This document shows, one piece after another, positions 1 to 64,000 of a stretch of 64,000 nucleotides of DNA. Position numbers and translations under genes: made by a program. Each line of letters opens with the position of its first letter. The stretch's first letter is position 1. Source of the stretch: Clostridia bacterium (GTDB lineage Bacteria > Bacillota > Clostridia > Christensenellales > Aristaeellaceae); the NCBI GenBank assembly GCA_017464305.1, contig JAFUDS010000017.1:23130-87129 (forward strand), written 5' to 3'. Under the pieces are notes generated by a model that was given only the letters and a program-made list of their open reading frames with translations, did no database searches and was not told the origin of the DNA.

Positions 1-426
1 GTCATGGAGGCGGAAGCCCCTGCCCAGGACATCGTGATTCAGGCAGCGGCGCCGGCGGATTATCGTCCGGAGGAGGTTTCACCCCGGAAGATCAAGAAGC
101 AGAAGGGCGAGGAATTCCTGCTGCGGTTGGTGGAAACCCCGGACGTGGCCAAGGCCATCGGGGCAAAAAAGCGGGAAGGGCAGATCTTTGTAGGCTTTGC
201 AGCTGAGACAGATCATTTGATCGAGCACGCAGAAGCCAAGTTGGAGAAGAAGGGCCTGGACATGATCGTGGCTAACGATGTGACCCAGCCCGGAGCAGGC
301 TTCGGGGTGGATACCAACATCGCCACCCTGATTACCCGGGAAGGAAAAAGAGAATGCCCCCTGCAAACCAAGCGGGAGCTGGCGGAAGAGATTCTGGATC
401 AGGTGCTGAAGATGCAGAAACCATGA
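1..426 (+). CDS. coaBC: CoaBC C-terminal part (phosphopantothenate-cysteine ligase domain), truncated by window start
   Basis: The frame is open from the first base, so the 5' part lies outside the window and 141 residues are visible. They match the CoaB half of the bifunctional coenzyme A enzyme, which joins cysteine to 4'-phosphopantothenate using CTP and whose CoaC half then decarboxylates the product. Visible signatures are AAAPADYRP, the lysine-rich KIKK stretch, VGFAAET, a KLEKKGLDMIVAND block and the closing FGVDTN segment. The C-terminus ends normally at TGA. The DNA reads without a break, so this is an edge truncation and not a pseudogene. Confidence 0.9.
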   Translation, partial: VMEAEAPAQDIVIQAAAPADYRPEEVSPRKIKKQKGEEFLLRLVETPDVAKAIGAKKREGQIFVGFAAETDHLIEHAEAKLEKKGLDMIVANDVTQPGAGFGVDTNIATLITREGKRECPLQTKRELAEEILDQVLKMQKP

Positions 427-467
427 TGGGTTGCAGGAAGCGGATAAGCGTAGACACAAACTGCGTT

Positions 468-486
468 TATACTCAAATAGAGTATA
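468..486. repeat. 7-bp inverted repeat upstream of the Uma2-like gene
   Basis: The arms TATACTC and GAGTATA are separated by 5 bases (aaata), about 80 bases before the Uma2-like start. It could be an operator or a weak hairpin. There is no T-run to support a terminator, and nothing else stands out between 427 and 567. Confidence 0.35.
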
Positions 487-567
487 GTTCTAAAACGAGT
501 TGATGGATTTCAGCAGGCAAGAATAAGATTCGATGGGCCTTTGAAGGGGGAGAGGAGTCCATTCAAG

Positions 568-1155
568 ATGCAAGAGCATGAAGAATATATGAATGCTAAG
601 AACAAGTATTCCGCCTCTGATGTTGCCAAGATGCATGAGCACGCTGAACTGATTGATGGCTTTCTGGTGATCGAAGATCGAACTACCGTTACTCATAGTC
701 GGCTGGTTACGGCGGTGGCCGCGGCGCTGCGGGAATATATCGCAGCGAAAGGCGGGTCTTGCGAAGTGTTCACGGAAAATGTGGCTCTGTTCTGTAATGA
801 ACTGACAGACCATGAAAGGGATTTCTACCTTCCGGATGTGATGGCCGTTTGCGATCCCAATGGTGTGGATGATCGAGGCGTGCATGTCGCGCCCCGCTTT
901 GTGGCGGAGGTCACCTCAGAAAGCACCCGTCGGCATGATTATGGAGAGAAGATGCTGACATACCGAAACATCGGTGTGGAAGAATACTGGGTGATCGATC
1001 CTCAACGCAACTGTGTTACTACCTATCTGCTGTCCAAGCAATACGCGCCGGAAGTGTACCTGTATCCTGACGCTGTGACGTCCGAGGTATATCCTGAACT
1101 AAAAATAGATTTTCGGTCATTTTGGAAACAGGAAACGAAGAGCATGAGGTCATAA
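568..1155 (+). CDS. Uma2 family (DUF820) PD-(D/E)XK-like protein
   Basis: A 195-residue protein of the Uma2/DUF820 family, which has a restriction-endonuclease-like fold; its cellular role is not established. The usual order of family motifs is visible: an ELIDGF stretch near the N-terminus, THSRL, YLPDVMAVC (the PD of the fold), then RFVAEVTSEST and a KMLTYRNIGVEEYWVIDP block. ATG 568 is preferred because GGGAGAGGAG lies about ten bases upstream. An in-frame TTG at 541 would add nine residues without a ribosome site. It stands alone between coaBC and a tRNA. The fold is well supported; any enzymatic role is inference. Confidence 0.8.
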   Translation: MQEHEEYMNAKNKYSASDVAKMHEHAELIDGFLVIEDRTTVTHSRLVTAVAAALREYIAAKGGSCEVFTENVALFCNELTDHERDFYLPDVMAVCDPNGVDDRGVHVAPRFVAEVTSESTRRHDYGEKMLTYRNIGVEEYWVIDPQRNCVTTYLLSKQYAPEVYLYPDAVTSEVYPELKIDFRSFWKQETKSMRS

Positions 1156-1204
1156 AGCGGTTTCGTCAATCAAAAAGCCTTGGAAATCATGATTTCCAAG
1201 GCAG

Positions 1205-1287
1205 TGCGGATGGCGGGACTCGAACCCGCACGGCTGTTAGGCCAGGGGATTTTAAGTCCCCGGTGTCTGCCATTCCACCACATCCGC
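1205..1287 (-). tRNA. tRNA-Leu (anticodon TAA)
   Basis: The reverse strand folds as a class II tRNA of 83 nt. The acceptor stem is GCGGATG with CATCCGC, the anticodon stem is GGGGA with TCCCC around the loop CTTAAAA (anticodon TAA), there is a long variable arm, and a GGTTCGAGTCC T-arm. The CCA end is not encoded. Confidence 0.95.
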
Positions 1288-1422
1288 TCGACGAGGGTTA
1301 GTATATCACTTTGACAAACGATGCGCAAGGGCTCAATTTTTCGAGATTGCTTGGGTGTGCGGTTTGCCATGGGCCCATAGAGAAAAACTTTTGCCAGACA
1401 TAGGGAAAATTTTTCACCAGAC

Positions 1423-1451
1423 TGTACAAACGCGAAAAGGTATGTTATAAT
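1423..1451 (+). promoter_or_regulatory. Likely sigma-A promoter of the zinc-ribbon gene
   Basis: TGTACA (1423-1428) and TATAAT (1446-1451) are 17 bases apart. The -35 is weak. The long interval to the gene at 1595 implies a leader of about 135 nt, in which no recognised riboswitch or terminator is seen. The rest of the 1288-1594 gap holds nothing else I can assign. Confidence 0.5.
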
Positions 1452-1594
1452 TTAAACGTACCCCAGCACTGGTCCACTACTGGAAACGCTTCCCTCATGG
1501 TTGTTCACCCAACGCCATCGTATGGAAAGAGCTCAGTTCAAAGTCCAATGGCGCGGGTCGAATAACATTTTTAATCAGGGAGGATTTGATTACC

Positions 1595-1882
1595 ATGTAC
1601 GAGGACAAGACTCTGACCTGCCGTGACTGCGGCAACGAATTCGTTTTCTCTGCCAGCGAGCAGGCTTTCTTCGCGGAGAAGGGCTTCCAGAATGAGCCCA
1701 GCCGCTGCCCCGCTTGCCGCGCCGCCCGCCGCGCTCAGAACGGCGGCAATGGCCCCCGGCAGATGTTCGAAGTCATCTGCGATGGCTGCGGAAAGACCAC
1801 GCAGGTGCCCTTCCAGCCCCGGGGAGATCGGCCCGTGTACTGCCGTGAGTGCTTCGAAGCCCAGCGTCAGGATCGGTATTGA
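1595..1882 (+). CDS. Small double zinc-ribbon protein (zf-trcl plus CxxC-x17-CxxC)
   Basis: A 95-residue protein with two Cys4 modules. The first, residues about 1-50, has CRDCG and CPACR separated by the aromatic FVFSASEQAFFAEKGF stretch typical of the zf-trcl family. The second, about 60-90, has CDGCG and CRECF separated by 17 residues around VPFQPRGDRPVY, the C-x17-C family pattern. The ATG at 1595 follows GGGAGG. The gene is monocistronic between its own promoter and a terminator. The family is widespread in Firmicutes but its function is unknown; metal binding and a nucleic-acid or ribosome-associated role are inference. Confidence 0.85.
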   Translation: MYEDKTLTCRDCGNEFVFSASEQAFFAEKGFQNEPSRCPACRAARRAQNGGNGPRQMFEVICDGCGKTTQVPFQPRGDRPVYCRECFEAQRQDRY

Positions 1883-1900
1883 TTTCCGAAAAACAAGGAA

Positions 1901-1936
1901 AGAGGACGGCCAGATTTGGTCGCCCTCTTCTTTTTT
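1901..1936 (+). terminator. Rho-independent terminator
   Basis: AGAGGACGGCCA pairs with TGGTCGCCCTCT (two wobble or mismatch positions) around a GATT loop, followed by TTCTTTTTT. Confidence 0.8.
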
Positions 1937-2082
1937 ACCTTTCGTAACAAAGCGGAAATATTTCCACCAGATGATGCGGAGGGGAAGGGGGAAGGACCAC
2001 AAGAAAAGGGGAGAGAGCCATCGAATATTACGATTATTACGAAAAGTTAATACTTTTGACCACAATATGTAGTGTAATCGTA

Positions 2083-2111
2083 TTGACGATGACACCAATT
2101 CAGACTATCAT
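2083..2111 (+). promoter_or_regulatory. Sigma-A type promoter
   Basis: TTGACG (2083-2088), a 17-base spacer and TATCAT (2106-2111) lie about 40 bases before the ATG at 2149. Confidence 0.65.
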
Positions 2112-2148
2112 ATTGGTTGGATTTTTCGAGAGAGGGGGCGAAAGGCTG

Positions 2149-2682
2149 ATGATTGCCAGATATGGCTACAAGCCTATTTTTCAGTACAAGTTTCGCCCCT
2201 TTGGCCAGAATGGGGATCTGCCGGCGGACGGGGGGTTCACCGTGCTCTTCTACGAAAATGGCATTCTCTCTTTCTCTACCTACGACAGCCATGGCCTTTT
2301 CATGGATGAGCTGTGCTTCACGCTACCTGGCCGGGTGATGCAGTGCTTCTACGGTCTGTTGCGGAATGCGTCCTCCTGGCTGCCTTCCACGCCAAACCAT
2401 CTGCAGGGGCAGGAGGAAAGCCTGTATGGATCCTCCTTTGCCTTCGACGGGTATGATCCGATCCGTGTTTTCGGGATGAATAGCCTGCTGTGCGAGCCCT
2501 GTGGCAGCGCGGGTGGCTTCTTCGCGCGGCATCTCTATGTGCTGTTCGAGGATGTGAGCAATCTTTTTGCCGAATACGGCATCAACATGACGCTGGATGG
2601 CTTTTCCTGGAGCAACGATCGCATCCATCCCTTCCGGAAAAATCAGATGTACGCCTCTGCGCCGCAGCAGGGCGTGGTATAA
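2149..2682 (+). CDS. Hypothetical protein, 177 aa
   Basis: I do not recognise this family. ATG 2149 is preferred over the longer reading because AGAGGGGGCG precedes it and a promoter ends at 2111, inside the longer frame. The protein is soluble in appearance, with no signal peptide or membrane helix, rich in Phe, Tyr and Gly, and ends in a polar tail. It has its own promoter and a terminator at 2695, so it is a single-gene unit between the zinc-ribbon gene and phosphoglucomutase. Codon use matches the neighbours, which argues for a real gene. Confidence 0.7.
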   Translation: MIARYGYKPIFQYKFRPFGQNGDLPADGGFTVLFYENGILSFSTYDSHGLFMDELCFTLPGRVMQCFYGLLRNASSWLPSTPNHLQGQEESLYGSSFAFDGYDPIRVFGMNSLLCEPCGSAGGFFARHLYVLFEDVSNLFAEYGINMTLDGFSWSNDRIHPFRKNQMYASAPQQGVV

Positions 2683-2694
2683 AAACAATTTATT

Positions 2695-2714
2695 CGCACG
2701 AAAGTGCGTTTTTT
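2695..2714 (+). terminator. Rho-independent terminator
   Basis: CGCAC and GTGCG form a stem with a GAAA tetraloop, followed by six T. Confidence 0.85.
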
Positions 2715-2790
2715 CTTTCCCTCGGATAGCGGGGGCCTTGGGTTTGGGAATCCACTTACTTCAATAAATATCATCATTCGGAGGTGCATC

Positions 2791-4455
2791 ATGAGCAGCA
2801 GTATTCAAGCCCAATATGAAGCGTGGCTGGCGTGTCCGGCCATGTCCCAGGAGCTGTTGGAAGACCTGAAGGGAATGGACGAGGCAGCGAAGAACGATAG
2901 CTTTTATCGGGAATTAGCCTTCGGTACCGGCGGCCTTCGGGGCGTTCTGGGGGCGGGGACCAATCGCATGAATTTCTTCACCGTGGCCCGGGCTACTCGG
3001 GGGCTGGGGACCTATCTGAAGGAAAGCTATGAGCATCCCTCCGTGGCGCTGAGCTGCGACAGCCGGATCCATTCTCGGGATTTTGTGGAGCTGACGGCGG
3101 CCACATTGGCGGAGATGGGCATTCGGGTATTCCTTTATCCCAAGCTGCAGCCCACCCCCATGCTCTCCTTCGCCGTTCGGCACCTGGGATGCTCCGCGGG
3201 CGTCATGGTGACGGCGAGCCACAATCCAGCGAAATTCAACGGATACAAGGTATATGGCGATGACGGCTGCCAGATTACGCTGGAGGCGGCGGACCGGATT
3301 ACCGGGTATATCCAGCAACAGCCCATGCTGGCGGACAAACTGCCGGAGCTGGCGCCCTGGCTGGAAAAGGGAGTTGTCACCTATATTACGGAAGAGACCA
3401 TCGAAGCCTATTATCAGCAGATTCTGACGCTGCAGGTAAAGCCTAGCAAGACGCCGCTCCACGTGGTTTATTCCCCGCTGAACGGGGCGGGAAATGTGCC
3501 CGTGCGTGAGATTATGCGTCGGATGGGGAATATCCAGGTGGACGTGGTGGCGGAGCAGGAAAACCCGGATGGACATTTCCCCACCTGTCCCTATCCAAAC
3601 CCTGAGATTCGGGAAGCCATGAACCTGGCGATTCAAAAATGTGTGGAAACGGGGGCGGATTTCTGCTTCGCCACCGATCCGGACTCGGACCGGATGGGCG
3701 CGGGCGTCCGGGTTGGCAACGACGTTACCTTGATCAGCGGCAACGAAATGGGCGTGCTGATGCTGGATTATCTGAGCCGGAACAAGGCGCAGAAGAACGA
3801 TTTGCCGCCGGTGGCGGTCAAGACGATCGTCAGCACGAACATGGCGGACGCTCTGTGTGAAAAGCGGGGAATCGAGCTCAAGAGCGTGCTGACAGGGTTT
3901 AAATTCATCTGTGAACAGATCCATTTCCTGGACGAGAAGGGCCAGACGGATCGATTCCTGTTTGGCTTTGAAGAAAGCTATGGGTACCTTTCCGGCACCT
4001 TTGTGCGGGATAAGGACGCTGTGAATGCGGCGCTGCTGCTGTGCGAAATGGCGGCGAATTTGAAGGCGGAAGGAAAGACCCTCTTGGACCGGCTGCAGGA
4101 GCTGCGGGAGGAATTCGGATACTTTGCGCAGAAGACCCTGACCTTCCAATACGAGGGCCAGGATGGCGCCAACCGGATGCAGCAGATTATGGCGGAGCTG
4201 CGCAAGCCGCTGGCGGAATTTGCGGATCCCGCGGTGCAGACGGCCCGGCGGGTGGATTACCTGATGGACGAAACCGGGCTGCCCAAGAGCGATGTGATTG
4301 AATTCAACCTGGAAAACGGGCAGAAATTCATCGTTCGCCCCTCCGGAACGGAGCCGAAGCTAAAGGCGTACCTCTTCAGCCGGGGGAAGGATCAGGAGGC
4401 TGCGGGCGTAGCCCTGGCGGAGCTGGAGCCCCAGGTGGCAAAGCTGTGCCAATAA
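2791..4455 (+). CDS. pgcA: Alpha-phosphoglucomutase / phosphomannomutase
   Basis: A 554-residue alpha-D-phosphohexomutase that interconverts glucose-1-phosphate and glucose-6-phosphate, feeding UDP-glucose, envelope sugars and glycolysis. The N-terminal FGTGGLRG, the active serine loop TASHNP at about residue 141, the metal loop DPDSDRMG at about 295, the sugar loop GFEESYGYL, and the C-terminal phosphate loop RPSGTEPKLK are all present and in order. The length is usual for the PgcA subgroup. The ATG at 2791 follows GGAGG by seven bases. It is preceded and followed by terminators, so it is probably transcribed alone. Mannose-type activity cannot be excluded. Confidence 0.93.
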   Translation: MSSSIQAQYEAWLACPAMSQELLEDLKGMDEAAKNDSFYRELAFGTGGLRGVLGAGTNRMNFFTVARATRGLGTYLKESYEHPSVALSCDSRIHSRDFVELTAATLAEMGIRVFLYPKLQPTPMLSFAVRHLGCSAGVMVTASHNPAKFNGYKVYGDDGCQITLEAADRITGYIQQQPMLADKLPELAPWLEKGVVTYITEETIEAYYQQILTLQVKPSKTPLHVVYSPLNGAGNVPVREIMRRMGNIQVDVVAEQENPDGHFPTCPYPNPEIREAMNLAIQKCVETGADFCFATDPDSDRMGAGVRVGNDVTLISGNEMGVLMLDYLSRNKAQKNDLPPVAVKTIVSTNMADALCEKRGIELKSVLTGFKFICEQIHFLDEKGQTDRFLFGFEESYGYLSGTFVRDKDAVNAALLLCEMAANLKAEGKTLLDRLQELREEFGYFAQKTLTFQYEGQDGANRMQQIMAELRKPLAEFADPAVQTARRVDYLMDETGLPKSDVIEFNLENGQKFIVRPSGTEPKLKAYLFSRGKDQEAAGVALAELEPQVAKLCQ

Positions 4456-4522
4456 GGAAGGTGCGATTTCGCCTTCCTGGGCGAATGACGCATCACACGG
4501 AAAACAAGAATAGCCCAAAGGG

Positions 4523-4554
4523 GATGGCGTAGAATGAGGCGCCATCTTCTTTTT
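4523..4554 (+). terminator. Rho-independent terminator
   Basis: GATGGCG pairs with CGCCATC around a 10-base loop, followed by TTCTTTTT. A second, imperfect AGGAAGG hairpin lies just after the pgcA stop (about 4455-4480) without a T-run. Confidence 0.75.
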
Positions 4555-4628
4555 GGCTTGCGTGGGGAGGGCTTCTGTTGTAAAATAGCGGGTGTTATAT
4601 TTCATTTTTCATGGAAGGAATGGAAGCA

Positions 4629-5120
4629 ATGACGAAACTGGAATCTTGCTTGCTGGATTTGCTGAAGGAGGATTGCCGGCTGCCTCTGGAAAAGCTGGCG
4701 ATAATGTCCGGGACCTCGCTGGAAGAGGTGGCGGCGACGATTGAAAACCTGGAAAAACGGCGGGTCATTTTACGCTACGCTCCGGTGATCAACTGGGATT
4801 TGACCGACCGGGAGCGGGTCGAGGCTATGATCGAGGTCAAGGTGACCCCCCAGCGGGATATGGGCTTTGACGCCGTGGCGGCGCGGATTTACCGCTTCGA
4901 CGAAGTGAAGAGCGTCTACCTGATGAGCGGCGCCTATGATCTGCTGGTGCTGGTAGAGGCGCGGACCCTGCGGGAGCTGGCCTCCTTCGTCTCTGCCAAG
5001 CTGAGCACCCTGGAGCTGGTGACGGGGACGGCAACCAGCTTCGTGCTGAAGAGATACAAGGAAGAAGGGGTTATCTTCGAAGGGGAAGAATCTGATCACA
5101 GGCTGGTGGTCAGCCCATGA
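4629..5120 (+). CDS. Lrp/AsnC family transcriptional regulator
   Basis: A 163-residue Lrp-type regulator. The N-terminal 55 residues form the winged helix-turn-helix (LLKEDCRLPLEKLA, then TSLEEVAATIENLEKRRVI), and the remainder is a RAM/AsnC ligand-binding domain with YLMSGAYDLLVLVEA. Three in-frame ATGs lie close together (4611, 4620, 4629); 4629 is preferred because AAGGAA lies at a usable distance. Its stop overlaps the start of the aminotransferase in an ATGA junction, so the two are translationally coupled. An amino acid or its transaminated product is the likely effector, which is inference from this pairing. Confidence 0.9.
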   Translation: MTKLESCLLDLLKEDCRLPLEKLAIMSGTSLEEVAATIENLEKRRVILRYAPVINWDLTDRERVEAMIEVKVTPQRDMGFDAVAARIYRFDEVKSVYLMSGAYDLLVLVEARTLRELASFVSAKLSTLELVTGTATSFVLKRYKEEGVIFEGEESDHRLVVSP

Positions 5121-6304
5121 CATATGATCGCTTCTTAAACCCGGAGGTTGTGGCGGTGCCGCCCAGCGGCATTCGGCGCTTTTTCGACCTGGCCTCCACC
5201 ATGAAGGATACCATCTCCCTGGGGGTAGGCGAGCCGGATTTTAAAACCCCCTATCACATCCGGAATATGGCCATCAATTCCCTGATCGATGGCGAAACCC
5301 AATACACGCCGAACCGGGGGCTGCTTTCCCTGCGGAAGGAGATTAACCGATACCTCTCCGGGCGGTTCCAATTGGAATATGACCCAGAGACGGAGATCCT
5401 GGTGACGGTCGGCGCCAGCGAAGCCATTGACCTGGCGCTGCGGGCCATGGTTCGGCCGGGAGATGAGGTGCTGGTGCCGGAACCCAGCTACGTTTCCTAT
5501 TCCCCCAGCGTCATCTTCGCGGGAGGGACGCCGGTGGGCGTGGTGACCCGGGAAGAGGATGACTTCCGGCTGAAGCCGGAATACCTGGAAGCCGCCATCA
5601 CGAAGAAAACAAGGCTGCTGATTTTGCCCTATCCCAATAATCCCACTGGGGGCATTATGGAGCAGGCGGATCTGGCGGCGATTGCGCCCATCATCGAGAA
5701 GCACGATCTGATGGTCATTTCGGACGAGATTTACGCAGAGCTGATCTACGATGGAAAACAGCATACTTCCTTTGCTATCCAGGCGGGAATGATGCCGCGG
5801 ACCATTACGATCAACGGGTTTTCCAAGGCCTTCGCCATGACTGGATGGCGGGTGGGCTATGCCTGCGGGCCGAAGGAAATCATCAACGTAATGAACAAAA
5901 TCCACCAATACGGCATTATGTGCGCACCGCGCATGGGGCAGGTGGCGGCGGAGGAAGCATTGCGGCTGGGAAGAGAAAATGGATATGAGGATGTGCTCAC
6001 CATGCGGGAGAGCTATGACCGGCGGCGCCGGCTGATGGTAGACAGCTTCCGCAGCATGGGGCTCCACTGCTTCGAGCCCTATGGCGCCTTTTATGTTTTC
6101 CCCTCCATTCGCTCCACGGGGCTGACCAGCGAGGAATTCTGCGCCAAGCTGCTGCGGGAAAAGAGCATCGCGGCTGTACCCGGGAATGCCTTTGGCCCCT
6201 GCGGGGAGGGGAATATCCGCTGCTGCTATGCCACGGCGCTGGACAAGCTCAACATCGCGCTGGACAGAATTGCGGAATTCGTACAGGAAGTGAAAGGAAA
6301 CTGA
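5117..6304 (+). CDS. PLP-dependent class I/II aminotransferase
   Basis: A 395-residue fold-type I aminotransferase. Visible are the SLGVGEPDF N-terminal motif, YPNNPTGG (substrate and PLP contacts), SDEIYAELIYDG, and NGFSKAFAMTGWRVGYA with the Schiff-base lysine near residue 236. GNIRCCYA contains the arginine that binds the substrate carboxylate. It resembles the PatA/aspartate-type aromatic aminotransferases; the exact amino acid cannot be told. It shares an ATGA overlap with the Lrp regulator upstream, a common arrangement in Clostridia. capA follows after two bases, so the three may form one operon. Confidence 0.92.
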   Translation: MTYDRFLNPEVVAVPPSGIRRFFDLASTMKDTISLGVGEPDFKTPYHIRNMAINSLIDGETQYTPNRGLLSLRKEINRYLSGRFQLEYDPETEILVTVGASEAIDLALRAMVRPGDEVLVPEPSYVSYSPSVIFAGGTPVGVVTREEDDFRLKPEYLEAAITKKTRLLILPYPNNPTGGIMEQADLAAIAPIIEKHDLMVISDEIYAELIYDGKQHTSFAIQAGMMPRTITINGFSKAFAMTGWRVGYACGPKEIINVMNKIHQYGIMCAPRMGQVAAEEALRLGRENGYEDVLTMRESYDRRRRLMVDSFRSMGLHCFEPYGAFYVFPSIRSTGLTSEEFCAKLLREKSIAAVPGNAFGPCGEGNIRCCYATALDKLNIALDRIAEFVQEVKGN

Positions 6305-6306
6305 GC

Positions 6307-7419
6307 ATGAAAAAATGGTTATCCCTGCTGCTGGCGGCGGGTCTGCTGATGATAAGTGCTTCCGGTGTGGCGGAATACGCGGATGAGGACGATGAGGATC
6401 TGCTGATTGAGGACATCATCGAAGAAGTGGTCACGGAGAAGAAGGAGATTTTGGACACGGACGGCAGCTCCATTATTACCATTACCTGCACGGGGGATTT
6501 TACCATCGGCGGGGATTCCCGGAAGAAGAAGAACATCTTTGAGGACGAATTGAAGGAGCAGGGCGGGGATATCAATTTCACGATGCAGAATATGCGGGAA
6601 TATTTCCTGGAGGACGACATGACCCTGGTTAATTTCGAGGGGACATTGACGGAATCCACTTATGTGCCCGCGAATAAAAGAGAAAACCAATTCCTTTTCA
6701 GCGCGCCGCCGGCTTATGTATCCATGCTGTCGGACAACGGCATTGAAGCCGTTTCCCTGGAAAACAACCACATCATGGATCATGGGCAAGAGGTATACGA
6801 GGAAACCCAGCAGACCCTGGAGGAGGCGGGCATCGTATGGTCCAACTCCGAGCATATGGGCATCTTCGAGGTGAAGGGGATTCAGATTGCCATGCTGAGT
6901 TACCTGTGCATCGACCGGTACGATCAGCTATGGGATAAGGTGCCGGCGGATATCGCGGAAGCCAAGGAGAGATATCCCCTGGTGATCGTTTCCTTCCACT
7001 GGGGCAATGAGCTGGATTATTCGCCCACGAACAATCAAATTCGCATGGGTCGGCTGGCGGTGGATGCGGGGGCGGACCTGGTGATTGGCCACCATTCCCA
7101 CCGCATGAATCCCATCGAGGAATACAACGGCGTGTATATCTGCTACAGCCTGGGAAACTTCTGCTTCTCAGGCAATTCCAAGCCTTCGGACATGAGCTCT
7201 TTCGTTTTCCAGATTCGTTTCCGGGTAAAGGACGGAGTATGCACCTCCCGAGGATTCCGGATTATTCCGATTCGAATTTCCTCCCGGAGCAATCGAAATG
7301 ACTTTATCCCCACGCCCTACACCACCGGGTCGAACATCGACTCCGTGCTGACCGTGCTGCAGAACAACGGGCGAAAGCTGGAATACGCGATAAAGGATTA
7401 TCCCCTGGATTGGAAATAA
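6307..7419 (+). CDS. CapA family (PGA_cap) secreted metallophosphatase-like protein
   Basis: A 370-residue exported protein with a signal peptide (MKKWLSLLLAAGLLMISASG), then a very acidic linker (DEDDEDLLIEDIIEEVV), then the CapA domain. Family motifs are FTGD-like TCTGDFTIGGD, VNFEGTLT, LENNHIMDHG, VSFHWGNE and GADLVIGHHSHR, which supply the Asp, Asn and His ligands of a calcineurin-like two-metal site. CapA proteins take part in poly-gamma-glutamate or other envelope polymer production. No capB or capC genes are adjacent, so its polymer is unknown. The start follows AAAGGAAA, two bases after the aminotransferase. Confidence 0.88.
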   Translation: MKKWLSLLLAAGLLMISASGVAEYADEDDEDLLIEDIIEEVVTEKKEILDTDGSSIITITCTGDFTIGGDSRKKKNIFEDELKEQGGDINFTMQNMREYFLEDDMTLVNFEGTLTESTYVPANKRENQFLFSAPPAYVSMLSDNGIEAVSLENNHIMDHGQEVYEETQQTLEEAGIVWSNSEHMGIFEVKGIQIAMLSYLCIDRYDQLWDKVPADIAEAKERYPLVIVSFHWGNELDYSPTNNQIRMGRLAVDAGADLVIGHHSHRMNPIEEYNGVYICYSLGNFCFSGNSKPSDMSSFVFQIRFRVKDGVCTSRGFRIIPIRISSRSNRNDFIPTPYTTGSNIDSVLTVLQNNGRKLEYAIKDYPLDWK

Positions 7420-7508
7420 ATATAAGTATCTGCGGGGGGGGAGAAAAGCATCCCTTCGCAGGACAAATCATTTGCAATAAAGAAGCATTGGATGGAGGAA
7501 AAAGAAAA

Positions 7509-8426
7509 ATGAGCAATCCCTTTCTGGATATTTACCCGGAGGTAGCGGAAGCCCTACAGGCGGGGAAACCGGTGGTGGCCCTGGAATCTACCATCATCAG
7601 CCATGGCATGCCTTATCCGCAGAACGTGGAAACGGCGCTGAATGTAGAGAAAATCATCCGGGAAAGCGGCGCGGTGCCGGCGACAATCGCCATCATTGGC
7701 GGGCGGCTCAAGGCGGGGCTGAGCCCGGAGGAAATTGAATATTTTGGCAAAAAGGGCCGGGAGATTGCCAAGGTCAGCCGGCGGGATATCGCAGCCATCT
7801 GCGCCCGGGGCGAGGATGGCGCCACCACGGTGACCACGACGATGATGATCGCCCACATGGCGGGCATCCAGTTCTTCGCCACCGGCGGCATTGGCGGCGT
7901 GCATCGCGGCGCGGAGAAGACCATGGATATCTCCGCGGACCTGGAGGAGCTGGGCAACACGCCAGTGACGGTGGTCTGCGCGGGAGCGAAGGCGATTTTG
8001 GACCTGGGGTTGACACTGGAATATCTGGAGACCCGGGGCGTGCCCGTCATCGGCTTTGGCACAGAAGAGCTGCCTGCCTTCTATTCCCGGCACTCCGGGC
8101 TGAAGGTGGACTATCGCATGGACAGCGCGAAGGAGATCGCTGCCGCATTCCATGCCCAGCAGGCTATGGGATTGAAGGGCGGCATGCTGGTGACCAATCC
8201 TATTCCGGAGGAATACGCCATGGACGACGCGGTGATCAATCAGGCGATTGATCAGGCCGTGGCGGAATCTGTAGAACAAGGGATCAAGGGAAAGGAGATT
8301 ACCCCCTTCCTGCTGGCACGGGTGGCGGAATTGACGGGAGGCGACAGCCTGGATTCCAACATCCAATTGGTTTACAACAATGCCAGACTGGCCAGCGAGA
8401 TCGCGAAAGAATATGCAAAAATCTAA
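7509..8426 (+). CDS. psuG: Pseudouridine-5'-phosphate glycosidase
   Basis: A 305-residue PsuG. It splits pseudouridine 5'-phosphate into uracil and ribose 5-phosphate, a salvage step after RNA turnover. Family motifs run through the protein: VVALESTIISHGMPYPQN near residues 22-40, the GRLKAGLS loop, ARGEDGATTVTTTM, ATGGIGGVHRGAEKTMDIS, the VCAGAKAILDLG stretch, and LLTNP-like LVTNPIPEEYAM. Its ATG follows TGGAGGAAAAAG; about 90 bases separate it from capA. No psuK kinase is next to it. The last 14 bases overlap queH, placing two modified-nucleoside genes in one transcript. Confidence 0.94.
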   Translation: MSNPFLDIYPEVAEALQAGKPVVALESTIISHGMPYPQNVETALNVEKIIRESGAVPATIAIIGGRLKAGLSPEEIEYFGKKGREIAKVSRRDIAAICARGEDGATTVTTTMMIAHMAGIQFFATGGIGGVHRGAEKTMDISADLEELGNTPVTVVCAGAKAILDLGLTLEYLETRGVPVIGFGTEELPAFYSRHSGLKVDYRMDSAKEIAAAFHAQQAMGLKGGMLVTNPIPEEYAMDDAVINQAIDQAVAESVEQGIKGKEITPFLLARVAELTGGDSLDSNIQLVYNNARLASEIAKEYAKI

Positions 8427-9030
8427 GCTTTTATTGCACTGCTGCTGCGCGCCCTGCTCCTCAGCCACGCTGGAACGGGTGCAGGAGGAATTCGACGTGG
8501 ACATCTACTACTACAACCCGAATATCGAGCCGGAGGAGGAATTTCTGCGGCGGGCGGGGGAAGAGGAGCGGTTTGTCCGCGAATTCCGACCGGACGGCGG
8601 GGTGCAGGTCATCGTCGCGGAATACGAGCACGAAGCCTTCGAAGAAATCGCCCGAGGCCGGGAAGAAATGCCGGAGCGGAGCGAAAGATGCTATCTATGC
8701 TATGAAATGCGGATGCGCAAAACCGCGGAATACGCGAAGCGGCATGGATATGATTGCTTTACCACCTCCCTCTCCATCAGCCCGTACAAATCCTCCCGAT
8801 GGATCAATGAAATTGGGGAACGATTGGCGGAGACATATGGGATTGCTTTTCTGCACAGCGATTTTAAAAAGCAGAATGGATATAAACGGTCCATCGAGCT
8901 TTCCGCGGAATATCAGCTCTATCGCCAGGATTGGTGCGGATGCGTTTACTCCTTTCAGGAGCGGGAAAGGAAGCTAAAGGAACGGGCGGAGAGGGAAGAA
9001 CACAGTTCAAACGCATGCGCACTGGGGTGA
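8413..9030 (+). CDS. queH: Epoxyqueuosine reductase QueH
   Basis: A 205-residue QueH (former DUF208), which performs the last step of queuosine synthesis by reducing epoxyqueuosine in tRNA anticodons. Cysteine motifs that hold the Fe-S cluster and metal are intact: HCCCAPCS at residues about 9-16, RCYLCYEMRM, and the C-terminal WCGCVYS. Also visible are YYYNPNIEPEEEF, FTTSLSISPYKSS and DFKKQNGYKRSIELS. The start at 8413 lies inside the end of psuG in another frame, so coupling is likely. The C-terminal tail is short and charged. Confidence 0.93.
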   Translation: MQKSKLLLHCCCAPCSSATLERVQEEFDVDIYYYNPNIEPEEEFLRRAGEEERFVREFRPDGGVQVIVAEYEHEAFEEIARGREEMPERSERCYLCYEMRMRKTAEYAKRHGYDCFTTSLSISPYKSSRWINEIGERLAETYGIAFLHSDFKKQNGYKRSIELSAEYQLYRQDWCGCVYSFQERERKLKERAEREEHSSNACALG

Positions 9031-9080
9031 AGATCCGCCCGAAGGGCGAAGCAGAGTGTCAAGTCAAAAGAAAGGGATCC

Positions 9081-10676
9081 ATGAGAATTAAAACAAAAAT
9101 AGGGATACTGGTGCTTTGCCTATGCCTGCTGATGGGATCAGGGGCCTGGACAGAGGCGACCATTGTTTGGATGGAAAGCATTACTGACTCAAAGCCGATG
9201 GAAACACAAACGGCGAAACCGGCAGAAGTAAAGATCGTGGAGACGAAAATCGTCCAAACGATAAAGGCTGAACCGGAAGAGGAGGAGACAGAAGCAGAAG
9301 AAATCAGCCCAGATGAAACGGAAGAAGAAACAACGATCAACGAGCCAGAAGAGATAGAACCGCAAGCGACGGAGACGCAAGCCATCGAAGCGAAGGTGAT
9401 CAAAACCGTAGTTCGTAAAAAGAAAGCGGAGGAAACGGAAGCGGACGCGGCGCCGGAAGAGGCGGAAACAGCAGTGGACGCGGCGCCCGAAGAGGCAGAA
9501 ACAGAAGAGGCGGCCCCAACCGCGGAACAGAAGGCCATTGCGACCTACACCCCCCATTGGGAAGGCGCGAAGGCCCGGGACATCAGCGAGCACTGCCTTT
9601 ACAACGGAAGAGAGGGCGGGCCCCATCATCCGCTGAATGACGGCGCCTACAATTATCCCTATGAGACTGCGCCACGATCCGGCGTGCACTACATCGAGAT
9701 CACCGTAGCGGAAGGGGAGCCCATGGGGGCCCTGTACATCCAGTGGGAAGGGGAGCCGGTGCCGCTGGCGGTCCAGGTTCCCGACGGGGAGGAATGGGAA
9801 ACCGTCGTTACCAGCGAAGGAGAATTCTACGCGGAATACATCAGCTTTCATCCCTGCAGGGAGTGCAGAATCGTAGGGCGGGACAACCCTGGAACGCCGA
9901 TGAGCATCTGCGAAATGCGGGTGCTGACGGAGGGAAAGCCGGCGGAGAACATTCAGCTATGGCAGAAGCCGGATGGGAAAATCGACCTGATGCTGATCGC
10001 CGGACATCCGGATGACGAGCTGCTGTGGTTCGGCGGGGCATTGCCCTATTACGCAGGAGAATTGAAGAAGAACACCCTGGTAATCACCTGCGCCATGAGC
10101 GTCAGGATGCGCCGGCTGGAGCTCTGCGATGCGCTGTGGGCCTGCGGGGTACGGATTCATCCGATCTATCTGCATCTGCGGGATTTTTCAGACACGGACG
10201 TGAAAAAGGTATTGCATACCTGGCGTGCGGAGGAGGAGGTTCTAGGGAAGCTGGTCGGATACATCCGACAGTTTCAGCCGGACGTGCTGCTGCTGCATGA
10301 CGTGAACGGTGAATATGGCCATGGCATCCATCGCGCGGCTTCCTGGCTGGGGCGGGAATGCATCCCCTTGGCGGCGGACCCGGAGGCGGAGCCGGAATCC
10401 GCCGCGGAATATGGTACCTGGGAGGTCAAGAAAACTTACATCCATCTTTGGCCGGAAAACCAGATCACCATGGACTGGAAGAAACCTCTGTCAGCCTTCG
10501 GTGGACTGACCGGGCTGGAGGCCGCGCAACAGGCGCTGGATTTCCACAAGAGCCAGGTGGTTCACGGTTGGGAGATTGAAGAGGGCGGGGAATACGATAA
10601 TTCCCTCTTCGGGCTCTATCATTCCACCGTCGGAGCGGACGTCATCGGCGATGATTTTTTTGAAAACATAGAATAA
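9081..10676 (+). CDS. Secreted PIG-L/LmbE family deacetylase with acidic low-complexity linker
   Basis: A 531-residue exported protein. After a signal sequence (residues about 1-25) comes a roughly 125-residue Glu/Thr/Ala/Pro-rich spacer with imperfect EEAET and DAAPEEAE repeats, then a beta-rich module (about 160-290, discoidin-like in layout), then the PIG-L catalytic domain. The zinc-binding AGHPDDELLWFGG motif is at about residue 309, and HDVNGEYGHGIHR supplies the third ligand. PIG-L enzymes remove N-acetyl groups from GlcNAc-type sugars; the outer location suggests an envelope or host glycan, which is inference. ATG 9081 follows AAAGAAAGG. It ends just before a strong hairpin. Confidence 0.85.
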   Translation: MRIKTKIGILVLCLCLLMGSGAWTEATIVWMESITDSKPMETQTAKPAEVKIVETKIVQTIKAEPEEEETEAEEISPDETEEETTINEPEEIEPQATETQAIEAKVIKTVVRKKKAEETEADAAPEEAETAVDAAPEEAETEEAAPTAEQKAIATYTPHWEGAKARDISEHCLYNGREGGPHHPLNDGAYNYPYETAPRSGVHYIEITVAEGEPMGALYIQWEGEPVPLAVQVPDGEEWETVVTSEGEFYAEYISFHPCRECRIVGRDNPGTPMSICEMRVLTEGKPAENIQLWQKPDGKIDLMLIAGHPDDELLWFGGALPYYAGELKKNTLVITCAMSVRMRRLELCDALWACGVRIHPIYLHLRDFSDTDVKKVLHTWRAEEEVLGKLVGYIRQFQPDVLLLHDVNGEYGHGIHRAASWLGRECIPLAADPEAEPESAAEYGTWEVKKTYIHLWPENQITMDWKKPLSAFGGLTGLEAAQQALDFHKSQVVHGWEIEEGGEYDNSLFGLYHSTVGADVIGDDFFENIE

Positions 10677-10679
10677 CAG

Positions 10680-10714
10680 AACGCCCCCTGCGAGATGCTC
10701 TCGCAGGGGGCGTT
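10680..10714. terminator. Perfect 15-bp hairpin between convergent genes
   Basis: AACGCCCCCTGCGAG pairs without mismatch with CTCGCAGGGGGCGTT around a 5-base loop, midway between the convergent PIG-L gene and gltX. Neither side has a long T-run, so it may act as a bidirectional weak terminator or mRNA 3'-end protector. Confidence 0.7.
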
Positions 10715-10728
10715 GCGCTGAAGACTGA

Positions 10729-12177
10729 TTATCCTAAGCGATTCAGGCCGATCTGCAGGCGGCGAAGGGTTTCCTCCCGCCCTAACAGGCCGGCGATTTC
10801 AAAGGCGCCGCCGGGGGTGTTCGCCACGCCGGCGATGGCAATACGCAGGGGCCAGAGGACGGCACCATTCTTGAGCCCGGCTTCCTGAATGGCGGCCATA
10901 ACCGCGTCATGAATCGCGGCTTCGCTCCAATCGGATAAGCCTTCCAGCACGGGCTGCACCAGATGCAGCGCATCCCGGGCTACGTCGGGATTGGTCTTCA
11001 TCTTCTTATGGGTATACAGCTCCAGATCATAATCCGGCAATTCCGCCAGGAAGGAGATCATCTCCGGCAGCTGCTGGAAGACCTCCGTGCGGGACTGGGT
11101 CAGCTCCGCCAGCCGGGCATAGTCGATGCCTTTGCCTGCCAGCACCTGATCGAACCAAGGGGTGGCCATGGCCAGATATTTCTCGGGGGCGAGATTACGG
11201 ATATATTCCGCATTGAACCAGGTCAGCTTGGCGACGTCGAAAATGCCGGGGGATTTGTTCAGCCGGTGAATATCAAAGGCCTCCACCAGCTCCTCCAGGG
11301 AGAACACCTCCCGCTCGTCCCCAGGATTCCAGCCCACCAGGGCCAAGTAGTTAATCAGAGCCTCCGGCAGATAGCCCTTGTCCACGAAATCGGAATAATA
11401 CGCGTCCCCATCCCGCTTGGACAGCTTGTGCTGCGCGTCCCGCATGACGGTGGTCAGATGCACATAGGTAGGCACCTCCCAGCCGAAGGCTTCGTAAAGG
11501 AAGTTATACCGAGGGGTGGAGGACAGATACTCCATGCCACGCATGACATGGGTGATGCCCATCAGATGATCATCAATCACGTTGGCAAAGTTATAGGTGG
11601 GCATGCCATCCTGCTTAATCAGCACCATATCGTCCATGGCCTCGGCATTGGGGAAGGTCATGTCTCCAAAGACGGTATCATGATAGCTGGTTTCCCCTTC
11701 GGTGGGGGCGTTCATGCGAATGGTCCAGGGAAGGCCGGCATCCAGCTTGCGCTGAATCTCCGCCTTGGAAAGATGAAGGCAATGCTTGTCGTACTTCCAG
11801 GTGCCGCCGGCGGCCTCCACAGCGGCCCGGCGGGCGTCAATTTCTTCCTTGGAGCAGAAGCAGTAATAGGCATGGCCGGACTCCACCAGCTGCTGGGCGT
11901 AGGGCAGATACAGATCCTTCCGCTCGCTTTGAACATAGGGACCGCAGGGGCCGCCTACGTCCGGGCCTTCATCCCAGGTAAGGCCGCAGCCTTTCAGGGT
12001 TTCATAGATGACCTCTGTGGCCCCGGGAACAAAGCGCTCCTGATCCGTATCCTCAATGCGGAGGATGAACTGGCCGCCGTTTTTGCGGGCATAGAGATAA
12101 TTATACAGCGCGGTGCGCAGGCCGCCCAGATGCATAAAGCCGGTGGGGCTGGGGGCGAATCTGGTTCTGACGTTCAT
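10729..12177 (-). CDS. gltX: Glutamyl-tRNA synthetase
   Basis: A 482-residue class I synthetase that charges tRNA-Glu. The HIGH-type motif is PSPTGFMHLGG (residues about 9-19) and the KMSKS-type motif is HKLSKRDGD (about 249-257). The alpha-helical anticodon-binding part fills the C-terminal third. It lies 34 bases downstream of glnS on the same strand, so the two are probably co-transcribed. Whether it also mischarges tRNA-Gln cannot be read from sequence here; a dedicated glnS next door suggests that it need not. Confidence 0.96.
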   Translation of the reverse strand: MNVRTRFAPSPTGFMHLGGLRTALYNYLYARKNGGQFILRIEDTDQERFVPGATEVIYETLKGCGLTWDEGPDVGGPCGPYVQSERKDLYLPYAQQLVESGHAYYCFCSKEEIDARRAAVEAAGGTWKYDKHCLHLSKAEIQRKLDAGLPWTIRMNAPTEGETSYHDTVFGDMTFPNAEAMDDMVLIKQDGMPTYNFANVIDDHLMGITHVMRGMEYLSSTPRYNFLYEAFGWEVPTYVHLTTVMRDAQHKLSKRDGDAYYSDFVDKGYLPEALINYLALVGWNPGDEREVFSLEELVEAFDIHRLNKSPGIFDVAKLTWFNAEYIRNLAPEKYLAMATPWFDQVLAGKGIDYARLAELTQSRTEVFQQLPEMISFLAELPDYDLELYTHKKMKTNPDVARDALHLVQPVLEGLSDWSEAAIHDAVMAAIQEAGLKNGAVLWPLRIAIAGVANTPGGAFEIAGLLGREETLRRLQIGLNRLG

Positions 12178-12211
12178 GATTTCTGGAAACTCCCTTCCTG
12201 AAAGATGTGAT

Positions 12212-13987
12212 TTACTTTTTCACCTGTTTGGCAAAGGTATCCCGAAGACCAACGGTGCGGTTGAAGACGGGCAGCTGATCTGTAGAATCCGGATCCTTGC
12301 AGAAATATCCAATCCGCATGAACTGCCAGGTCGTTCCGGGATCCCCCTCCTTCACGCAGGGTTCAGCCCAGCCATGGAGCACCTCCAGGCTGTGGGGACT
12401 CAGCCGGCGGATGAACTCCTTCAGCTTCCGATCCGTGCTGTTTTCCGCCGCGGCTTCTTCCGCCTCTTCCTCCGGGAGGTCAGCTGCCTCCTCCGTGATC
12501 TCGGTCTCCTCCGGCGCGGCAATATCTTCCTTCGCTTCCGCGCTGTCGGCGGTCAGCAGCGGCTCATACAGTCGGCCTTCGATGGCGACAGAATCCGCGG
12601 CATGGACCCAATGCAGCGTAGCACCCTTGATCTTCCGATCGGCACCGGGAGTTCCGCTCTCGGTGGAAAAATCAACGGTACAGTACACAGCGGTAATATT
12701 TCCTTCCGCATCCTTCTCGCAGCCATCGCACCGGACAATGTAGGCCCCTTTCAGGCGCACCTCGTTGCCGGGATACATCCGCTTATACCCCTTGACGGGC
12801 TCCTCCAGGAAGTCCTCCGCCTCGATATACAGCTCCCGGCCGAAGGTGACGGTATGCGTCCCCATCTCCGGATGCTTCGGATGATTTTCCATGGTCAGGG
12901 ATTTTACTTCCCCTTCCGGCCAGTTGGTCAGGACCACCTTCACCGGATGAAGCACCGCCATAGCCCGGGCGGAGCGCTCATCCAGATCAGCCCGGACGCA
13001 GCTTTCCAGCAGGGCAAAATCCACCAGGGAATCCGCCTTGCTCATCCCGATCCGATCCACGAAATCCCGAATGGCCTGGCCAGTGTATCCCCGGCGGCGC
13101 ATGGCCGTCAGGGTGGGCATCCGCGGATCATCCCATCCCCGGACATATCCGCCTTCCACCAGGGCCCGGAGATAGCGCTTGCTCATGACGGTCTGGGTCA
13201 TGTTCAGCCGGGCGAACTCAATTTGCCGCGGGCGAGCAGGAAGCATATTCGCGCTTTTTTCCACCACCCAGTCATACAGGGGACGGTGAATCTCATATTC
13301 CAGAGAACACATGGAATGGCTGATGCCCTCCAGGGCGTCGCCAATGGGGTGGGCAAAGTCATACATGGGATAGATGCACCATTTATTGCCCGTGCGCCAA
13401 TGCTCCTTATACAGGATGCGATACATGGCGGGATCCCGCATCACTACGTTGGGCGAGGCCATGTCAATCTTGGCCCGCAGGGTTTTGCTGCCCTCCGGAA
13501 ATTCCCCCGCCCGCATGCGGCGGAACAGATCCAGGCTTTCCTCCCAGGGCCGATCCCGCCAGGGGCTGTTTTTCCCGGGCTCGGTTAAGGTTCCCCGATA
13601 TGCCCGCATCTCTTCCTTGCTGAGCTCATCCACATAGGCCAGGCCGCGGCGAATCCAGTCCTCGGCGATTTCATAGCATTTGTCATAATAATCCGAGGCA
13701 TAAAACTCGCCGCCGGTCCAGTGAAAACCGAGCCAATGGATATCCTTCTTGATGTTTTCCACATATTCGGTATCCTCTTTGGCAGGGTTCGTGTCGTCGA
13801 AGCGGAGGTTGCATTTTCCGCCGAACTTTTCCGCCGTCAGGAAGTCCATGATCAGGGCTTTGCAATGACCAATATGCATATAGCCATTGGGCTCGGGAGG
13901 AAAACGGGTATGAATCTCCTGATATCGGCCTTCCGAAAGATCCTGCTCGATGGCATCCCAAATAAAATTACTGCGATCAGCTTCCAT
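12212..13987 (-). CDS. glnS: Glutaminyl-tRNA synthetase with acidic insertion
   Basis: A 591-residue GlnRS. It has RFPPEPNGYMHIGH (HIGH motif) near residue 30, FDDTNP, and MSKRYL (KMSKS equivalent) near 270, then the two beta-barrel anticodon domains. Within the second barrel, residues about 480-524, is a highly acidic Glu/Ala stretch (EETEITEEAADLPEEEAEEA) that is not part of the core fold, making the protein somewhat longer than the usual 550 or so residues. The ATG follows GGGAGGCAG. Many Clostridia carry GlnRS by ancient transfer. gltX follows in the same operon. Confidence 0.95.
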   Translation of the reverse strand: MEADRSNFIWDAIEQDLSEGRYQEIHTRFPPEPNGYMHIGHCKALIMDFLTAEKFGGKCNLRFDDTNPAKEDTEYVENIKKDIHWLGFHWTGGEFYASDYYDKCYEIAEDWIRRGLAYVDELSKEEMRAYRGTLTEPGKNSPWRDRPWEESLDLFRRMRAGEFPEGSKTLRAKIDMASPNVVMRDPAMYRILYKEHWRTGNKWCIYPMYDFAHPIGDALEGISHSMCSLEYEIHRPLYDWVVEKSANMLPARPRQIEFARLNMTQTVMSKRYLRALVEGGYVRGWDDPRMPTLTAMRRRGYTGQAIRDFVDRIGMSKADSLVDFALLESCVRADLDERSARAMAVLHPVKVVLTNWPEGEVKSLTMENHPKHPEMGTHTVTFGRELYIEAEDFLEEPVKGYKRMYPGNEVRLKGAYIVRCDGCEKDAEGNITAVYCTVDFSTESGTPGADRKIKGATLHWVHAADSVAIEGRLYEPLLTADSAEAKEDIAAPEETEITEEAADLPEEEAEEAAAENSTDRKLKEFIRRLSPHSLEVLHGWAEPCVKEGDPGTTWQFMRIGYFCKDPDSTDQLPVFNRTVGLRDTFAKQVKK

Positions 13988-14111
13988 AAAAATACTGCCT
14001 CCCTTTCGCCCTTTCTGCGCAAAACGCGCACCCCGATATTATACGGAAAAGTAAGAGGGGACGCAAGAAAAAAATTGGGGATTGGATGTTTGAAATTGTT
14101 ACATTTGCCTC

Positions 14112-14140
14112 TTTTCAAATGTAAGAAAAGGGAGTATAAT
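14112..14140 (+). promoter_or_regulatory. Promoter of ireB
   Basis: TTTTCA (14112-14117), 17 bases, TATAAT (14135-14140). It lies in the short gap between the divergent glnS and ireB, so both must start transcription within about 190 bases. Confidence 0.55.
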
Positions 14141-14181
14141 CATCACAAGATTGTTTTCAGCAAGGAATGGGGGGATCCGCC

Positions 14182-14436
14182 GTGCAGGATAGATTCGAAA
14201 CAATGAAGTTTCAGCCCATTGAGGAATCGGGGAACGAGGCGCAGGACATTCTGCTGTACGTTTACCAGGCGCTGCAGGCCAAGGGGTATGATCCGATCAC
14301 GCAGCTGGTCGGCTACATCATCTCCGGGGATCCGACGTACATCACCAGCTACAATTCCGCGCGGAGCATGATTTGCCGCCTGGAGCGGGACGAAATTATC
14401 GAGGAGCTGGTTCGCTCCTACTTGGAGACCCATTAA
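14182..14436 (+). CDS. ireB: IreB family regulatory phosphoprotein (UPF0297)
   Basis: An 84-residue IreB/DUF965 protein. In enterococci IreB is a substrate of the PASTA kinase IreK and tunes cephalosporin tolerance. Diagnostic segments are [41 protein letters not shown], and the N-terminal threonine-containing ETMKF stretch that holds the phosphorylated residues in characterised members. GTG 14182 is preferred: GGGGGG lies eight bases upstream, whereas ATG 14167 sits on top of its only purine run. The ruvX and mnmA-type neighbours usual for this gene are absent. Confidence 0.9.
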
Positions 14437-14506
14437 AGGCATGTTTAGAGAGGGTGTCGGCGACGACATCCTTTTTCCTTAAAAACCGAAGGAGGCGGAG
14501 AGCTTG

Positions 14507-16558
14507 ATGAAGAAAAGAGCCGGATACGGGCTGATCTTGACGGTGGCGCTGGTGCTGATTGCCTTCAGCGCTTTGGCGGCGGACGTGTTCCGCTTTACGG
14601 AGAAGAGCATCAATCTTTTCGAAGGGGAAACAGCCCAGGTTCAGCTGCAGATGGAGGGCGCGCCGGGGGAGGGCGGAACCCTGACCTATTCCAGCGCCAA
14701 TGCCAAGACAGCAAAGGTGGACGCGGACGGCACCATTACAGCCCTGAAGAAGGGCCAGACCACCGTAAAGGCCACCTTGAAGGCGGAGAAAAAATCCTGG
14801 AGCGCTACGGTGACGGTAAACGTGATTCGCCGGGTGACGAATGTTACGCTGAACACCACCAGGCTGCAGGTTTACCGCCCGACAGACGTTCTCCTGCAGG
14901 GGCTCCTGCGGGAGGAAACGGAAAATGACGTCATTCTGCTTCCAGCGGGGCGGAGCTTCGACCTGCGCTCCACTGTTACCCCTTCTGACGCCAACAGCAA
15001 AAAGGTGGTTTATGAATCCTCCGACGAAGGGGTGCTCAAGATTTCCCAGGGAACGGCAAAAGCTGCCCAGGCCGGGGAATGCGACCTGACCATCTACAGC
15101 GCTCAGAATCCGGAGATTATGGAGCAATACCACGTGCTGGTGACTCAGCCTGTGACCAAGCTGACCCTCAGCTCCTCGGCGGGAAAGACGGTGAACGTCG
15201 GAGAAAGCACGACGCTGAAGGCCGCGGTGGAGCCTGCCAACGCCAGCATTCAAAGCGTGGAATGGACCTCGAAAAATCCTCAGGTGGCCACGGTGGACGA
15301 AAATGGCGTCGTTACACCGGTGAAGCGGGGCACTGTGACCATTGAGGCCAAGGCAGTAGATGGATCGGGCAAAACGGCGAGCATTGGCCTGACCATTGCC
15401 CAGGGGGTGACCAGGATCACCTTCCAGGAGGATGGTCTCAACCTGGCCACGGGGCAAACTGGATACTTACACGCCGTAGCTCTGCCGACCAACGCCAATG
15501 AAAAGGCGATCGCCTGGTCCTCCAGTGACCCGGGGATTGCTACGGTTTCCTCGGGCGGCCAGGTGAAGGGAATCAAGCGGGGCGAATGCTACATCACCGC
15601 TACCAGCAAAAGCAATCCAGAAATCTCCAACTCGATTAAGGTGCAGGTGATTCAGCGGGTTACGCAGATCACCTTCCCGGGCGGTCCGGTATCCTTACCG
15701 ATTCAATCCGCCGTGCAGCTGAGCTGGCAGGTGTTGCCGGAGGACGCCTCGATTCAAGAGGTAACCTTCAGCTCCTCTAACCCCAAGGTAGCCACGGTGG
15801 ACGGAAACGGCTTTGTGCGTGGAATCACCCGGGGGTCTGCCAACATCACCGCCACGGCCACGGATGGCTCCAATCGCCGGGGACAGGTGCGAGTGACGGT
15901 GACCCAGCCGGTGGAGGGCGTCTCCATTCAATATCAGGTGTACCATGTTCAGCTGGAGCGGTCGCTGAACGCCAAGGCGATTATTCAGCCCTCCAACGCG
16001 AACAACCAGAATGTGCACTTTACCGTGGATGACGAGTACATCGCCTCGGTGTCCGATTCGAAGAATATTGGTCGGCTCCGGGGGCTGCATAGCGGCGTGA
16101 CCACCCTGAGAGGCGTAACGGAGGACGGGGGATATTCCGCCCAAGCGGAGGTTCGAGTGGCGGACTTTAACCGCGCCATCGTGGTGGATGATTTGTACAT
16201 GGAAGGGGATAATATCCGCATCAGCCTACGGAACCGCAGCGATTTCACCGTGGATCGGGTGTATTTTACCATCGAGACCTTCGACCAGGATGGCAATCCC
16301 CTGGTTTGCAACTCCGACGGGGTGAGCAATTCCTTCCAGGGCAGCTATCGGCTGGAGCTGGGGCCGGACGAGCGGTCCGAGCACTATCGTTTCGAGTTTG
16401 GCGACTATGTGCAGCCGACCACCAGCATCAGCACGGTTTCCATCTACGTGACGGGCTGGCGGGATCTGGAGGGATATACCCGCAGCATCCCGGAGGATTC
16501 CTATCCGTCCCAAAGCTATCACCGGTTCGTGCCCAAGCCGGTGCAGACGGAGCCCTGA
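14507..16558 (+). CDS. Secreted protein with multiple bacterial Ig-like (Big2) domains
   Basis: A 683-residue exported protein. A signal peptide (to about residue 25, ending ALAAD) is followed by about six Big2-type repeats of 80-90 residues, each with the pattern of a WxS(S/K)NP block, then VATVDxxGxVxxxxRG, then xxITAxA. The last about 130 residues form a different beta domain with no LPXTG anchor, so surface attachment is non-covalent or the protein is released. An in-frame TTG at 14504 is possible, but ATG 14507 fits AGGAGGCGGAGAG better. A terminator follows. Adhesion or matrix function is inference. Confidence 0.85.
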
Positions 16559-16581
16559 TTATTTACGGAAGAAGCAAAGCG

Positions 16582-16631
16582 GCCCTCGTGAAGCCGATCC
16601 ATCGGTCGGCCAGGCGCGAGGGCTGTTTTTT
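16582..16631 (+). terminator. Rho-independent terminator
   Basis: GCCCTCG (16582-16588) pairs with CGAGGGC (16617-16623); a smaller internal GCCGA/TCGGC hairpin sits in the loop; T-run TGTTTTTT follows. Confidence 0.8.
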
Positions 16632-16652
16632 GAGGAGAAGGAGAGAAGCTTA

Positions 16653-18560
16653 ATGGCAGACCTGGTTGTGATCGGCGCGGGACACGCGGGATGTGAAGCG
16701 GCGCTGGCGGCGGCGCGCATGGGAATCGATACGCTGCTGCTGACCTTGAACATGGACGGCGTCGCCCTGATGGCTTGCAATCCAGTCATTGGCGGATCCG
16801 CCAAGGGCCACCTGGTACGGGAGATCGACGCTTTGGGCGGAGAGATGGCCCTGGCCATTGACGATACCTTTTTGCAGAGCCGAATGCTGAACACGGGCAA
16901 GGGGCCCGCGGTGCATGCCCTGCGGGCCCAGGCGGACAAGCAGGCCTATCAAAACCGGATGCGAAAGGCCCTGATAACGCAGCCGAGACTGCGAATCCGC
17001 CAGGGGGAGGTCGTATCCATCGAGGTAGAAAAGGATCGAGTGGTGGGCGTGACCACAGCTACGGGGATGCGCATCCCCTGCAGTGCGGTGGTGGTGGCCA
17101 CCGGCGTGTACTTGAAGGGCCGCATCATTATCGGGGAGCATAGCCATGAGGGCGGGCCCCAGGGGCTGATGAATGCCAGCGGACTGTCGGAAGGCCTGCG
17201 GCAGCTGGGGTTCGAGCTGCGCAGATTTAAAACAGGCACCCCGGCCCGGGTGGCCCAGGATTCCATCGATTTTGAGGAGATGGAAATTCAGAAGGGGGAC
17301 GAGCCGGTAACGCCCTTTTCCTTCCTGAACCAGGGGAAAAAGCTGGAAAATACCTACGCGTGCTATCTGACCTGGACCAACGAGGAGACCCATCGCATTA
17401 TTCGGGAAAACCTGCATCGGGCGCCGCTCTACAGCGGGCAGATTCATGGCATTGGACCCAGATACTGTCCCTCCATCGAGGATAAGATCGTTCGCTTTGC
17501 GGATAAGGATCGACATCAGCTGTTCCTGGAGCCGGAGGGGAAGAATAGCCTGGAATGGTATGTGCAGGGGATGAGCTCCTCTCTGCCGGAGGATGTGCAA
17601 TGGCAGATGTATCGATCTATTCCGGGATTGCGCAGATGCGAGCTGACCAGGCTGGCCTATGCCATCGAGTACGACTGTATCGACAGTCGGGAGCTGCGCC
17701 CTACGCTGGAGAGCCTGCGCATCGGCGGGCTGTTCTTTGCCGGCCAGATCAACGGCACCAGCGGCTATGAGGAGGCTGCCGCCCAGGGGCTGCTGGCGGG
17801 CATGAATGCCGCCCTGAAGCTACAAGAGAAGCCGCAGATCATTTTGACTCGGGATCAGGCTTATCTGGGCGTGCTGACGGATGATTTGACCACCAAGGGC
17901 ACGGACGAACCCTATCGCATGATGACCTCCCGGGCGGAGCATCGGCTCTTCCTGCGGCAGGATAACGCGGATCTACGGCTGACGGAGATTGGCGCAGTGG
18001 CCGGGCTAGTCACCCCGGAGCGGCTGGAAAGAACCAGACAGAAGCAGGCGGAGACGGAGGAAGCGCTGTGCAGGCTGCGCGCCACCAGGTTTGCCCCTGG
18101 GGAGAAAATGGGCCAGTGGCTTCGCAGGCATGGCCAGCCGGAAACCACAGGCTCCCTGAGCGGGGAGGAGCTGCTGCGCCGGCCCCAGATCCATTTGGCG
18201 GACCTGGCGGAGCTGGAGGAAAGCTGGGGGCAGATTTCCGCCCCTGTGGCGGAACTGGCGGAGATATCCATCAAATATGCCGGATATCTGGAAAAGCAGG
18301 AGACGCTGATCAAAAAGGCGCGCCAGGCGGAAGAGACACGTCTGGCGGAGGATATTCCCTATGGGTCCATCGAGGGCTTGCGGCTGGAGGCCCGGCAGAA
18401 GTTGGAAAAGCAAAAGCCTGTTTCGCTGGGCGCCGCGGGACGGATTCCAGGGGTGAATCCCGCGGACGTGGCTGTGCTGTCCATCTGGCTGGGAAAGGAG
18501 AAAAGAGCACAGCACGAGATCGTGGTTCCGAAGGTTTCGCATTCCGCAGAGCGGGAATGA
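16653..18560 (+). CDS. mnmG: tRNA uridine-5-carboxymethylaminomethyl modification enzyme
   Basis: A 635-residue MnmG (GidA). With MnmE it installs the aminomethyl group on wobble U34 of tRNAs, using FAD, NADH and methylene-THF. The FAD-binding [13 protein letters not shown] is at residues 5-17, followed by [21 protein letters not shown], the [14 protein letters not shown] segment, [10 protein letters not shown], and the C-terminal helical tRNA-binding part with YAGYLEKQ and [10 protein letters not shown]. mnmE is not adjacent; two small membrane genes follow instead. The ATG is well placed after GGAGAAGGAGAG. Confidence 0.96.
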
Positions 18561-18624
18561 TTATACTTGCACACCACGATATATCGTGGACGCGTTTCAA
18601 AAAAGAAAGGAATCAAGAAAGAGA

Positions 18625-18990
18625 ATGAAGAGGAGCTTTGGTTGGCTTCGCGGTGTTTTTATCGGCGTGATGCTGCTGTTCTGCCTTACGATGACGGGTT
18701 ATGTCCTTTTCCGCGCAGGGATGGATTTTGAATTAGAGGATGTGGCCAGAAGCCTGGAGACCAGCCAGGGCCGGGAGCGGAAGCAACAATACGAATATGA
18801 TCAGGTTGTGGCGGAGCTGCCAGTAGTACAGGCTCAGCTGGCGGAAGTTGAACCCATGGCGGAGGAGGCTGCGCAGACGGTGAAGCAGCTGAAGGAAGAA
18901 AGAAAACAGCTGCGGGCAGAAAAGAAGGAGCTGGAGCAGACAACGGGAGATAGTCCAGCGGAGACAGAGCAGGGGGCGGTGGAACCATGA
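18625..18990 (+). CDS. Single-pass membrane protein with coiled coil, 121 aa
   Basis: No recognised family. There is a short basic N-terminus, one hydrophobic segment (GVFIGVMLLFCLTMTGYVLF, residues about 10-30), and a strongly charged coiled coil from about 45 to 105 (AEVEPMAEEAAQTVKQLKEE and onward). The topology is N-in, C-out, the layout of FtsL/DivIC-like divisome proteins, but no specific family residues confirm that. ATG 18625 follows AAAGGAATCAAGAAAGAG. Its stop overlaps the next gene by ATGA, so the two proteins are made together and may pair through their coiled coils. Confidence 0.6.
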   Translation: MKRSFGWLRGVFIGVMLLFCLTMTGYVLFRAGMDFELEDVARSLETSQGRERKQQYEYDQVVAELPVVQAQLAEVEPMAEEAAQTVKQLKEERKQLRAEKKELEQTTGDSPAETEQGAVEP

Positions 18991-19295
18991 AACGGGGAAT
19001 GAAAATCACCCTGGTGGCTGCGACGGCAGTGGCGCTGCTGTTGATGGGGGCAAAAGGAAGCGTATTTTTTCAGGATCGAGCGCGGCTCCGGGATTTGAAG
19101 CAGCAATTGGCGCTCAGCCGGGCAACCTGGGAGGAGATTGCTGCCCGGAAGGAAGAATTGCAAGCGGAATTGAAAACCGCCCAGGAGGACCTGAAGGAAG
19201 CAGAATTGACCTTGCAGGAATCCAATGCCCGGGCGGAGGAATTGCGGCAGGAGATTTCCGAATTGCAGGAGGAGATCGCTGCGCTGAAAAAATAA
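18987..19295 (+). CDS. Single-pass membrane protein with coiled coil, 102 aa
   Basis: Partner-like second small protein. A hydrophobic segment at residues about 7-23 (ITLVAATAVALLLMGAKG) is followed by an almost continuous heptad coiled coil to the end (LKQQLALSRATWEEIAARKE, then EELRQEISELQEEIAALKK). Same layout as the upstream 121-residue protein with which it overlaps by four bases. A septum-initiator (FtsB/DivIC) analogy is inference only. A weak TCCCC/GGGGA hairpin without a T-run follows. Confidence 0.6.
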   Translation: MKRGMKITLVAATAVALLLMGAKGSVFFQDRARLRDLKQQLALSRATWEEIAARKEELQAELKTAQEDLKEAELTLQESNARAEELRQEISELQEEIAALKK

Positions 19296-19431
19296 AGAAA
19301 AACGCTGATGAAAGCTTCCCCTGGTCGCGGGGGAGATAGAAAAACTTTTGTGGATCAACAAAGCAAATAAAATGCATTTACGCTGATATTCATTAAACTG
19401 CGTTTCGAAAGAATAACGCGATGGGTTCGAT

Positions 19432-20808
19432 TTAGGCGGCTGGTGTATTGGGAATAAGGAACCGCTGGCGAACCATCCGCAGGGAGCGGAAATAGCAGGG
19501 GAAGAGGAAAAGATCCGCCATGATCCAGGCGGCTGGATTGGCCAAGCTGGCTCCAGTGAAGCCCAGGCGGGGCACCAGCAATAAGGCAACCAGCGTGCGT
19601 GCAGCCATCTCGAAAGCTCCGGCCCCCATGGCCACCCGGGTATAGCCCATGCCCTGAATGGACAGCCGGACAATGTTGACAAAGAGCAGGGGAATGTAGA
19701 AGGCAGCATTCGTGCGAATAAACTGAGAGGCCAGCGCCATGACGTCGGGCTCCTTGGAGGCGTCTACAAACAAGCCCAGCAGCTGCCGATCCGCCACTAA
19801 AATGACGCTGGTGGCCAGCAGACAATAGATGACGCCGATGATGGAGCTATCCTTCAGGCCCTCCGAAATGCGATCTATTTTACCCGCGCCCAAATTCTGA
19901 CCGGAATAGGTCGCCATGGTGGAGGAGAGGGCGTCGAAGAAGCAGGCGAAGAACATGCTGAGTTTTCCGCCAGCAGCGACTGCAGCCACGGCGGTGACGC
20001 CCAAACCATTGACGCTCCATTGCACGATGACGCTGCCAATGGCCGTGATGGAGAACTGCAGCCCCATGGGCGCGCCGATGAGCAGCAGGCTTTTCATCAG
20101 TCGGAAATCCGGCGTCCATTCTTCCTTACTCATCCGCAGAATGGGGAAGCGCATTTTCATCACGAGCAGGCAGCCAATGCCGCTGACCAATTGGCTGATC
20201 AGGGTAGCGACGGCGGCGCCGGCCACCCCCATGCCGACGGAGACGATGAGCAAAATATCCAGCGCCACATTGACCAAAGAGGCTAAGATCAGGAAATAGA
20301 CAGGGGTTCGGCTGTCGCCCAGGGAGCGGAGAACGCCGCTGGCCATGTTATAAAGAATGGTAATGGGAATTCCCAGGAAAATGATACGAATATAGGAAAC
20401 CGAATCGGCGATGATTTCCTCCGGCGTGTTCATTAAGCGCAGCATAGCGGGACAGAAAATGCCCGTGAGGATGGCCATCAGGATGCTGACGGCCGCGCTG
20501 AGGTAGGTCGAAGCGGCCACATATTTGCGAACCTGATGTTCATCCTTGGCGCCGAAGGCCTGGGCGATGGGAATGGCGAAGCCAGAGCAAGCGCCCTGGC
20601 AGAAGCCCAGCACTAGAAAATTGATGGAGCCCGTTCCTCCCACAGCAGCCAGCTTAGAAGCACCCAGATATTTGCCGACAATAGCCGTGTCCACAAAGCT
20701 GTAAAACTGTTGGAACAGGAAACCAAAGAGCAAAGGGGCCGCGAAGGAGAGGATCAGCCGCATGGGCGATCCGACGGTTAAATCTCGGGTACGGTTTTTC
20801 TGTGTCAT
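19432..20808 (-). CDS. MATE family multidrug/cation antiporter
   Basis: A 458-residue polytopic membrane protein with about twelve helices in two homologous halves, as in MATE/NorM transporters. The early FYSFVDTAIVGKYLGASKLAAVG is the hallmark of the family, as is the equivalent YSGQNLGAGKIDR motif opening the second half. Substrates cannot be inferred; cationic drugs or metabolites exchanged against sodium or protons are usual. It is transcribed alone, away from tRNA-Pro, with a start after GAGGGAAAAG and an unusual structured leader upstream. Confidence 0.93.
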   Translation of the reverse strand: MTQKNRTRDLTVGSPMRLILSFAAPLLFGFLFQQFYSFVDTAIVGKYLGASKLAAVGGTGSINFLVLGFCQGACSGFAIPIAQAFGAKDEHQVRKYVAASTYLSAAVSILMAILTGIFCPAMLRLMNTPEEIIADSVSYIRIIFLGIPITILYNMASGVLRSLGDSRTPVYFLILASLVNVALDILLIVSVGMGVAGAAVATLISQLVSGIGCLLVMKMRFPILRMSKEEWTPDFRLMKSLLLIGAPMGLQFSITAIGSVIVQWSVNGLGVTAVAAVAAGGKLSMFFACFFDALSSTMATYSGQNLGAGKIDRISEGLKDSSIIGVIYCLLATSVILVADRQLLGLFVDASKEPDVMALASQFIRTNAAFYIPLLFVNIVRLSIQGMGYTRVAMGAGAFEMAARTLVALLLVPRLGFTGASLANPAAWIMADLFLFPCYFRSLRMVRQRFLIPNTPAA

Positions 20809-20832
20809 CTTTTCCCTCAGCCTGTTTCTGAA

Positions 20833-20891
20833 GCGCCCATAGGCGCCGGACAGAATAAATTCCCGCAGCCCTGATTTCTCAAGGATGCGGG
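20833..20891 (-). promoter_or_regulatory. Two stable hairpins in the MATE gene leader
   Basis: Hairpin 1 (20862-20891): CCCGC with GCGGG and an inner near-continuous CCCTGA with TCAAGG stem around TTTC (GAAA on the transcript). Hairpin 2 (20833-20846): GCGCC with GGCGC around CATA. They match no riboswitch that I recognise. Confidence 0.4.
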
Positions 20892-20983
20892 GCCTGTTTT
20901 ACCACAAATCCATGATGGATACAAGACGAAACTTTTGGCGGTAATTCCACCGCTTTTGACAAGGTGAAATCGCAAAAAAAGGA

Positions 20984-21012
20984 TTGACAAGCAGGGGAGA
21001 GCGTGCTATAAT
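20984..21012 (+). promoter_or_regulatory. Consensus promoter of tRNA-Pro
   Basis: TTGACA (20984-20989), exactly 17 bases, TATAAT (21007-21012): full consensus in both boxes, as expected for a tRNA gene. Confidence 0.92.
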
Positions 21013-21064
21013 CCTATCCGCTGTCAGAGATGGTTCGTCCATGAAGACAGCAGTTCACCGGTAA

Positions 21065-21138
21065 CTGGGTGTGGCGCAGTTTGGTAGCGTGCTTGAATGG
21101 GGTTCAAGAGGCCGGAAGTTCGAATCTTCTCACCCAGA
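21065..21138 (+). tRNA. tRNA-Pro (anticodon GGG)
   Basis: A 74-nt cloverleaf. Acceptor CTGGGTG with CACCCAG, anticodon stem CTTGA with TCAAG around ATGGGGT (anticodon GGG), and a GTTCGAATC T-loop region. CCA is not encoded. Confidence 0.94.
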
Positions 21139-21147
21139 CGTAAAACG

Positions 21148-21182
21148 AGCGGTTCAGACGTAAGTCCGAATCGCTTCTTTTC
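21148..21182 (+). terminator. Terminator of tRNA-Pro
   Basis: AGCGGTTCAGAC pairs with GTCCGAATCGCT (two wobble positions) around GTAA, then TTCTTTTC. Confidence 0.85.
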
Positions 21183-21279
21183 TATGTTTTTCGATGGTTT
21201 CATAGGTTTTCTTTAAAATTTCGCTGCTCGTCTAAAAGTGCATATAACGTAATCACGAGCATTTACCGCACTTGCCGGA

Positions 21280-21320
21280 CGGTCAAAATCGGTCTGAATC
21301 GGTCAAAAATCGGTCAGACC
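21280..21320 (+). repeat. Tandem CGGTC plus A-tract repeats upstream of ECF sigma gene 1
   Basis: Four near-tandem units begin at 21280, 21290, 21300 and 21311: CGGTCAAAAT, CGGTCTGAAT, CGGTCAAAAAT, CGGTCAGACC. The spacing is 10-11 bases. GGTCTGA and TCAGACC at the inner edges also form an inverted pair. A CGTCTAAAAG half-site lies at 21229. The rest of 21183-21513 has no gene. Confidence 0.6.
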
Positions 21321-21513
21321 ATTTTCTTAATTCGCGAACTTTCTTTTATGCAATGTTGAAATAATGAAAGAAGTATCGTCTAATATGTGTAGGCACCAAG
21401 CTGGAGCTTCGGGAAGATTCCAGAGGCGAAGCTGGTTCCGGACGAGACTGGCGGAATTGGCATGACATGAAGTTCGCTTGTCTGCTGGTCGAATCGAAGG
21501 AGGTGGGGCAATC

Positions 21514-22026
21514 ATGGGAACTGTCAAGGGCCCTGACAGTTATGAGGAGCGAATCGAGCAAATGATTCTTCGGCATCAGCTTTCCCTGCTGCGGCTCTGT
21601 TATGCTTATCTGCATGATGAGGAGCTGGCGAAGGATGCGGTGCAGGAGACCTTCATCAAAGCGTATCGAAATCTGGACCGATTCAGAGATGAGTCATCGG
21701 AAAGAACCTGGCTCAGCAGGATCGCGATCAACGTATGCAAGGATCTGCATCGGACAAGCTGGTTCCGACATGTGGACCGATCCATCACGCCGGACATGCT
21801 TCCGGAGCCGATTTGTACCGTGGAAGCAAAGGATGAAACACTGACCGTCGAAATCATGAAGCTGCCGCAGAAGCTGAAGGAAGTTGCGCTGCTGTGCTGG
21901 CTTCAGGGAATGACTTACGAAGAGGCCGCCGAGGTGCTGAAGATCAGTCTTCAGGCCGTCGGCAGCCGATTGAATCGCGCAAGACGAAAACTGCGCGCCG
22001 CGATGGAAGGAAGTGACAATGAATGA
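21514..22026 (+). CDS. ECF RNA polymerase sigma factor (sigma-70 family)
   Basis: A 170-residue extracytoplasmic-function sigma factor. Region 2 (about 20-85) contains LCYAYLHDEELAKDAVQETF and the DNA-melting TWLSRIAINVCKD; region 4 (about 115-165) has LKEVALLCWLQGMTYEEAAE and the recognition helix VGSRLNRARRKLR. ATG 21514 follows AAGGAGGTGGGG. It overlaps by ATGA with a membrane gene built like an anti-sigma factor, the standard arrangement for signal-responsive ECF pairs. Tandem repeats lie about 200 bases upstream, and a TGAAAT N14 CGTC stretch (near 21357) might be an autoregulatory ECF promoter. Confidence 0.93.
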   Translation: MGTVKGPDSYEERIEQMILRHQLSLLRLCYAYLHDEELAKDAVQETFIKAYRNLDRFRDESSERTWLSRIAINVCKDLHRTSWFRHVDRSITPDMLPEPICTVEAKDETLTVEIMKLPQKLKEVALLCWLQGMTYEEAAEVLKISLQAVGSRLNRARRKLRAAMEGSDNE

Positions 22027-23837
22027 ACCTGCATGAAGAACAGGAAAAAGTTCAGAAGGCAATGAATATAACCCTTTCCGGTTTGCAGGAGGATCCATGG
22101 CTCGCGCAGCGGGTTCTTGCGAACGCGAAAGGAGAAGAACCTGTGAAAAAGAAATTATCATTGGCTTTGGTATTGTGCATTGCTTCGGGACTTGCCCTGC
22201 TGGGTACAGCGTATGCGCTGTTTTCATCCCAGGTCGCAGCCTTTTTCGGCCAACACTGGAACAAGGATCTGGGGGAATGGCTGCAGGGCGGCAAGATGGC
22301 ACAAATTGGGGAAACGGTCGTGCTGGATGGCGTAGAATTCACCCTGGATGAAGTGATCTACAGAGATCGTGGAATCTACGGCGTTGGGACGGCACGGGTG
22401 CAGGACGAAAAGAACGTGTTGCTGCCTATGGATTTGGTGGATGGATGGGATTTGGAGGAGGTATCCCAGGGCGAGGAGGCACAGGCGCTGATTAAGATGG
22501 TACAAACCTCCGGCGGCAAGATGCTATCCGTTGACTGCTATCCCACGAAGATTGGGGTCGATGAAGGCTCCTTGATTCCAACGGGAGATACGGGTGTTTA
22601 CAATCTGCGAAATGAGGATGGTTCCATCACATTCTCCTTTGAAACCGGAGGATATGCCCTGGAGGAGGGGACAACCTATCAGGTAGAGTTTACAATCGAT
22701 GTAGATGAATGGACAGTGGATGGTCGGGTTGCTGACGACAAAATGAACCCTCAGGCCTGGACGGTTAGTTTTGAGCCAGTGATGATGAACGCTGCGACAG
22801 AGGAGAAGATCGAGGAGGTCTCAGTTGATGCCATTCAAAAGGATGGGTACGAGATCCTGGTTCCTGCGGAATATCAGGAAAACGGAACCCTGCCGGTTTA
22901 TCAGGCAATTGAGTATGACTTTAGCAAAGCCCTGAATCCTGAATGGCTCAATCAGAGCGGCATCGCGGAGCAACACTCCGACACCTGGATCACCTTCAAT
23001 GATCACGCGGAACTGCAGCTCGCAGCCGAGGGAGCATGGTACATGGAATATACCGAGGAACTGTTTGACTATAACTCTCGGGAGAGAGAAAACGAAAACC
23101 CAGACATTGAGCCGGATCTGCGGCCAAAGCAAGCGATGTCCTATGGGATTGCCAGCATTGCAGCAAGCGTGTATGGCGGAAATTCGGATATATTTCCTGG
23201 TGACATTACGCTGGAGCAAGATCAGCTTATGCTGATCTCCCTGGAGGAGGCGAAGAAAACAGCGGAAGAATTGTTCGATCAACTTGATCTGAAGGGATTT
23301 GAGCTGGCCTGGGCGCTGGACATGAACCTGGATCGCATCCGCACCCTGGGAGAAGCTTACAATCGCCTTATGTTCGAAGGAACTGGGTACAGCAATGCTC
23401 CCAGGCAAGACTACGATACCGCTACAGCCGAAGAGGAAGGATATTATCTGGTTTATACTCCGCTGGGCGTGACCCAACCCAGCCTGGGAAATCAGGAGCT
23501 GCATCTGTTCGTTAGCAGCCATGGGATTACCTTTGCCAGTCTGCGCTGTCAGTATAATCAGGGCGATTTGGTGAACACGCCTGATCATCTGATCTCCGTC
23601 GAGGAGGCTGTCACCACGCTGTATCAGGAAGTCGCTAACGCGAGAAACAGTTTGCCGGTGGGTTCTATCGAGCGCGTAGCGCTGACTTACATGCCAGTAC
23701 GAGCGGTAAACAAAGCGGACGGCATGGTGTTTGTGCCCTCCTGGCAGATACGCTATCGTGAAGAAGACCGTGAGTATACGACCTGGGCGGAGGTCAACGC
23801 ACTCAATGGAAATCTGATTGACGCCAGCTTCAGATAA
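22023..23837 (+). CDS. Membrane-anchored anti-sigma-like protein with large outer domain
   Basis: A 604-residue protein. The first about 45 residues are cytoplasmic and charged (short sigma-binding-like segment), then one transmembrane helix (LALVLCIASGLALLGTAYALF), then about 530 residues outside that resemble the DUF4179-type beta domains seen after ECF sigma genes. No zinc-binding HxxxCxxC motif is present, so it is not a ZAS-type anti-sigma factor. The four-base overlap with the sigma gene argues that the products interact. The very large outer domain suggests direct sensing. Function is inference from context. Confidence 0.7.
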   Translation: MNLHEEQEKVQKAMNITLSGLQEDPWLAQRVLANAKGEEPVKKKLSLALVLCIASGLALLGTAYALFSSQVAAFFGQHWNKDLGEWLQGGKMAQIGETVVLDGVEFTLDEVIYRDRGIYGVGTARVQDEKNVLLPMDLVDGWDLEEVSQGEEAQALIKMVQTSGGKMLSVDCYPTKIGVDEGSLIPTGDTGVYNLRNEDGSITFSFETGGYALEEGTTYQVEFTIDVDEWTVDGRVADDKMNPQAWTVSFEPVMMNAATEEKIEEVSVDAIQKDGYEILVPAEYQENGTLPVYQAIEYDFSKALNPEWLNQSGIAEQHSDTWITFNDHAELQLAAEGAWYMEYTEELFDYNSRERENENPDIEPDLRPKQAMSYGIASIAASVYGGNSDIFPGDITLEQDQLMLISLEEAKKTAEELFDQLDLKGFELAWALDMNLDRIRTLGEAYNRLMFEGTGYSNAPRQDYDTATAEEEGYYLVYTPLGVTQPSLGNQELHLFVSSHGITFASLRCQYNQGDLVNTPDHLISVEEAVTTLYQEVANARNSLPVGSIERVALTYMPVRAVNKADGMVFVPSWQIRYREEDREYTTWAEVNALNGNLIDASFR

Positions 23838-23848
23838 GCAACAACCGA

Positions 23849-23891
23849 AACAACTCCCGCAGGATCATCCTCCTGTGGGAGTTGTTCTTTC
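23849..23891 (+). terminator. Strong rho-independent terminator
   Basis: AACAACTCCCGCAGGA pairs with TCCTGTGGGAGTTGTT (one wobble) around TCATCC, followed by CTTTCC. Confidence 0.85.
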
Positions 23892-23914
23892 CTGTTTGTT
23901 TATTTACTCTCGAT

Positions 23915-23943
23915 TTGCATTTCTCAGCTAAAAAGATTATAAT
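23915..23943 (+). promoter_or_regulatory. Promoter of the GntR-family gene
   Basis: TTGCAT (23915-23920), 17 bases, TATAAT (23938-23943). Initiation is expected near 23950. Confidence 0.85.
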
Positions 23944-23948
23944 CTTAT

Positions 23949-23979
23949 GTTGTATTGATACATTATATAACAATACAAC
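23949..23979. promoter_or_regulatory. Operator-like inverted repeat at the GntR transcription start
   Basis: Perfect 9-bp arms GTTGTATTG (23949-23957) and CAATACAAC (23971-23979) with a 13-base AT-rich spacer. It begins six bases after the -10 box, a location suited to autorepression. Confidence 0.75.
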
Positions 23980-24000
23980 GATAGAACAGGGGGAAGGAAC

Positions 24001-24717
24001 ATGCCGGGAAGGATGCTGCGGGCGGAAAGCGCCAGCCCGCTGTACGCGCAAATGATGGAGCAGATTCGGCTGGATATCCTGCGAGGGGTTTATCCCGTAG
24101 GAGATCGGATTCCGCCGGAGCATGAGCTGGAAGCGCGATACAGCGTCAGCCGGGTAACGGTGCGGCGGGCGCTGCAGGAGCTGACATCGGCTGGTCTGCT
24201 GGAGCGGAAGCAGGGGAAGGGTACCTTTGTGGCCCAGCCGAAGCCCGCCACGGCTCATCGGGAGGTACAGAGCTTCCATCATGCCTGCCGGGAGATGGGC
24301 AAAAAGCCTTCCGTGGGCGAGGTGCAGTGCCGACAGATTGCGGCGACGGAACGGGAAAGAGAAATTTTGTCACTGCTGCCAGAGGCCGGAATGATTGAAA
24401 TTCTGCGGGTGCTGAAGGCGGACGAGGAGCCAGTGATCCTGGAAATCAACCACTTTTCCTCCGCATATGGATGGCTGGAGGGCGCGAACCTGAAAGGGAG
24501 CCTTTATCGGGCCTTGCAGGAATATGGCATCAACGCGGAGAAAAGTATATACGATCTTTCGCTGCGGAACGCTTCTGCCCAGGAGGCGGCGCTGCTCCAG
24601 ATTCCAGAGGGGACGACCCTGATGGCGGTGGAGCAGGTGGTGTATGATCAAAAGGATCGGCCGCTGTATATTGGACTGCAACTGATCCGAGGGGAACGAT
24701 TTACCCTGAAAATATAA
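24001..24717 (+). CDS. GntR/HutC family transcriptional regulator
   Basis: A 238-residue regulator with an N-terminal winged HTH (residues about 10-75: LYAQMMEQIRLDILRGVYPV, IPPEHELEARYSVSRVTVRR, KQGKGTFVA) and a C-terminal UTRA ligand-binding domain (about 95-235). The HutC subgroup typically senses sugar phosphates or amino-acid derivatives. The start follows GGGGGAAGGAAC. It is monocistronic in appearance but is followed by a small-gene group ending in dapF. A clean inverted repeat lies on its own promoter, so negative autoregulation is likely. Confidence 0.92.
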   Translation: MPGRMLRAESASPLYAQMMEQIRLDILRGVYPVGDRIPPEHELEARYSVSRVTVRRALQELTSAGLLERKQGKGTFVAQPKPATAHREVQSFHHACREMGKKPSVGEVQCRQIAATEREREILSLLPEAGMIEILRVLKADEEPVILEINHFSSAYGWLEGANLKGSLYRALQEYGINAEKSIYDLSLRNASAQEAALLQIPEGTTLMAVEQVVYDQKDRPLYIGLQLIRGERFTLKI

Positions 24718-24815
24718 CCTTTTGAATACGCGTAGCTGGCCTAAATAAGAGAGGTGTCTCCTTTATCCGAAAAACGATGGATCAGCGGGGCCGCCAAGAG
24801 GAGGAACAACGAAAA

Positions 24816-25268
24816 GTGAGCGAAGATACGTCCTTGATGACGAAACCGAAAAAGCTTTGGAACGACGCGCTGCGCATGGTGAAGGGGGAGGACAGCACCC
24901 AGCTGATCGAAGCCTTCACCGCGGAGATGACGCTGGTGGCGGAGGGCCTATGTGAGGACCAGAACAAGCTGCGGGGCGAAGTGAACCAGATTGTGAACAC
25001 GGAGGATCGCCGGCTGCAGAAGCTGGAAAGCCGAATTCAGGAGCTGGAGGCCACCCTGGGAGAGCAGGAGCAGGAACAGGATCGAGTGGTTACGGAGCTG
25101 CGGAACCGCCTGGCCACCCTGGAGAAGCAGCAAAACGCCAGAATCAAGGAAGAGAAGAGCCGGAAGGAAAAGAAGGAAAGAAACCGGATTCGGGAAATGA
25201 CCATCCTGATCGTCGTGGCGGCGGTGGCTGCCATCGCGGTGATCCTGGTCTGGAAGCTGGTCAAGTAA
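24816..25268 (+). CDS. Tail-anchored coiled-coil membrane protein, 150 aa
   Basis: Unrecognised family. A long charged coiled coil spans residues about 45-125 (LESRIQELEATLGEQEQEQD, then RLATLEKQQNARIKEEK), and a single hydrophobic segment (MTILIVVAAVAAIAVILVW) lies at the very C-terminus, so most of the protein is cytoplasmic. GTG 24816 is preferred as AGAGGAGG lies 11 bases upstream; ATG 24777 has no site, and ATG 24837 is a third option. It is followed after 21 bases by another small membrane-linked gene, so both probably act together. Confidence 0.6.
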   Translation: MSEDTSLMTKPKKLWNDALRMVKGEDSTQLIEAFTAEMTLVAEGLCEDQNKLRGEVNQIVNTEDRRLQKLESRIQELEATLGEQEQEQDRVVTELRNRLATLEKQQNARIKEEKSRKEKKERNRIREMTILIVVAAVAAIAVILVWKLVK

Positions 25269-25289
25269 ACGGAGAGGAGGATCAGAGCC

Positions 25290-25814
25290 ATGAAGACATA
25301 TGAAGAAATCGTAAAGGAATACAAGAAGCGGCAGCGGGACACGGTGGTGGACACCCTGGCCACGGGCCTGACCTATATGGACGAGATCGCGGTAGACACC
25401 GGTCTGCTGGAGGAGACGGGGTTGCTGACGGAGCTGATGGAAAACGTGGCAGGGGTGCTGCCCTTCGCCATCATTACCGTCAGCGAGGGCAGCAAGATTT
25501 TGCTGAAGAAAAAGCCGGGAAAAACGGGTCTGAAGGATGGGGCTTTCCGCATGGCAAAGACCGGGGCAGCCATGGGCGTGGGCGCGGCGGTGGTTGGTGC
25601 GGCCGGGTTCTGGGCGGCCATTCCCGTCACCATGGGAGTACGGGCCATCTTTGATCAATACCGCAGCAAAGCGCTGACGGGGCATCGGGTTCAGAGCCGC
25701 ATTCAACGGCTGCAGGAGCTGAACAAGTTTATCCGGGACGAGGAGCCCGAGCGGAGCGAAGAGCTGCCCCTGCGGGAGCATATTGCCTTTGCGGCGGAAG
25801 GGTTTGTCGAATGA
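25290..25814 (+). CDS. Hypothetical protein with hydrophobic central segments, 174 aa
   Basis: Unrecognised. The N-terminal half is soluble and helical; two Gly/Ala-rich hydrophobic stretches (VAGVLPFAIITV at about 51-62 and AAMGVGAAVVGAAGFWAAIP at about 94-113) resemble membrane-associated hairpins; the C-terminus is charged. Strong GAGAGGAGG site. Its end overlaps dapF by ATGA, so dapF expression is coupled to it. The role is unknown; co-expression with a peptidoglycan-precursor enzyme hints at the envelope. Confidence 0.6.
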   Translation: MKTYEEIVKEYKKRQRDTVVDTLATGLTYMDEIAVDTGLLEETGLLTELMENVAGVLPFAIITVSEGSKILLKKKPGKTGLKDGAFRMAKTGAAMGVGAAVVGAAGFWAAIPVTMGVRAIFDQYRSKALTGHRVQSRIQRLQELNKFIRDEEPERSEELPLREHIAFAAEGFVE

Positions 25815-26662
25815 GATTTACAAAGATGCAGGGCATCGGGAATGATTATGTCTACGTAGACTGCACCGGGGAGAACCCCATCGCCGATCCCGCGGACCTG
25901 TCCCGAAAAATCAGCGACCGGCATTTCGGTATCGGCAGCGATGGGCTGGTGATGATTCTGAAGAGCGACCGGGCGGATTTCCGCATGCGGATGTTCAACG
26001 CGGACGGCAGCGAGGCGGAAATGTGCGGAAACGCCAGCCGATGCGTAGGAAAATACGTGTATGAGCGGGGGTTGACGGATCAAACGGAGCTCACCTTAGA
26101 AACCGGGGCGGGGATCAAGCAGCTTTCGCTGCGGGTAGAAGAGGGAAAGGTACGCAGCGTCACGGTGGACATGGGAGCTCCTGCCTTATCCGCGGCGCAG
26201 ATTCCTGTTCAGCTGGAAACAATTGAGGAAACAGACCAAGTGATCGCTCAGCCCCTGATGGTGGCGGGCCGGGAATTCCCAATCACCTGCGTCAGCATGG
26301 GCAACCCCCACTGCGTCGTTTTTCTGGAGGAGGTAGAGCATTGGCCGATTGAGCAATGGGGCCCTTCCTTTGAATTCCATCCCGCCTTCCCGCAGCGGAC
26401 CAATACGGAATTCGCCCAGATCATCGATCGGGAGCATATCCGCATGCGGGTTTGGGAGCGGGGCAGCGGGGAAACCTGGGCTTGCGGCACCGGCGCCTGC
26501 GGAACGCTGGTGGCGGCGGCGCTGAATGGCCTGACGGAACGGCGGGCCACCCTGCGGCTCAACGGCGGGGAATTACAGATCGAATGGCAAGAAGATACGG
26601 GCCATGTGCTGATGACCGGCCCGGCGGAATTCGTGTTCGATGGAGAGATTGACATAGACTAA
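25811..26662 (+). CDS. dapF: Diaminopimelate epimerase
   Basis: A 283-residue DapF converting LL- to meso-diaminopimelate, the precursor of lysine and of the peptidoglycan cross-link. Both catalytic cysteines are present: MCGNASRCVG at about residue 73 and ACGTGACGTL at about 220. The N-terminal MQGIGNDYVYVD and RHFGIGSDGL are typical. It has full length for the family. Translation start overlaps the upstream gene by four bases. A bidirectional terminator follows. It implies DAP-type peptidoglycan. Confidence 0.96.
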   Translation: MRFTKMQGIGNDYVYVDCTGENPIADPADLSRKISDRHFGIGSDGLVMILKSDRADFRMRMFNADGSEAEMCGNASRCVGKYVYERGLTDQTELTLETGAGIKQLSLRVEEGKVRSVTVDMGAPALSAAQIPVQLETIEETDQVIAQPLMVAGREFPITCVSMGNPHCVVFLEEVEHWPIEQWGPSFEFHPAFPQRTNTEFAQIIDREHIRMRVWERGSGETWACGTGACGTLVAAALNGLTERRATLRLNGGELQIEWQEDTGHVLMTGPAEFVFDGEIDID

Positions 26663-26690
26663 AAAAACGCCCGATGGGCGTTTTTTTCAT
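26661..26690. terminator. Bidirectional rho-independent terminator
   Basis: ACGCCC and GGGCGT around GAT, flanked by A7 on the left and T7 on the right, serving dapF (+) and the convergent CHAP gene (-). Confidence 0.92.
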
Positions 26691-26784
26691 GGGGAGAATT
26701 TGCTCAACCTCAGGCGGCCTCGTTTGGTTGGTTTACAACAGCGTTTTCGCTGCCCAGTTCCGCAGAAGAACGGGCGATACTTTC

Positions 26785-27693
26785 TTATTCATCCTCTTCA
26801 TCAACCACCGTCCAGGTGGCAGGATCCTGATCCTTCTTCCAATCCACCTCATCCTGCAGCTTTCGCTGGGTTTCCATGTTAGCGATAGCGCTGCCCCGAA
26901 GCCCATGGGCATTCTGGAAGGATCGGACAGCGCTGGCGGTGGCGTTGCCGAAATCCCCGGTGACGAAGCGGGATTCCAGATAGCCCAGATAGGCCAGGGA
27001 TTCCTGCAGCTGGCGGACCTTTTCGCCGGAATTGCCGAAGCGCATGGTGATATCCGCCAGGTCGTGCACCGTGCCATAGCCTAAAATCTGCGTATCATAG
27101 AGGGAATATACATTCCGGGCGACGCCCACGGGGTTGTTGCCCTCAATCACATGGATCCAGGTTTTTCCTGCCGCGTCCCGGGCGACATATTCTACCAGGG
27201 CTACATGATCCGTATCGGTGCCGGAGGTCCAGGTAAAGAAGACATAATCCCCCGGCTGGGGAGTATAATCCCCCGTGCGAATGAAGGAATCCTGCCCCTT
27301 CAGCCATTCATAGCCCCAGCCATCCACCTCCCCCTTGCGGACGACGAAACGTCCCGCCTTAATGAACCAGGCGCGGCCGGTGTTTTGGCCAGAATAGAGG
27401 GGATAAACCCGATTCAGCAGATGGGTGCCGTGGCGCTGATCCACCTGGTCCACACACCAGCAGAGAAACTCAGCGCACCATTGGGCATAGGGGTCTCCCG
27501 CCCATTCCCCGTATTTGCTCCAGCCATGATCCCCTTCCCGGTAGCCAACCTCCTCCGCCGCGACCTCCAGCAGCCACTGGACATAGTCCGGCACCAGGGA
27601 CGAGGGCTCCAGGCGGGTTTCCTCCCCTAAGGCGGGGACGAAAAGGGACAGCAGCAAAAGCAAGGCAAGACAGAAGGAACCAAAGCGCTTCAT
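26785..27693 (-). CDS. Secreted CHAP-domain peptidoglycan hydrolase with PG-binding domain
   Basis: A 302-residue exported protein. Signal peptide to about residue 22 (SLFVPALGEE); CHAP-type cysteine peptidase/amidase domain (about 35-200) with the cysteine in YAQWCAEFLCW, PQPGDYVFFTW, the histidine in DHVALVEYV, and VIEGNN; then a PG_binding_1 repeat (about 217-280, RFGNSGEKVRQLQESLAYLG). Such enzymes cut peptide cross-links or amide bonds of the wall. It follows ispE after 16 bases and is co-directional, so the two are probably one operon. A strong AAAGGAGG site is present. Confidence 0.87.
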   Translation of the reverse strand: MKRFGSFCLALLLLLSLFVPALGEETRLEPSSLVPDYVQWLLEVAAEEVGYREGDHGWSKYGEWAGDPYAQWCAEFLCWCVDQVDQRHGTHLLNRVYPLYSGQNTGRAWFIKAGRFVVRKGEVDGWGYEWLKGQDSFIRTGDYTPQPGDYVFFTWTSGTDTDHVALVEYVARDAAGKTWIHVIEGNNPVGVARNVYSLYDTQILGYGTVHDLADITMRFGNSGEKVRQLQESLAYLGYLESRFVTGDFGNATASAVRSFQNAHGLRGSAIANMETQRKLQDEVDWKKDQDPATWTVVDEEDE

Positions 27694-27709
27694 GAGGATG
27701 AACCTCCTT

Positions 27710-28579
27710 TTATTCTTCCAGCAGGACGATACTTTCCGGGCAAGTTCGGGCCAGGAAGGTGGCAGGCCAGAGAACCGCCAGGGAGGAAAAGGCGGCCCGG
27801 GCCTTGGCAGGGGTCCGGAAGACCCCGAAGACGGCGCTGCCGCTGCCGGTCATGAGGGCGATTACCGCCCCGGCTTCCTTCAGCTTCGAGATGGCCTTGC
27901 CGATCTCCGGGCGCATGCGCACGGAGACGGGCTGCAGTACGTTCCCCAGGGCCCGGCGAAGGGGAAGCAAATCGCCGCTGGCCAGGGCCTCTGCGGCGGC
28001 GGCAGTGTCCGGATGGAGCACCCGATCGGAAGCATGATAGGCCTGAAAAACCTCCCGGGTAGAAAGGCCTCGGCAGGGCTGCGTCACCACCAGGGAATAA
28101 TACCGGCCGCAGGGCAGATTTTCCATTTGTTCCCCGATGCCCTGGGTGCGGGTCAGCCCGCCTCGCAGGCAAAAGGGAATATCGGCCCCCAGCTGTAGCC
28201 CCAGGGCCTCCAGCTCAGAGAGGGGCAGATCGGTATGCCACAGCTGGTTCAGCCCCCAGAGCACTGCGGCAGCGTCGGCGCTGCCGCCGCCCAGGCCTGC
28301 CCCCACGGGGACGCGCTTGAAGACGTTGATCTGGACGCCGCCGGGATAGCCGGTATGCTCCTGCAGGAGCCGGGCAGCCCGCATGGCCAGATGGCGATCA
28401 TCCGCCTTCAGCAGCGGAATGCCCCCCGTGGTCAGGGAAAAATCCTCCGCGGGAAGCAGGGTAATGGTATCGCATAGGGAGATGGGCTGCATCAGCATAT
28501 CCATCAGATGATATCCATCCTGGCGGAGGCCAGTGATATCCAGGGACCAATTGATCTTCGCCCGGGCTTCCAGCCGCAC
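27710..28579 (-). CDS. ispE: 4-diphosphocytidyl-2-C-methyl-D-erythritol kinase
   Basis: A 289-residue GHMP kinase of the non-mevalonate isoprenoid pathway, which phosphorylates CDP-methylerythritol. Diagnostic motifs are EARAKINWSLDI at the N-terminus, VPVGAGLGGGSADAAAVLW (the ATP-binding glycine loop), GADIPFCL, and MTGSGSAVFGVF near the C-terminus. GTG 28579 is preferred: AAGGTGG lies seven bases upstream and the family begins right here. A longer upstream reading exists but has no support. The adjacent secreted hydrolase suggests an envelope-related transcript. Confidence 0.94.
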   Translation of the reverse strand: MRLEARAKINWSLDITGLRQDGYHLMDMLMQPISLCDTITLLPAEDFSLTTGGIPLLKADDRHLAMRAARLLQEHTGYPGGVQINVFKRVPVGAGLGGGSADAAAVLWGLNQLWHTDLPLSELEALGLQLGADIPFCLRGGLTRTQGIGEQMENLPCGRYYSLVVTQPCRGLSTREVFQAYHASDRVLHPDTAAAAEALASGDLLPLRRALGNVLQPVSVRMRPEIGKAISKLKEAGAVIALMTGSGSAVFGVFRTPAKARAAFSSLAVLWPATFLARTCPESIVLLEE

Positions 28580-28711
28580 AGGGAATCCACCTTCTTTCTT
28601 CTTCGCTTCGATTATTCTACTCAAAGACGGAAAAAGATGCAAGGGATTCTTGCCAAGCGAAGGAAAAGAAGGTAAACTGAAGTGATTTCTATGCGAAGGA
28701 GCGACGAAGGA

Positions 28712-29164
28712 ATGGAGACGGAAGTCAAAGAGATTCCCGTGTTGATCAATCTGGCCTCCCTGGCCAGCTATAATGGCATGACGGACGATCCAATTCAGGT
28801 GCTGACCTCGGGGGTCCTGATTCCCCAGGAAACCTTTTATCTGCTGCAATACACGGAAACCCAGGAGGACGAAAGCACGGGAGAGGTGGTCGAATCCCAG
28901 ATTCAGCTGGCGCTGAAGAAGGACCAGGTGACCATGAACCGTCTGGGGGATTTCAATAACTCCATGCTGTTCAAGAAAAATCGCCGGTTTGAGACCACCT
29001 ATCACACCCCCTATGGGGATATGCCCATGGCCATCCATACCCATGATCTGCGCTGCGAAATGGGGCTGGAGACGGGAAAGGTGCACTTGAAATATGAACT
29101 AAGCATGCAGGGGGCCTATACCTCCACCAATGAGCTGCACTTGGAATATTTTGCGAAAGGATAA
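28712..29164 (+). CDS. DUF1934 (YwiB-like) beta-barrel protein
   Basis: A 150-residue member of the DUF1934 family, whose calycin-like beta barrel has been noted but whose role is unknown. Pattern features seen are the N-terminal EIPVLINLAS, a long QIQLALKKDQVTMNRLG stretch, the strand YGDMPMAIHTHDL and the closing KVHLKYELSMQG block. ATG 28712 follows AAGGAG at ten bases; earlier starts at 28682 and 28691 lack sites. Only ten bases separate its stop from the GH2 gene, so they are likely one operon. Confidence 0.78.
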   Translation: METEVKEIPVLINLASLASYNGMTDDPIQVLTSGVLIPQETFYLLQYTETQEDESTGEVVESQIQLALKKDQVTMNRLGDFNNSMLFKKNRRFETTYHTPYGDMPMAIHTHDLRCEMGLETGKVHLKYELSMQGAYTSTNELHLEYFAKG

Positions 29165-29174
29165 GGACGAAGCG

Positions 29175-32100
29175 ATGGATCGATGGGAAGGATACGGCGC
29201 CTGGCTGTTTAACGATGGATGGGAATTCACAAAGCTGCCCCTGGGCAGCAGCCGGGAGGAGGCCCTGGCGGCGGAATGGAAAAGGGTGCAGCTGCCCCAC
29301 GACTGGCTGATCTGGCAGGCGGGAGATCTGTACGAGAGCGCCGACGCCTGGTATCGCCGGCGGATTGCGGGGGAGGATATCCAGGCGGAGACGGTGCTGC
29401 TGTGCTTCGACGGGGTATATATGGACTGCGATGTGCTGCTGAACGGAAAGGTGCTGTGCAGCCATCCCTATGGCTATACCGCCTTCCAGGTGGATTTGAG
29501 CGGCGAGCTGCAGCCGGGGGAGAACGAGATCCTGGTGCATATTCGGCACCAGAGCCCCAACACCCGGTGGTATTCCGGCAGCGGCATCTATCGGGAAGTG
29601 ACGCTGCGGAAGCTGCCCGCCAGCTACATCCGGCCGGACAGCCTGTGCACCTTCACGGAGCAAACCGCCCTGGGCTGGACCCTGCGGGCGGAGATGGAGA
29701 CCGCAGGCGAGGGGGAGGTTTTCGGCCTGCTGCGGGATCCGGAGGGAAAGGAGCTGGGAAGCGTTTCCGCTTTCGCCCGGGAGGGCAAGGCGGCCTTGTG
29801 CTGGGAGATTCCTGGCGGAGAGGCCTGGAGCCCAGCCCATCCGGCGCTGTACACCCTGGAATACGGCATGGGCTCCCAGCGGGAGCGGACACGGATCGGA
29901 TTGCGGACCCTGCGGTTCGACCCGGAAAGCGGCTTCTGGATCAATGGGGAGAACATCAAGATGAAGGGTGTCTGCCTGCATCATGATTTAGGCGCCCTGG
30001 GCGCCGCCTTCCATGTCAAGGCGGCTCGGCGGCAGCTGCGCATCATGCAGGAGATGGGAGTCAACGCCCTGCGCACCAGCCATAATCCTCCGGCCCGGCA
30101 GATGCTGGACCTGTGCGACGAGATGGGCATTCTTGTGGTGGACGAGATTCTGGATATGTGGGAGCGGCCCAAGACCACCTATGACTATGCCCGCTTCTTC
30201 CCGGAGCATGAGGTGGAGGATGTGGCCAGCTGGGTTCGACGGGATCGGAACCACGCCAGCGTCATCATGTGGTCCATCGGCAACGAGATTTACGATATGT
30301 TCGCCGATGACCGGGGCCGGGAGGTGGCCTGCCTGCTGCGGGACCAGGTTCGCGCCCATGACCCGGCGGGCCACGGGGCGGTGACCTTCGGCAGCAATTA
30401 TATGCCCTGGGAGGGCGCCCAGCGCTGCGCGGAGGAGATCAAGATTCCTGGATACAACTATGCCGAAAAGTTCTATGACGCGCATCACGCCGCCCATCCG
30501 GACTGGGTGATCTATGGCAGCGAGACCGCCAGCGTGCTTAGCAGCCGGGGAATCTACCATTTCCCCCTGGCGAAAAATATCCTCAGCGACGCGGATCTGC
30601 AGTGCTCCGCTCTGGGAAACAGCACCAGCAGCTGGGGCGCCCAGGATCTGAAGAAGATGATCGTAGAGGATTTGAACAATCCCTACAGCATGGGGCAGTT
30701 CGTCTGGAGCGGCATCGACTATATCGGCGAGCCGACCCCTTATCACACCCGCAGCTGCTATTTCGGCCAGGTGGATACCGCCGGCTTCCCCAAGGACGCC
30801 TTCTACCTGTTCCAAAGCCTGTGGACGGAGGAGCCCATGATTCACATCGGGGTCTCCTGGGATTGGAACGCAGGCCAGATGATCGACGTACCCGTGATGA
30901 GCAGCTGCGACCAGGTGGAGCTGTTTTTGAACGGCCAGAGCCTGGGAGTGCAGACCCTGGAGAAGAGAAACCCGGAGAAATGCATCGGCTGCTGGCGGCT
31001 TCCCTTTGAAAAAGGGGAGTTGCGGGCGGTGGGATATGACCGGGACGGAAAGGTGATCTGCCAGGACGCGCGGATTACCTCCGGGGACACGGCGGCGCTG
31101 CGCCTAACCGCGGAGGATGATCGTTTGCTGGCGGATGGCCAGGACATGACCTTCGTGACGGTGGAAGCCCTGGACGGGGCAGGGAACCTGGTGGCTAACG
31201 CCCGGGATCGACTGCTGGTGGAGGTCAGCGGCGGTGGAATCTTGCTGGGGCTGGATAACGGCGATGCCTCCGATACGGACGAATACAAGGGCGCGACCAA
31301 GCGGCTTTTCGGCGGGAAAGCTCTGATCATGGTGGGAAGCAACGGCAAGGCGGAACCGGTCCGGATCGCTGTGCGTACCACCAGCGGCGTAACCGCGGAG
31401 CTGGAATTGGGCGTGGAACGGCCCGCTGGGGAGGTTTTGTCCATCACGCTGCAGGAAATCCCTGCGGCGACGGAGGCGCGGGAGATCCCGGTACGCCGGG
31501 TGGAGATCATCGCCAAGGACAGCTGCCATCTGACGCCGGAGAATTTGGAAGCCCGCTTCAGCTGGAAGGTTTGGCCAGAAAACGCGGATCCCGTGGAGAT
31601 CGCCTGGCAGGTCACCAACGAAACTGGGATTCTCAGCCCCTGCGCGGAGGTGATGCTGGAAGAGGATCAGGTGCGGGTGGTTGCCCGGGGCGATGGAAAG
31701 GTCATGCTGCGGGCGCTGTACGGCAATGCCGTGGATCACCATCCGGAACAGATCAGCCAGATGGAGCTGGAGATCAGCGGGCTGGGCAGCGTGGAGCTGG
31801 ATCCCTACCAGATGATCACCGCCGGACTCCATGACCTGAGCGACGGAGACATCGGCGCGGGGAACGAGCAGGGGATTGCCTTTGCCCGGGACAGCGGCGA
31901 CAGCATGGTGGGCTTCCGGCAGGTGAACTTCGGCCCGGCGGGCAGCGACCGCATCATCCTGTCCATCTTCACCCTGGACGGGAATCCCTACGATATCTGG
32001 ATGTACGACGGAGATCCTCGGGAGGGTGGACGGCTGATCGATACCCTGCGGTATCAGAAGCCCAGCATCTGGAACGTATACCAGGAAGAAAGCTACACCC

Positions 32101-32555
32101 TGCCAGAGCGGCTGTGCGGGGTGCACACCCTGTGCTTCATCGCGGAGAAGAAATTCCACTTCAAGGGCTTCTATTTTGAAAAACAGAGCCGGGCCTTTAG
32201 TTGGCAACAGGCCGGACAGGCGGATGCCCTGTACGGCGACAGCTTCCGCCGGGAGGGGGACGCGGTATTTGACATTGGGAATAACGTAAGCCTGACCTGG
32301 GAGAACATGGATTTCGGCGACCTGCGGGAGGCGGGGATTGTCATTGAAGGGCGGACACCCCTGGAGATGAACGCCATCACCCTGCGGATGGAAAACGAGG
32401 CGGGGGAGAGCCGCACAGAGGTGGTCAAGTTCCGGGGCGGCGATCAGGGCCAGCAGAGCTTCCGGGTGGCAGTGCCGGGAGGGAACACAAAGGTTAGCTT
32501 TGTCTTCCTGCCAGGAAGTCAGTTCGACTTTGTAGGATTTACGTTTGAAGTATAA
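29175..32555 (+). CDS. Glycoside hydrolase family 2 enzyme (beta-galactosidase type), multidomain
   Basis: A 1126-residue intracellular GH2 protein (no signal peptide). Order: sugar-binding N domain (1-130, with LPHDWLI and NTRWYSGSGIYR), Ig-like domain (about 135-235), TIM barrel (about 240-560), further Ig-like domains, then two beta-sandwich modules of CBM type (about 870-1126, with FDFVGFTFEV and FHFKGFYFEK endings). The acid/base glutamate is in MWSIGNEIYD (about 370); the nucleophile is in IYGSETASV (about 448). It would act on imported beta-linked oligosaccharides; galactose specificity is inference. It follows the DUF1934 gene at ten bases. Confidence 0.9.
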   Translation: MDRWEGYGAWLFNDGWEFTKLPLGSSREEALAAEWKRVQLPHDWLIWQAGDLYESADAWYRRRIAGEDIQAETVLLCFDGVYMDCDVLLNGKVLCSHPYGYTAFQVDLSGELQPGENEILVHIRHQSPNTRWYSGSGIYREVTLRKLPASYIRPDSLCTFTEQTALGWTLRAEMETAGEGEVFGLLRDPEGKELGSVSAFAREGKAALCWEIPGGEAWSPAHPALYTLEYGMGSQRERTRIGLRTLRFDPESGFWINGENIKMKGVCLHHDLGALGAAFHVKAARRQLRIMQEMGVNALRTSHNPPARQMLDLCDEMGILVVDEILDMWERPKTTYDYARFFPEHEVEDVASWVRRDRNHASVIMWSIGNEIYDMFADDRGREVACLLRDQVRAHDPAGHGAVTFGSNYMPWEGAQRCAEEIKIPGYNYAEKFYDAHHAAHPDWVIYGSETASVLSSRGIYHFPLAKNILSDADLQCSALGNSTSSWGAQDLKKMIVEDLNNPYSMGQFVWSGIDYIGEPTPYHTRSCYFGQVDTAGFPKDAFYLFQSLWTEEPMIHIGVSWDWNAGQMIDVPVMSSCDQVELFLNGQSLGVQTLEKRNPEKCIGCWRLPFEKGELRAVGYDRDGKVICQDARITSGDTAALRLTAEDDRLLADGQDMTFVTVEALDGAGNLVANARDRLLVEVSGGGILLGLDNGDASDTDEYKGATKRLFGGKALIMVGSNGKAEPVRIAVRTTSGVTAELELGVERPAGEVLSITLQEIPAATEAREIPVRRVEIIAKDSCHLTPENLEARFSWKVWPENADPVEIAWQVTNETGILSPCAEVMLEEDQVRVVARGDGKVMLRALYGNAVDHHPEQISQMELEISGLGSVELDPYQMITAGLHDLSDGDIGAGNEQGIAFARDSGDSMVGFRQVNFGPAGSDRIILSIFTLDGNPYDIWMYDGDPREGGRLIDTLRYQKPSIWNVYQEESYTLPERLCGVHTLCFIAEKKFHFKGFYFEKQSRAFSWQQAGQADALYGDSFRREGDAVFDIGNNVSLTWENMDFGDLREAGIVIEGRTPLEMNAITLRMENEAGESRTEVVKFRGGDQGQQSFRVAVPGGNTKVSFVFLPGSQFDFVGFTFEV

Positions 32556-32564
32556 GGATATTAC

Positions 32565-32582
32565 TCCCTTTGATCAAAGGGA
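32565..32582. promoter_or_regulatory. Perfect 18-bp palindrome next to a promoter
   Basis: TCCCTTTGATCAAAGGGA is fully self-complementary and ends two bases before the -35 of the glycosyltransferase promoter. With no loop it suits a protein-binding operator better than a terminator. Confidence 0.55.
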
Positions 32583-32583
32583 A

Positions 32584-32613
32584 TTGGACAGAAGCAGGAA
32601 ATCACGATATAAT
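32584..32613 (+). promoter_or_regulatory. Promoter of the glycosyltransferase gene
   Basis: TTGGAC (32584-32589), 18 bases, TATAAT (32608-32613). Confidence 0.75.
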
Positions 32614-32643
32614 GAGCCATCACCTTGAACGAGGAGGACTCGC

Positions 32644-33786
32644 ATGATTATTGGCGAGCTGACCGAGACCTATCCCCCCATGCTGGACGGGGTGGGGCGA
32701 GTTTGCTGGGCATATTGCAACGAGTTAGAAGCGCAGGGACACACGGCCTACTATATCGCGCCGGAGGATCCTGCCCATTCCCGCATCGACGGCTTGAACA
32801 CAATTTTATATAAAGGGCTGCAGATCCCCGGGCAGAATTATCGCTTAGGTGTGCCGGACTGGAGCATTGACTTCCGAAGGGAAATTACGAAAATTCCCTT
32901 TGACGTACTGCACATCCATTCCCCCTTTCTGAGTGCAAGGGTGGCATTGGAGATTCAGAAGGAGCATCCCCAGATTCCCATCGTTGCCACGTTCCACAGC
33001 AAGTATTATGACGACGCCTTTAAAATCACCCACAGCAAGGCCATTTCCAGCGGCATTGTGAACCTGGTACTTTCCGTGTACAACAAATGCGACGCGGTGT
33101 GGGCGGTGAACAACGAGACGGCGGAGGTGCTGCGGGCTTACGGCTATCAGGGAGTCATTGATGTGGCCCCCAACGGCACCAACGTTTATGATATCGACTA
33201 TGAAAAGGCCTACGAGACCCGGGCTCGGCTGGGGATTCCAGAAGGGAAACCGGTGTTGCTCTTCGTGGGCCAGATCAGCCGGAAAAAGAATATCCATTCC
33301 GTGCTACAGGCGGCAGCCCTGTTGAAGAAGGAAGGGCTGGATTTTACCCTGCTGTTGGCGGGGGAAGGGCCGGATCGCAGCAATCTGGAAAAGCTGGCCG
33401 GGGATCTGGATATTCGGGATCGGACGGGCTTCCTGGGCTTTATCCGCAACGGGGATGAGCTGCACAGCCTGTATGCCCTGGCGGATCTGTTTGTTTTCCC
33501 CTCCATCTATGATAATGCCCCCATGGTGGTGCGGGAGGCGGCGGTGAACGAGACGCCTTCCGTGTTGGTGCGGGGCAGCTGCAGCGCGGAGGGCATTGAG
33601 GACGGGGTGAACGGCTTCCTGTGTGAAAACACCCCGGAGGACATCGCCCGGGCCATTCGGGAGGGCTTGCCCAAATCCCAGGAAGCGGGCGTCGCGGCCC
33701 GTAACACGATCCCCAAACCCTGGAATGAGATTATTACAGACGTGGTACATAAATACGAGGAATTGATCGAGCGGAAGAGAGCATAG
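32644..33786 (+). CDS. GT-B glycosyltransferase family 4
   Basis: A 380-residue GT4 enzyme. N-terminal acceptor domain with GELTETYPPMLDGVGR and the HIHSPF and FHSKYYD segments; C-terminal nucleotide-sugar domain with VAPNGTNVYD, LLFVGQISRKKN, LLLAGEGPDR, and ADLFVFPSIYDNAPMVVREA, which carries the EX7E-type retaining motif. Such cytoplasmic enzymes add hexoses to lipids or glycans. It is followed after one base by a flippase-fold membrane protein, a pair often seen in glycolipid formation. Strong GAGGAGG site and own promoter. Confidence 0.9.
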   Translation: MIIGELTETYPPMLDGVGRVCWAYCNELEAQGHTAYYIAPEDPAHSRIDGLNTILYKGLQIPGQNYRLGVPDWSIDFRREITKIPFDVLHIHSPFLSARVALEIQKEHPQIPIVATFHSKYYDDAFKITHSKAISSGIVNLVLSVYNKCDAVWAVNNETAEVLRAYGYQGVIDVAPNGTNVYDIDYEKAYETRARLGIPEGKPVLLFVGQISRKKNIHSVLQAAALLKKEGLDFTLLLAGEGPDRSNLEKLAGDLDIRDRTGFLGFIRNGDELHSLYALADLFVFPSIYDNAPMVVREAAVNETPSVLVRGSCSAEGIEDGVNGFLCENTPEDIARAIREGLPKSQEAGVAARNTIPKPWNEIITDVVHKYEELIERKRA

Positions 33787-33787
33787 G

Positions 33788-34828
33788 ATGAAGATCAACC
33801 TGAAAAAGCTGCTGAGCCTGGGGCTGGTGGTGGCCAGTATCGTGCTGGTCATTGTCATCGCCTTCAGCAACAGCGAACTGGAGAACGCGTGGGAGGCGCT
33901 GAGAAGCCTGGATCCCCTGTGGACCCTGGGAATTTTCGGCTGCTGGTTTGCCTATATGTTCTTCGATGCGCTGAGTGGGTGGATCTATCTTCGCCGGGAA
34001 GGATTCCATTTGAGCCTGGGCCGGGCGGTGAATGCCTGCCTGATTGGCTTTTATTACAGCAATATTACCCCTTCCAGTGCCGGTGGGCAGCCCATGCAGG
34101 TAAACAGCCTGCGGAAGGCCGGCATCCCGGTCGGGTACGGCACCATGACGGCAACCATTCGCTTCGTTTGCAATCAGTTTGCCATCAGCGTCATGTGCAT
34201 GGCCTTCTGGCTCATGAATCGTGATTTCGTCTTCCAGCAGCTGGGGGATAAGGTATGGCTGGCCCGGGTGGGCTGGGTCATCAATTTCGCCGGGGTACCG
34301 CTGTGCCTGATGGCTGCCTTCCAGCGGAACCTGATTCAGCGGATCGCCAATGGGGTGATCCATTTGGGCCACCGGATGCATCTGGTGAAGAACGAGGAAG
34401 CCGCCATCGCTACCACTACCAATGTGCTGGACACCTATCATACCGCCCTGCTGGATCTGGTCAAGCGCCCGGGGCAAATCATGGTGCAGGTGTTGTGCTC
34501 CGCCCTGAGCCTGTCGGGGCTCATTGGCGCGATTTATTTCGTATATCACGCCTTTGGCTTCTCCGGAACTCCCTGGTATCAGTTGATCACCATCAGCTTC
34601 CTGCTGTACATCAGCGCCTGCTATACGCCCCTGCCAGGGGCCAGCGGCGCCCAGGAGGGCGGGTTTCTGCTGTTCTATGAAGGCATTATTCCCGGGGATC
34701 GCATCGGCTTGGCGCTGCTGGTCTGGCGGTTCTTCACCTATTACATGTTCCTGATCGTCGGTGTAGGTACGGTGATCGGTGAAAAAATATTAGTTTCTAT
34801 AGAGAACAGAAGAAAGCTGCAGAGATAG
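33788..34828 (+). CDS. Lysylphosphatidylglycerol-synthase TM-region/UPF0104 family membrane protein
   Basis: A 346-residue polytopic protein (about eight helices) of the UPF0104/AglD2-like family: the flippase-like membrane part of MprF without the aminoacyl-transfer domain. Family marks are FYYSNITPSSAGGQPMQ and YTPLPGASGAQEGGFLLFY. It follows the GT4 gene by one base. Stand-alone members are proposed to flip glycolipids or prenyl-linked sugars; here the likely substrate is the GT4 product, by inference. Confidence 0.87.
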   Translation: MKINLKKLLSLGLVVASIVLVIVIAFSNSELENAWEALRSLDPLWTLGIFGCWFAYMFFDALSGWIYLRREGFHLSLGRAVNACLIGFYYSNITPSSAGGQPMQVNSLRKAGIPVGYGTMTATIRFVCNQFAISVMCMAFWLMNRDFVFQQLGDKVWLARVGWVINFAGVPLCLMAAFQRNLIQRIANGVIHLGHRMHLVKNEEAAIATTTNVLDTYHTALLDLVKRPGQIMVQVLCSALSLSGLIGAIYFVYHAFGFSGTPWYQLITISFLLYISACYTPLPGASGAQEGGFLLFYEGIIPGDRIGLALLVWRFFTYYMFLIVGVGTVIGEKILVSIENRRKLQR

Positions 34829-34835
34829 ATTAAAA

Positions 34836-35897
34836 TCACCTGGCGGATAAGCTCTTACGCATGATGGCGAAGGAGCGGACGGGGCGGAAACCGGTCCGCT
34901 CATAAACCTTGCGGGCGTGATTTTCCGCGCCGGTAAAGATGGTGCTGAACTGGGCGCCCTGGGCAATAAATTCCTGCATCAGGGCGTTAAATAGCACGGT
35001 GGCGATGCCTTTTCTCTCATAAAGGGGATCCGTGCAGATGCCTGTGAACCATCCGCGGCCGCTGCGCTGCACGGCGACGGGGCCGGCCTGGGCCACAATC
35101 GCTCTGGCAGGATGACAAACCGCTACCAGCAGGGAGCGTGGGCCAGCGGGCTCCAGCCCATCCACCCAGAACTGGGGATCGGGATTGGGACAATGGGCTA
35201 AATGGCAGGCAATCTCCGACCGGAGCACGGCGCGCCAATACTCGCTGCCTACCCGATCACACATCCCATCATAATCATATCCCAACGCCGCGTCATAGGG
35301 CCCGACCTGGATGCCTTCCGCCTCCAGCCGGGCTCTTTTCTCTGCCAGGCCGTCCAGGGGACAGTAATCATTCAAATTCAGATACAGCGCCACCTCATGG
35401 ACCACGGGATGATAACCCAGGCTTTGTAAAAATGGATAACCGGCGCAGGATTCATCCATGCCCGGAACGCTGTTATGATCATGGCCCGGGGTTCCGGGAA
35501 TGCGCCAGGGCAAATCTACCGGGCCGGCGCCGCCACAGGAGATAAGCTCCTTTCCGCGGGCCTGGAAGGCGGCCTCCAGCTGGTCCAGCAAGCCGCGGCC
35601 CACACCCTGACCCCGATATTCCCTGGATACGAAAAGTGCCAGGAGATAGCCCGGCGTGGATTGGGCCGTTTCCTTTGGCAGGAAGGATTTCTTTTCCATG
35701 CCCAGCACGAAGCCCTGCAGGACGTCCTCCTCCTCAGCCACAAAATACAGGGAGGGGTCCGCGTTCGGATGGCGCAGGAATTTCTGGGAAAAGAGATCCT
35801 CCGTCATGGGGGAAAAGACCACTTCCCCCGCGTCCACGGCGTCGTTCCAAAGCCGAATTACGGCAGACAGATCATTTTGGGAAAAGCTTCTGATCAA
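34836..35897 (-). CDS. Tandem GNAT acetyltransferase
   Basis: A 353-residue protein with two GNAT folds. The first (about 1-160) has the acetyl-CoA loop SREYRGQGVGRGLLDQLE; the second (about 185-350) has DPLYERKGIATVLFNALM and ends with an ARKVYERTGFR segment. Substrates are unknown. The start is TTG 35897, seven bases after AGGAGGG; no ATG is available at this place. It converges on the GT4-UPF0104 operon with only seven bases between. Confidence 0.85.
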   Translation of the reverse strand: MIRSFSQNDLSAVIRLWNDAVDAGEVVFSPMTEDLFSQKFLRHPNADPSLYFVAEEEDVLQGFVLGMEKKSFLPKETAQSTPGYLLALFVSREYRGQGVGRGLLDQLEAAFQARGKELISCGGAGPVDLPWRIPGTPGHDHNSVPGMDESCAGYPFLQSLGYHPVVHEVALYLNLNDYCPLDGLAEKRARLEAEGIQVGPYDAALGYDYDGMCDRVGSEYWRAVLRSEIACHLAHCPNPDPQFWVDGLEPAGPRSLLVAVCHPARAIVAQAGPVAVQRSGRGWFTGICTDPLYERKGIATVLFNALMQEFIAQGAQFSTIFTGAENHARKVYERTGFRPVRSFAIMRKSLSAR

Positions 35898-36098
35898 TGG
35901 GAATCCCTCCTAACATTTAAGTGGAGCTGCGATGGGAGAAAATGATTAATAACAGGAGCCGGCTGAAAAAGGACAGCGCGTGCTTTCTGTAGATGATCGA
36001 TTCGCGTTCCAACCGTATCGTGCTTCCATGAAGAGATTTTACACGGATTATGTTCCGCTGGCAAATGGTTTTTGCAAGAAATGTTCTTCACATTGACC

Positions 36099-36128
36099 TT
36101 GACAATCGCTGCGTTTCTTTGATACAAT
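36099..36128 (+). promoter_or_regulatory. Promoter of the ABC exporter operon
   Basis: TTGACA (36099-36104), 18 bases, TACAAT (36123-36128). The rest of the 35898-36222 gap has no further gene; the GNAT promoter on the other strand must lie within it. Confidence 0.75.
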
Positions 36129-36222
36129 GCCGCCTACACACGCTTGCATGGCATAGCTCCTGTAAGCCTCTGCGATTAAAAAATGAAACGGTATGATCGA
36201 GAGGGAAAGGAGTGTTTTGTCA

Positions 36223-37188
36223 TTGGCTTTTATTGAAGTCGAAAACCTGAACAAGCAATTCATCATTCGCAAAAAAAGAGAAAAGGGGCAGCTGATGCGC
36301 CCCAAGGAGGAGATCTCCGCCCTGCGGGAGGTCAGCTTCCAGGTGAACCAAGGAGAACTGGTAGGCTACATCGGGCCGAACGGCGCGGGCAAATCCACCA
36401 CGGTCAAGATTCTCTCCGGAATTCTGACGCCGGACAGCGGCCGGGCATCCGTGGACGGGCTGGTCCCCTGGGCGGACCGGAAAGCCCATGTGCGGCGGAT
36501 CGGCGTGGTATTCGGCCAGCGGAGCCAGCTGTGGTGGGACGTGCCCATCGCGGACAGCTTCGCCCTGCTGAAGGAGATCTACCACGTGCCGGAGGCGGCA
36601 TACCAGGCCCGGATGGGGGAGTTGACGGAGGCGCTGCAGCTGGGGGACCTGATGCGGACCCCTCTGCGACTGCTGAGCCTGGGGCAGCGGATGCGGGCGG
36701 AGCTCTGCGGATCCCTGCTGCACAGCCCTTCGCTGCTATTCCTGGACGAGCCCACCATCGGGCTGGACGCAGTCAGCAAGCTGACCCTGCGGGAATTCCT
36801 GCAATGGGAAAACCGGCAGCGGGGCACCACCATCCTCCTGACCACCCACGACATGGAAGATATCACCGCCCTATGCAGCCGGGTCATGGTGCTGGGGCAT
36901 GGGCGGAAGCTCTACGACGGGGAGCTGACGGAGCTGCTGGCCAGATACGACACGGAGCGGATCATTACGGCGAGATACGAGGAGGAAATCTCCGGGACAG
37001 CATGGCCGGAGGGATGCCAGGTCCGGCGAAATGGAGAAAACTGGATCATCACCTACGCGCCGGAAAAAATACCCACGGCGGAGATGATGGCCCGGATGCA
37101 GCAGGCAGGGCATCTGCGGGAATGCACCGTACAGCCCCAGAACGTGGACCGGCTGATCGCCCGAATGTACCAGGAAATGGAGCTGTGA
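36223..37188 (+). CDS. ABC-2 type exporter, ATP-binding subunit
   Basis: A 321-residue ATPase. Walker A GPNGAGKSTTVKIL, signature LLSLGQRMRAEL, Walker B LLFLDEPTIGLD, H-loop LLTTHDMED. The N-terminal IIRKKREKGQLMRPKEEISA extension and the C-terminal domain of about 90 residues match the subgroup that works with DUF990-type permeases. TTG 36223 is chosen: AGGAG lies ten bases upstream; ATG 36193 and TTG 36217 are less well placed. The two permease genes follow within 30 bases. Substrate is unknown. Confidence 0.9.
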   Translation: MAFIEVENLNKQFIIRKKREKGQLMRPKEEISALREVSFQVNQGELVGYIGPNGAGKSTTVKILSGILTPDSGRASVDGLVPWADRKAHVRRIGVVFGQRSQLWWDVPIADSFALLKEIYHVPEAAYQARMGELTEALQLGDLMRTPLRLLSLGQRMRAELCGSLLHSPSLLFLDEPTIGLDAVSKLTLREFLQWENRQRGTTILLTTHDMEDITALCSRVMVLGHGRKLYDGELTELLARYDTERIITARYEEEISGTAWPEGCQVRRNGENWIITYAPEKIPTAEMMARMQQAGHLRECTVQPQNVDRLIARMYQEMEL

Positions 37189-37192
37189 GACG

Positions 37193-38005
37193 ATGATGAA
37201 CAGAATGCGCAGCTTCCGAACCTATGGGGCCATTTTTCGCATGCGCCGGCGTATGGAAACCCAGTACCGCGGGGCGGTGCTGGGAGGCGTCATCTGCCAG
37301 GTTTTCTTCGGACTGGTGCTGATCGCCGTCTATCGGGCGCTGTACGCGGGCAATCCTCAGCACATGGCCTTATCCGCCATTACCACCTATGTATGGCTGC
37401 AGCAGGCGTTTTTCCGCATGCTGCTGGCCTCTGACCCGGACCTGATGGAGAAAATACGCACCGGCGCTATTGCCTACGACTTGTGCCGGCCCCTGTCTCT
37501 GTACGGATACTATTACGCCCGCATCCTGGCGCAGAAATGGATGGGCAGCCTGCTGCGGGCCCTGCCCATGATCCTGCTGGCCATTCTGTTGCCCCCGGGA
37601 TGGGAACTGGCGGCACCGGCCTCCTGGGCTGCGATGGGATGCGCCGCAGCGGCGCTGCTGATCGGGCTCTGCTGCGTATCCGCGATGGAGAATATCACCA
37701 TGGCCTTCACCATGCGGACCCTGGACCCGCGCGGGGTGCAGGCGATGATGAACTTGCTGATGATGACCTTTTCGGGCAATATACTCCCCCTGACCCTCTT
37801 CCCGGACCGGTGGCAGCGGGTCATCACCCTGATGCCCTACGCCCAGCTGCTGGACGCGCCCATCCGGCTGTACACCGGCGAATACGCCCTGGGAGAGGCC
37901 GGCCGCATCCTGGCCATTCAGGCCGGATGGACCGTGATCCTGATCGGCATAGGGGCTTATCTATGGCGGCGAAATCAGCGCCGACTGATCATTCAGGGAG
38001 GGTAA
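37193..38005 (+). CDS. ABC-2 family permease (DUF990 type), subunit 1
   Basis: A 270-residue membrane protein of about six helices. RMRRRMETQYRGAVLGG at the N-terminus and the IRTGAIAYDLCRPLSLYGYYY motif identify the ABC2_membrane_6 (DUF990) family. It is four bases from the ATPase gene and ten from the second permease, so the three make a heterodimeric exporter with a shared ATPase. Confidence 0.88.
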   Translation: MMNRMRSFRTYGAIFRMRRRMETQYRGAVLGGVICQVFFGLVLIAVYRALYAGNPQHMALSAITTYVWLQQAFFRMLLASDPDLMEKIRTGAIAYDLCRPLSLYGYYYARILAQKWMGSLLRALPMILLAILLPPGWELAAPASWAAMGCAAAALLIGLCCVSAMENITMAFTMRTLDPRGVQAMMNLLMMTFSGNILPLTLFPDRWQRVITLMPYAQLLDAPIRLYTGEYALGEAGRILAIQAGWTVILIGIGAYLWRRNQRRLIIQGG

Positions 38006-38015
38006 AGGAAAAAAG

Positions 38016-38816
38016 ATGGATACCTTGCGATTATACCGAAAATCCATGGCCATGCTGCTGAAAAGCCAGATGCAATACCCGGCCTCCTTCCTGATGCAGA
38101 CCCTGGCCCAGCTGGTGATGGAGAGCGGGGAGCTGATGGCGGTGATCCTGCTGGTGGACCGATTCGACCATCTTAATCAATGGACGGCGGGAAATTTATA
38201 CTTTTTTTTCGGGCTGATGTCCATGACCTTCTACCTGACGGAATGCTTCGCCCGGGGGATCACGGGGGCTTTCTCCGGCATGGTACGCTCCGGGCAGCTG
38301 GACACCCTGCTGCTGCGGCCCCGGGGCGTGCTGACCCAGGTGCTGTGTTCGGCGGTGGATCCCCGGCGGATTACCTGCATCGCCGTGGGAGCCTTCAGCT
38401 TCGGGTTGGGCAGCCGCCTGTCCGGCGTAGCCTGGACAGCGGGGAAGGCGCTGATTATCTTGGAAAGCGTTTTCTGCGGATTCTGGCTGATCATGGGCCT
38501 GTTCATGATCGAGGCGATTTTATGCATCCACAGCGTGAAATCCATCGAGCTGGCCAACGCTCTGACCTACGGGGGACGCAGCGCCTGCGAATACCCCATC
38601 GACACCTTTCCCCGGCCCCTGCGGCTGCTGTTCACGGTCATCGCACCCTTTGCCCTGGTGATGCACGTGCCCGCCGCCTGGGTGCTGGGAAAGCCGCTGT
38701 TCGGCTGGCCCGGATGGACCGCGGCCGTGACGCCGACGGCGGGGATCATCCTGTTCGGCATCATGTATCTGCTGTTTCAACGGGCCATGCGATTTTACCG
38801 CTCCACCGGCAGCTGA
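38016..38816 (+). CDS. ABC-2 family permease (DUF990 type), subunit 2
   Basis: A 266-residue partner permease, about six helices, with MVRSGQLDTLLLRPRGVLTQ (the same loop motif as subunit 1) and TYGGRSACEYPIDTFPR late in the protein. Most likely heterodimerises with subunit 1. It is the last gene of the operon and is followed by the HU promoter. Confidence 0.88.
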   Translation: MDTLRLYRKSMAMLLKSQMQYPASFLMQTLAQLVMESGELMAVILLVDRFDHLNQWTAGNLYFFFGLMSMTFYLTECFARGITGAFSGMVRSGQLDTLLLRPRGVLTQVLCSAVDPRRITCIAVGAFSFGLGSRLSGVAWTAGKALIILESVFCGFWLIMGLFMIEAILCIHSVKSIELANALTYGGRSACEYPIDTFPRPLRLLFTVIAPFALVMHVPAAWVLGKPLFGWPGWTAAVTPTAGIILFGIMYLLFQRAMRFYRSTGS

Positions 38817-38892
38817 AGGAAACTTTCCATATTTTTGATAAATCTATGGTAGAAAAAGGCGGGGCCTGGTGGACGGATGAAGCTATGTATGC

Positions 38893-38932
38893 TATAATTC
38901 CTCTACATTCAACGCCCACAGGGCAGAAAGGA
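38893..38932 (+). promoter_or_regulatory. HU promoter and short hairpin leader
   Basis: Extended -10 TGCTATAAT (TATAAT 38893-38898), then the hairpin GCCC-ACA-GGGC (38914-38924), directly followed by AGAAAGGA and ATG after seven bases. The -35 (TGGACG, 38870) is weak. The same layout occurs at 44603 and 54316. Confidence 0.8.
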
Positions 38933-38939
38933 AATTACG

Positions 38940-39218
38940 ATGAACAAGACTGAGCTGATCGAAGTAGTATCCTCCAAAGCGGAGATCACCAAGGCGGAGG
39001 CCCAGAAGGTTGTGAATACTACCCTGGACGCGATTATTGACGGAATTGTGGCGGATGGCAAGGTGATTCTGCCCGGCTTCGGCTCCTTTGAGACACGGCA
39101 GAGGACTGCCCGCGTTGGCCGGAACCCGCGGACGGGCGAGCAGATCAAGATCAAGGCAACCAAGGCGCCTGCGTTCAAGCCTGGCAAGGGAATGAAGGAC
39201 GCTGTGACGAAGAAATAA
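38940..39218 (+). CDS. hup: HU family DNA-binding protein
   Basis: A 92-residue HU. N-terminal MNKTELIEVVSSKAEITKAE, the turn GFGSFETRQR, and the DNA-binding arm ARVGRNPRTGEQIKI with the intercalating proline are complete. HU bends and compacts the chromosome. It marks the right end of the compact GC-rich part of the window. Monocistronic, with a hairpin leader in front and a terminator behind, fitting a highly expressed gene. Confidence 0.97.
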   Translation: MNKTELIEVVSSKAEITKAEAQKVVNTTLDAIIDGIVADGKVILPGFGSFETRQRTARVGRNPRTGEQIKIKATKAPAFKPGKGMKDAVTKK

Positions 39219-39253
39219 CGCCAGCCTTATCCTTGGCGTTTGTACCCGCGAGA

Positions 39254-39286
39254 AGCCGTCCAAGTGAATCCTTGGGCGGTTTTCTT
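39254..39286 (+). terminator. Terminator after HU
   Basis: CCGTCCAAG with CTTGGGCGG around a short loop, then TTTTCTT. A smaller AACGCCA/TGGCGTT hairpin (39216-39242) precedes it. Confidence 0.75.
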
Positions 39287-39351
39287 GCGCTTGCGGTTGA
39301 TGATATTTCGAACCCGTCCGTATTGTATTGTCTGGATTGAAGGAGGAAGAA

Positions 39352-40245
39352 ATGATCGCTTATTATCACCTTCCCGGATTGTTCGAATTCTATGAGCTGT
39401 ATCGGGTCTTCCTTCCCCTGTATCGTCAGCACAGAGAATACTTCTACGATTGGTGCGAAATCGGCTCTATTTACGGCGCACCTGCTGATGCCCTCTGGGG
39501 AGGCGGACGGGTAGGATTTGGGGAAGCAGAACCGGAAAAGGTGGCGGCGCTGACGCGGGAATTCGGGATTTCCGCCCGGCTGACCTTCAGCAATTCCCTG
39601 ATCACGGAAGATTGCCTTTCTGACAGAAAATGCAATGAGCTATGCAGATTGTTCGAAAATAACGGTACGGCAGAGAATGGAGTAATCATTCATTCGGACC
39701 TGCTGCTTGCGTATCTTCGCCGGAGGTATCCCGGATTCTACTTCGTTTCATCAACGACCAAGGTGCTGACAGCATTTGACCAGATGGAGGCGGAGCTCAA
39801 TCGGGATGAATTCCGATACGTAGTACCGGATTTCAGGCTGAACAAGGACTTTGAAGACCTTTTCAGGCTCTCGGAAGCACAGAAGCGGAAGGTTGAATTC
39901 CTTTGCAACGAATGCTGCTGGGTAGGATGTACAGAGCGGAAAGCATGCTACGAGAATGTCAGCCGGAAGGCGCTGGGAGAGACCATAGAGGATCACATCT
40001 GTGTTTCGCCAAAGGCTGGCGAAGGCTATCGATTTTCAGAAGCAATGAAGGGCCCGGCATTTATCGGAATTGAAGATATTCAGAAGATCTATTTGCCAAA
40101 TCACTTCTCCCATTTCAAAATTGAGGGGAGAAGTCTGGGCAGCGCCGTCATCCTGGAATTCCTTCTCTACTACATGACGAAGCCTGAGCATCAGCTGAAG
40201 GTACGGGAGGAGATCTACCTGGACAATATGTTGGATCTGTTTTGA
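39352..40245 (+). CDS. U32-peptidase-like cysteine-rich protein
   Basis: A 297-residue protein, tentatively a short TIM-barrel relative of the U32/UbiV group. Support is the C-terminal HFKIEGRSLGS (the LKIEGR hallmark of U32 proteins) and a cysteine cluster CNECCWVGCTERKACY at about residues 188-203 that could hold an Fe-S cluster. It also has the fold-typical ARLTFSNSLIT and VVPDFRLNKDF segments. AAGGAGGAAG precedes the ATG. Substrate and reaction are unknown. It is the first gene of the AT-richer segment. Confidence 0.55.
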   Translation: MIAYYHLPGLFEFYELYRVFLPLYRQHREYFYDWCEIGSIYGAPADALWGGGRVGFGEAEPEKVAALTREFGISARLTFSNSLITEDCLSDRKCNELCRLFENNGTAENGVIIHSDLLLAYLRRRYPGFYFVSSTTKVLTAFDQMEAELNRDEFRYVVPDFRLNKDFEDLFRLSEAQKRKVEFLCNECCWVGCTERKACYENVSRKALGETIEDHICVSPKAGEGYRFSEAMKGPAFIGIEDIQKIYLPNHFSHFKIEGRSLGSAVILEFLLYYMTKPEHQLKVREEIYLDNMLDLF

Positions 40246-40452
40246 GACGTGGATGACCATAGATGCTGGGCGTGAAATTGGCAATCTTTTACACAGTTAA
40301 CAAGACCAAAATCACAAGAAATCAAAAAACGGACTCGTTAAACGATCCTTTTCCAGCAGAGAAAGCGACAACGTTTTAGATTGTTATCCCTGAAAACACA
40401 GGAGCGTATGCGGAAATACTGATAGCAAGGATATCGGGAGCGGAGGATTTGA

Positions 40453-41514
40453 ATGATTTTCAGAAAGTTCTTGAAACAGGATGCGCAGGCCGTATCGGAC
40501 TTGATCACGCTCACATTGAGAACGAGCAACAGCAAGGATTACTCTCCGGAGTATCTGGAGAATGATATTCAACGCTTACAGCCTGATGACATTGCAGGAC
40601 GGGCTGAGGGGCAACATTTCTATGTGGCGGAGGAAGACGGAGAGATCATAGGCTGCGGAGCGATCGGTTCCTATTGGGGGAAGGAAGATGAAAGCAGTCT
40701 GTTCACGATTTTTGTACATCCAGACTATCAGGGGAGGGGCATTGGGAGGAAAATAATCGAAACCCTGGAGCAGGACGAGCTCGCGCTGCGGGCCAAGAGA
40801 ATAGAAATTCCTGCCTCTATCACGGCGCTGCCCTTCTATCTTAAAATGGGATACACCTACAAAAACGGAAAAGCCGTGATCGATGAGGAGCAGTTGTACA
40901 GGCTGGAGAAGTACCGGGATTCTACGAGCAAACAGGAAAACGTTATGGTCGGCGACAGAAAAGAGTTGGCCGAGCAAATTTATCAGGTCATGCTGCAACG
41001 CCGCAGCTATCGGGGGAAGTATCGGGCGGAGAAGGTTCCCCGGGATAAGCTCGAAATGATTATGGAGGCCGGTTTGGCCGCGCCTTCAGGATGCAATAAG
41101 CAGACCACAAGCTTGATCGCGGTGGACGATCCGAATGTGTTAAAGGAAGTCCTTGCCGTGATTGATCCGCCGATCGCGGTGACAGCGCCAGCTATCATAT
41201 GCGTGCTAACGCGGAGAATCAATGCGTATCGGGATCGTTGCTTTGCGGTTCAGGACTATTCCGCGGCGATCGAAAATATGCTGCTGATGATCAGCGCGTT
41301 AGGCTATGCCAGCTGCTGGTACGAAGGGCATATCACGGATACGGACAGGATCGGAGATAAGATCGCGAAGGTGCTGCATGTTCCAGATGGATACGAGCTG
41401 GTCTGTTTGCTTCCAGTCGGACGCCCGGAAGGTGAAGCGAGAGCTCCCAAGAAAATGAAGCTGGAAGAACGCGCATGGTTTAACCGGCCTGAACCTGATG
41501 AAACGATAAGATGA
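40453..41514 (+). CDS. Fusion of GNAT acetyltransferase and nitroreductase
   Basis: A 353-residue two-domain protein. Residues about 1-150 are a GNAT domain with FVHPDYQGRGIGRKIIETLE and the LPFYLKMGYTY end. Residues about 170-340 are a nitroreductase-fold FMN domain with RRSYRGKYRAEKVP, AAPSGCNKQTTS, and a LLMISALGYASCWYEG segment. The reading frame is continuous, and GGAGG lies before the ATG. The two halves are usually separate proteins, so the joint role is unknown; a shared substrate that is acetylated and reduced is one possibility (inference). Confidence 0.85.
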   Translation: MIFRKFLKQDAQAVSDLITLTLRTSNSKDYSPEYLENDIQRLQPDDIAGRAEGQHFYVAEEDGEIIGCGAIGSYWGKEDESSLFTIFVHPDYQGRGIGRKIIETLEQDELALRAKRIEIPASITALPFYLKMGYTYKNGKAVIDEEQLYRLEKYRDSTSKQENVMVGDRKELAEQIYQVMLQRRSYRGKYRAEKVPRDKLEMIMEAGLAAPSGCNKQTTSLIAVDDPNVLKEVLAVIDPPIAVTAPAIICVLTRRINAYRDRCFAVQDYSAAIENMLLMISALGYASCWYEGHITDTDRIGDKIAKVLHVPDGYELVCLLPVGRPEGEARAPKKMKLEERAWFNRPEPDETIR

Positions 41515-41541
41515 CGCAACCAGATTTAGGTGATCGTGAAA

Positions 41542-41604
41542 TCACGGAAAAATGATTAAAAATGTGATTCTAATCACATAAAACAGCATTTTTCCGTGAC
41601 TTTT
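41542..41604 (+). terminator. Nested hairpin, probable terminator of the GNAT-nitroreductase gene
   Basis: Outer arms TCACGGAAAAATG (41542-41554) and CATTTTTCCGTGA (41587-41599) enclose an inner TGTGATT/AATCACA hairpin (41563-41578); CTTTTT follows. Confidence 0.6.
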
Positions 41605-41680
41605 TAGTTGAAGATAGAGCTTCTTTTTACGGAGATGATTCTATTACTGACAGTGGAAATAACAAAAACAAAGACGGTGC

Positions 41681-41721
41681 AGCCGGGGATCCCCGGCTAC
41701 CGAAAAGGGAGTTTTTCGGTA
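41681..41721. repeat. Two adjacent strong palindromes of unknown role
   Basis: AGCCGGGGATCCCCGGCT (perfect 18 bp, 41681-41698) abuts TACCGAAAA/TTTTCGGTA arms (41698-41721). No T-run follows. The remainder of 41605-41949 has no gene I can support. Confidence 0.5.
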
Positions 41722-41949
41722 TTGCGCTCGATGTAGCATGGCGATATAATGGGCATGTCTTTTGACGGGCTCTGGTGCACGCGCTGTGGTAGGTTGGGTG
41801 CCCAGGGCTTTTCCTTTCCTGTTACTTCCTCCATAGGATACACGAATTGAAGGAAGAAGGGAAGCCTGTGTTTGCATGAGTAACTTCCACATTAAAGTTT
41901 GCGCGAGTAAGTTCTACTCGAAAGTAGACGTTACTTTTGCAAATGAGGA

Positions 41950-42015
41950 GGTCGAAAAAAGGTCGAAAAAAGGTCGAAAAAAGGTCGAAAAAAGGTCGAA
42001 AAAAGGTCGAAAAAA
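41950..42015 (+). repeat. Six perfect 11-bp tandem repeats (GGTCGAAAAAA) upstream of ECF sigma gene 2
   Basis: Exact repeats start at 41950, 41961, 41972, 41983, 41994 and 42005. Each has an A6 tract, and the 11-bp period places all tracts on nearly the same face of the helix, which should bend the DNA strongly. The block ends about 20 bases before a -35 box. Confidence 0.95.
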
Positions 42016-42036
42016 ATGATGATGAAGGGACTAACT

Positions 42037-42064
42037 TTGTCTCAATCCAATACGTCTATATTAT
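42037..42064 (+). promoter_or_regulatory. Promoter of sigma gene 2 (sigma-A and possible ECF elements)
   Basis: TTGTCT (42037-42042), 16 bases, TATTAT (42059-42064). Overlapping it, an AAC (42033-42035) lies 17 bases from CGTC, the spacing of ECF promoters, so autoregulation is possible. Confidence 0.5.
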
Positions 42065-42104
42065 GTCATGATCATAAAATTCCCTTCGAAGAGGTACTGT
42101 TAAG

Positions 42105-42572
42105 ATGGAGGAAAGTCAATTTACGCTGAAACTGTTGGAGAGCGAGCGGATGCTGTACCGTATATCGTGCGCTTTGCTGAGATCAGACGCAGACCGTCAG
42201 GATGCGATGCAGCAATGCGCGATGAAGGCCTGGGAATATCGGATGCGGCTGCGAGAGGAACGATACTTTAAAACTTGGATTGCCAGAATCATGGTAAATG
42301 AATGCCATGAAATCTGCAGAAAGAACAGAAGAGTGGTTATTGCAGAGAAAATACCTGACTGTCCAGCACCAGAGAGTCACGAATTAGAAATCCGGCTCAT
42401 GCTGGAATCCTTACCAGAGAAACAAAGAGTACCAATGGTTCTGCATTATCTGGAAGGGTTTTCCCTGGAAGAAATCGCGCAGGTTCAGCGCGTATCTGTA
42501 GCTATGGTTAAATACAGGATGCATCAGGCGAGAAAAACGCTTCGAGTGGAGTGGAATGGTGAGGAGGGATGA
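42105..42572 (+). CDS. ECF RNA polymerase sigma factor
   Basis: A 155-residue ECF sigma factor. Region 2: LYRISCALLRSDADRQDAMQ, then KTWIARIMVNECHEI. Region 4: LPEKQRVPMVLHYLEGFSLE and the recognition helix VAMVKYRMHQARKTLR. It overlaps the next gene by ATGA. The upstream phased repeats and promoter suggest tight or supercoil-sensitive control. A second sigma/anti-sigma pair at 21.5-23.8 kb has the same organisation. Confidence 0.92.
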   Translation: MEESQFTLKLLESERMLYRISCALLRSDADRQDAMQQCAMKAWEYRMRLREERYFKTWIARIMVNECHEICRKNRRVVIAEKIPDCPAPESHELEIRLMLESLPEKQRVPMVLHYLEGFSLEEIAQVQRVSVAMVKYRMHQARKTLRVEWNGEEG

Positions 42573-43753
42573 AAATGACAGAAAAGGATTTTAGAGACCA
42601 GTTACAGGGCCTTGTGGATAATACACCAGCAGAGACACATTGCGCCTTCCTATCTGCAGCCGCTCCCAGAAAGGAAGAAAAAGTGATGAAAAGAAAAATG
42701 TCAGTAGCTATTATCTTTGCGGTGCTTGTTTCCGCAGTCGCGCTTGCTCTTGCAGCGGCAGAGATCATTCAGACATTGCCTGGGGTTCGAGAAATGATTG
42801 GAGTAAGCGGCCAGGATACAGACAAAATGCTTCAGCCCATATCCTACACTTGGGAGACACCATACAACACAGCAGAGGCCCGCGAAATGCTATATGATGG
42901 CCAGGGAGCGTATATTGCAGTTGATGTAAAGCAAAAGGAAAGAGACGATATACTCCTGTTGCCCATGGGGCGAAAAACTTCTCTGAAAAGTATTGCCAGC
43001 GAATTGGGCATTATAGATGCTGAGAAGGGGGAAACGGTCGCCGAATATGCAGAACGAAAGGGAAAGATGGTTGTATTCTTCGCAATGATGGCACAAAGTA
43101 TGGATCAGTCGTTTACAGCCATCGTCGATGACGATGATCTTGTATCTATGGAACCGGGAAGTTGGACAATCATTATCCGCTTCCCAGCTGTAAAACAGGA
43201 TGAACAAATCAATCTGCGGCTGTACACCACGGAGTACAATAACCCATTAGCCCAGTCGAAACTATCGATCTATTCAAGTGAACGTCCGTCGCCTGAGCCT
43301 CATAGTATTGCTGTGAGGGTGCCAGATTTCCAGGATATATCCATGGATAGAACGGAAGTGAAGGCAACAATGATTACCGAAGATGATAGATTATCGAAGG
43401 GGTTGGCTGTTCAAGAGGCTAATCTGATCAAGACGCCGATTGCGACATATCTTGACCTTAAAATAGAAAATCTGGAGAACGCAGAATATGGACTAATAAG
43501 CGCTTATGTAATTCCGTTGGGTATCCCCGAATCTGACTTGTATCGATTAAATAGAAAGCACTATGTGAGCCCGCTAAGTATTGAAGATGGTTACCGCTTT
43601 GGCGCAAGGGTAATAGAATTATTTCCCGCAGATCATTTCGCATGTGACGAGTTTAAAATTGATCTATCGATTTCACCCATGACGAGCACAGATGAATCCT
43701 CAAATACCGTTCAAATGGTCAATGCGGGATCTGTTACAGTTTTGTTTCGTTGA
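42569..43753 (+). CDS. DUF4179-like membrane anti-sigma protein
   Basis: A 394-residue protein with a short cytoplasmic N-terminus (about 45 residues), one membrane helix (SVAIIFAVLVSAVALALAAA), and a large outer domain. The arrangement and the ATGA overlap with the sigma gene indicate an anti-sigma/sensor. No CxxC zinc motif is present. A terminator follows. It resembles the 604-residue protein at 22,023 in layout but not in close sequence. Confidence 0.75.
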   Translation: MKMTEKDFRDQLQGLVDNTPAETHCAFLSAAAPRKEEKVMKRKMSVAIIFAVLVSAVALALAAAEIIQTLPGVREMIGVSGQDTDKMLQPISYTWETPYNTAEAREMLYDGQGAYIAVDVKQKERDDILLLPMGRKTSLKSIASELGIIDAEKGETVAEYAERKGKMVVFFAMMAQSMDQSFTAIVDDDDLVSMEPGSWTIIIRFPAVKQDEQINLRLYTTEYNNPLAQSKLSIYSSERPSPEPHSIAVRVPDFQDISMDRTEVKATMITEDDRLSKGLAVQEANLIKTPIATYLDLKIENLENAEYGLISAYVIPLGIPESDLYRLNRKHYVSPLSIEDGYRFGARVIELFPADHFACDEFKIDLSISPMTSTDESSNTVQMVNAGSVTVLFR

Positions 43754-43768
43754 AACGACAGGGCATAC

Positions 43769-43800
43769 AGCCGGTTGGATTAATCCAGCCGGCTTTGTTC
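43769..43800 (+). terminator. Rho-independent terminator
   Basis: AGCCGGTTGGA with TCCAGCCGGCT around a short loop, then TTGTT. A close relative ends the gene at 54,363. Confidence 0.8.
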
Positions 43801-43829
43801 TAACGCAGGTCTCTAACATGGAAAAGAGC

Positions 43830-43940
43830 TTGACTCAGGTGGCTTTTTCATGATAGGATTGAACAGTTTTTAGAGGAAGAGGCGGGAAGATGCGCAAATA
43901 CGCAAATGTTGCAAGCGCTGTGAGGTAGGAACTTGGCTTG
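43830..43940 (+). repeat. Duplicated promoter fragment plus remnant of bcp 3' end
   Basis: TTGACT (43830), 18 bases, TAGGAT (43854-43859) and about 50 following bases recur almost unchanged at 48,722-48,792. Bases 43,908-43,940 then match the last codons of bcp and its downstream sequence at 53,647-53,680 (CGCTGTGAGG, then AGGAACTTGGCTTGA), although no bcp gene is here. Confidence 0.75.
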
Positions 43941-44017
43941 ATCAGAATGAATCTAAAGCTGCACGAACACAATTTGTGAAATGATGAACATCGCGGGCAG
44001 CAACGAGGAGGAAGCTC

Positions 44018-44527
44018 ATGGATAATTGGCTTGAAAGTAAAGAACTGCCGTACCATATGTTTTCTTCATGTGGTCTTGTGCGCAAAGAAGGACTTGTTCT
44101 GTTAATAAAGAACACGAGACGTGGATGGGAAATACCCGGTGGGACCATAGAACAAGGAGAAACCATTACAGATGCTCTCAAACGCGAGATTCAGGAGGAA
44201 TCTGGGATCCTTTGTGAGCCTGAGCATCTAACAGGAATTTATCAAAACCTAATAGTGAAAGATGGATATGGGCCGCTGGAGGGTATGAAAATACCTCCTA
44301 TCATCAATCTGGCATTTGTGTGCAAGTATATCAGTGGTGAAGCATTAACTTCGGCAGAGTCAGAGGATGTGCGATGGGTAACACCTGAAGAAGCATTAAG
44401 GATGGTAACACATCCTCTATATGCACAACGTCTTTCAGACATGTTGCAATTTGATGGTTCTGTAGTTTTTTCATCTTATGAGTATGATAATAGTAGTACG
44501 GTGTTTATATCCAAAGAAAAGATATAA
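44018..44527 (+). CDS. NUDIX hydrolase
   Basis: A 169-residue NUDIX protein. The full box is present in GGTIEQGETITDALKREIQE with EESGI following (about residues 42-65), so it binds Mg and cuts nucleoside diphosphate-linked compounds. The N-terminal HMFSSCGLVRKEG and DVRWVTPEEA fit the general family. Specific substrate not predictable. The site AACGAGGAGG precedes the ATG. Its last 25 bases and downstream junction recur at 49,017. Confidence 0.9.
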   Translation: MDNWLESKELPYHMFSSCGLVRKEGLVLLIKNTRRGWEIPGGTIEQGETITDALKREIQEESGILCEPEHLTGIYQNLIVKDGYGPLEGMKIPPIINLAFVCKYISGEALTSAESEDVRWVTPEEALRMVTHPLYAQRLSDMLQFDGSVVFSSYEYDNSSTVFISKEKI

Positions 44528-44529
44528 AG

Positions 44530-44600
44530 GAGCGCTTGGCTTGAGCGGTCTGAAACTGATAAGCAGGGAGTGAAACGCAACTCTGTTTTAGTTGAAGTGT
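44530..44600 (+). promoter_or_regulatory. Partial copy of the GGTCTGAAAC regulatory cassette
   Basis: Matches the first half of the cassettes at 49,045 and 53,676, including GGTCTGAAACT (44547-44557), then switches to a different promoter (44603). Confidence 0.7.
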
Positions 44601-44602
44601 GC

Positions 44603-44642
44603 TATAATCCCTTTAAATTCAAAGCCCAAAGGGCAGAAAGGA
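44603..44642 (+). promoter_or_regulatory. Hairpin-leader promoter module, copy 2
   Basis: TATAAT (44603-44608), then GCCC-AAA-GGGC (44624-44634), then AGAAAGGA. The distance from TATAAT to hairpin is 21 bases, identical to the HU and 54,316 copies. Confidence 0.8.
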
Positions 44643-44653
44643 CGTTGGAAGAT

Positions 44654-45202
44654 ATGGAATTTGCTGGAAACAAATCGATTATTACACCTGAAGCTGTATT
44701 TATCATCGGCACTTATGATGAGAACGGCGTGCCAAACGCGATGAACGCGGCTTGGGGGATGCAGAGCGATACGGCTGAAGTTACCATCATGCTTGGCAAG
44801 CACAAAACGACCGAAAATTTTGAAAAAACTGGCGCATTCACTGTTGCCTTTGGCACTGTGGACACCATGCTCATTTCGGACTATTTCGGCGTGGAAACCG
44901 GCAAGAAGGTCAACAAGATCGAGAAGGTGGGCTGTCATGTACATAAGAGTGCACATGTAAACGCACCGATCATCGAGGAATTCCCGTTGACGCTGGAGTG
45001 CAAGGTGAAGTCTTGGAATCCAGAAACTGGATATGTTATTGGTGAGATTGTTGCATCACAGGCGGATGAAAGCATTTTGACGGATGAAAAAGTTGATCTG
45101 GGCAAGCTGAAACCAATCATCCTTGATCCGTCCTTTGGGGTATACCGTGTTGTTGGCGAACCTGTTGGGAACGCCTTTAAGGATGGACTGAAGTTGAAAT
45201 AA
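44654..45202 (+). CDS. Flavin reductase-like (split barrel FMN-binding) protein
   Basis: A 182-residue protein of the flavin reductase/DIM6-NTAB family. FMN contacts are expected in TPEAVFIIGTYDENGVPNAM and AAWGMQ, with LGKHKTTENFEKTGAFTVAF following; HVHKSAHVNAPIIEEFPLTL lies mid-protein. ATG 44654 follows the module's AGAAAGGA at 11 bases with GGAAG nearer. It probably makes reduced flavin available or serves as an FMN protein; partner unknown. Confidence 0.87.
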   Translation: MEFAGNKSIITPEAVFIIGTYDENGVPNAMNAAWGMQSDTAEVTIMLGKHKTTENFEKTGAFTVAFGTVDTMLISDYFGVETGKKVNKIEKVGCHVHKSAHVNAPIIEEFPLTLECKVKSWNPETGYVIGEIVASQADESILTDEKVDLGKLKPIILDPSFGVYRVVGEPVGNAFKDGLKLK

Positions 45203-45234
45203 CTTTTACCCACAAAAAGAAAACCGCCCATGTG

Positions 45235-45513
45235 TCAACAGAAATATTCGATTTCATGAAAAAAGTCTTTCCACTTCATAATGACTTCATCGCTACGCGT
45301 TTCTATAACCGCCATGATATTTCGCAGTACCCTTTCAGGAATCCTGGAACGATTATTACTCAGCAAGCATTTTCCCCGACGTGTAATCCAGATTTTGGTA
45401 GCATTTTCCTACGGCATTCCCTGGGACACATGCACATGGATCGGCTCCAGCGGTTCATTTTCATTGGCCCAGAAATAGACCCAATACTGGCCGATCTTAA
45501 ATACTTGCGGCAT
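45235..45513 (-). pseudogene. DUF4160 protein interrupted by an in-frame TAG
   Basis: The start MPQVFKIGQYWVYFWANENE and PIHVHVSQG match DUF4160 (toxin-antitoxin-associated family). At 45,411-45,409 the frame meets TAG, then continues in the same frame for 57 codons with clear family sequence (ENATKIWITRRGKCLLSNNR, KWKDFFHEI). A single base change, or a sequencing error, explains it. TAG ends other genes here (for example at 34,828), so read-through is not assumed. It overlaps the upstream 90-residue gene by 17 bases. Confidence 0.8.
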
Positions 45514-45769
45514 ATTCCACTCCCCCCTCCTCAGCAAAGCGGATAATCAGGTGCGCGGTACTCTCTACAATATCCTTATAACGCTGCATATCTTCCTGAG
45601 AAAACCCATAAATATCCTGCCACTCATATTTGGGCAGATAGCATACAGCATGATGGAATCCATCTTTTTCGTCTGGTTTCTCAATGTAGACCTTTACCCG
45701 ACCATCGGGCAGAGTTTCAGAATGAACAATTTCCGTAGTATCATCAAGCGTCATAAATGGATACATCAT
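45497..45769 (-). CDS. Small hypothetical protein paired with DUF4160, 90 aa
   Basis: No family recognised. ATG 45769 lies nine bases from GGGAGG; an adjacent ATG at 45766 is also possible. It is acidic (GRVKVYIEKPDEKDGFHHAV, YGFSQEDMQRYKDIVES), soluble, and overlaps the DUF4160 frame by 17 bases, so the two were one unit, perhaps a toxin-antitoxin-like pair (inference). Its leader is duplicated at 57,280-57,465, where only the first 11 codons follow. Confidence 0.6.
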   Translation of the reverse strand: MMYPFMTLDDTTEIVHSETLPDGRVKVYIEKPDEKDGFHHAVCYLPKYEWQDIYGFSQEDMQRYKDIVESTAHLIIRFAEEGGVEYAASI

Positions 45770-45920
45770 AGTCAGGTTCCTCCCATCGAATTGCGCTTTC
45801 AGCAAGGCAATTATTTCACGGCATCCAACTCGACAAGTGGCGAGTTGTTGGCTCAAAGGCTAATGTATAATATAGCACGTAGCGTCAAATTTGGGAAGGT
45901 GAAACTCAAAAATTCAAGTG
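45770..45920 (-). promoter_or_regulatory. Structured leader of the 90-aa gene, copy 1
   Basis: Read on the minus strand: CAACTCG/CGAGTTG hairpin, then an ATTGC/GCAAT hairpin, then the GGGAGG site. A second copy is at 57,303-57,465. An AT-rich TATATT-like -10 lies near 45,870. Confidence 0.6.
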
Positions 45921-46042
45921 TTGGAGATAGAGGGAAAATAGAATATATCATCTGGGATTTTTCGTTGCGGGGAGAGAATTCCTGTGATATTCTTTAATCA
46001 GCTCTTCAGAAGAGCGCACAGGGTTTAAAGGAGATTCAGCAG

Positions 46043-46867
46043 ATGCAGTTTGGAATGCCGACTTTGGTAGAGAACCGGACGCTGGAGGAGAACGCTGCAC
46101 TGTGCAGCCGTCTTGGGCTCCAATTTATCGAATTGAATATGAACTTTCCGGAGTATCAGGTGGATCGGCTTGAGGAAACCGAACGATTGATTGAACTTGC
46201 GGAGAAAGCGGGAATTTACTATACAATTCACCTGGATGAGAACCTGAATATAGCGGATTTCAATCAGTTGGTAACGGATGCGTATCTGGAGACCATAAGA
46301 CGCTCTATCTGCGTAGCTAAAGCGCTGATCCCATTACGAGACCTGTATGGAGACGCTTCCCAGCCGCTGACTTTGAATATGCATATGAATCATGGAATCC
46401 ACATTACGTTGCCGGACCGGAAGGTTCAGATGTATGAGCGTGATTATGTAACGTACATGAGGGCATTTTCTTCGTTCCGCAATCTTTGTGAAAAGTGGAT
46501 CGGACAGGATGATATCAGGATCGTAATAGAAAATACCGATGGCTTTCGCGCATATGAGAAAAATGCTATTGAATATTTGCTGGAGAGCCCCGTTTTTGGG
46601 CTTACATGGGATATTGGCCATTCAAAAGCCATCCGCGAAATAGATGTTCCATTTATTCTGGAACACCAAAAGCAGTTGATTCATTTTCATATTCATGATG
46701 GAATGGAAGCACCTCCACGCAATCATCTTGCTCTGGGGGACGGAGAAATCAATTTGCGGGAAAGACTGAAAATGGCCGAAAGCAGAAATGCCAGGTGCGT
46801 TCTTGAAACAAAAACAATCACTGCATTGGAGCAATCCGTTCAATGGCTGCGGGAGAATTGCAGGTGA
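46043..46867 (+). CDS. Sugar phosphate isomerase/epimerase-like TIM-barrel protein
   Basis: A 274-residue AP-endonuclease-2-type TIM barrel. The metal ligands are visible in IVIENTDGF, LTWDIGHSKAIRE and FHIHDG, with the HLALGDGEI loop closing the site. Related proteins isomerise ketoses or act as inositol catabolic enzymes. Substrate unknown. Its ATG follows AAAGGAGA. The first 40 or so bases of this gene recur as fragments at 48,580 and 52,645. Confidence 0.85.
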   Translation: MQFGMPTLVENRTLEENAALCSRLGLQFIELNMNFPEYQVDRLEETERLIELAEKAGIYYTIHLDENLNIADFNQLVTDAYLETIRRSICVAKALIPLRDLYGDASQPLTLNMHMNHGIHITLPDRKVQMYERDYVTYMRAFSSFRNLCEKWIGQDDIRIVIENTDGFRAYEKNAIEYLLESPVFGLTWDIGHSKAIREIDVPFILEHQKQLIHFHIHDGMEAPPRNHLALGDGEINLRERLKMAESRNARCVLETKTITALEQSVQWLRENCR

Positions 46868-46944
46868 TTAACTCAACTGCAAAGGGATCTACCTCCCGAA
46901 TTACTGCAAAAGGTGCAAACTGGAATTCGCATAGGAGACTGCAC
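46868..46944 (+). repeat. Fragment of the small zinc-ribbon gene
   Basis: GAATTACTGCAAAAGGTGCA and the following GAATTCGCATAGGAGA resemble the second knuckle of the genes at 52,825 and 58,970. It leads straight into the DUF1653 fragment. Confidence 0.6.
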
Positions 46945-47079
46945 ATGACGTTTAAAGAGGCTGTCGGCGCAATCTCGATCGGGCACTATCGCCATTTTAA
47001 GGGCAACGAGTATGAAGTAATTGCGATTGCCCGTCATTCGGAGACAGAGGAAGCTTTTTCACGATCTGGTATGCACTAA
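46945..47079 (+). pseudogene. Truncated DUF1653 gene copy (44 codons)
   Basis: Codons 1-37 match the intact gene at 53,853 with few changes (MTFKEAVGAISIGHYRHFKG, then ARHSETEE), after which the sequence switches to an unrelated AT-rich tail and stops. The rest of the domain and the DUF4298 part are missing. The same GGAGACTGCACATGACG junction precedes both. Confidence 0.85.
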
Positions 47080-47134
47080 GGCCTTCATACCAAGATGGGA
47101 GCGCTCAGAATGAATGCTGGGCCGGAGGTGAAAG

Positions 47135-47827
47135 ATGATTCAGAATTTACGGGACCTGGGTGGTTTGAAAACGGCAGAGGGGAAAACAATCAAGCCAAAT
47201 TGCCTGATTCGATCCGCACATTTGTATCAGGCCACCGAAGGTGAACTTGCCGGTGTTTCTACAGTGATTGATCTGCGCACTCCAGGAGAGCGAAATCAGG
47301 CCCCCGATCAGACATGGCAGAGGGAATATCTTCCTTTGCCCGTGTGCACAGATGAGCAGGCAGGGATTAGCCATGAACGGGATGTCAGCGAACAATTACT
47401 GCCGGATTTTACATACCTATATGAAAGATTGATCGATGAATGCGCGGATTCATTCAGGACGATTGTAATGCAGATCATGGGACATGATTTTACCAAAGGG
47501 GCAGTGCTGTGGCATTGTACAGAGGGGAAAGACCGTTGTGGCTTAACAACCGCGTTGATACTGGAAAGCCTGGGCGTTGAACGGGATGCGATCATGGAAG
47601 ATTACCTCAAAACGAACATAGTCAACTTGCCCAAAGCGATTCGAATCCGTGAGCGGCTGATGACAACCCATGGGAAAGAGATGGCGGAGGAAGCATACCA
47701 AGCATATATTGCCGACGAAAGATACTTGAAAGCAGCTTGGTCGGCCATGGGCGCTGACTACATCAGCAAAAAGCTGAAAATTGATGAAGAAACCGTTGAG
47801 CGGTTTCGGGCAGCTGTACTGCATTGA
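47135..47827 (+). CDS. Tyrosine-protein phosphatase (Y_phosphatase3 family)
   Basis: A 230-residue phosphatase of the LipA/PtpB-like group. N-terminal NLRDLGGLKTAEGK, DLRTPGER, and the catalytic P-loop VLWHCTEGKDRCG with the nucleophilic cysteine near residue 128 and its arginine. The C-terminal helices are complete. Substrate may be phosphotyrosine or phosphoinositide. GGAGG precedes the ATG. Confidence 0.9.
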   Translation: MIQNLRDLGGLKTAEGKTIKPNCLIRSAHLYQATEGELAGVSTVIDLRTPGERNQAPDQTWQREYLPLPVCTDEQAGISHERDVSEQLLPDFTYLYERLIDECADSFRTIVMQIMGHDFTKGAVLWHCTEGKDRCGLTTALILESLGVERDAIMEDYLKTNIVNLPKAIRIRERLMTTHGKEMAEEAYQAYIADERYLKAAWSAMGADYISKKLKIDEETVERFRAAVLH

Positions 47828-47861
47828 ATCATTTGTATCATCGGGGAAGGAGAGCCGCGCG

Positions 47862-48566
47862 ATGTTCATTAGGGGATTTTCCATTGACTGGAAAGAGGTT
47901 AGCAGCGATAGCTATCTTCGAGATATAGACGCGTTGCATGAATTGGATTCTCTCCAATTCAAGAAGCCGATCACCTTCTTCGTGGGCGAAAATGGCAGCG
48001 GAAAATCTACGCTGCTGGAAGCGATTGCGATCGCTTATGGTTTTAACCCAGAAGGCGGGACACGGAATTATCATTTTTCCACCAAGGACACGCACAGTGA
48101 ACTCTGCGACGCGATTCGGCTGATTCGGAATCCTTCGAAAGCCAGATGGGGTTACTTTCTGCGGGCTGAAAGCTTCTACAACGTAGCCACTGCAGAGGAG
48201 CAATATGCAGAAGTTTCCAGAGACTATCATCGGAAATCCCATGGAGAAAGCTTTCTTGCAGTTGCTCAGGACAACTTCAACGGAAACGGCATGTACCTGT
48301 TGGACGAGCCGGAAGCGGCATTGTCGCCACAAAGGCAGTTAACTCTGATGCTCGAGATGAGCAATTGCGCAAGAGAAAACGCGCAGTTTATTGTGGTTAC
48401 GCATTCACCGATCCTACTGGGAATGCCGGATGCCGAGATCCTCAGCTTCGATTCTGGTCCAATTCACCCGATTGAATACGAAGAAACTGAGAGCTACAGG
48501 ATTACGGAGATGTTTATTCGGGACAGGAAAAGATTTCTGAACAGATTGTTGAGAGAAGATGAGTGA
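47862..48566 (+). CDS. AAA family ATPase (ABC/SMC-like AAA_23 type)
   Basis: A 234-residue single-domain ATPase. Walker A FFVGENGSGKSTLLEAI, Walker B GMYLLDEPEAAL, and a late VVTHSPILLG histidine switch; an ABC-like signature is replaced by RKSHGESFLA. Similar stand-alone proteins occur in defence or transport contexts; no partner gene is next to it. ATG 47862 follows AAGGAGAG; an upstream reading overlaps the phosphatase and is not favoured. Its 3' end is duplicated at 52,588. Confidence 0.85.
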   Translation: MFIRGFSIDWKEVSSDSYLRDIDALHELDSLQFKKPITFFVGENGSGKSTLLEAIAIAYGFNPEGGTRNYHFSTKDTHSELCDAIRLIRNPSKARWGYFLRAESFYNVATAEEQYAEVSRDYHRKSHGESFLAVAQDNFNGNGMYLLDEPEAALSPQRQLTLMLEMSNCARENAQFIVVTHSPILLGMPDAEILSFDSGPIHPIEYEETESYRITEMFIRDRKRFLNRLLREDE

Positions 48567-48792
48567 TGAAGGTAGGAGGCTTATCAGATACAGTTTGGAA
48601 TGGCGACTTTGGTAGAATCTGCAAAGGGATCACCCTCTCGCATTACTGCAACAAGAGCAAACTGGAATTCGTAAAGGAGCAGCGGAGTAGGGGTGTGGAC
48701 TTGAGTAATTCAGCCAGCAGCTTGACGCAGGTTGCTTTTTCATGATAGGATTGGACAGATTTTAGAGGAAGGGGCGGGAAGATGCGCAAATA
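48567..48792 (+). repeat. Recombination debris duplicated at 52,578-52,780
   Basis: Starts inside the AAA gene's last codons. In order: GTGATGAAGGTAGGAGGC, isomerase-gene start (CAGTTTGGAATGGCGACT), zinc-ribbon fragment (CATTACTGCAACAAGAGCA), then GGGTGTGGACTTGAGTAATT, then the TTGACG/TAGGAT promoter fragment. No intact gene. Confidence 0.8.
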
Positions 48793-48852
48793 AGGAGTTT
48801 TGATGTCAGGGACAGCCGCGGAAGCAATCACGGTTTATTTCAGGCGTCAAAA

Positions 48853-48881
48853 TTCCGGAGCGCAGCTTCCGGCCTTTTTTT
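48853..48881 (+). terminator. Probable terminator
   Basis: CCGGAGC with GCTTCCGG stem, then CCTTTTTTT. Confidence 0.7.
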
Positions 48882-48926
48882 GCGCCGCTCTGTCTTCGGA
48901 TTGACGCCTCCAAGGAGGTGCAGGAG

Positions 48927-49004
48927 ATGCTGACGGTTCAACATTTATCAATATTACACAACCAGGATTTACGGCCACTGATTCAGGATCTATCCTTTAC
49001 ATGA
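48927..49004 (+). pseudogene. N-terminal remnant of an ABC transporter ATPase gene
   Basis: ATG after AAGGAGGTGCAGGAG encodes 25 residues (MLTVQHLSILHNQDLRPLIQ and on) that match the beginning of ABC ATPases, then TGA. Walker A never appears. The following bases join to the NUDIX 3' fragment. Confidence 0.6.
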
Positions 49005-49016
49005 AGCGAAGTATCT

Positions 49017-49224
49017 AGCCAAAGAAAAGATATAAAGGAACTCATGGCTTGAGCAGTTTGAAACTAATAAGCAGGGATTGAAGCGCAACTCTGTTTCATC
49101 AGTTTCAGACCGTTTATTTAAACAAATGGTCTGAAACTGCCTAAAAAAGAATATAAAACGACCTTTTTCTTTGACAACTCGTCTAAAACATGGTAAGATC
49201 GTCAAAAATGCAGGAGGGGTTGTT
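49017..49224 (+). promoter_or_regulatory. GGTCTRAAAC regulatory cassette, copy A, with promoter
   Basis: 49017-49040 copies the NUDIX gene end. Then arms AGTTTCAGACC (49101-49111) and GGTCTGAAACT (49128-49138), promoter TTGACA (49171-49176), 17 bases, TAAGAT (49194-49199). The spacer contains CGTCTAAAAC. GCAGGAGG leads into the ATPase gene. Confidence 0.85.
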
Positions 49225-50664
49225 ATGAGCATCGAAGCGTTAACAGGTCGGGAAGAGGAGATCCGGCGGCTAACCCAATGTATGAACGAGACGAACGCAC
49301 AATTAGTGGTTCTATATGGCCGACGGCGCGTAGGAAAGACATTCCTGGTGAATGAATTCTTCGACGGACGGTTCGACTTTCTGCTTACCGGAGTATATAA
49401 CGAAAAAAAGGAAGTTCAACTGCGTCATTTTGCGGAGGAGCTGGCCAGTCATCTTCGGGCCGAAGTTCCTATTCCCAGGGATTGGTCGGAAGCATTTCAT
49501 CTGCTGGAGGAATACCTTTCCTCTCTCCCTGCGGAGGAAAAAAAGGTGGTCTTCTTCGATGAAATGCCCTGGCTGGACACCAAGATGTCCGATTTCCTTC
49601 CCGCCTTTGAATATTTCTGGAATCACTACGGCGCACTGACGCATCACCTCGTTTTTATCGTTTGCGGCTCCGCTTCCGCATGGATGACGAAAAACATTGA
49701 CAAGAATAAGGGTGGTTTATTTCATCGGAAAACCTGCAGTCTATTTCTGGAACCCTTTTCGCTCCACCAAACGGAACAATATCTTTTGTCGAGGGGGATC
49801 AGCTGGTCCCGATATGACATCGCGGAATGCTATATGATCCTCGGCGGTATTCCCTATTATCTCAGCCTCCTTACTTCCGAGAAGAGCCTTCATGACAATA
49901 TTGATAATCTTTTTTTTCGAAAACGGGCAGAATTGTGGGATGAGTTCGCCCAACTATATCGGACGATCTTTAGCAGCCACGAAAGCTATATTCGAATTGT
50001 CGAAGCTCTTTCTTCCCGTCGCCACGGGCTGCAGAGAAACGAAATTGCCGCGAAAGCAAGGATCGCGGATAATGGAAAGTTGTCAGAGATGCTGGAGAAC
50101 CTGGTGAATTCCGATTTCGTACGCATCGAGGCAATTTTTCAGGGGAGAAAAAGCGAACTCAGATACCAACTTCGGGATTATTATACCTGGTTCTATTTCA
50201 AATTCATCAAAGATTATCCTGGTCGGGATGAGCATTTCTGGAGGAACTCTTATCAAAGTCCGGCAAAAATCGCCTGGTGCGGCTTAACCTTTGAACAATT
50301 ATGCAAGGATCATATTCCACAAATAAAGCAAAAGCTTGGCATTGCTGGCGTACTGTCAGAATCTTCTTCCTGGCAAACCCATGGGGATGAGGAAAGCGAT
50401 GGCGCGCAGGTAGATCTGCTCATCGATCGGAAGGATCACGTCATCAATCTTTGCGAGATAAAATATTCATTGAATCAGTTTGTAATCGATAAAGATTATG
50501 ATCTGGAATTGAGAAATAAAATTGGCGCCTTCCTCCGTGCGACAAAAACCACAAAGAACATACAGAACACCATGATCACGACCTATGGCGTAAAGCAAAA
50601 CAAATACAGTAGCTTGATCAATACGCAGGTCACCCTGGATGATTTGTTTTCTCCCAGCCTGTAA
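49225..50664 (+). CDS. AAA+ ATPase with C-terminal PD-(D/E)XK-like domain (ATPase_2/DUF234 type)
   Basis: A 479-residue protein of the archaeal-type ATPase family. Walker A VLYGRRRVGKTFLV, Walker B VVFFDEMPWLD, sensor IVCGSASAWM; winged helix around 290-345; then DUF234-type C-terminus whose QVDLLIDRKDHVINLCEIKY resembles a PD-(D/E)XK nuclease core. Such proteins are frequent in mobile or defence regions; their real role is unknown. Expressed from cassette A. Complete ORF. Confidence 0.88.
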   Translation: MSIEALTGREEEIRRLTQCMNETNAQLVVLYGRRRVGKTFLVNEFFDGRFDFLLTGVYNEKKEVQLRHFAEELASHLRAEVPIPRDWSEAFHLLEEYLSSLPAEEKKVVFFDEMPWLDTKMSDFLPAFEYFWNHYGALTHHLVFIVCGSASAWMTKNIDKNKGGLFHRKTCSLFLEPFSLHQTEQYLLSRGISWSRYDIAECYMILGGIPYYLSLLTSEKSLHDNIDNLFFRKRAELWDEFAQLYRTIFSSHESYIRIVEALSSRRHGLQRNEIAAKARIADNGKLSEMLENLVNSDFVRIEAIFQGRKSELRYQLRDYYTWFYFKFIKDYPGRDEHFWRNSYQSPAKIAWCGLTFEQLCKDHIPQIKQKLGIAGVLSESSSWQTHGDEESDGAQVDLLIDRKDHVINLCEIKYSLNQFVIDKDYDLELRNKIGAFLRATKTTKNIQNTMITTYGVKQNKYSSLINTQVTLDDLFSPSL

Positions 50665-50930
50665 CAGCATATAACGTATCTTCGTATAACTGGAATTCGC
50701 AAAGGGACGTACATGACGTTATAGATGACATTTCGCTTTTAAAGAAGACGTTGTTTTTGCAAATGAGGTTTTTTTCTAAGTTGCGGAGTGAGAATGAAAC
50801 GGAAAAGGCCGTCACTCTGTTTCAGGGAGAAGGAAGAACTCGCATGATTTCACAGGGCTGAACATGATGAATCTTGAATGGTCTGCATGGCTCGACTGGA
50901 ATCCTCTCACTGAAAGAGATTGTAGCTTGA
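50665..50930 (+). other. Gene-free stretch with short repeat remnants
   Basis: Contains CTGGAATTCGCAAAGGGA plus TACATGACGTT (zinc-ribbon/DUF1653 junction scrap) near 50,690 and GACGTTGTTTTTGCAAATGA near 50,745, which matches 41,928-41,947 next to the sigma repeats. No gene supported. Confidence 0.5.
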
Positions 50931-50933
50931 TTA

Positions 50934-50980
50934 CAATGTATAACAATGCTGTTGCAATGTTAAACAATGTATGATATAGT
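50934..50980 (+). promoter_or_regulatory. Promoter overlapped by four phased CAATG repeats
   Basis: CAATG begins at 50934, 50944, 50955 and 50965 (spacing 10, 11, 10). TTGCAA (50952-50957), 17 bases, TATAGT (50975-50980) is the likely promoter of the AlbA_2 gene, so the repeats may be its operator. Confidence 0.6.
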
Positions 50981-51005
50981 TATTGGGAAGGGGGTGAGGT
51001 GGACC

Positions 51006-52400
51006 TTGAAGGTGCGCGAGTTATTTCCAGATGTGATTACGGAAGACACTGCCTACGAATTCAAAGCAATTTTATCTTCTGATCATCCAGTGAAATGGGC
51101 GAAAACGCTTGTAGGGTACGCAAATGGACAAGGCGGGCTTCTATTTATTGGCGTATCAAACGATCGAGAAGCTTTTGGATTGGATCTGGAGGAGATAGAT
51201 CGCACAAAGAATCTGATCGCTTTGGTGAACAATCGTCACATTTTTCCTCACATTAAATATAGTTATATGATGCGCAGTGTGGATGATAACGCGGATAGAT
51301 TTGTGCTTGTGATGAAGGTGTTGCCTTCCGAATCCGTGGTCAGATACAGAGAAGGCGATTTTAATGAAATTGTATATGTAAAAGGGGATGGGAACTCAAC
51401 TCCGGCAACCCCGGAAGAGATCATATCTCTTTCCAAACGGAAATATGGCGTGGATAATGAAACAACCACAGTCAAGTATAATGAATCGGAATGGACGGAA
51501 TATCTTGATTTATGCCAAACCTTCCGGAACGATCATTCTGTTCCTGGGGTGAAGGAACTACAGAATGAGGAGATTGTTACAAAAGATGGTTTTGTGAAGT
51601 CGGGTTTTTTGATGTTTAAGGATGGATATGATCGCGAGGATACACTGATCTGCTGCCGCCTTTGGCGAGGAAAAGATAAAACTGGGATAGTGCTCGATAA
51701 CCATCGATTCAAAGGATCATTAGCGGCGGTTTTTCAAAAAGCGCTCGCCTTTATGGAAAGAAACACAAAGATTGGATGGAGAAAGACCGCAAAAGGAGGC
51801 CGGGAGGAAATTCGGTCTTATCCCAGGGAGGCGATTCGAGAGGCGCTTGTTAACGCGATTGCTCATCGGGACTATGCAATTAACGGGACGCAGATTGATG
51901 TTGATATCTATGATGATCGGATAGATATTGTTTCCCCCGGTTCGTGGCTTCTGCCCAGAAAATATGAGGAGTATCCATTGGGCTCGATCCCATCTATCCG
52001 AAGGAATTCCATGATTGCAGCTTGCCTGGATGTTGCAAATTTGATGGAACGCGGCGGAACTGGATTCCAGACGATGTTCGAAGCTTATCGGGACACGGAG
52101 GATAGCAAGCAGCCAGGAGTATTCATTTATCCTGGGTTTTTGGATCTGCGTCTGTTTGATAAACTCTATCAGGAGCAATCACCCCTGCAGGGATTGACGG
52201 ATCAGGAAAAGATGATTCATGTTCTTCAGGAAGGACCGCAACCCGTTTCATATTTACAGACGCTCTCACAATATAGAAGCAGGGGGCCGTTTTTGAAAGA
52301 AGTTATCAATCCACTGATTGATCGGGGGATTATTTACCGGGAGGGGAATGTAAAGTCTCCAACAGCGGTGCTTCGACTGAAGGAAGACCTGAATCCATGA
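51006..52400 (+). CDS. AlbA_2 (Schlafen-type) DNA-binding / ATP-binding regulator
   Basis: A 464-residue protein. N-terminal AlbA_2 domain (about 5-125) with YEFKAILSSDHPVKWAKTLV, NGQGGLLFIGVSNDR; middle HATPase_c_4-like part with REAIREALVNAIAHRDYAIN, DIYDDRIDIVSPGSW and MERGGTGFQTM; C-terminal winged-helix-like 70 residues. Usually annotated as transcriptional regulators. TTG 51006 is preferred: AAGGGGGTGAGG precedes it, and ATG 50967 overlaps the promoter. Four direct repeats lie on its promoter. Confidence 0.85.
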   Translation: MKVRELFPDVITEDTAYEFKAILSSDHPVKWAKTLVGYANGQGGLLFIGVSNDREAFGLDLEEIDRTKNLIALVNNRHIFPHIKYSYMMRSVDDNADRFVLVMKVLPSESVVRYREGDFNEIVYVKGDGNSTPATPEEIISLSKRKYGVDNETTTVKYNESEWTEYLDLCQTFRNDHSVPGVKELQNEEIVTKDGFVKSGFLMFKDGYDREDTLICCRLWRGKDKTGIVLDNHRFKGSLAAVFQKALAFMERNTKIGWRKTAKGGREEIRSYPREAIREALVNAIAHRDYAINGTQIDVDIYDDRIDIVSPGSWLLPRKYEEYPLGSIPSIRRNSMIAACLDVANLMERGGTGFQTMFEAYRDTEDSKQPGVFIYPGFLDLRLFDKLYQEQSPLQGLTDQEKMIHVLQEGPQPVSYLQTLSQYRSRGPFLKEVINPLIDRGIIYREGNVKSPTAVLRLKEDLNP

Positions 52401-52574
52401 GAATCGCTGCGGATGATTCCGCAGGCTCAGGTTATTCAGGTGAAGTCCAGGTATTGTACTTGAAGAAAACACGTTGATAGAGATTGGAATGTAAAGGGAA
52501 TATAATATCGATTCATATACAGAGAAGATGATGATTGTACTGAATGCGAAGCTGAAGGATCATCCTTTCAGCGA

Positions 52575-52790
52575 AAATTCGGAACAGGAAAAGATTTCTG
52601 AACAGATTGTTGAGAGAAGATGAGTGATGAAGGTAGGAGGCTCATCAGATGCAGTTTGGAATGGCGACTTTGGTAGAATCTGCAAATACTGCAAAAAGTG
52701 CAAACTGGAATTCGCATAGGAGAGACAGTTTACGGGGTGTGGACTAGCGTAATTCAGCCAGTTTTTCATTTGCTTACAAGGTGGTTATGA
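52575..52790 (+). repeat. Second copy of the 48.5-kb debris block
   Basis: Copies the AAA gene end (AAAAGATTTCTGAACAGATT), the isomerase start (GATGCAGTTTGGAATGGCGA), and a zinc-ribbon scrap (TACTGCAAAAAGTGCAAACT), then GGGTGTGGACT. The remaining 52401-52574 has no recognisable gene. Confidence 0.85.
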
Positions 52791-52824
52791 GGTATACTGT
52801 ATGAATCAAAGAGGAGGAATTTGC

Positions 52825-53193
52825 ATGGGACTGATAGACAAGCTGAAGAGTCTGTTTCAGAAGAAGGAAGCACCAAAACCGGAACCTGTAATGATTCCGG
52901 AGAAACCGGCACGGTTAAAGAAGGCCTGTAAGGAATGCGGAAAGATGTTTTCCTATGATCCCAATTGGGACCACATCCCGAATTACTGCAAAGAGTGCAA
53001 GCAGAAGTTCGCAAAGGAGAGGGAAGAGAAGCAACGCGCTGGAACTCCCCGGAAGATCAAGCGCACCTGCAAACAATGCGGAAAGGTATTCACGTTTCCG
53101 AATACGCTGGAGCATTATCCCAATTATTGCAGCAATTGCCGGAAACAGCACCAGGCGGCGATGAAGGAGAAATACAGCAGGAAGAAGGCATAA
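52825..53193 (+). CDS. Small zinc-ribbon protein, copy 1
   Basis: A 122-residue protein of unknown function. A basic, proline-rich N-terminus (GLIDKLKSLFQKKEAPKPEP) is followed by two knuckles: CKECGK with YCKECKQ, then CKQCGK with YCSNCRK, each with a 15-16-residue loop, so two Zn sites. ATG 52825 lies after GAGGAGG; an upstream ATG (52801) has none. A copy with only a few changes is at 58,970. bcp follows after 17 bases. Confidence 0.85.
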   Translation: MGLIDKLKSLFQKKEAPKPEPVMIPEKPARLKKACKECGKMFSYDPNWDHIPNYCKECKQKFAKEREEKQRAGTPRKIKRTCKQCGKVFTFPNTLEHYPNYCSNCRKQHQAAMKEKYSRKKA

Positions 53194-53210
53194 GAATAGG
53201 AGGGCGCCAT

Positions 53211-53663
53211 ATGTTAGAAATTGGAACGAAAGCTCCAGAATTTAGTTTGCCGGATCAGAATGGCGAAATGCATTCGCTTTCTGACTATGAAGGGCAAAGA
53301 GTGATTCTGTATTTCTACCCCAAGGATATGACCAGCGGCTGCACCAAGCAGGCCTGCGGCTTTGCCGAACTCTACCCACAGATCAGAGAAAAAGGTGCTG
53401 TTGTGATTGGCATTAGCAAGGACAGTGTTGCGTCTCATAAGAAGTTTGAGGAAACACATGGCCTGCCTTTTACTCTGCTTTCCGATCCTGAAAAGCAGGT
53501 CATCCAGGTGTATGATGTATGGAAAGAGAAGAAGAACTATGGGAAAGTGACCATGGGGATTGTCCGAACCACATATCTGATCGATGAAAATGGGACGATC
53601 GTGCAGGCCATGGATAAGGTAAAGGCTTCGGATAATCCTACGCAGATGTTGCAGGCGCTGTGA
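53211..53663 (+). CDS. bcp: Thiol peroxidase of the BCP/PrxQ type
   Basis: A 150-residue peroxiredoxin that reduces hydroperoxides. Peroxidatic cysteine in FYPKDMTSGCTKQAC (about residue 46) with the resolving cysteine five residues on, plus DQNGEMHSLSDYEG and VRTTYLIDENG. GGAGGGCG precedes the ATG. It is downstream of the zinc-ribbon gene, probably one transcript. A scrap of its 3' end is at 43,908. Confidence 0.93.
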   Translation: MLEIGTKAPEFSLPDQNGEMHSLSDYEGQRVILYFYPKDMTSGCTKQACGFAELYPQIREKGAVVIGISKDSVASHKKFEETHGLPFTLLSDPEKQVIQVYDVWKEKKNYGKVTMGIVRTTYLIDENGTIVQAMDKVKASDNPTQMLQAL

Positions 53664-53669
53664 GGCAGG

Positions 53670-53845
53670 AACTTGGCTTGAGCGGTCTGAAACTGATAAG
53701 CAGGGACTGAAACGCAACTCTGTTTCATCTGTTTTAGACCATTTGCTTAAACAAACGGTCTAAAACTTCCTATATACGTACACAAAACGACCTTTTTCTT
53801 TGACACCTCGTCTAAAATATGGTGAGATCGTCAAAAATGCAGGAG
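53670..53845 (+). promoter_or_regulatory. GGTCTRAAAC regulatory cassette, copy B, with promoter
   Basis: GGTCTGAAACT (53684-53694), then arms GTTTTAGACC (53731-53740) and GGTCTAAAAC (53757-53766), then TTGACA (53800-53805), 17 bases, TGAGAT (53823-53828), spacer with CGTCTAAAAT. Compared with copy A, one C:G pair of the inverted repeat has become T:A. Confidence 0.85.
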
Positions 53846-53852
53846 GATGCAC

Positions 53853-54320
53853 ATGACGTTTGAAGAGGCTGTTGGTGCAATCCCGATTGGGCGCTATCGT
53901 CATTTTAAGGGCAATGAGTATGAAGTAATTACGATCGCCCGCCATTCGGAGACAGAGGAAATTATGGTGGTCTATAAGGCATTGTACGGTGATGGGGGTA
54001 TTTGGGTGCGCCCGGCATCCATGTGGAACGAGACCGTTGAACGAGACGGAAAGGCATATAAGCGGTTTTATCGATTGGACCGTATAGAACGGGTGGAAAA
54101 ATATGAGCGTTTGTTTGATGAGGCTTCTTCTTCCTATGATCCGGATACGCTTCGCTTGTTGAACGGGTATTATGTTTCCGGTGAATGGCGTGAAGACTAT
54201 GAGGCAGACGAAAGGGGTGAGCTGCCGCCTGACCTCAAACGCGGCGTATTATCGCAGGATGCATTATATGACTTACTGACGAGCGCAAAATTGGACGAAC
54301 GATGCTGCAATGTGCTATAA
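53853..54320 (+). CDS. DUF1653-DUF4298 fusion protein
   Basis: A 155-residue protein. Residues 1-75 are DUF1653 (GRYRHFKGNEYEVITIARHS, MVVYKALYGDGGIWVRP); residues 80-150 match DUF4298 (YYVSGEWREDYEADERGELP, PDLKRGVLSQDALYDLL). Neither part has an established function. ATG 53853 lies six bases from AGGAGG; ATG 53847 is too close. A truncated copy is at 46,945. Driven by cassette B. Confidence 0.85.
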   Translation: MTFEEAVGAIPIGRYRHFKGNEYEVITIARHSETEEIMVVYKALYGDGGIWVRPASMWNETVERDGKAYKRFYRLDRIERVEKYERLFDEASSSYDPDTLRLLNGYYVSGEWREDYEADERGELPPDLKRGVLSQDALYDLLTSAKLDERCCNVL

Positions 54321-54355
54321 TTCCAATAGTTTCAAAGCTCATAGAGCAGAAAGGA
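54316..54355 (+). promoter_or_regulatory. Hairpin-leader promoter module, copy 3
   Basis: TATAAT (54316-54321), hairpin GCTC-ATA-GAGC (54337-54347), AGAAAGGA, ATG after seven bases. Against HU, the third C:G pair has changed to T:A on both arms. Confidence 0.85.
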
Positions 54356-54362
54356 TGTAATG

Positions 54363-54767
54363 ATGGATTTTAGTTTGGATCAGGCCAAAGAATTGCTGAA
54401 CAAGGGAACAGCGGAGGCCCAGGAGTTAATCGCAAATCCTTCGAAAGTGGATGAGTTGCTGGTACAACTCGAAGAAAAGCTGAAGACTGTTCCCGCAATC
54501 GGAGAAACTCTTTCTGATCTGCCGGTAATGATCGCCATGATCAAAGCTTGGATTAAGAAGGAATACACGGTTGTATCTCCGAAAGTGATTGCGACCCTGG
54601 TAGGCGCGGTGCTTTATCTTTTGAAGAAAAAGGATTTGATTCCGGATAACATCCCAATCATCGGGATTGCGGATGATCTTGCTGTGTTGGGGTTGGCCTT
54701 AAAACTGTCTGAGCCGGAGTTGAAGGCTTTTGCTGAATGGAGAGATCGGCAGAAAGCGGAAATATAA
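54363..54767 (+). CDS. YkvA/DUF1232 family membrane-associated protein
   Basis: A 134-residue protein. The C-terminal half (about 70-115) is a DUF1232 domain with VLYLLKKKDLIPDNIPIIGI and ADDLAVLGLAL; the N-terminal half is a helical segment (LDQAKELLNKGTAEAQELIA). Function unknown; the family often lies near the membrane. Expressed from the third hairpin-leader module. A terminator follows. Confidence 0.85.
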   Translation: MDFSLDQAKELLNKGTAEAQELIANPSKVDELLVQLEEKLKTVPAIGETLSDLPVMIAMIKAWIKKEYTVVSPKVIATLVGAVLYLLKKKDLIPDNIPIIGIADDLAVLGLALKLSEPELKAFAEWRDRQKAEI

Positions 54768-54783
54768 TAAGCCCATGGCACAT

Positions 54784-54814
54784 AGCCGGTTGGAGAAATC
54801 CAGCCGGTTTTTGT
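54784..54814 (+). terminator. Rho-independent terminator
   Basis: CCGGTTGGA with TCCAGCCGG around GAAA, then TTTTTGTG. Related to the terminator at 43,769. Confidence 0.85.
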
Positions 54815-54940
54815 GTTATCGCGGGAATTGTAACAGTTTCTGATTTGGTAGGAATTGAGAAGCGTAAAGGAGAATTAATCAACGAGCTTCATCATAAACG
54901 ATGAGGTTTAAGAGAAGGAATCAGAATTGTAGGAGGATAT

Positions 54941-55684
54941 ATGAGGAAGACTCTTTCGGCCTTGCTGATGTTGGTAGTTATCATTATATCTGCTTCAGCA
55001 CAGGCAACAGACATAGAAGTGATTGGGCCGAATGTTAATTTTCGGGACGCTCCCCATGGAAAAGTGATCATGCGCCTGCCGGGAGGAGAAATTCTATCGG
55101 CTGTAGATGAAGCGTGGGCCAATGACACCCTCTGGTATCAAGTTCATTCTGAAAAATATGGCGATGGGTTTATATCAGGAGAATGGGCCAGACCTGTTTA
55201 CAACGGGATAACCATCTATGATCAGGATCACCCAGATCAGCTTCAGTATGTGACGGAGAATGCGGAATCCTTTTATCTTTCTTTGTACAGGTTTCTGTAT
55301 GAGAATGGATATTGCTATTGGGATCAGGCAGAAGACGTATGCACATTCCGTGTTTCAAATGGAAAGGGCGATGAAAGCATCGTTCAACCGATGCATAAAG
55401 TTGATTTGGTTACGATGCTGTTGGCAAATGGTTTGCTCGTTGATATGCAGGAAGCTGAAGTTTTGCTGAACGAAGAGGCATCGGATGAGGAAAAGTTAGC
55501 AGCTGCGGATTCCGTTCTTCTAAAGCACTATGGAACAGTAGATATGTGGAAGATTCTTATCTTTGGAGGCGTTGTTGATCAGGCGGAAACACATGTTCCG
55601 CATGGCATTCTCGAGAATGACGACCTGTGGCGGCTTGAAGCGATTCGCAGTCAGGTTGATCATGAATATATGGGGGCCAAATAA
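54941..55684 (+). CDS. Secreted protein with bacterial SH3 domain, 247 aa
   Basis: A signal peptide (about 1-22, ending SAQA) is followed by a SH3_3-like domain (about 24-85, VNFRDAPHGKVIMRLPGGE, then WYQVHSEKYGDGFISGEWA). The remaining about 150 residues are acidic and unrecognised. SH3_3 domains often bind peptidoglycan peptides. AGGAGG precedes the ATG. Only 23 bases separate it from the next secreted protein gene, so both likely act together outside the cell. Confidence 0.75.
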   Translation: MRKTLSALLMLVVIIISASAQATDIEVIGPNVNFRDAPHGKVIMRLPGGEILSAVDEAWANDTLWYQVHSEKYGDGFISGEWARPVYNGITIYDQDHPDQLQYVTENAESFYLSLYRFLYENGYCYWDQAEDVCTFRVSNGKGDESIVQPMHKVDLVTMLLANGLLVDMQEAEVLLNEEASDEEKLAAADSVLLKHYGTVDMWKILIFGGVVDQAETHVPHGILENDDLWRLEAIRSQVDHEYMGAK

Positions 55685-55707
55685 AGATTGAGGCTGTGGA
55701 GGTCGTA

Positions 55708-57156
55708 ATGAAAAAAAGATTATGGATTTCTTTGTTAGCGATGCTGACATTCTGTTTGATCACCATAACTGCTTCGGCAAACAGCTGGGGCCTTAGAAGC
55801 CAGACATTGCTTAATTACGTAATGAAAGACAAGGCTTGGGATGATTATTCCGCTGATGCGGAGTTTTATCAGCAGGGTATTCCGCTGACGGCGGCTGTAA
55901 TGCGCAGCAAGTATCATTCTGTGTTAATGATTGGGCGCAAGGAAAACGCTGGCAAAGGAACTGTTTGGACTTCGACGACCGCCGTCTATCAGCCGGGTGA
56001 AATGGATGCTGTTCCAAAGCTCACCTGCACAGAAAATACAGTGACCTTGCTTTATCCAGAATATGATTATGAGTTCAAATTCACCTGGGATGAGAGTCAG
56101 TTTCCAAATGGCGCTTTTTTATTGACTTCTGCAAAGAAAGCAGGCGCTCAGGTACAAATGGATTTGGAGGAACAGGTTTATCGGACAGATGAAAATTATG
56201 TCTGGCAGGTTCCGCCCATCAGGATAGAGGATTTTAACATATCGCTTTTTCCGGATACAGCGCAGCAGTTCATTGATATGAATCGCGTGTACGCCGCGAT
56301 AAATGATGCATCCAGATTCTGGAGCGATACTCGCGCCACGAAGAAGGCATTAAAATTACCGGTCTATTCTGCTCCGGATCAGAAAAGTTATCGTGCAGCG
56401 AAGGGAAAGGCGTCTGTGAATTTAAAAGGCGGAGCCATTTTACTGGCGACGCTGGATAACTGGGATTTGGTTGAATACGAAGTTTCGAACCGTACCCATC
56501 GTATTGGATGGATCGAAGGAGGCCATTTGGGTGATCCCGCGCCGATCTATTTCACAGATGTACCGGTAAACGGTGTAGCCTATCTGACAGATGATCCGCT
56601 CTGCAGTCAATATCATAGTTTTCAGGGCGACCAACTGCGTGATGTTCACCTGTTGGCCTACTTCAATCCGTTTTACGCATATGCGAAAGCTACTACATAC
56701 GAGAATGAGGCAGTATGGGGTTTTGTTCCTGTGGGACAATCACTCGATATGCCAGAGGAGAGGATAGACGCGGAGGCGACGAAGCAGCTCGTCGGGACAT
56801 GGGTATTCTATAGCGGCGGTGAGCTTACTTCTGAAGTGTTACGGCTCAAAGAAGATGGCGAGTGCGAAATGTTTGATCTGAGCGAAGAAGCGGCAAGTTC
56901 TATGGCCTGGCTGCAATACCCGCTGAAGGAGGACAAGCTTAGCAATGCTGACACACCAACAATAGGCAAGTGGTATGTGATCAACAGCATTGCGGAAAAC
57001 GGCTGTGATAAAACCTTGTTAATTGAGGTTCAAAAAACGTATCAGAGTTATGGAATCTATGACTTACAGACAGAAGATGCGACAGGCGATCTGAGCATGA
57101 CTCTTGTGTACGGAGAGGCTGGAGGAACATGGGTGCGTGTTCAGGACGATTTATAA
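55708..57156 (+). CDS. Secreted protein with SH3-like segments, 482 aa
   Basis: Signal peptide to about residue 25 (ITITASA). A long beta-rich body; about residues 210-275 resemble an SH3_3-type module (LPVYSAPDQKSYRAAKGKAS, then RTHRIGWIEGGHLG). A late part (about 350-480) has a lipocalin-like layout (LVGTWVFYSGGELTSEVLRL). No anchoring motif. ATG 55708 follows GGAGG; GTG 55696 is weaker. A fragment of this gene (56,935-57,025) recurs at 63,388. Confidence 0.72.
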   Translation: MKKRLWISLLAMLTFCLITITASANSWGLRSQTLLNYVMKDKAWDDYSADAEFYQQGIPLTAAVMRSKYHSVLMIGRKENAGKGTVWTSTTAVYQPGEMDAVPKLTCTENTVTLLYPEYDYEFKFTWDESQFPNGAFLLTSAKKAGAQVQMDLEEQVYRTDENYVWQVPPIRIEDFNISLFPDTAQQFIDMNRVYAAINDASRFWSDTRATKKALKLPVYSAPDQKSYRAAKGKASVNLKGGAILLATLDNWDLVEYEVSNRTHRIGWIEGGHLGDPAPIYFTDVPVNGVAYLTDDPLCSQYHSFQGDQLRDVHLLAYFNPFYAYAKATTYENEAVWGFVPVGQSLDMPEERIDAEATKQLVGTWVFYSGGELTSEVLRLKEDGECEMFDLSEEAASSMAWLQYPLKEDKLSNADTPTIGKWYVINSIAENGCDKTLLIEVQKTYQSYGIYDLQTEDATGDLSMTLVYGEAGGTWVRVQDDL

Positions 57157-57171
57157 CAAATGATCTATTGC

Positions 57172-57197
57172 CCGGCTAAAATCAGCCGGTTTTTTTG
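57172..57197 (+). terminator. Rho-independent terminator
   Basis: CCGGCT with AGCCGG around AAAATC, then T7. Confidence 0.88.
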
Positions 57198-57279
57198 TTG
57201 CAGGGAAAACAAGGTGAGTGAGTCAAGCAAAACAAGTAGAAAGCCCGCTCCAAGGGCTTTTTACGACGTTTCAGAATAG

Positions 57280-57465
57280 ACGTTTCTGTAGCATCAGACA
57301 CATCATAGTAAGGTTCCTCCCATCGAATTGCCCTTCCAGCAGGGCAATCTTTTTCTTGTACCCAACCCTACAAGTAGAGAGTTGTTGGCTCAAAGGCTAA
57401 TAGATAATATAGCACGCGGTGTCAAATAGGGAAGGGAGAACTAAAAAATCAAGTGTTGGTGGTAG
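57280..57465 (-). repeat. Second copy of the 90-aa gene leader with truncated start
   Basis: Minus-strand leader identical in plan to 45,770-45,920: CAACTCT/AGGGTTG and ATTGCCCT/AGGGCAAT hairpins, GGGAGG, then only MMCLMLQKRLF and a stop. So the promoter and leader were copied without the gene. Confidence 0.8.
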
Positions 57466-57506
57466 CGAAACATTTGGCAATTTCGAGAATTCCGGACAAA
57501 AATAAA

Positions 57507-57568
57507 TTGCGAAATTCGTGAAAAATAACTAAAATAGATTTGCGAAATTCGTGAATATCGTTTATAAT
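57507..57568 (+). promoter_or_regulatory. Promoter with direct repeats TTGCGAAATTCGTGAA
   Basis: The 16-base repeat occurs at 57507 and 57540, 33 bases (three helical turns) apart; each contains the palindrome CGAAATTCG. The second copy includes the -35 TTGCGA (57540-57545), 17 bases from TATAAT (57563-57568). Confidence 0.8.
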
Positions 57569-57597
57569 ACTCCCATTCGGAGGAGGAGCTGATATAT

Positions 57598-58950
57598 ATG
57601 TTGGAGCTCGAGCGCAAGATTTATCAGGAATTGCTTGAATGGAAGAGCAGATCGCAAGGGAAAAGCGCGCTTTTGATCGAGGGAGCGCGCCGTGTTGGAA
57701 AAAGTACGATCGCTGAAAAGTTCGCACGAGAACAGTATGATGATTATATTAAGCTTGATTTTGCTTTGGAAGGGCCGGATATCAGAAGAAACTTTGAAGA
57801 AAATATCGGACAGATGGATGTTTTTTTCCGAAACCTGTTTATTTTGAAGGGAAAGGAACTCCCAAGGAGAAAGTCACTTTTGATTTTTGACGAGGTGCAA
57901 TTGTTTCCTCTCGCCCGGCAGGCCATCAAGTATCTTGTTCAGGATGGGCGGTACGATTATCTTGAAACAGGCTCGTTGATCAGCATCAAGCGGAATGTAA
58001 AAGATATCCTGATTCCTTCCGAAGAAGAAAAAATCAAGATGTATCCGCTTGATTTTGAGGAGTTTCTTTGGGCGATTGGAAATAGGGTTACTATCCCGGC
58101 CATTTGGGACGCCTTTTACCGTCAGATCGCTTTGGGGGATCCAATACATCGAAAAATCATGGAACAGTTTCGTACTTATATGGCTGTGGGTGGAATGCCA
58201 CAGGCTGTCGTCGCTTTTGCGGAGGGAAACTCCTATCAGAGAATCGATACAGTCAAGCGGGGAATTTTGCAATTGTATGAGGATGATTTGCATAAAAATG
58301 ATGAATTATATGGAGAAAAGGCGTCATTGGTGTTCAAGACTATCCCAAAGCAGATGACAGATCATCAATCCCATTATATGTTTTCAGAGATTGATAAGAA
58401 TGCCCGCTACAAAAATTATGTGGACTCTGTGGAATTTATCGCGGATTCGATGATCGCAAACCGCTGCGCAAATGTATCCATGCCGGACGTACTGCTGTCA
58501 CAGTATGCAGATAACAGAAATTTCAAGCTATATATGAGTGATACCGGGCTGCTTGTTTCCCAGCTGCTGAAAAGCGGAGATGGTTCGAATGAAATTTATC
58601 GTGCCTTGATATACGATAAACTGGATGCAAACCTGGGAGCTGTTATGGAAAATATGGTGGCACAGATGCTGGTTACCAATCATCATGAACTTTATTTCCA
58701 TGAGTATGAGTACAAACCAGAAGATTCAAAGAAAGAAAAAAAATATGAGATTGATTTTCTGATTGCAAGAAATCAGCGTGTGTGTCCGATTGAAGTGAAA
58801 TCATCGGGGTATAAGAATCATAAGTCCTTTGACTACTTTATAAAGAAATACCCTATTCGGATCCCGGAGAGGTTCATTCTGTACACAAAAGATCTCAGAC
58901 AGGATGAGGGAGTCACATTTTTACCACTGTATATGGCGATGTGCTTGTAA
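57598..58950 (+). CDS. AAA_14 ATPase with DUF4143 C-terminal domain
   Basis: A 450-residue ATPase. Walker A LIEGARRVGKSTIAEKFA, Walker B SLLIFDEVQLFP, sensor LETGSLISI, then winged helix. DUF4143 with LYMSDTGLLVSQLLK and the nuclease-like EIDFLIARNQRVCPIEVKSS. These proteins are common in bacteria as accessory genes of unknown function. ATG 57598 follows AGGAGGAG. Two operator-like repeats lie on its promoter. The zinc-ribbon copy 2 follows after 19 bases. Confidence 0.88.
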   Translation: MLELERKIYQELLEWKSRSQGKSALLIEGARRVGKSTIAEKFAREQYDDYIKLDFALEGPDIRRNFEENIGQMDVFFRNLFILKGKELPRRKSLLIFDEVQLFPLARQAIKYLVQDGRYDYLETGSLISIKRNVKDILIPSEEEKIKMYPLDFEEFLWAIGNRVTIPAIWDAFYRQIALGDPIHRKIMEQFRTYMAVGGMPQAVVAFAEGNSYQRIDTVKRGILQLYEDDLHKNDELYGEKASLVFKTIPKQMTDHQSHYMFSEIDKNARYKNYVDSVEFIADSMIANRCANVSMPDVLLSQYADNRNFKLYMSDTGLLVSQLLKSGDGSNEIYRALIYDKLDANLGAVMENMVAQMLVTNHHELYFHEYEYKPEDSKKEKKYEIDFLIARNQRVCPIEVKSSGYKNHKSFDYFIKKYPIRIPERFILYTKDLRQDEGVTFLPLYMAMCL

Positions 58951-58969
58951 GCTTAGAGGGGGAATTTGA

Positions 58970-59338
58970 ATGGGACTGATAGATAAACTGAAAAGCCTGT
59001 TTCAGAAGAAGGAAGCACCAAAGCCGGAACCTGTTGTGATTCCAGATAAACCCACGCGGTTAAAGAAGGCATGTAAGGAATGCGGAAAGATGTTCTCTTA
59101 TGATTCCAATTGGGATCACATTCCGAATTACTGCAAAGAGTGCAAGCAGAAGTTCGCAAAGGAGAGGGAAGAGAAGCAACGCGCCGGGGCTCCCCGGAAG
59201 ATCAAGCGTACCTGCAAACAATGCGGAAAGGTATTCACATTTCCGAATACGCTGGAGCACTATCCCAATTATTGCAGCAATTGCCGGAAACAGCACCAGG
59301 CGGCGATGAAGGAGAAATACAGCAGGAAGAAAGCATAA
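58970..59338 (+). CDS. Small zinc-ribbon protein, copy 2
   Basis: A 122-residue near-twin of the gene at 52,825; differences are few (for instance VVIPDKPTRL in place of VMIPEKPARL). Both Cys4 knuckles are intact. It lies between the AAA_14 gene and dinB, apparently in one transcript. Duplication is recent as the DNA is almost unchanged over the whole frame, including silent positions. Confidence 0.85.
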   Translation: MGLIDKLKSLFQKKEAPKPEPVVIPDKPTRLKKACKECGKMFSYDSNWDHIPNYCKECKQKFAKEREEKQRAGAPRKIKRTCKQCGKVFTFPNTLEHYPNYCSNCRKQHQAAMKEKYSRKKA

Positions 59339-59359
59339 GGACTGGAAGGGGTGAGAAAG

Positions 59360-60574
59360 TTGAGCCAGATCATTATTCATGTTGATATGGACGCTTTCTA
59401 TGCCTCTGTGGAAATACGAGATAATCCTACGCTGAAAGGGAAGCCGCTGATCATTGGCTCTCTTCCGCAGGAACGCGGGGTTGTCGCGACCTGTAGCTAT
59501 GAAGCAAGGAAGTATGGCGTACATTCTGCTATGAACATCAAGGAAGCGTACCGGCTGTGCCCGAAGGGTGTTTATATGCATCCTAACTTCGAAAAGTACA
59601 GGAGCGTATCGAATCAGCTTCACGACATCTGGAATACGTATGCGACCGCTTCTGAGTACATCGCACTGGATGAGGCGTATCTGGATGTGACCGACAGCGC
59701 TGGAACGTGGGAGCGGGCCTGTGAGTTTGCTCGCGCCATCAAGCAACGCACATTAGATGAATTGAATCTGACCTGTTCGGTAGGGATTGCGTACTCCAAG
59801 ACCGCTGCAAAAACCGCCAGCGAGGAGAAGAAGCCGGATGGATATTTTGAAATCCCAACACCAGAGGACTTTGTAAATCTGATCATTGACCGAGATGTCC
59901 GGGTTTTATATACTGTCGGCTCGAAGACCGCTGAAAAACTGAATCGATCTGGATTACACACGGTCCGGGATATTCAGGATCATCAGGATGAAGTGCTTCA
60001 GCTCTTTGGTAAACAAGGACTGTGGATGATTCAACAGGCTCAGGGCCTGGACGATCGGAAAGTGAGCCCTTACAGGCCAGAGGATGCAAAATCAATCAGC
60101 CGGGAGATTACATTTCAAGAAGATGTAGATGATTACAGCTTTATCACGGATGTCCTGTTGCTGCTGGGCATGAGCGTGGAGCGACGGGCTGATCGTGTCG
60201 GCCTATACGGAGAAGGGGTCACGTTGAAGCTGACATATGCTGATATGAAAAGTATCACGCGCAGCAGGCTGATTCCGTCTACCAGATCTGCTGCAACCAT
60301 TTTCGAAGAAGCAACGAAGCTGTTGGAACAGGTACCACAGAAAGCTGTTCGTCTGGTTGGAGTGGGCATTTATCATTTGGTGGGAGAAAATGGACGGCAG
60401 CTCCGGTTTGAAGATTTTATGCCAGAGGTAAAGGAACAGGAAGCGGAGACGTTGAAAATTGCGCTCGAAAAGTTGGGAACTCATTATGGGTTAGACTTTG
60501 CCGGGAATCTTGAAAAGATATTCCATGGCGAGACCCTTTATCGGACGATCGAATACATGAGGAAGCATAGATAG
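59360..60574 (+). CDS. dinB: DNA polymerase IV / Y-family polymerase
   Basis: A 404-residue translesion polymerase. Metal-binding HVDMDAFYASVE at residues about 7-18 and the second acidic site YIALDEAYLDVT (about 97-108) are present, with CSVGIAYSKTAAKTASEEKK following; thumb, then little finger domain to the end. TTG 59360 follows GGAAGGGG. It replaces the usual S-DEAYLD by L-DEAYLD, which is likely neutral. No LexA box (GAAC-N4-GTTC) is seen upstream. No SOS genes adjoin. Confidence 0.92.
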   Translation: MSQIIIHVDMDAFYASVEIRDNPTLKGKPLIIGSLPQERGVVATCSYEARKYGVHSAMNIKEAYRLCPKGVYMHPNFEKYRSVSNQLHDIWNTYATASEYIALDEAYLDVTDSAGTWERACEFARAIKQRTLDELNLTCSVGIAYSKTAAKTASEEKKPDGYFEIPTPEDFVNLIIDRDVRVLYTVGSKTAEKLNRSGLHTVRDIQDHQDEVLQLFGKQGLWMIQQAQGLDDRKVSPYRPEDAKSISREITFQEDVDDYSFITDVLLLLGMSVERRADRVGLYGEGVTLKLTYADMKSITRSRLIPSTRSAATIFEEATKLLEQVPQKAVRLVGVGIYHLVGENGRQLRFEDFMPEVKEQEAETLKIALEKLGTHYGLDFAGNLEKIFHGETLYRTIEYMRKHR

Positions 60575-60594
60575 ACGAACTGTGTTGCCGTGTG

Positions 60595-60805
60595 CTATAA
60601 CCCCTTTATAGACAGGGTGCAAATGACCAGCAGGATGGGAAAGCAGATGCCGGAGAGAATACCGGCCTGGATGTTTTCTCCCAGCGGGTGGGAAACATTG
60701 CCTACGATGGCGGGAATCAGGGAACTGCAGAGATCTCCTGCCAGGGCCGGCAGGGCCAAACATGACGGTGCCTCCCTTGGGCAGGCGAACGGTAGAAATG
60801 CGATT
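60595..60805 (-). pseudogene. C-terminal remnant of an MFS transporter gene (frameshifted)
   Basis: Minus strand reads VRLPKGGTVMFG, then after one extra base LPALAGDLCSSLIPAIVG and GILSGICFPILLVI: the last helices of an MFS transporter. Its stop lies in a GTGTGCTATAA sequence that copies the 44,597 promoter. No start or N-terminus is present. The rest of 60575-60919 is gene-free. Confidence 0.65.
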
Positions 60806-60919
60806 GAAACGAAACTAAACCTAACAACTTGAATGCGAAAATGTTTGCTTTGGTTGGTGGACATACGTATGCCTTGCATTTATGATAAAGTTAAGAATAA
60901 TTGCAAAGGTGTGATGCTT

Positions 60920-62008
60920 ATGAGAAAATATTACCTGGACAATATCAGATGGGCGACTGTGGTACTGGTGGTCGTTTATCACGTGCTCTACATGTATAAT
61001 GGCGAAGGCGTTCTTGGAGGGGTAGGCAAGATCACAGCGCTTGATGTGCAGTATTATGACATTTTCCTCTATGCGGTCTATCCTTGGTTTATGCTCCTGT
61101 TATTCCTTGTATCCGGAATTTGCTCCAGATACTTTCTGGAGAATCACTCCGGGAAGGAATTTGCGAAAAACAGAACAAGGAAGCTGTTGATTCCTTCTAC
61201 TGTAGGCTTATTCGTGTTTCAATTTGTCCAAGGGTATGTGAGCATGTCCATTAGCGATGCTTTTGATTCCATGCAGGAAGCGCCAGCTATAATCAAGTAT
61301 CTCATCATGGCGCTAAGCGGTATTGGAGTTCTTTGGTATATCCAGCTGCTTTGGATTTTCTCGATGGGACTTCTGCTTATCCGAAAAATCGAGAAAAACA
61401 GGTTGTGGAAACTGGGCGGAAAAGCGAACATCCTCGTGATATTGCTGTTGGCCGTTGTGGTATGGGGAGCTGCGCAGATCCTGAATACGCCCGTCATTGT
61501 GGTTTATCGGTTCGGATACTATGGGGTCTCCTTTCTGCTGGGGTATTTTGTGTTCTCACATGATGAGGTGATTGAAACACTGAAAAAGTATTTTGTTCTG
61601 CTGGTGGTGCTTGCGACAGGCTTAGGAGTTGCTTTCTGCGCGGTGTACTTCAATGGAAATTATGCGGAGGCGCCTATCAACAGATCAGTGCTTTTCACAG
61701 GATTCGGATGGTTTGCGGCTATGGCAATCCTCAGCGGCGCGGCTAAATATGCTGATAAGCGGAATGCTTTTACAGCATGGATGAGCAAGAATAATTTTGG
61801 CCTATATGTGTTCCATTATCTTGGGATTTCAACGGTTGCTTTGCTTTGGGGAAAAACCAGGATTCTTCCGGCAACTGCGGTTTATGTTATCAGCCTGATT
61901 GCTGGCTTTGCAGTAGCCTGCGCTTTGAATGCAGTGATATCAAGAATCCCGTTCTTCAGATGGGCGGTGCTTGGAATAAAGAAAGAGAGAAAGAACAATG
62001 TTTCATGA
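60920..62008 (+). CDS. Acyltransferase family 3 membrane protein
   Basis: A 362-residue membrane protein of about ten helices. It starts RKYYLDNIRWATVVLVVVYH, the family's arginine and catalytic-type histidine, and has FLVSGICSRYF and the late FGLYVFHYLGI. Such proteins O-acylate sugars of the surface or peptidoglycan. ATG 60920 follows AAAGGTG. It overlaps the regulator gene by 11 bases. Confidence 0.87.
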   Translation: MRKYYLDNIRWATVVLVVVYHVLYMYNGEGVLGGVGKITALDVQYYDIFLYAVYPWFMLLLFLVSGICSRYFLENHSGKEFAKNRTRKLLIPSTVGLFVFQFVQGYVSMSISDAFDSMQEAPAIIKYLIMALSGIGVLWYIQLLWIFSMGLLLIRKIEKNRLWKLGGKANILVILLLAVVVWGAAQILNTPVIVVYRFGYYGVSFLLGYFVFSHDEVIETLKKYFVLLVVLATGLGVAFCAVYFNGNYAEAPINRSVLFTGFGWFAAMAILSGAAKYADKRNAFTAWMSKNNFGLYVFHYLGISTVALLWGKTRILPATAVYVISLIAGFAVACALNAVISRIPFFRWAVLGIKKERKNNVS

Positions 62009-62432
62009 TAATCTGCTGACGCTTCGGAGAATGTATCATATGACGCAGGAAGACATAGCGGAGAAAGTAGGCGTCTCGCGTCAAGCCGTGGCAAAGTGGG
62101 AAACCGGAGATACAGTTCCGGATCTCGACAAGTGTAAAATCCTTGCGGAGCTTTTTGAAGTGTCACTTGATGATCTGGCGAATTATGAATCGGAGGAGAG
62201 CATGGGCATGGCGATTCCGCCCAAGGGAAAGCATCTCTTTGGAATGGTGACTGTGGGAGAAAAAGGGCAGATTGTGATTCCTGCAAAGGCGAGAAAGATA
62301 TTTGAGATATCCCCTGGAGATCAGCTGGTGATACTGGGCGATGAAAGACAAGGGCTCGCGATCATGAAATCGGAAAGCTTCTTGGCGTTTGCCGATGCAG
62401 TCAGAAAAGGATACGCGGCGAATTCTCCGTGA
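61998..62432 (+). CDS. XRE-type HTH regulator fused to an AbrB-like domain
   Basis: A 144-residue protein. Residues about 3-58 are an HTH_3 domain (LRRMYHMTQEDIAEKVGVSR, AVAKWETGDTVPDL). Residues about 78-125 resemble the SpoVT/AbrB/MazE swapped-hairpin domain (MVTVGEKGQIVIPAKARKIF, then PGDQLVILGDERQGLAI). Two DNA-binding folds are thus joined. The overlap with the acyltransferase suggests that it controls that gene. Confidence 0.85.
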   Translation: MFHDNLLTLRRMYHMTQEDIAEKVGVSRQAVAKWETGDTVPDLDKCKILAELFEVSLDDLANYESEESMGMAIPPKGKHLFGMVTVGEKGQIVIPAKARKIFEISPGDQLVILGDERQGLAIMKSESFLAFADAVRKGYAANSP

Positions 62433-62441
62433 CTAGCACGT

Positions 62442-62610
62442 CTATTCAAGGTCTGCCCGCTGTAAAAACTGTTTCGCGTGCTCATGCTGAGGATTGGTAA
62501 AGACCTGATCCGGGTTGCCATCCTCCAGGATATGCCCCTGATCCAGCAATACCACACGGGTGGATACGTTCCGCACGAATCGCATTTCAAGGGAGACGAC
62601 GATCATGGCT
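62442..62610 (-). pseudogene. C-terminal remnant of an amino-acid ABC transporter ATPase (GlnQ-like)
   Basis: Minus strand encodes MIVVSLEMRFVRNVSTRVVL, then DQGHILEDGNPDQVF and TNPQHEHAKQFLQ, the last 50 residues of GlnQ-type ATPases, ending TAG. Upstream, the frame is broken and no Walker motifs occur. Confidence 0.75.
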
Positions 62611-62660
62611 ATGTACTACATTTCCTTGATTCCACAGGATATGGTTTTATGCCAGATACA

Positions 62661-62689
62661 TTGTGGATTTGGAGTGATGGGGATATAAT
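62661..62689 (+). promoter_or_regulatory. Promoter of the ATC-hydrolase-like gene
   Basis: TTGTGG (62661-62666), 17 bases, TATAAT (62684-62689). Confidence 0.65.
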
Positions 62690-62755
62690 GAGAATACGTT
62701 TTTGTTTGAAGCGTACAGCATTATTACAAAGTAGATGGCGAAAAGTGGAGCAAAA

Positions 62756-63373
62756 ATGAAAGCTAACGAGATCGATAAGAACCTGAAATCATACTCAAAG
62801 GATTACCGGAAGCTTCTGACAAATGAGGGGGTCAAGGACATAGATCAGCGGATTCAGGCTTATGAAACAAGACTACGGGAGATGTACCATTCCGAACAAT
62901 TCAAGAAGCATTGCATTTACCCGACTATGAATGTCTATTTTGTTTATGCGGTAATAGCCATGTGCCTTGAATTAAAGGAAACTGGATATACGAATGATCA
63001 GATCATTCCTGCCGTCGAAAAAAGCATGGAAAGCCGATGGACTCTTTTTGTGAATATCCTGAAGTTTATTGATTTTTTTCCATTCAGTTTTCCTGTCGTT
63101 CGAAAGTGGAATGAGTCTGATCATACGGGGAGGGTCAAAGATGGAAGTATTACCTACGATCGTTTTGATCTGGATAAAGACAAGATCGAATACCATATAA
63201 GCAAATGCATGTACGTAGAGATGTTTTCGTGTTACGGAATCAGACCGCTGTGTAAAATATTCTGCAATACTGATCGGATAGCCTATGCAGGTTTGATAAG
63301 ACATGTCGACTTCATCCGACATTCTGACCTCTCTGATGGAAATGCTTGCTGTGATGAGATCATCAGGAAATAA
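62756..63373 (+). CDS. L-2-amino-thiazoline-4-carboxylic acid hydrolase-like protein
   Basis: A 205-residue protein of the ATC hydrolase family. Support is the N-terminal long-helix layout with ETRLREMYHSEQFKKH and the C-terminal RHVDFIRHSDLSDGNACCDE, whose D-x-G-x-x-CCDE block is the family end. Characterised members take part in L-cysteine formation from ATC, but most homologues are untested. ATG 62756 follows GGAG. Confidence 0.7.
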   Translation: MKANEIDKNLKSYSKDYRKLLTNEGVKDIDQRIQAYETRLREMYHSEQFKKHCIYPTMNVYFVYAVIAMCLELKETGYTNDQIIPAVEKSMESRWTLFVNILKFIDFFPFSFPVVRKWNESDHTGRVKDGSITYDRFDLDKDKIEYHISKCMYVEMFSCYGIRPLCKIFCNTDRIAYAGLIRHVDFIRHSDLSDGNACCDEIIRK

Positions 63374-63387
63374 TGCAGAAGCATGCT

Positions 63388-63468
63388 TAGCAATGTTGAC
63401 ACGCCAACCATAGACAAGTGGCGTGCGATCAACAGCATTGCGGAAAACGGCTGTGATAAAACCTTGTT
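63388..63468 (+). pseudogene. Fragment of the 55,708 secreted-protein gene
   Basis: About 80 bases match 56,942-57,022 closely (ATCAACAGCATTGCGGAAAA, then AAACCTTGTTAATTGA). The match ends exactly where the IS200-type element begins. Confidence 0.85.
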
Positions 63469-63539
63469 AATTGATATGCTTAACCCCCAGCTATGCTGAG
63501 GAGAACGGAATGAGCAGCGGCATGCAGTTGGACAGAAAA

Positions 63540-63597
63540 GCCTCCTATGGTACAATCGGTGAGGTGTCGAAAGCCAAACCCAAAAACCATAGGAGGC
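63540..63597 (+). promoter_or_regulatory. Hairpin that hides the transposase ribosome site
   Basis: GCCTCCTATGG (63540-63550) is complementary to CCATAGGAGGC (63587-63597), which includes the AGGAGG of tnpA. Comparable sequestration limits IS200 transposase translation. Confidence 0.75.
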
Positions 63598-63603
63598 ATC
63601 CCA

Positions 63604-64000
63604 AATGGACGATCAGAGTTTAACACATACGAGATGAAAATGCCAGTATCACATCGTGTTTATCCCCAAATATCGGAGGAAGGTGATGTACGGGAAAGTG
63701 CGGGCGGACGTACGAGAAATTATCAAAACGCTATGCCGCTACAAGAAGGTAGAGATTATCGAAGGAGCAGTCTGCGTGGATCACGTACATCTGTGCGTGA
63801 GCATTCCGCCGAAGATTGCAATTTCCGAATTTATGGGGTACCTGAAAGGGAAGTCCGCCCTCATGATCTTCGATAAGCACCCGGAACTGGGAAATAAGTT
63901 CGAGCGTGATTTCTGGGCGCGTGGGTATTATGTATCCACCATCGGAAATGTAGATGAGGCGACTATCCGGAAGTATATTAAGGAGCAGGAAGAAGAATCC
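63604..64000 (+). pseudogene. tnpA: IS200-type transposase TnpA with an in-frame TGA, truncated by window end
   Basis: Y1/HUH transposase. From ATG 63604: MDDQSLTHTR, then TGA (63634-63636) where relatives carry a tryptophan, then KCQYHIVFIPKYRRK and an open frame to the window end. The HUH pair is in VDHVHLCVSIPP; the catalytic tyrosine is expected in TIRKYIKEQ. No other shift or stop is seen, so the change is a single nonsense mutation (TGG to TGA). This copy would be inactive alone but could move if a complete copy acts in trans. Confidence 0.85.

Follow-up and report, generated by a model that had tools for sequence, protein, structure and literature searches.

Upstream of a gene for an AAA-PD(D/E)XK protein, in the 64-kb stretch of Clostridia DNA analysed here (the window), we found an array of short half-sites that overlaps a promoter-like sequence. 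We propose that it is a self-operator, probably bound and repressed by the product of the gene that it precedes, a member of the PADLOC family PDC-S27 (S27 below). A preliminary description of this DNA had called the element an operator/promoter cassette, which is well supported by the occurrence of the same layout, with another word, upstream of many homologues of the gene.

The cassette and its copies in the window

Coordinates are positions in the window, on the forward strand unless stated. Two copies of about 180 bases had been reported, and self-BLAST of the window bears this out. The copy at 49036-49217 (c49), the predicted operator array and promoter of the AAA-PD(D/E)XK gene, is 86.8% identical over 182 columns to that at 53667-53846 (c53), a second complete array and promoter that ends at the AGGAGG of a DUF1653-DUF4298 gene. 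They are direct repeats, 4.6 kb apart, whose 174-bp core aligns without gaps and with 23 mismatches. The partial copy reported near 44.5 kb was also recovered (c44, 44508-44588). It joins the 3' end of a NUDIX gene to the left-hand portion of the cassette, stops short of the inverted pair, and is 89% identical to 49016-49096 and, in its last 54 bp (44535-44588), 98% identical to c53 (53672-53725). A fourth fragment had been missed: at 43899-43954 (c43; 86% identical to 53639-53694), the 3' end of a peroxiredoxin gene copy is followed by the first bases of the cassette.

In c49, a decayed half-site (AGTTTGAAAC, 49055-49064) precedes GGATTGAAGC (49075-49084), which lies 27 bp ahead of the next. 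Then come the arms of the inverted pair, GGTCTGAAAC on the reverse strand (49102-49111) and again, 26 bp further, on the forward strand (49128-49137), and a degenerate half-site in 26-bp phase, assigned to the reverse strand by its position (49154-49163; TAAAACGACC on the top strand). The last one, CGTCTAAAAC (49180-49189), occupies the spacer of the TTGACA promoter, as originally described; the promoter-like sequence, TTGACA-17-TAAGAT, spans 49171-49199. The order in c53 is GGTCTGAAAC (53684-53693), off the 26-bp register, GGACTGAAAC (53704-53713), the two arms, both GGTCTAAAAC (left, reverse strand, 53731-53740; right, 53757-53766), a degenerate half-site in phase, again given to the reverse strand by position (53783-53792; CAAAACGACC on the top strand), and CGTCTAAAAT (53809-53818) in the spacer of the promoter-like TTGACA-17-TGAGAT (53800-53828). 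The array of the window is imperfect, with one half-site degenerate and one off register. The forward half-site listed in the preliminary description is intact at 53684 and 44547, but has two mismatches at 49055. Allowing up to one mismatch, the motif occurs 12 times in the window for 5.05 expected, and one of 100 shuffles reaches as many.

The inverted pair reads GTTTCAGACC-N16-GGTCTGAAAC in c49 and GTTTTAGACC-N16-GGTCTAAAAC in c53, in agreement with the words first given for each copy. The compensatory change between them (C/T and G/A) had been taken to show selection on symmetry. The change is real, but by itself weak evidence, because half-sites differ between the copies (8 of 60 positions) as much as the rest does (15 of 114). 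Selection on half-sites is not demonstrable from the two window copies alone, and clear evidence of selection on the layout comes only from comparison with homologues. In an inversion test, the central 36 bp of the two copies showed 4 mismatches when one was reversed and 6 in the forward direction, which are small numbers.

The inverted repeat is a 36-bp palindrome that starts with GTTT and ends with AAAC, ends that resemble those of some CRISPR repeats, and alternative hairpins can be drawn in it by eye. That it functions at the RNA level, as an attenuator, terminator, or riboswitch, or is a CRISPR-like repeat is nevertheless highly improbable. The palindrome is located ahead of the promoter-like sequence, Rfam gave no match at gathering scores between 43500 and 54500, and homologues retain the spacing and the repetition of half-sites, while the family PDC-S01 (see below) has direct repeats instead. 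A CRISPR repeat proper was rejected, as the pair occurs twice in the genome, 4.6 kb apart, with no spacer array.

Arrays upstream of PDC-S27 homologues

Plain EM motif discovery converged on poly-A, and a layout-based search was used in its place. It revealed 26-bp alternating arrays in 43 of the 104 regions upstream of S27 genes (those left of 129 after de-duplication), in none of 104 shuffles, and in 1 of 143 neighbour genes, the latter taken from the flanks of S27 loci on genome contigs and not from S01 genomes. A first S27 set, which included near-duplicates, had 49 of 52 loci scored, three being left out for short upstream sequence or partial genes. Thresholds were set while viewing this set and the first S01 set, which leaves the viral S01 set as the only clean re-test. 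In members passing the array test, a half-site (consensus TTGTCnnWATC) is repeated 3-7 times before the start codon, switching orientation at each 26-bp step, and the layout extends to many homologues in Clostridia, Bacteroidales, Treponema, and Fibrobacter. The pitch of 26 bp corresponds to 2.5 helical turns, and inward and outward spacings are equal. The remaining 61 of 104 regions are below the 26-bp threshold. Among the members less than 45% identical to the window protein, only 5 of 42 pass, although a strong inverted repeat is present in 32.

Half-site words differ among S27 paralogues within one genome. They are not unique across genomes, since 50 array calls contain 35 different central 9-mers, and the core GTCGGAA is found in 11. 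One paralogue in the host genome (L164) carries two sites that come within a single mismatch of the word in the window. Such gene-specific palindromes recall the REPs that accompany RAYT genes, which are family-specific, able to spread, and present in tens to hundreds per genome. In S27, exact words are instead concentrated before their own genes, with a total of 124 in the 230-bp stretches ahead of 50 genes versus 10 in 255 kb of flanks, counting near flanks only. We found no published account of such arrays in the literature searched, which did not extend to supplements, preprints, and most subscription journals.

Ownership of the cassette and the regulon question

By Pfam, the genes encode an ATPase_2 protein after c49 and a DUF1653+DUF4298 protein after c53 (53853-54320; the start at 53853 suits the AGGAGG better than that at 53847). 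The cassette appears to belong to the former, whose own product is the likeliest binder, because many homologues of the AAA gene share the layout and DUF1653 relatives lack the array. Neither an array nor a strong inverted repeat was detected in any of the 11 other DUF1653 relatives of the genus, which score at most 3 for the array and 8 for the inverted repeat (6 and 12 in the window copy).

The two genes had been suggested to form a small regulon, with a genome-wide search for GGTCTRAAAC as the check. This search returned 11 sites, 6 of which lie inside cassettes, and the reversed control gave 7. Since the motif is at background level elsewhere, a wider regulon was rejected, and the suggestion holds in its narrowest sense: the source genome (assembly 68.6% complete) has two complete copies, both in the window. 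The cassette is absent from the 99 other relatives' genomes, and the inverted-pair pattern from the 44 other genomes of the genus. Five viral loci carry the 17-base promoter stretch, with a cassette match limited to 17-18 bases.

With only these copies in the genome, simple duplication explains c53, as the preliminary description had allowed. c53 could then be no more than a relic, passively duplicated like many local repeats and with no influence on regulation, a reading to which we give slightly less than even odds. Self-BLAST shows numerous duplicated segments across 43.8-59.4 kb, the half-sites are kept no better than the rest, and the genome has no further copies. However, c53 retains the array sites, the -35 and -10, and the junction of the cassette with AGGAGG ahead of an open gene. 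Moreover, passive duplication would apply to c53 alone and not to the arrays found across the family.

The AAA-PD(D/E)XK protein as putative reader of the array

The proposed binder is the 479-aa product of 49225-50664, which matches the PADLOC PDC-S27 profile over its full length (residues 5-475 on profile positions 3-473/474, E 1.6e-191); NCBIfam gave no match for the three proteins searched. In its structure model (pLDDT 89.8), residues 1 to about 326 have an SSO1545-like STAND/AAA+ ATPase fold, and the protein appears to carry a winged helix. The proposed recognition helix, residues 284-295 (codons at 50074-50109), was placed from the secondary structure of the model and from covariation at 282-286. 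In a 48-row alignment, G32-R35, G37-T39, D112, E113, E411, and K413 are invariant and D397 is nearly so. The assignment of the PD-(D/E)XK part is based on the D397/E411/K413 pattern, on the profile match, and on the description of the family in PMC12988326. The accessible part of that paper presents PDC-S27 and PDC-S01 as fusions of ATPase domains with PD-(D/E)XK members, abundant defence candidates whose validation is pending (8,065 and 39,480 occurrences, respectively, in its genome set, summing Archaea and Bacteria), and describes no operator arrays or self-regulation there.

Half-site bases covary, suggestively, with the start of the recognition helix. The top window of a partial Mantel scan, residues 285-296, coincides with this helix, with r 0.222, below the 99% permutation level of 0.232. 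For half-site positions 6, 8, 9, and 10, most of the top-scoring columns do not fall in the winged helix. Column 283, the strongest overall, gave 0.3 independent pairs the same way and 2.7 with no difference, and 3 of the 9 rows with A at half-site position 3 lack V285. None of the independent-pairs tests, whose residue pairs were picked after inspecting the covariation data, reaches 0.05. For the counts, five off-register or weak arrays (L123, L094, L139, L222, L215) were dropped, leaving 45 of 50 array calls; the column-by-column set has 35 array calls under 85% identity. By eye, the dropped array L222 would have fitted the covariation.

A separate transcription factor could read the arrays in place of the AAA protein, as small regulators bound to operators of defence loci are known. 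RptR, for example, represses a restriction-modification defence island by binding three direct repeats (PMC12255303). It is a small alpha-helical dimer that recognises TAGCTA and close variants of it, and thus differs from the ATPase-nuclease S27. We give this explanation about one chance in ten. The word changes among S27 paralogues of one genome, which would call for a separate factor for each of them. In an unsystematic look at S27 loci, no common regulator gene was noticed. The S27 protein itself has an apparent winged helix and suggestive covariation.

A self-operator model

In the self-operator model, the winged helix of each S27 protein would read its own half-site. The equality of inward and outward spacings would let protomers align along the array DNA as a regular row with two-fold symmetry. 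The row would cover the -35 and -10 and repress the gene, and the differing words would prevent cross-control among the paralogues of a genome. In the window, c53 would be a duplicated array at a position where DUF1653 relatives have other upstream sequence, and through it the predicted repressor probably controls the DUF1653-DUF4298 gene as well. The least certain step is the last: infection might release the protein from the array, derepressing the gene and freeing the nuclease. Sensor, repressor, and effector would then be one molecule. Array capture would be a route by which a defence candidate gains control of an unrelated gene. From the family-wide operator grammar, each protein obtains a candidate DNA ligand, along with a reporter assay and a testable specificity code.

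The arrays may alternatively serve mainly as the termini, or as recombination sites, of a mobile unit made of one gene (AAA ATPase plus nuclease), with a secondary promoter role. The gene and its array would insert beside, or excise via, direct array copies, leaving solo arrays like c53. At one site in a Bacteroidales genus, where 13 of 18 genomes had a matched flank, the five with at least 93% flank match include three with array-S27-array (G1265, G1273, G1279), one with a solo array (G1281), and one with a solo half-site (G1280). A sixth genome (G1271, flank match 69%) has neither array nor S27 gene. The coexistence of these states at one site suggests that the arrays also recombine. In addition, c49 and c53 repeat each other in direct orientation, fragments of the cassette lie at 43.9 and 44.5 kb, and the downstream arrays of two loci (L231, L233) face a convergent gene and drive none, which the self-operator model does not explain and which needs another explanation. 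Still, we regard a primarily mobile role as unlikely: downstream arrays were found at only 3 of 102 S27 loci, and homologous recombination between direct repeats accounts for the solo states even if the protein takes no part.

Comparison with known systems and with PDC-S01

From residue 1 to about 330, S27 has the same fold as SSO1545, PABY2304, MalT, ORC/Cdc6, CED-4, and NLRs. Of these, MalT and the ORC proteins recognise DNA sites that are repeated or inverted. S27 differs from these STAND/ORC-like ATPases by its C-terminal PD-(D/E)XK and by sites upstream of its own gene at a fixed, alternating 26-bp spacing. The regulator IniR also has an ATPase domain predicted to be SSO1545-like (PMC5760070). 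AbiEi, the winged-helix protein of a toxin-antitoxin module of the abortive-infection type, represses its own promoter via inverted repeats. Its operator has two 23-bp repeats separated by 3 bp, which makes a pitch of about 26 bp, whereas the promoter of Rv2827c has four repeats (PMC7319586). In S27, too, repeated sites lie upstream of the gene for the putative regulator. However, the regulator in these systems is a separate antitoxin, while S27 would combine reader, ATPase, and nuclease in one predicted protein with a paralogue-specific word.

The window encodes a second AAA-nuclease, an AAA_14-DUF4143 protein (57598-58950) that matches the PADLOC PDC-S01 profile over nearly its whole length (E 2.7e-103), as does the S27 protein with its own. 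A bolder reading, which we hold to be less likely than not, is that both families, abundant and uncharacterised, are one-protein switches: STAND/ORC-like ATPase-nucleases polymerising on self-addressed arrays, alternating every 26 bp in S27 and head-to-tail every 33 bp in S01, with words that differ among the paralogues of a genome. The bound row might serve as repressor, nuclease store, and sensor, and an array stripped, modified, or outcompeted during infection would release nuclease and promoter together; as direct repeats, the arrays would also allow these genes to be gained and lost as cassettes and to pass their control on to neighbours. Upstream of the window S01 gene, the direct repeat GCGAAATTCGTGAA occurs at 57509-57522 and, 33 bp further, at 57542-57555. 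Direct repeats every 32-33 bp precede 22 of 29 PDC-S01 genes, and 17 of 22 in the held-out viral set, from which 10 of 32 loci had been dropped (8 duplicates, 1 short, and 1 without a 5' match).

Cassette copies in the window

The two complete operator/promoter cassettes of the preliminary description are real: the stretches at 49036-49217 and 53667-53846 are 86.8% identical, and their 174-bp core aligns without gaps and with 23 mismatches. Partial cassettes lie at 44508-44588 and 43899-43954. The original description also holds for the inverted pair and for the promoter, whose TTGACA is followed by a 17-bp spacer containing a half-site; the forward half-site is intact in the copies at 53667 and 44508 but has two mismatches in the copy at 49036. 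In the copy at 53667, half-sites are found at 53704 (+), 53731 (-), 53757 (+), 53783 (-, degenerate), and 53809 (+). The compensatory change in the inverted pair, which had been taken as a sign of selection on symmetry, is genuine. However, the complete copies differ at 8 of 60 half-site positions and at 15 of the remaining 114, i.e., as often inside the half-sites as outside them, so two copies alone are no proof of such selection. DNA searches revealed nothing else resembling the cassette in the host genome (2.53 Mb, 68.6% complete) and no cassette-like DNA in 99 other relatives. The genome-wide occurrence of GGTCTRAAAC did not favour a wider set of operators, with 11 sites against 7 for the reversed pattern and 6 of the 11 inside cassettes.

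Alternating arrays upstream of PDC-S27 genes

The copy at 49036 precedes an AAA-PD(D/E)XK gene (49225-50664) of the PADLOC family PDC-S27 (hereafter S27). We collected 52 further S27 loci from named genomes (Lachnospiraceae, Oscillospiraceae, Treponema, Bacteroidales, Fibrobacter, and others), which gave 49 scorable upstream regions. An inverted repeat scoring at least 11 was found in 34 of them, against 10 of 84 intergenic neighbours (or 10 of the full set of 143 controls) and 11 of 980 shuffled sequences; in the pooled, de-duplicated set it was present in 78 of 104. The clearest cases carry 4-7 copies of their commonest 9-mer, with successive copies on opposite strands; locus L128, for example, has TGTCTAAAT at -182, -156, -130, -104, -78, and -52. 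For the 49 genes together, the distances between inverted matches have maxima near 27 and 77 bp and those between direct matches a maximum at 52 bp, which indicates half-sites regularly spaced every 26 bp, each inverted relative to the last.

When the 104 non-redundant genes were tested for an array (score of at least 6 at a given period, with 1 bp of play), 43 had one at period 26, 36 at 27, 22 at 25, and 11 at 28, and no other period from 16 to 41 exceeded 4. None of the 104 shuffled regions reached this score at period 26, and the single positive among 143 neighbour genes owes its score to the array downstream of the S27 gene at L135. Arrays precede 38 of the 62 genes whose proteins are at least 45% identical to the window protein, and 5 of the 42 more distant ones, 32 of which have a strong inverted repeat. 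In the 43 array-bearing genes, the array typically extends from -143 (median start of the first site) to -43 (median end of the last site) relative to the start codon, and the half-site consensus is T-T-G-T-C-n-n-A/T-A-T-C. The promoter overlaps the array in the window, to which the determination of promoter positions was confined. S27 relatives also occur on six viral-classed contigs (L256-L261), where 3 of the 5 with readable upstream DNA (L256, L259, and L261) have an inverted repeat scoring at least 11.

The copy at 53667 stands before a DUF1653-DUF4298 gene (53853-54320), and the question of which gene owns the cassette was addressed by comparing the upstream regions of homologues within the genus. 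Among the 12 DUF1653 relatives with readable upstream DNA, the window gene alone has an array (score 6, with an inverted repeat scoring 12); in the remaining 11, array scores reach at most 3 and inverted repeats at most 8, and in genome G006 the relative lies directly 3' of a zinc-ribbon gene. Long inverted repeats of differing sequence often precede the AAA-PD(D/E)XK homologues. Since these are frequent before the AAA gene and the array is absent before other DUF1653 relatives, the cassette is, judging from upstream sequences, a property of the AAA gene, and the copy at 53667 a secondary one.

Half-site words within and between genomes

In the host genome, upstream DNA is readable for five paralogues, and each has a top word of its own: GTTTCAGAC, TTCCGACGA, TCCCCAGAA, TTTTGGCGG, and GGACTTTTG. 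Across 10 genomes with several S27 genes, a mean of 3.85 occurrences of a gene's top word, with one mismatch allowed, was counted upstream of that gene, compared with 0.11 upstream of its paralogues. Two sites in common were found in 2 of 106 ordered paralogue pairs; one of these pairs belongs to the host genome (the window word in L164). The words are thus different within a genome, and they recur between genomes: 50 genes yield 35 distinct central 9-mers, and the core GTCGGAA is shared by 11. Exact copies of the words number 124 in the 230-bp regions preceding the 50 genes; the 255 kb of flanks contain 10, against about 2 expected, and 9 of these lie just 3' of the gene.

The S27 protein as a candidate reader of the array

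A winged helix in the S27 protein is a well-supported prediction of structural modelling, and residues 283 and 285 are predicted to lie at the start of its recognition helix. Among 35 S27 proteins below 85% identity, half-site position 3 associates most with residue 285, and the top column for all half-site positions together is residue 283. Among 45 rows, the 6 with V285 all have A at position 3 (conversely, V is found in 6 of 9 rows with A), ATT at positions 6-8 pairs with F286 in 6/6, and GG at positions 6-7 pairs with D282 in 14/14, D282 being also seen with other words. Independent pairs, counted on a tree made without the winged-helix columns, go in the same direction for V285, F286, and D282 (means 3.5, 2.0, and 2.5), with none opposed; these tests are not significant, as each has too few pairs. 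When N283 is tested against T at position 4, pairs mostly show no difference (0.3 same, 2.7 no difference). Two results speak against direct reading: the best-associated columns of positions 6, 8, 9, and 10 lie mostly outside the winged helix, and a partial Mantel scan ranks residues 285-296 first but within the permutation range (0.222 vs 0.232 for the 99% level). On balance, it is likely that the S27 protein itself reads the array directly.

The layout, the difference of words within a genome, and the array-promoter overlap in the window are established. In the scheme we propose, the S27 protein would bind its own array and repress its own gene, and its protomers could form a two-fold-symmetric row, because inward and outward spacings are equal. 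More speculatively, the array-bound form might be the resting state of a defence nuclease. Self-repression through repeated promoter sites is already known in principle from the winged-helix antitoxins AbiEi and Rv2827c (PMC7319586) and from RptR (PMC12255303). The literature searched yielded no description of arrays at PDC-S27 or PDC-S01 genes.

Direct repeats upstream of PDC-S01 genes

A second AAA-nuclease gene (57598-58950; AAA_14, DUF4143), of the PADLOC family PDC-S01, is preceded by GCGAAATTCGTGAA twice, 33 bp apart, and then by a TATAAT-like sequence. Direct repeats at 32-33 bp are present in 22 of 29 family members in the genus, against 3/145 shuffles, 2/143 neighbour genes, and 3/104 S27 regions. 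In a re-test whose criteria were fixed before 22 new non-redundant genes were taken from viral contigs, 17 pass (shuffles average 0.8); 15 of the 22 have an exact period of 33 bp, without play, and other exact periods from 15 to 59 have at most 2 each. The protein model (pLDDT 89.7) again has helices at 236-254 and 271-283, then strands at 287-293 and 304-313, a segment that may represent a winged helix. STAND, MalT, and ORC proteins are the best PDB matches of the model, at low TM-scores (0.24-0.39 among the top five). PDC-S01 protomers could form a head-to-tail row on the direct repeats. On contig 42 of G042, a PDC-S27 and a PDC-S01 gene (L169 and L057) are divergent, and both array types lie between them, one for each gene.

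Array recombination and mosaic DNA

Of 102 S27 genes, 3 are followed on their 3' side by an additional array in direct orientation. The 3' copy at L231 and L233 drives nothing, since the gene beyond it is convergent. The L233 flank was matched in 13 of 18 genus genomes. The five matching at 93% or more (G1265 included) comprise three array-S27-array alleles, one solo array, and one solo half-site; G1271, the only weaker match inspected, has neither S27 nor the word. These states are compatible with either of two events, a deletion between directly repeated arrays or the insertion of a unit made of array and gene. Direct array copies flank the S27 gene at L231, L233, and L250-L253, with solo-array and solo-half-site alleles at the same chromosomal site in relatives. 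The near-identical upstream regions of the S27 genes L093 and L094 (G040 contigs 2 and 9), equal in score, perhaps reflect recent duplication or an assembly effect.

In the window, the partial cassette at 44508 and the copy at 49036 have a NUDIX gene tail in common, and those at 43899 and 53667 a peroxiredoxin gene tail, which argues that the cassettes moved along with bits of their neighbours. The region 43800-59400 is a mosaic of duplicated fragments: a zinc-ribbon gene (52810-53194 and 58955-59339, 93%), 48516-48717 and 52577-52761, the start of DUF1653 (46933-47052 and 53841-53960), and 43827-43900 and 48719-48792. Two junctions, at 53841-53846, coincide with AGGAGG. A further promoter-like module (GCTATAAT, then a GCCC..GGGC-like stretch and AGAAAGGA) is repeated at 38887-38932, 44597-44642, and 54311-54358, before an HU-like, a flavin-reductase, and a DUF1232 gene. 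Finally, a short tandem repeat with the 11-bp unit AGGTCGAAAAA occupies 41938-42025.
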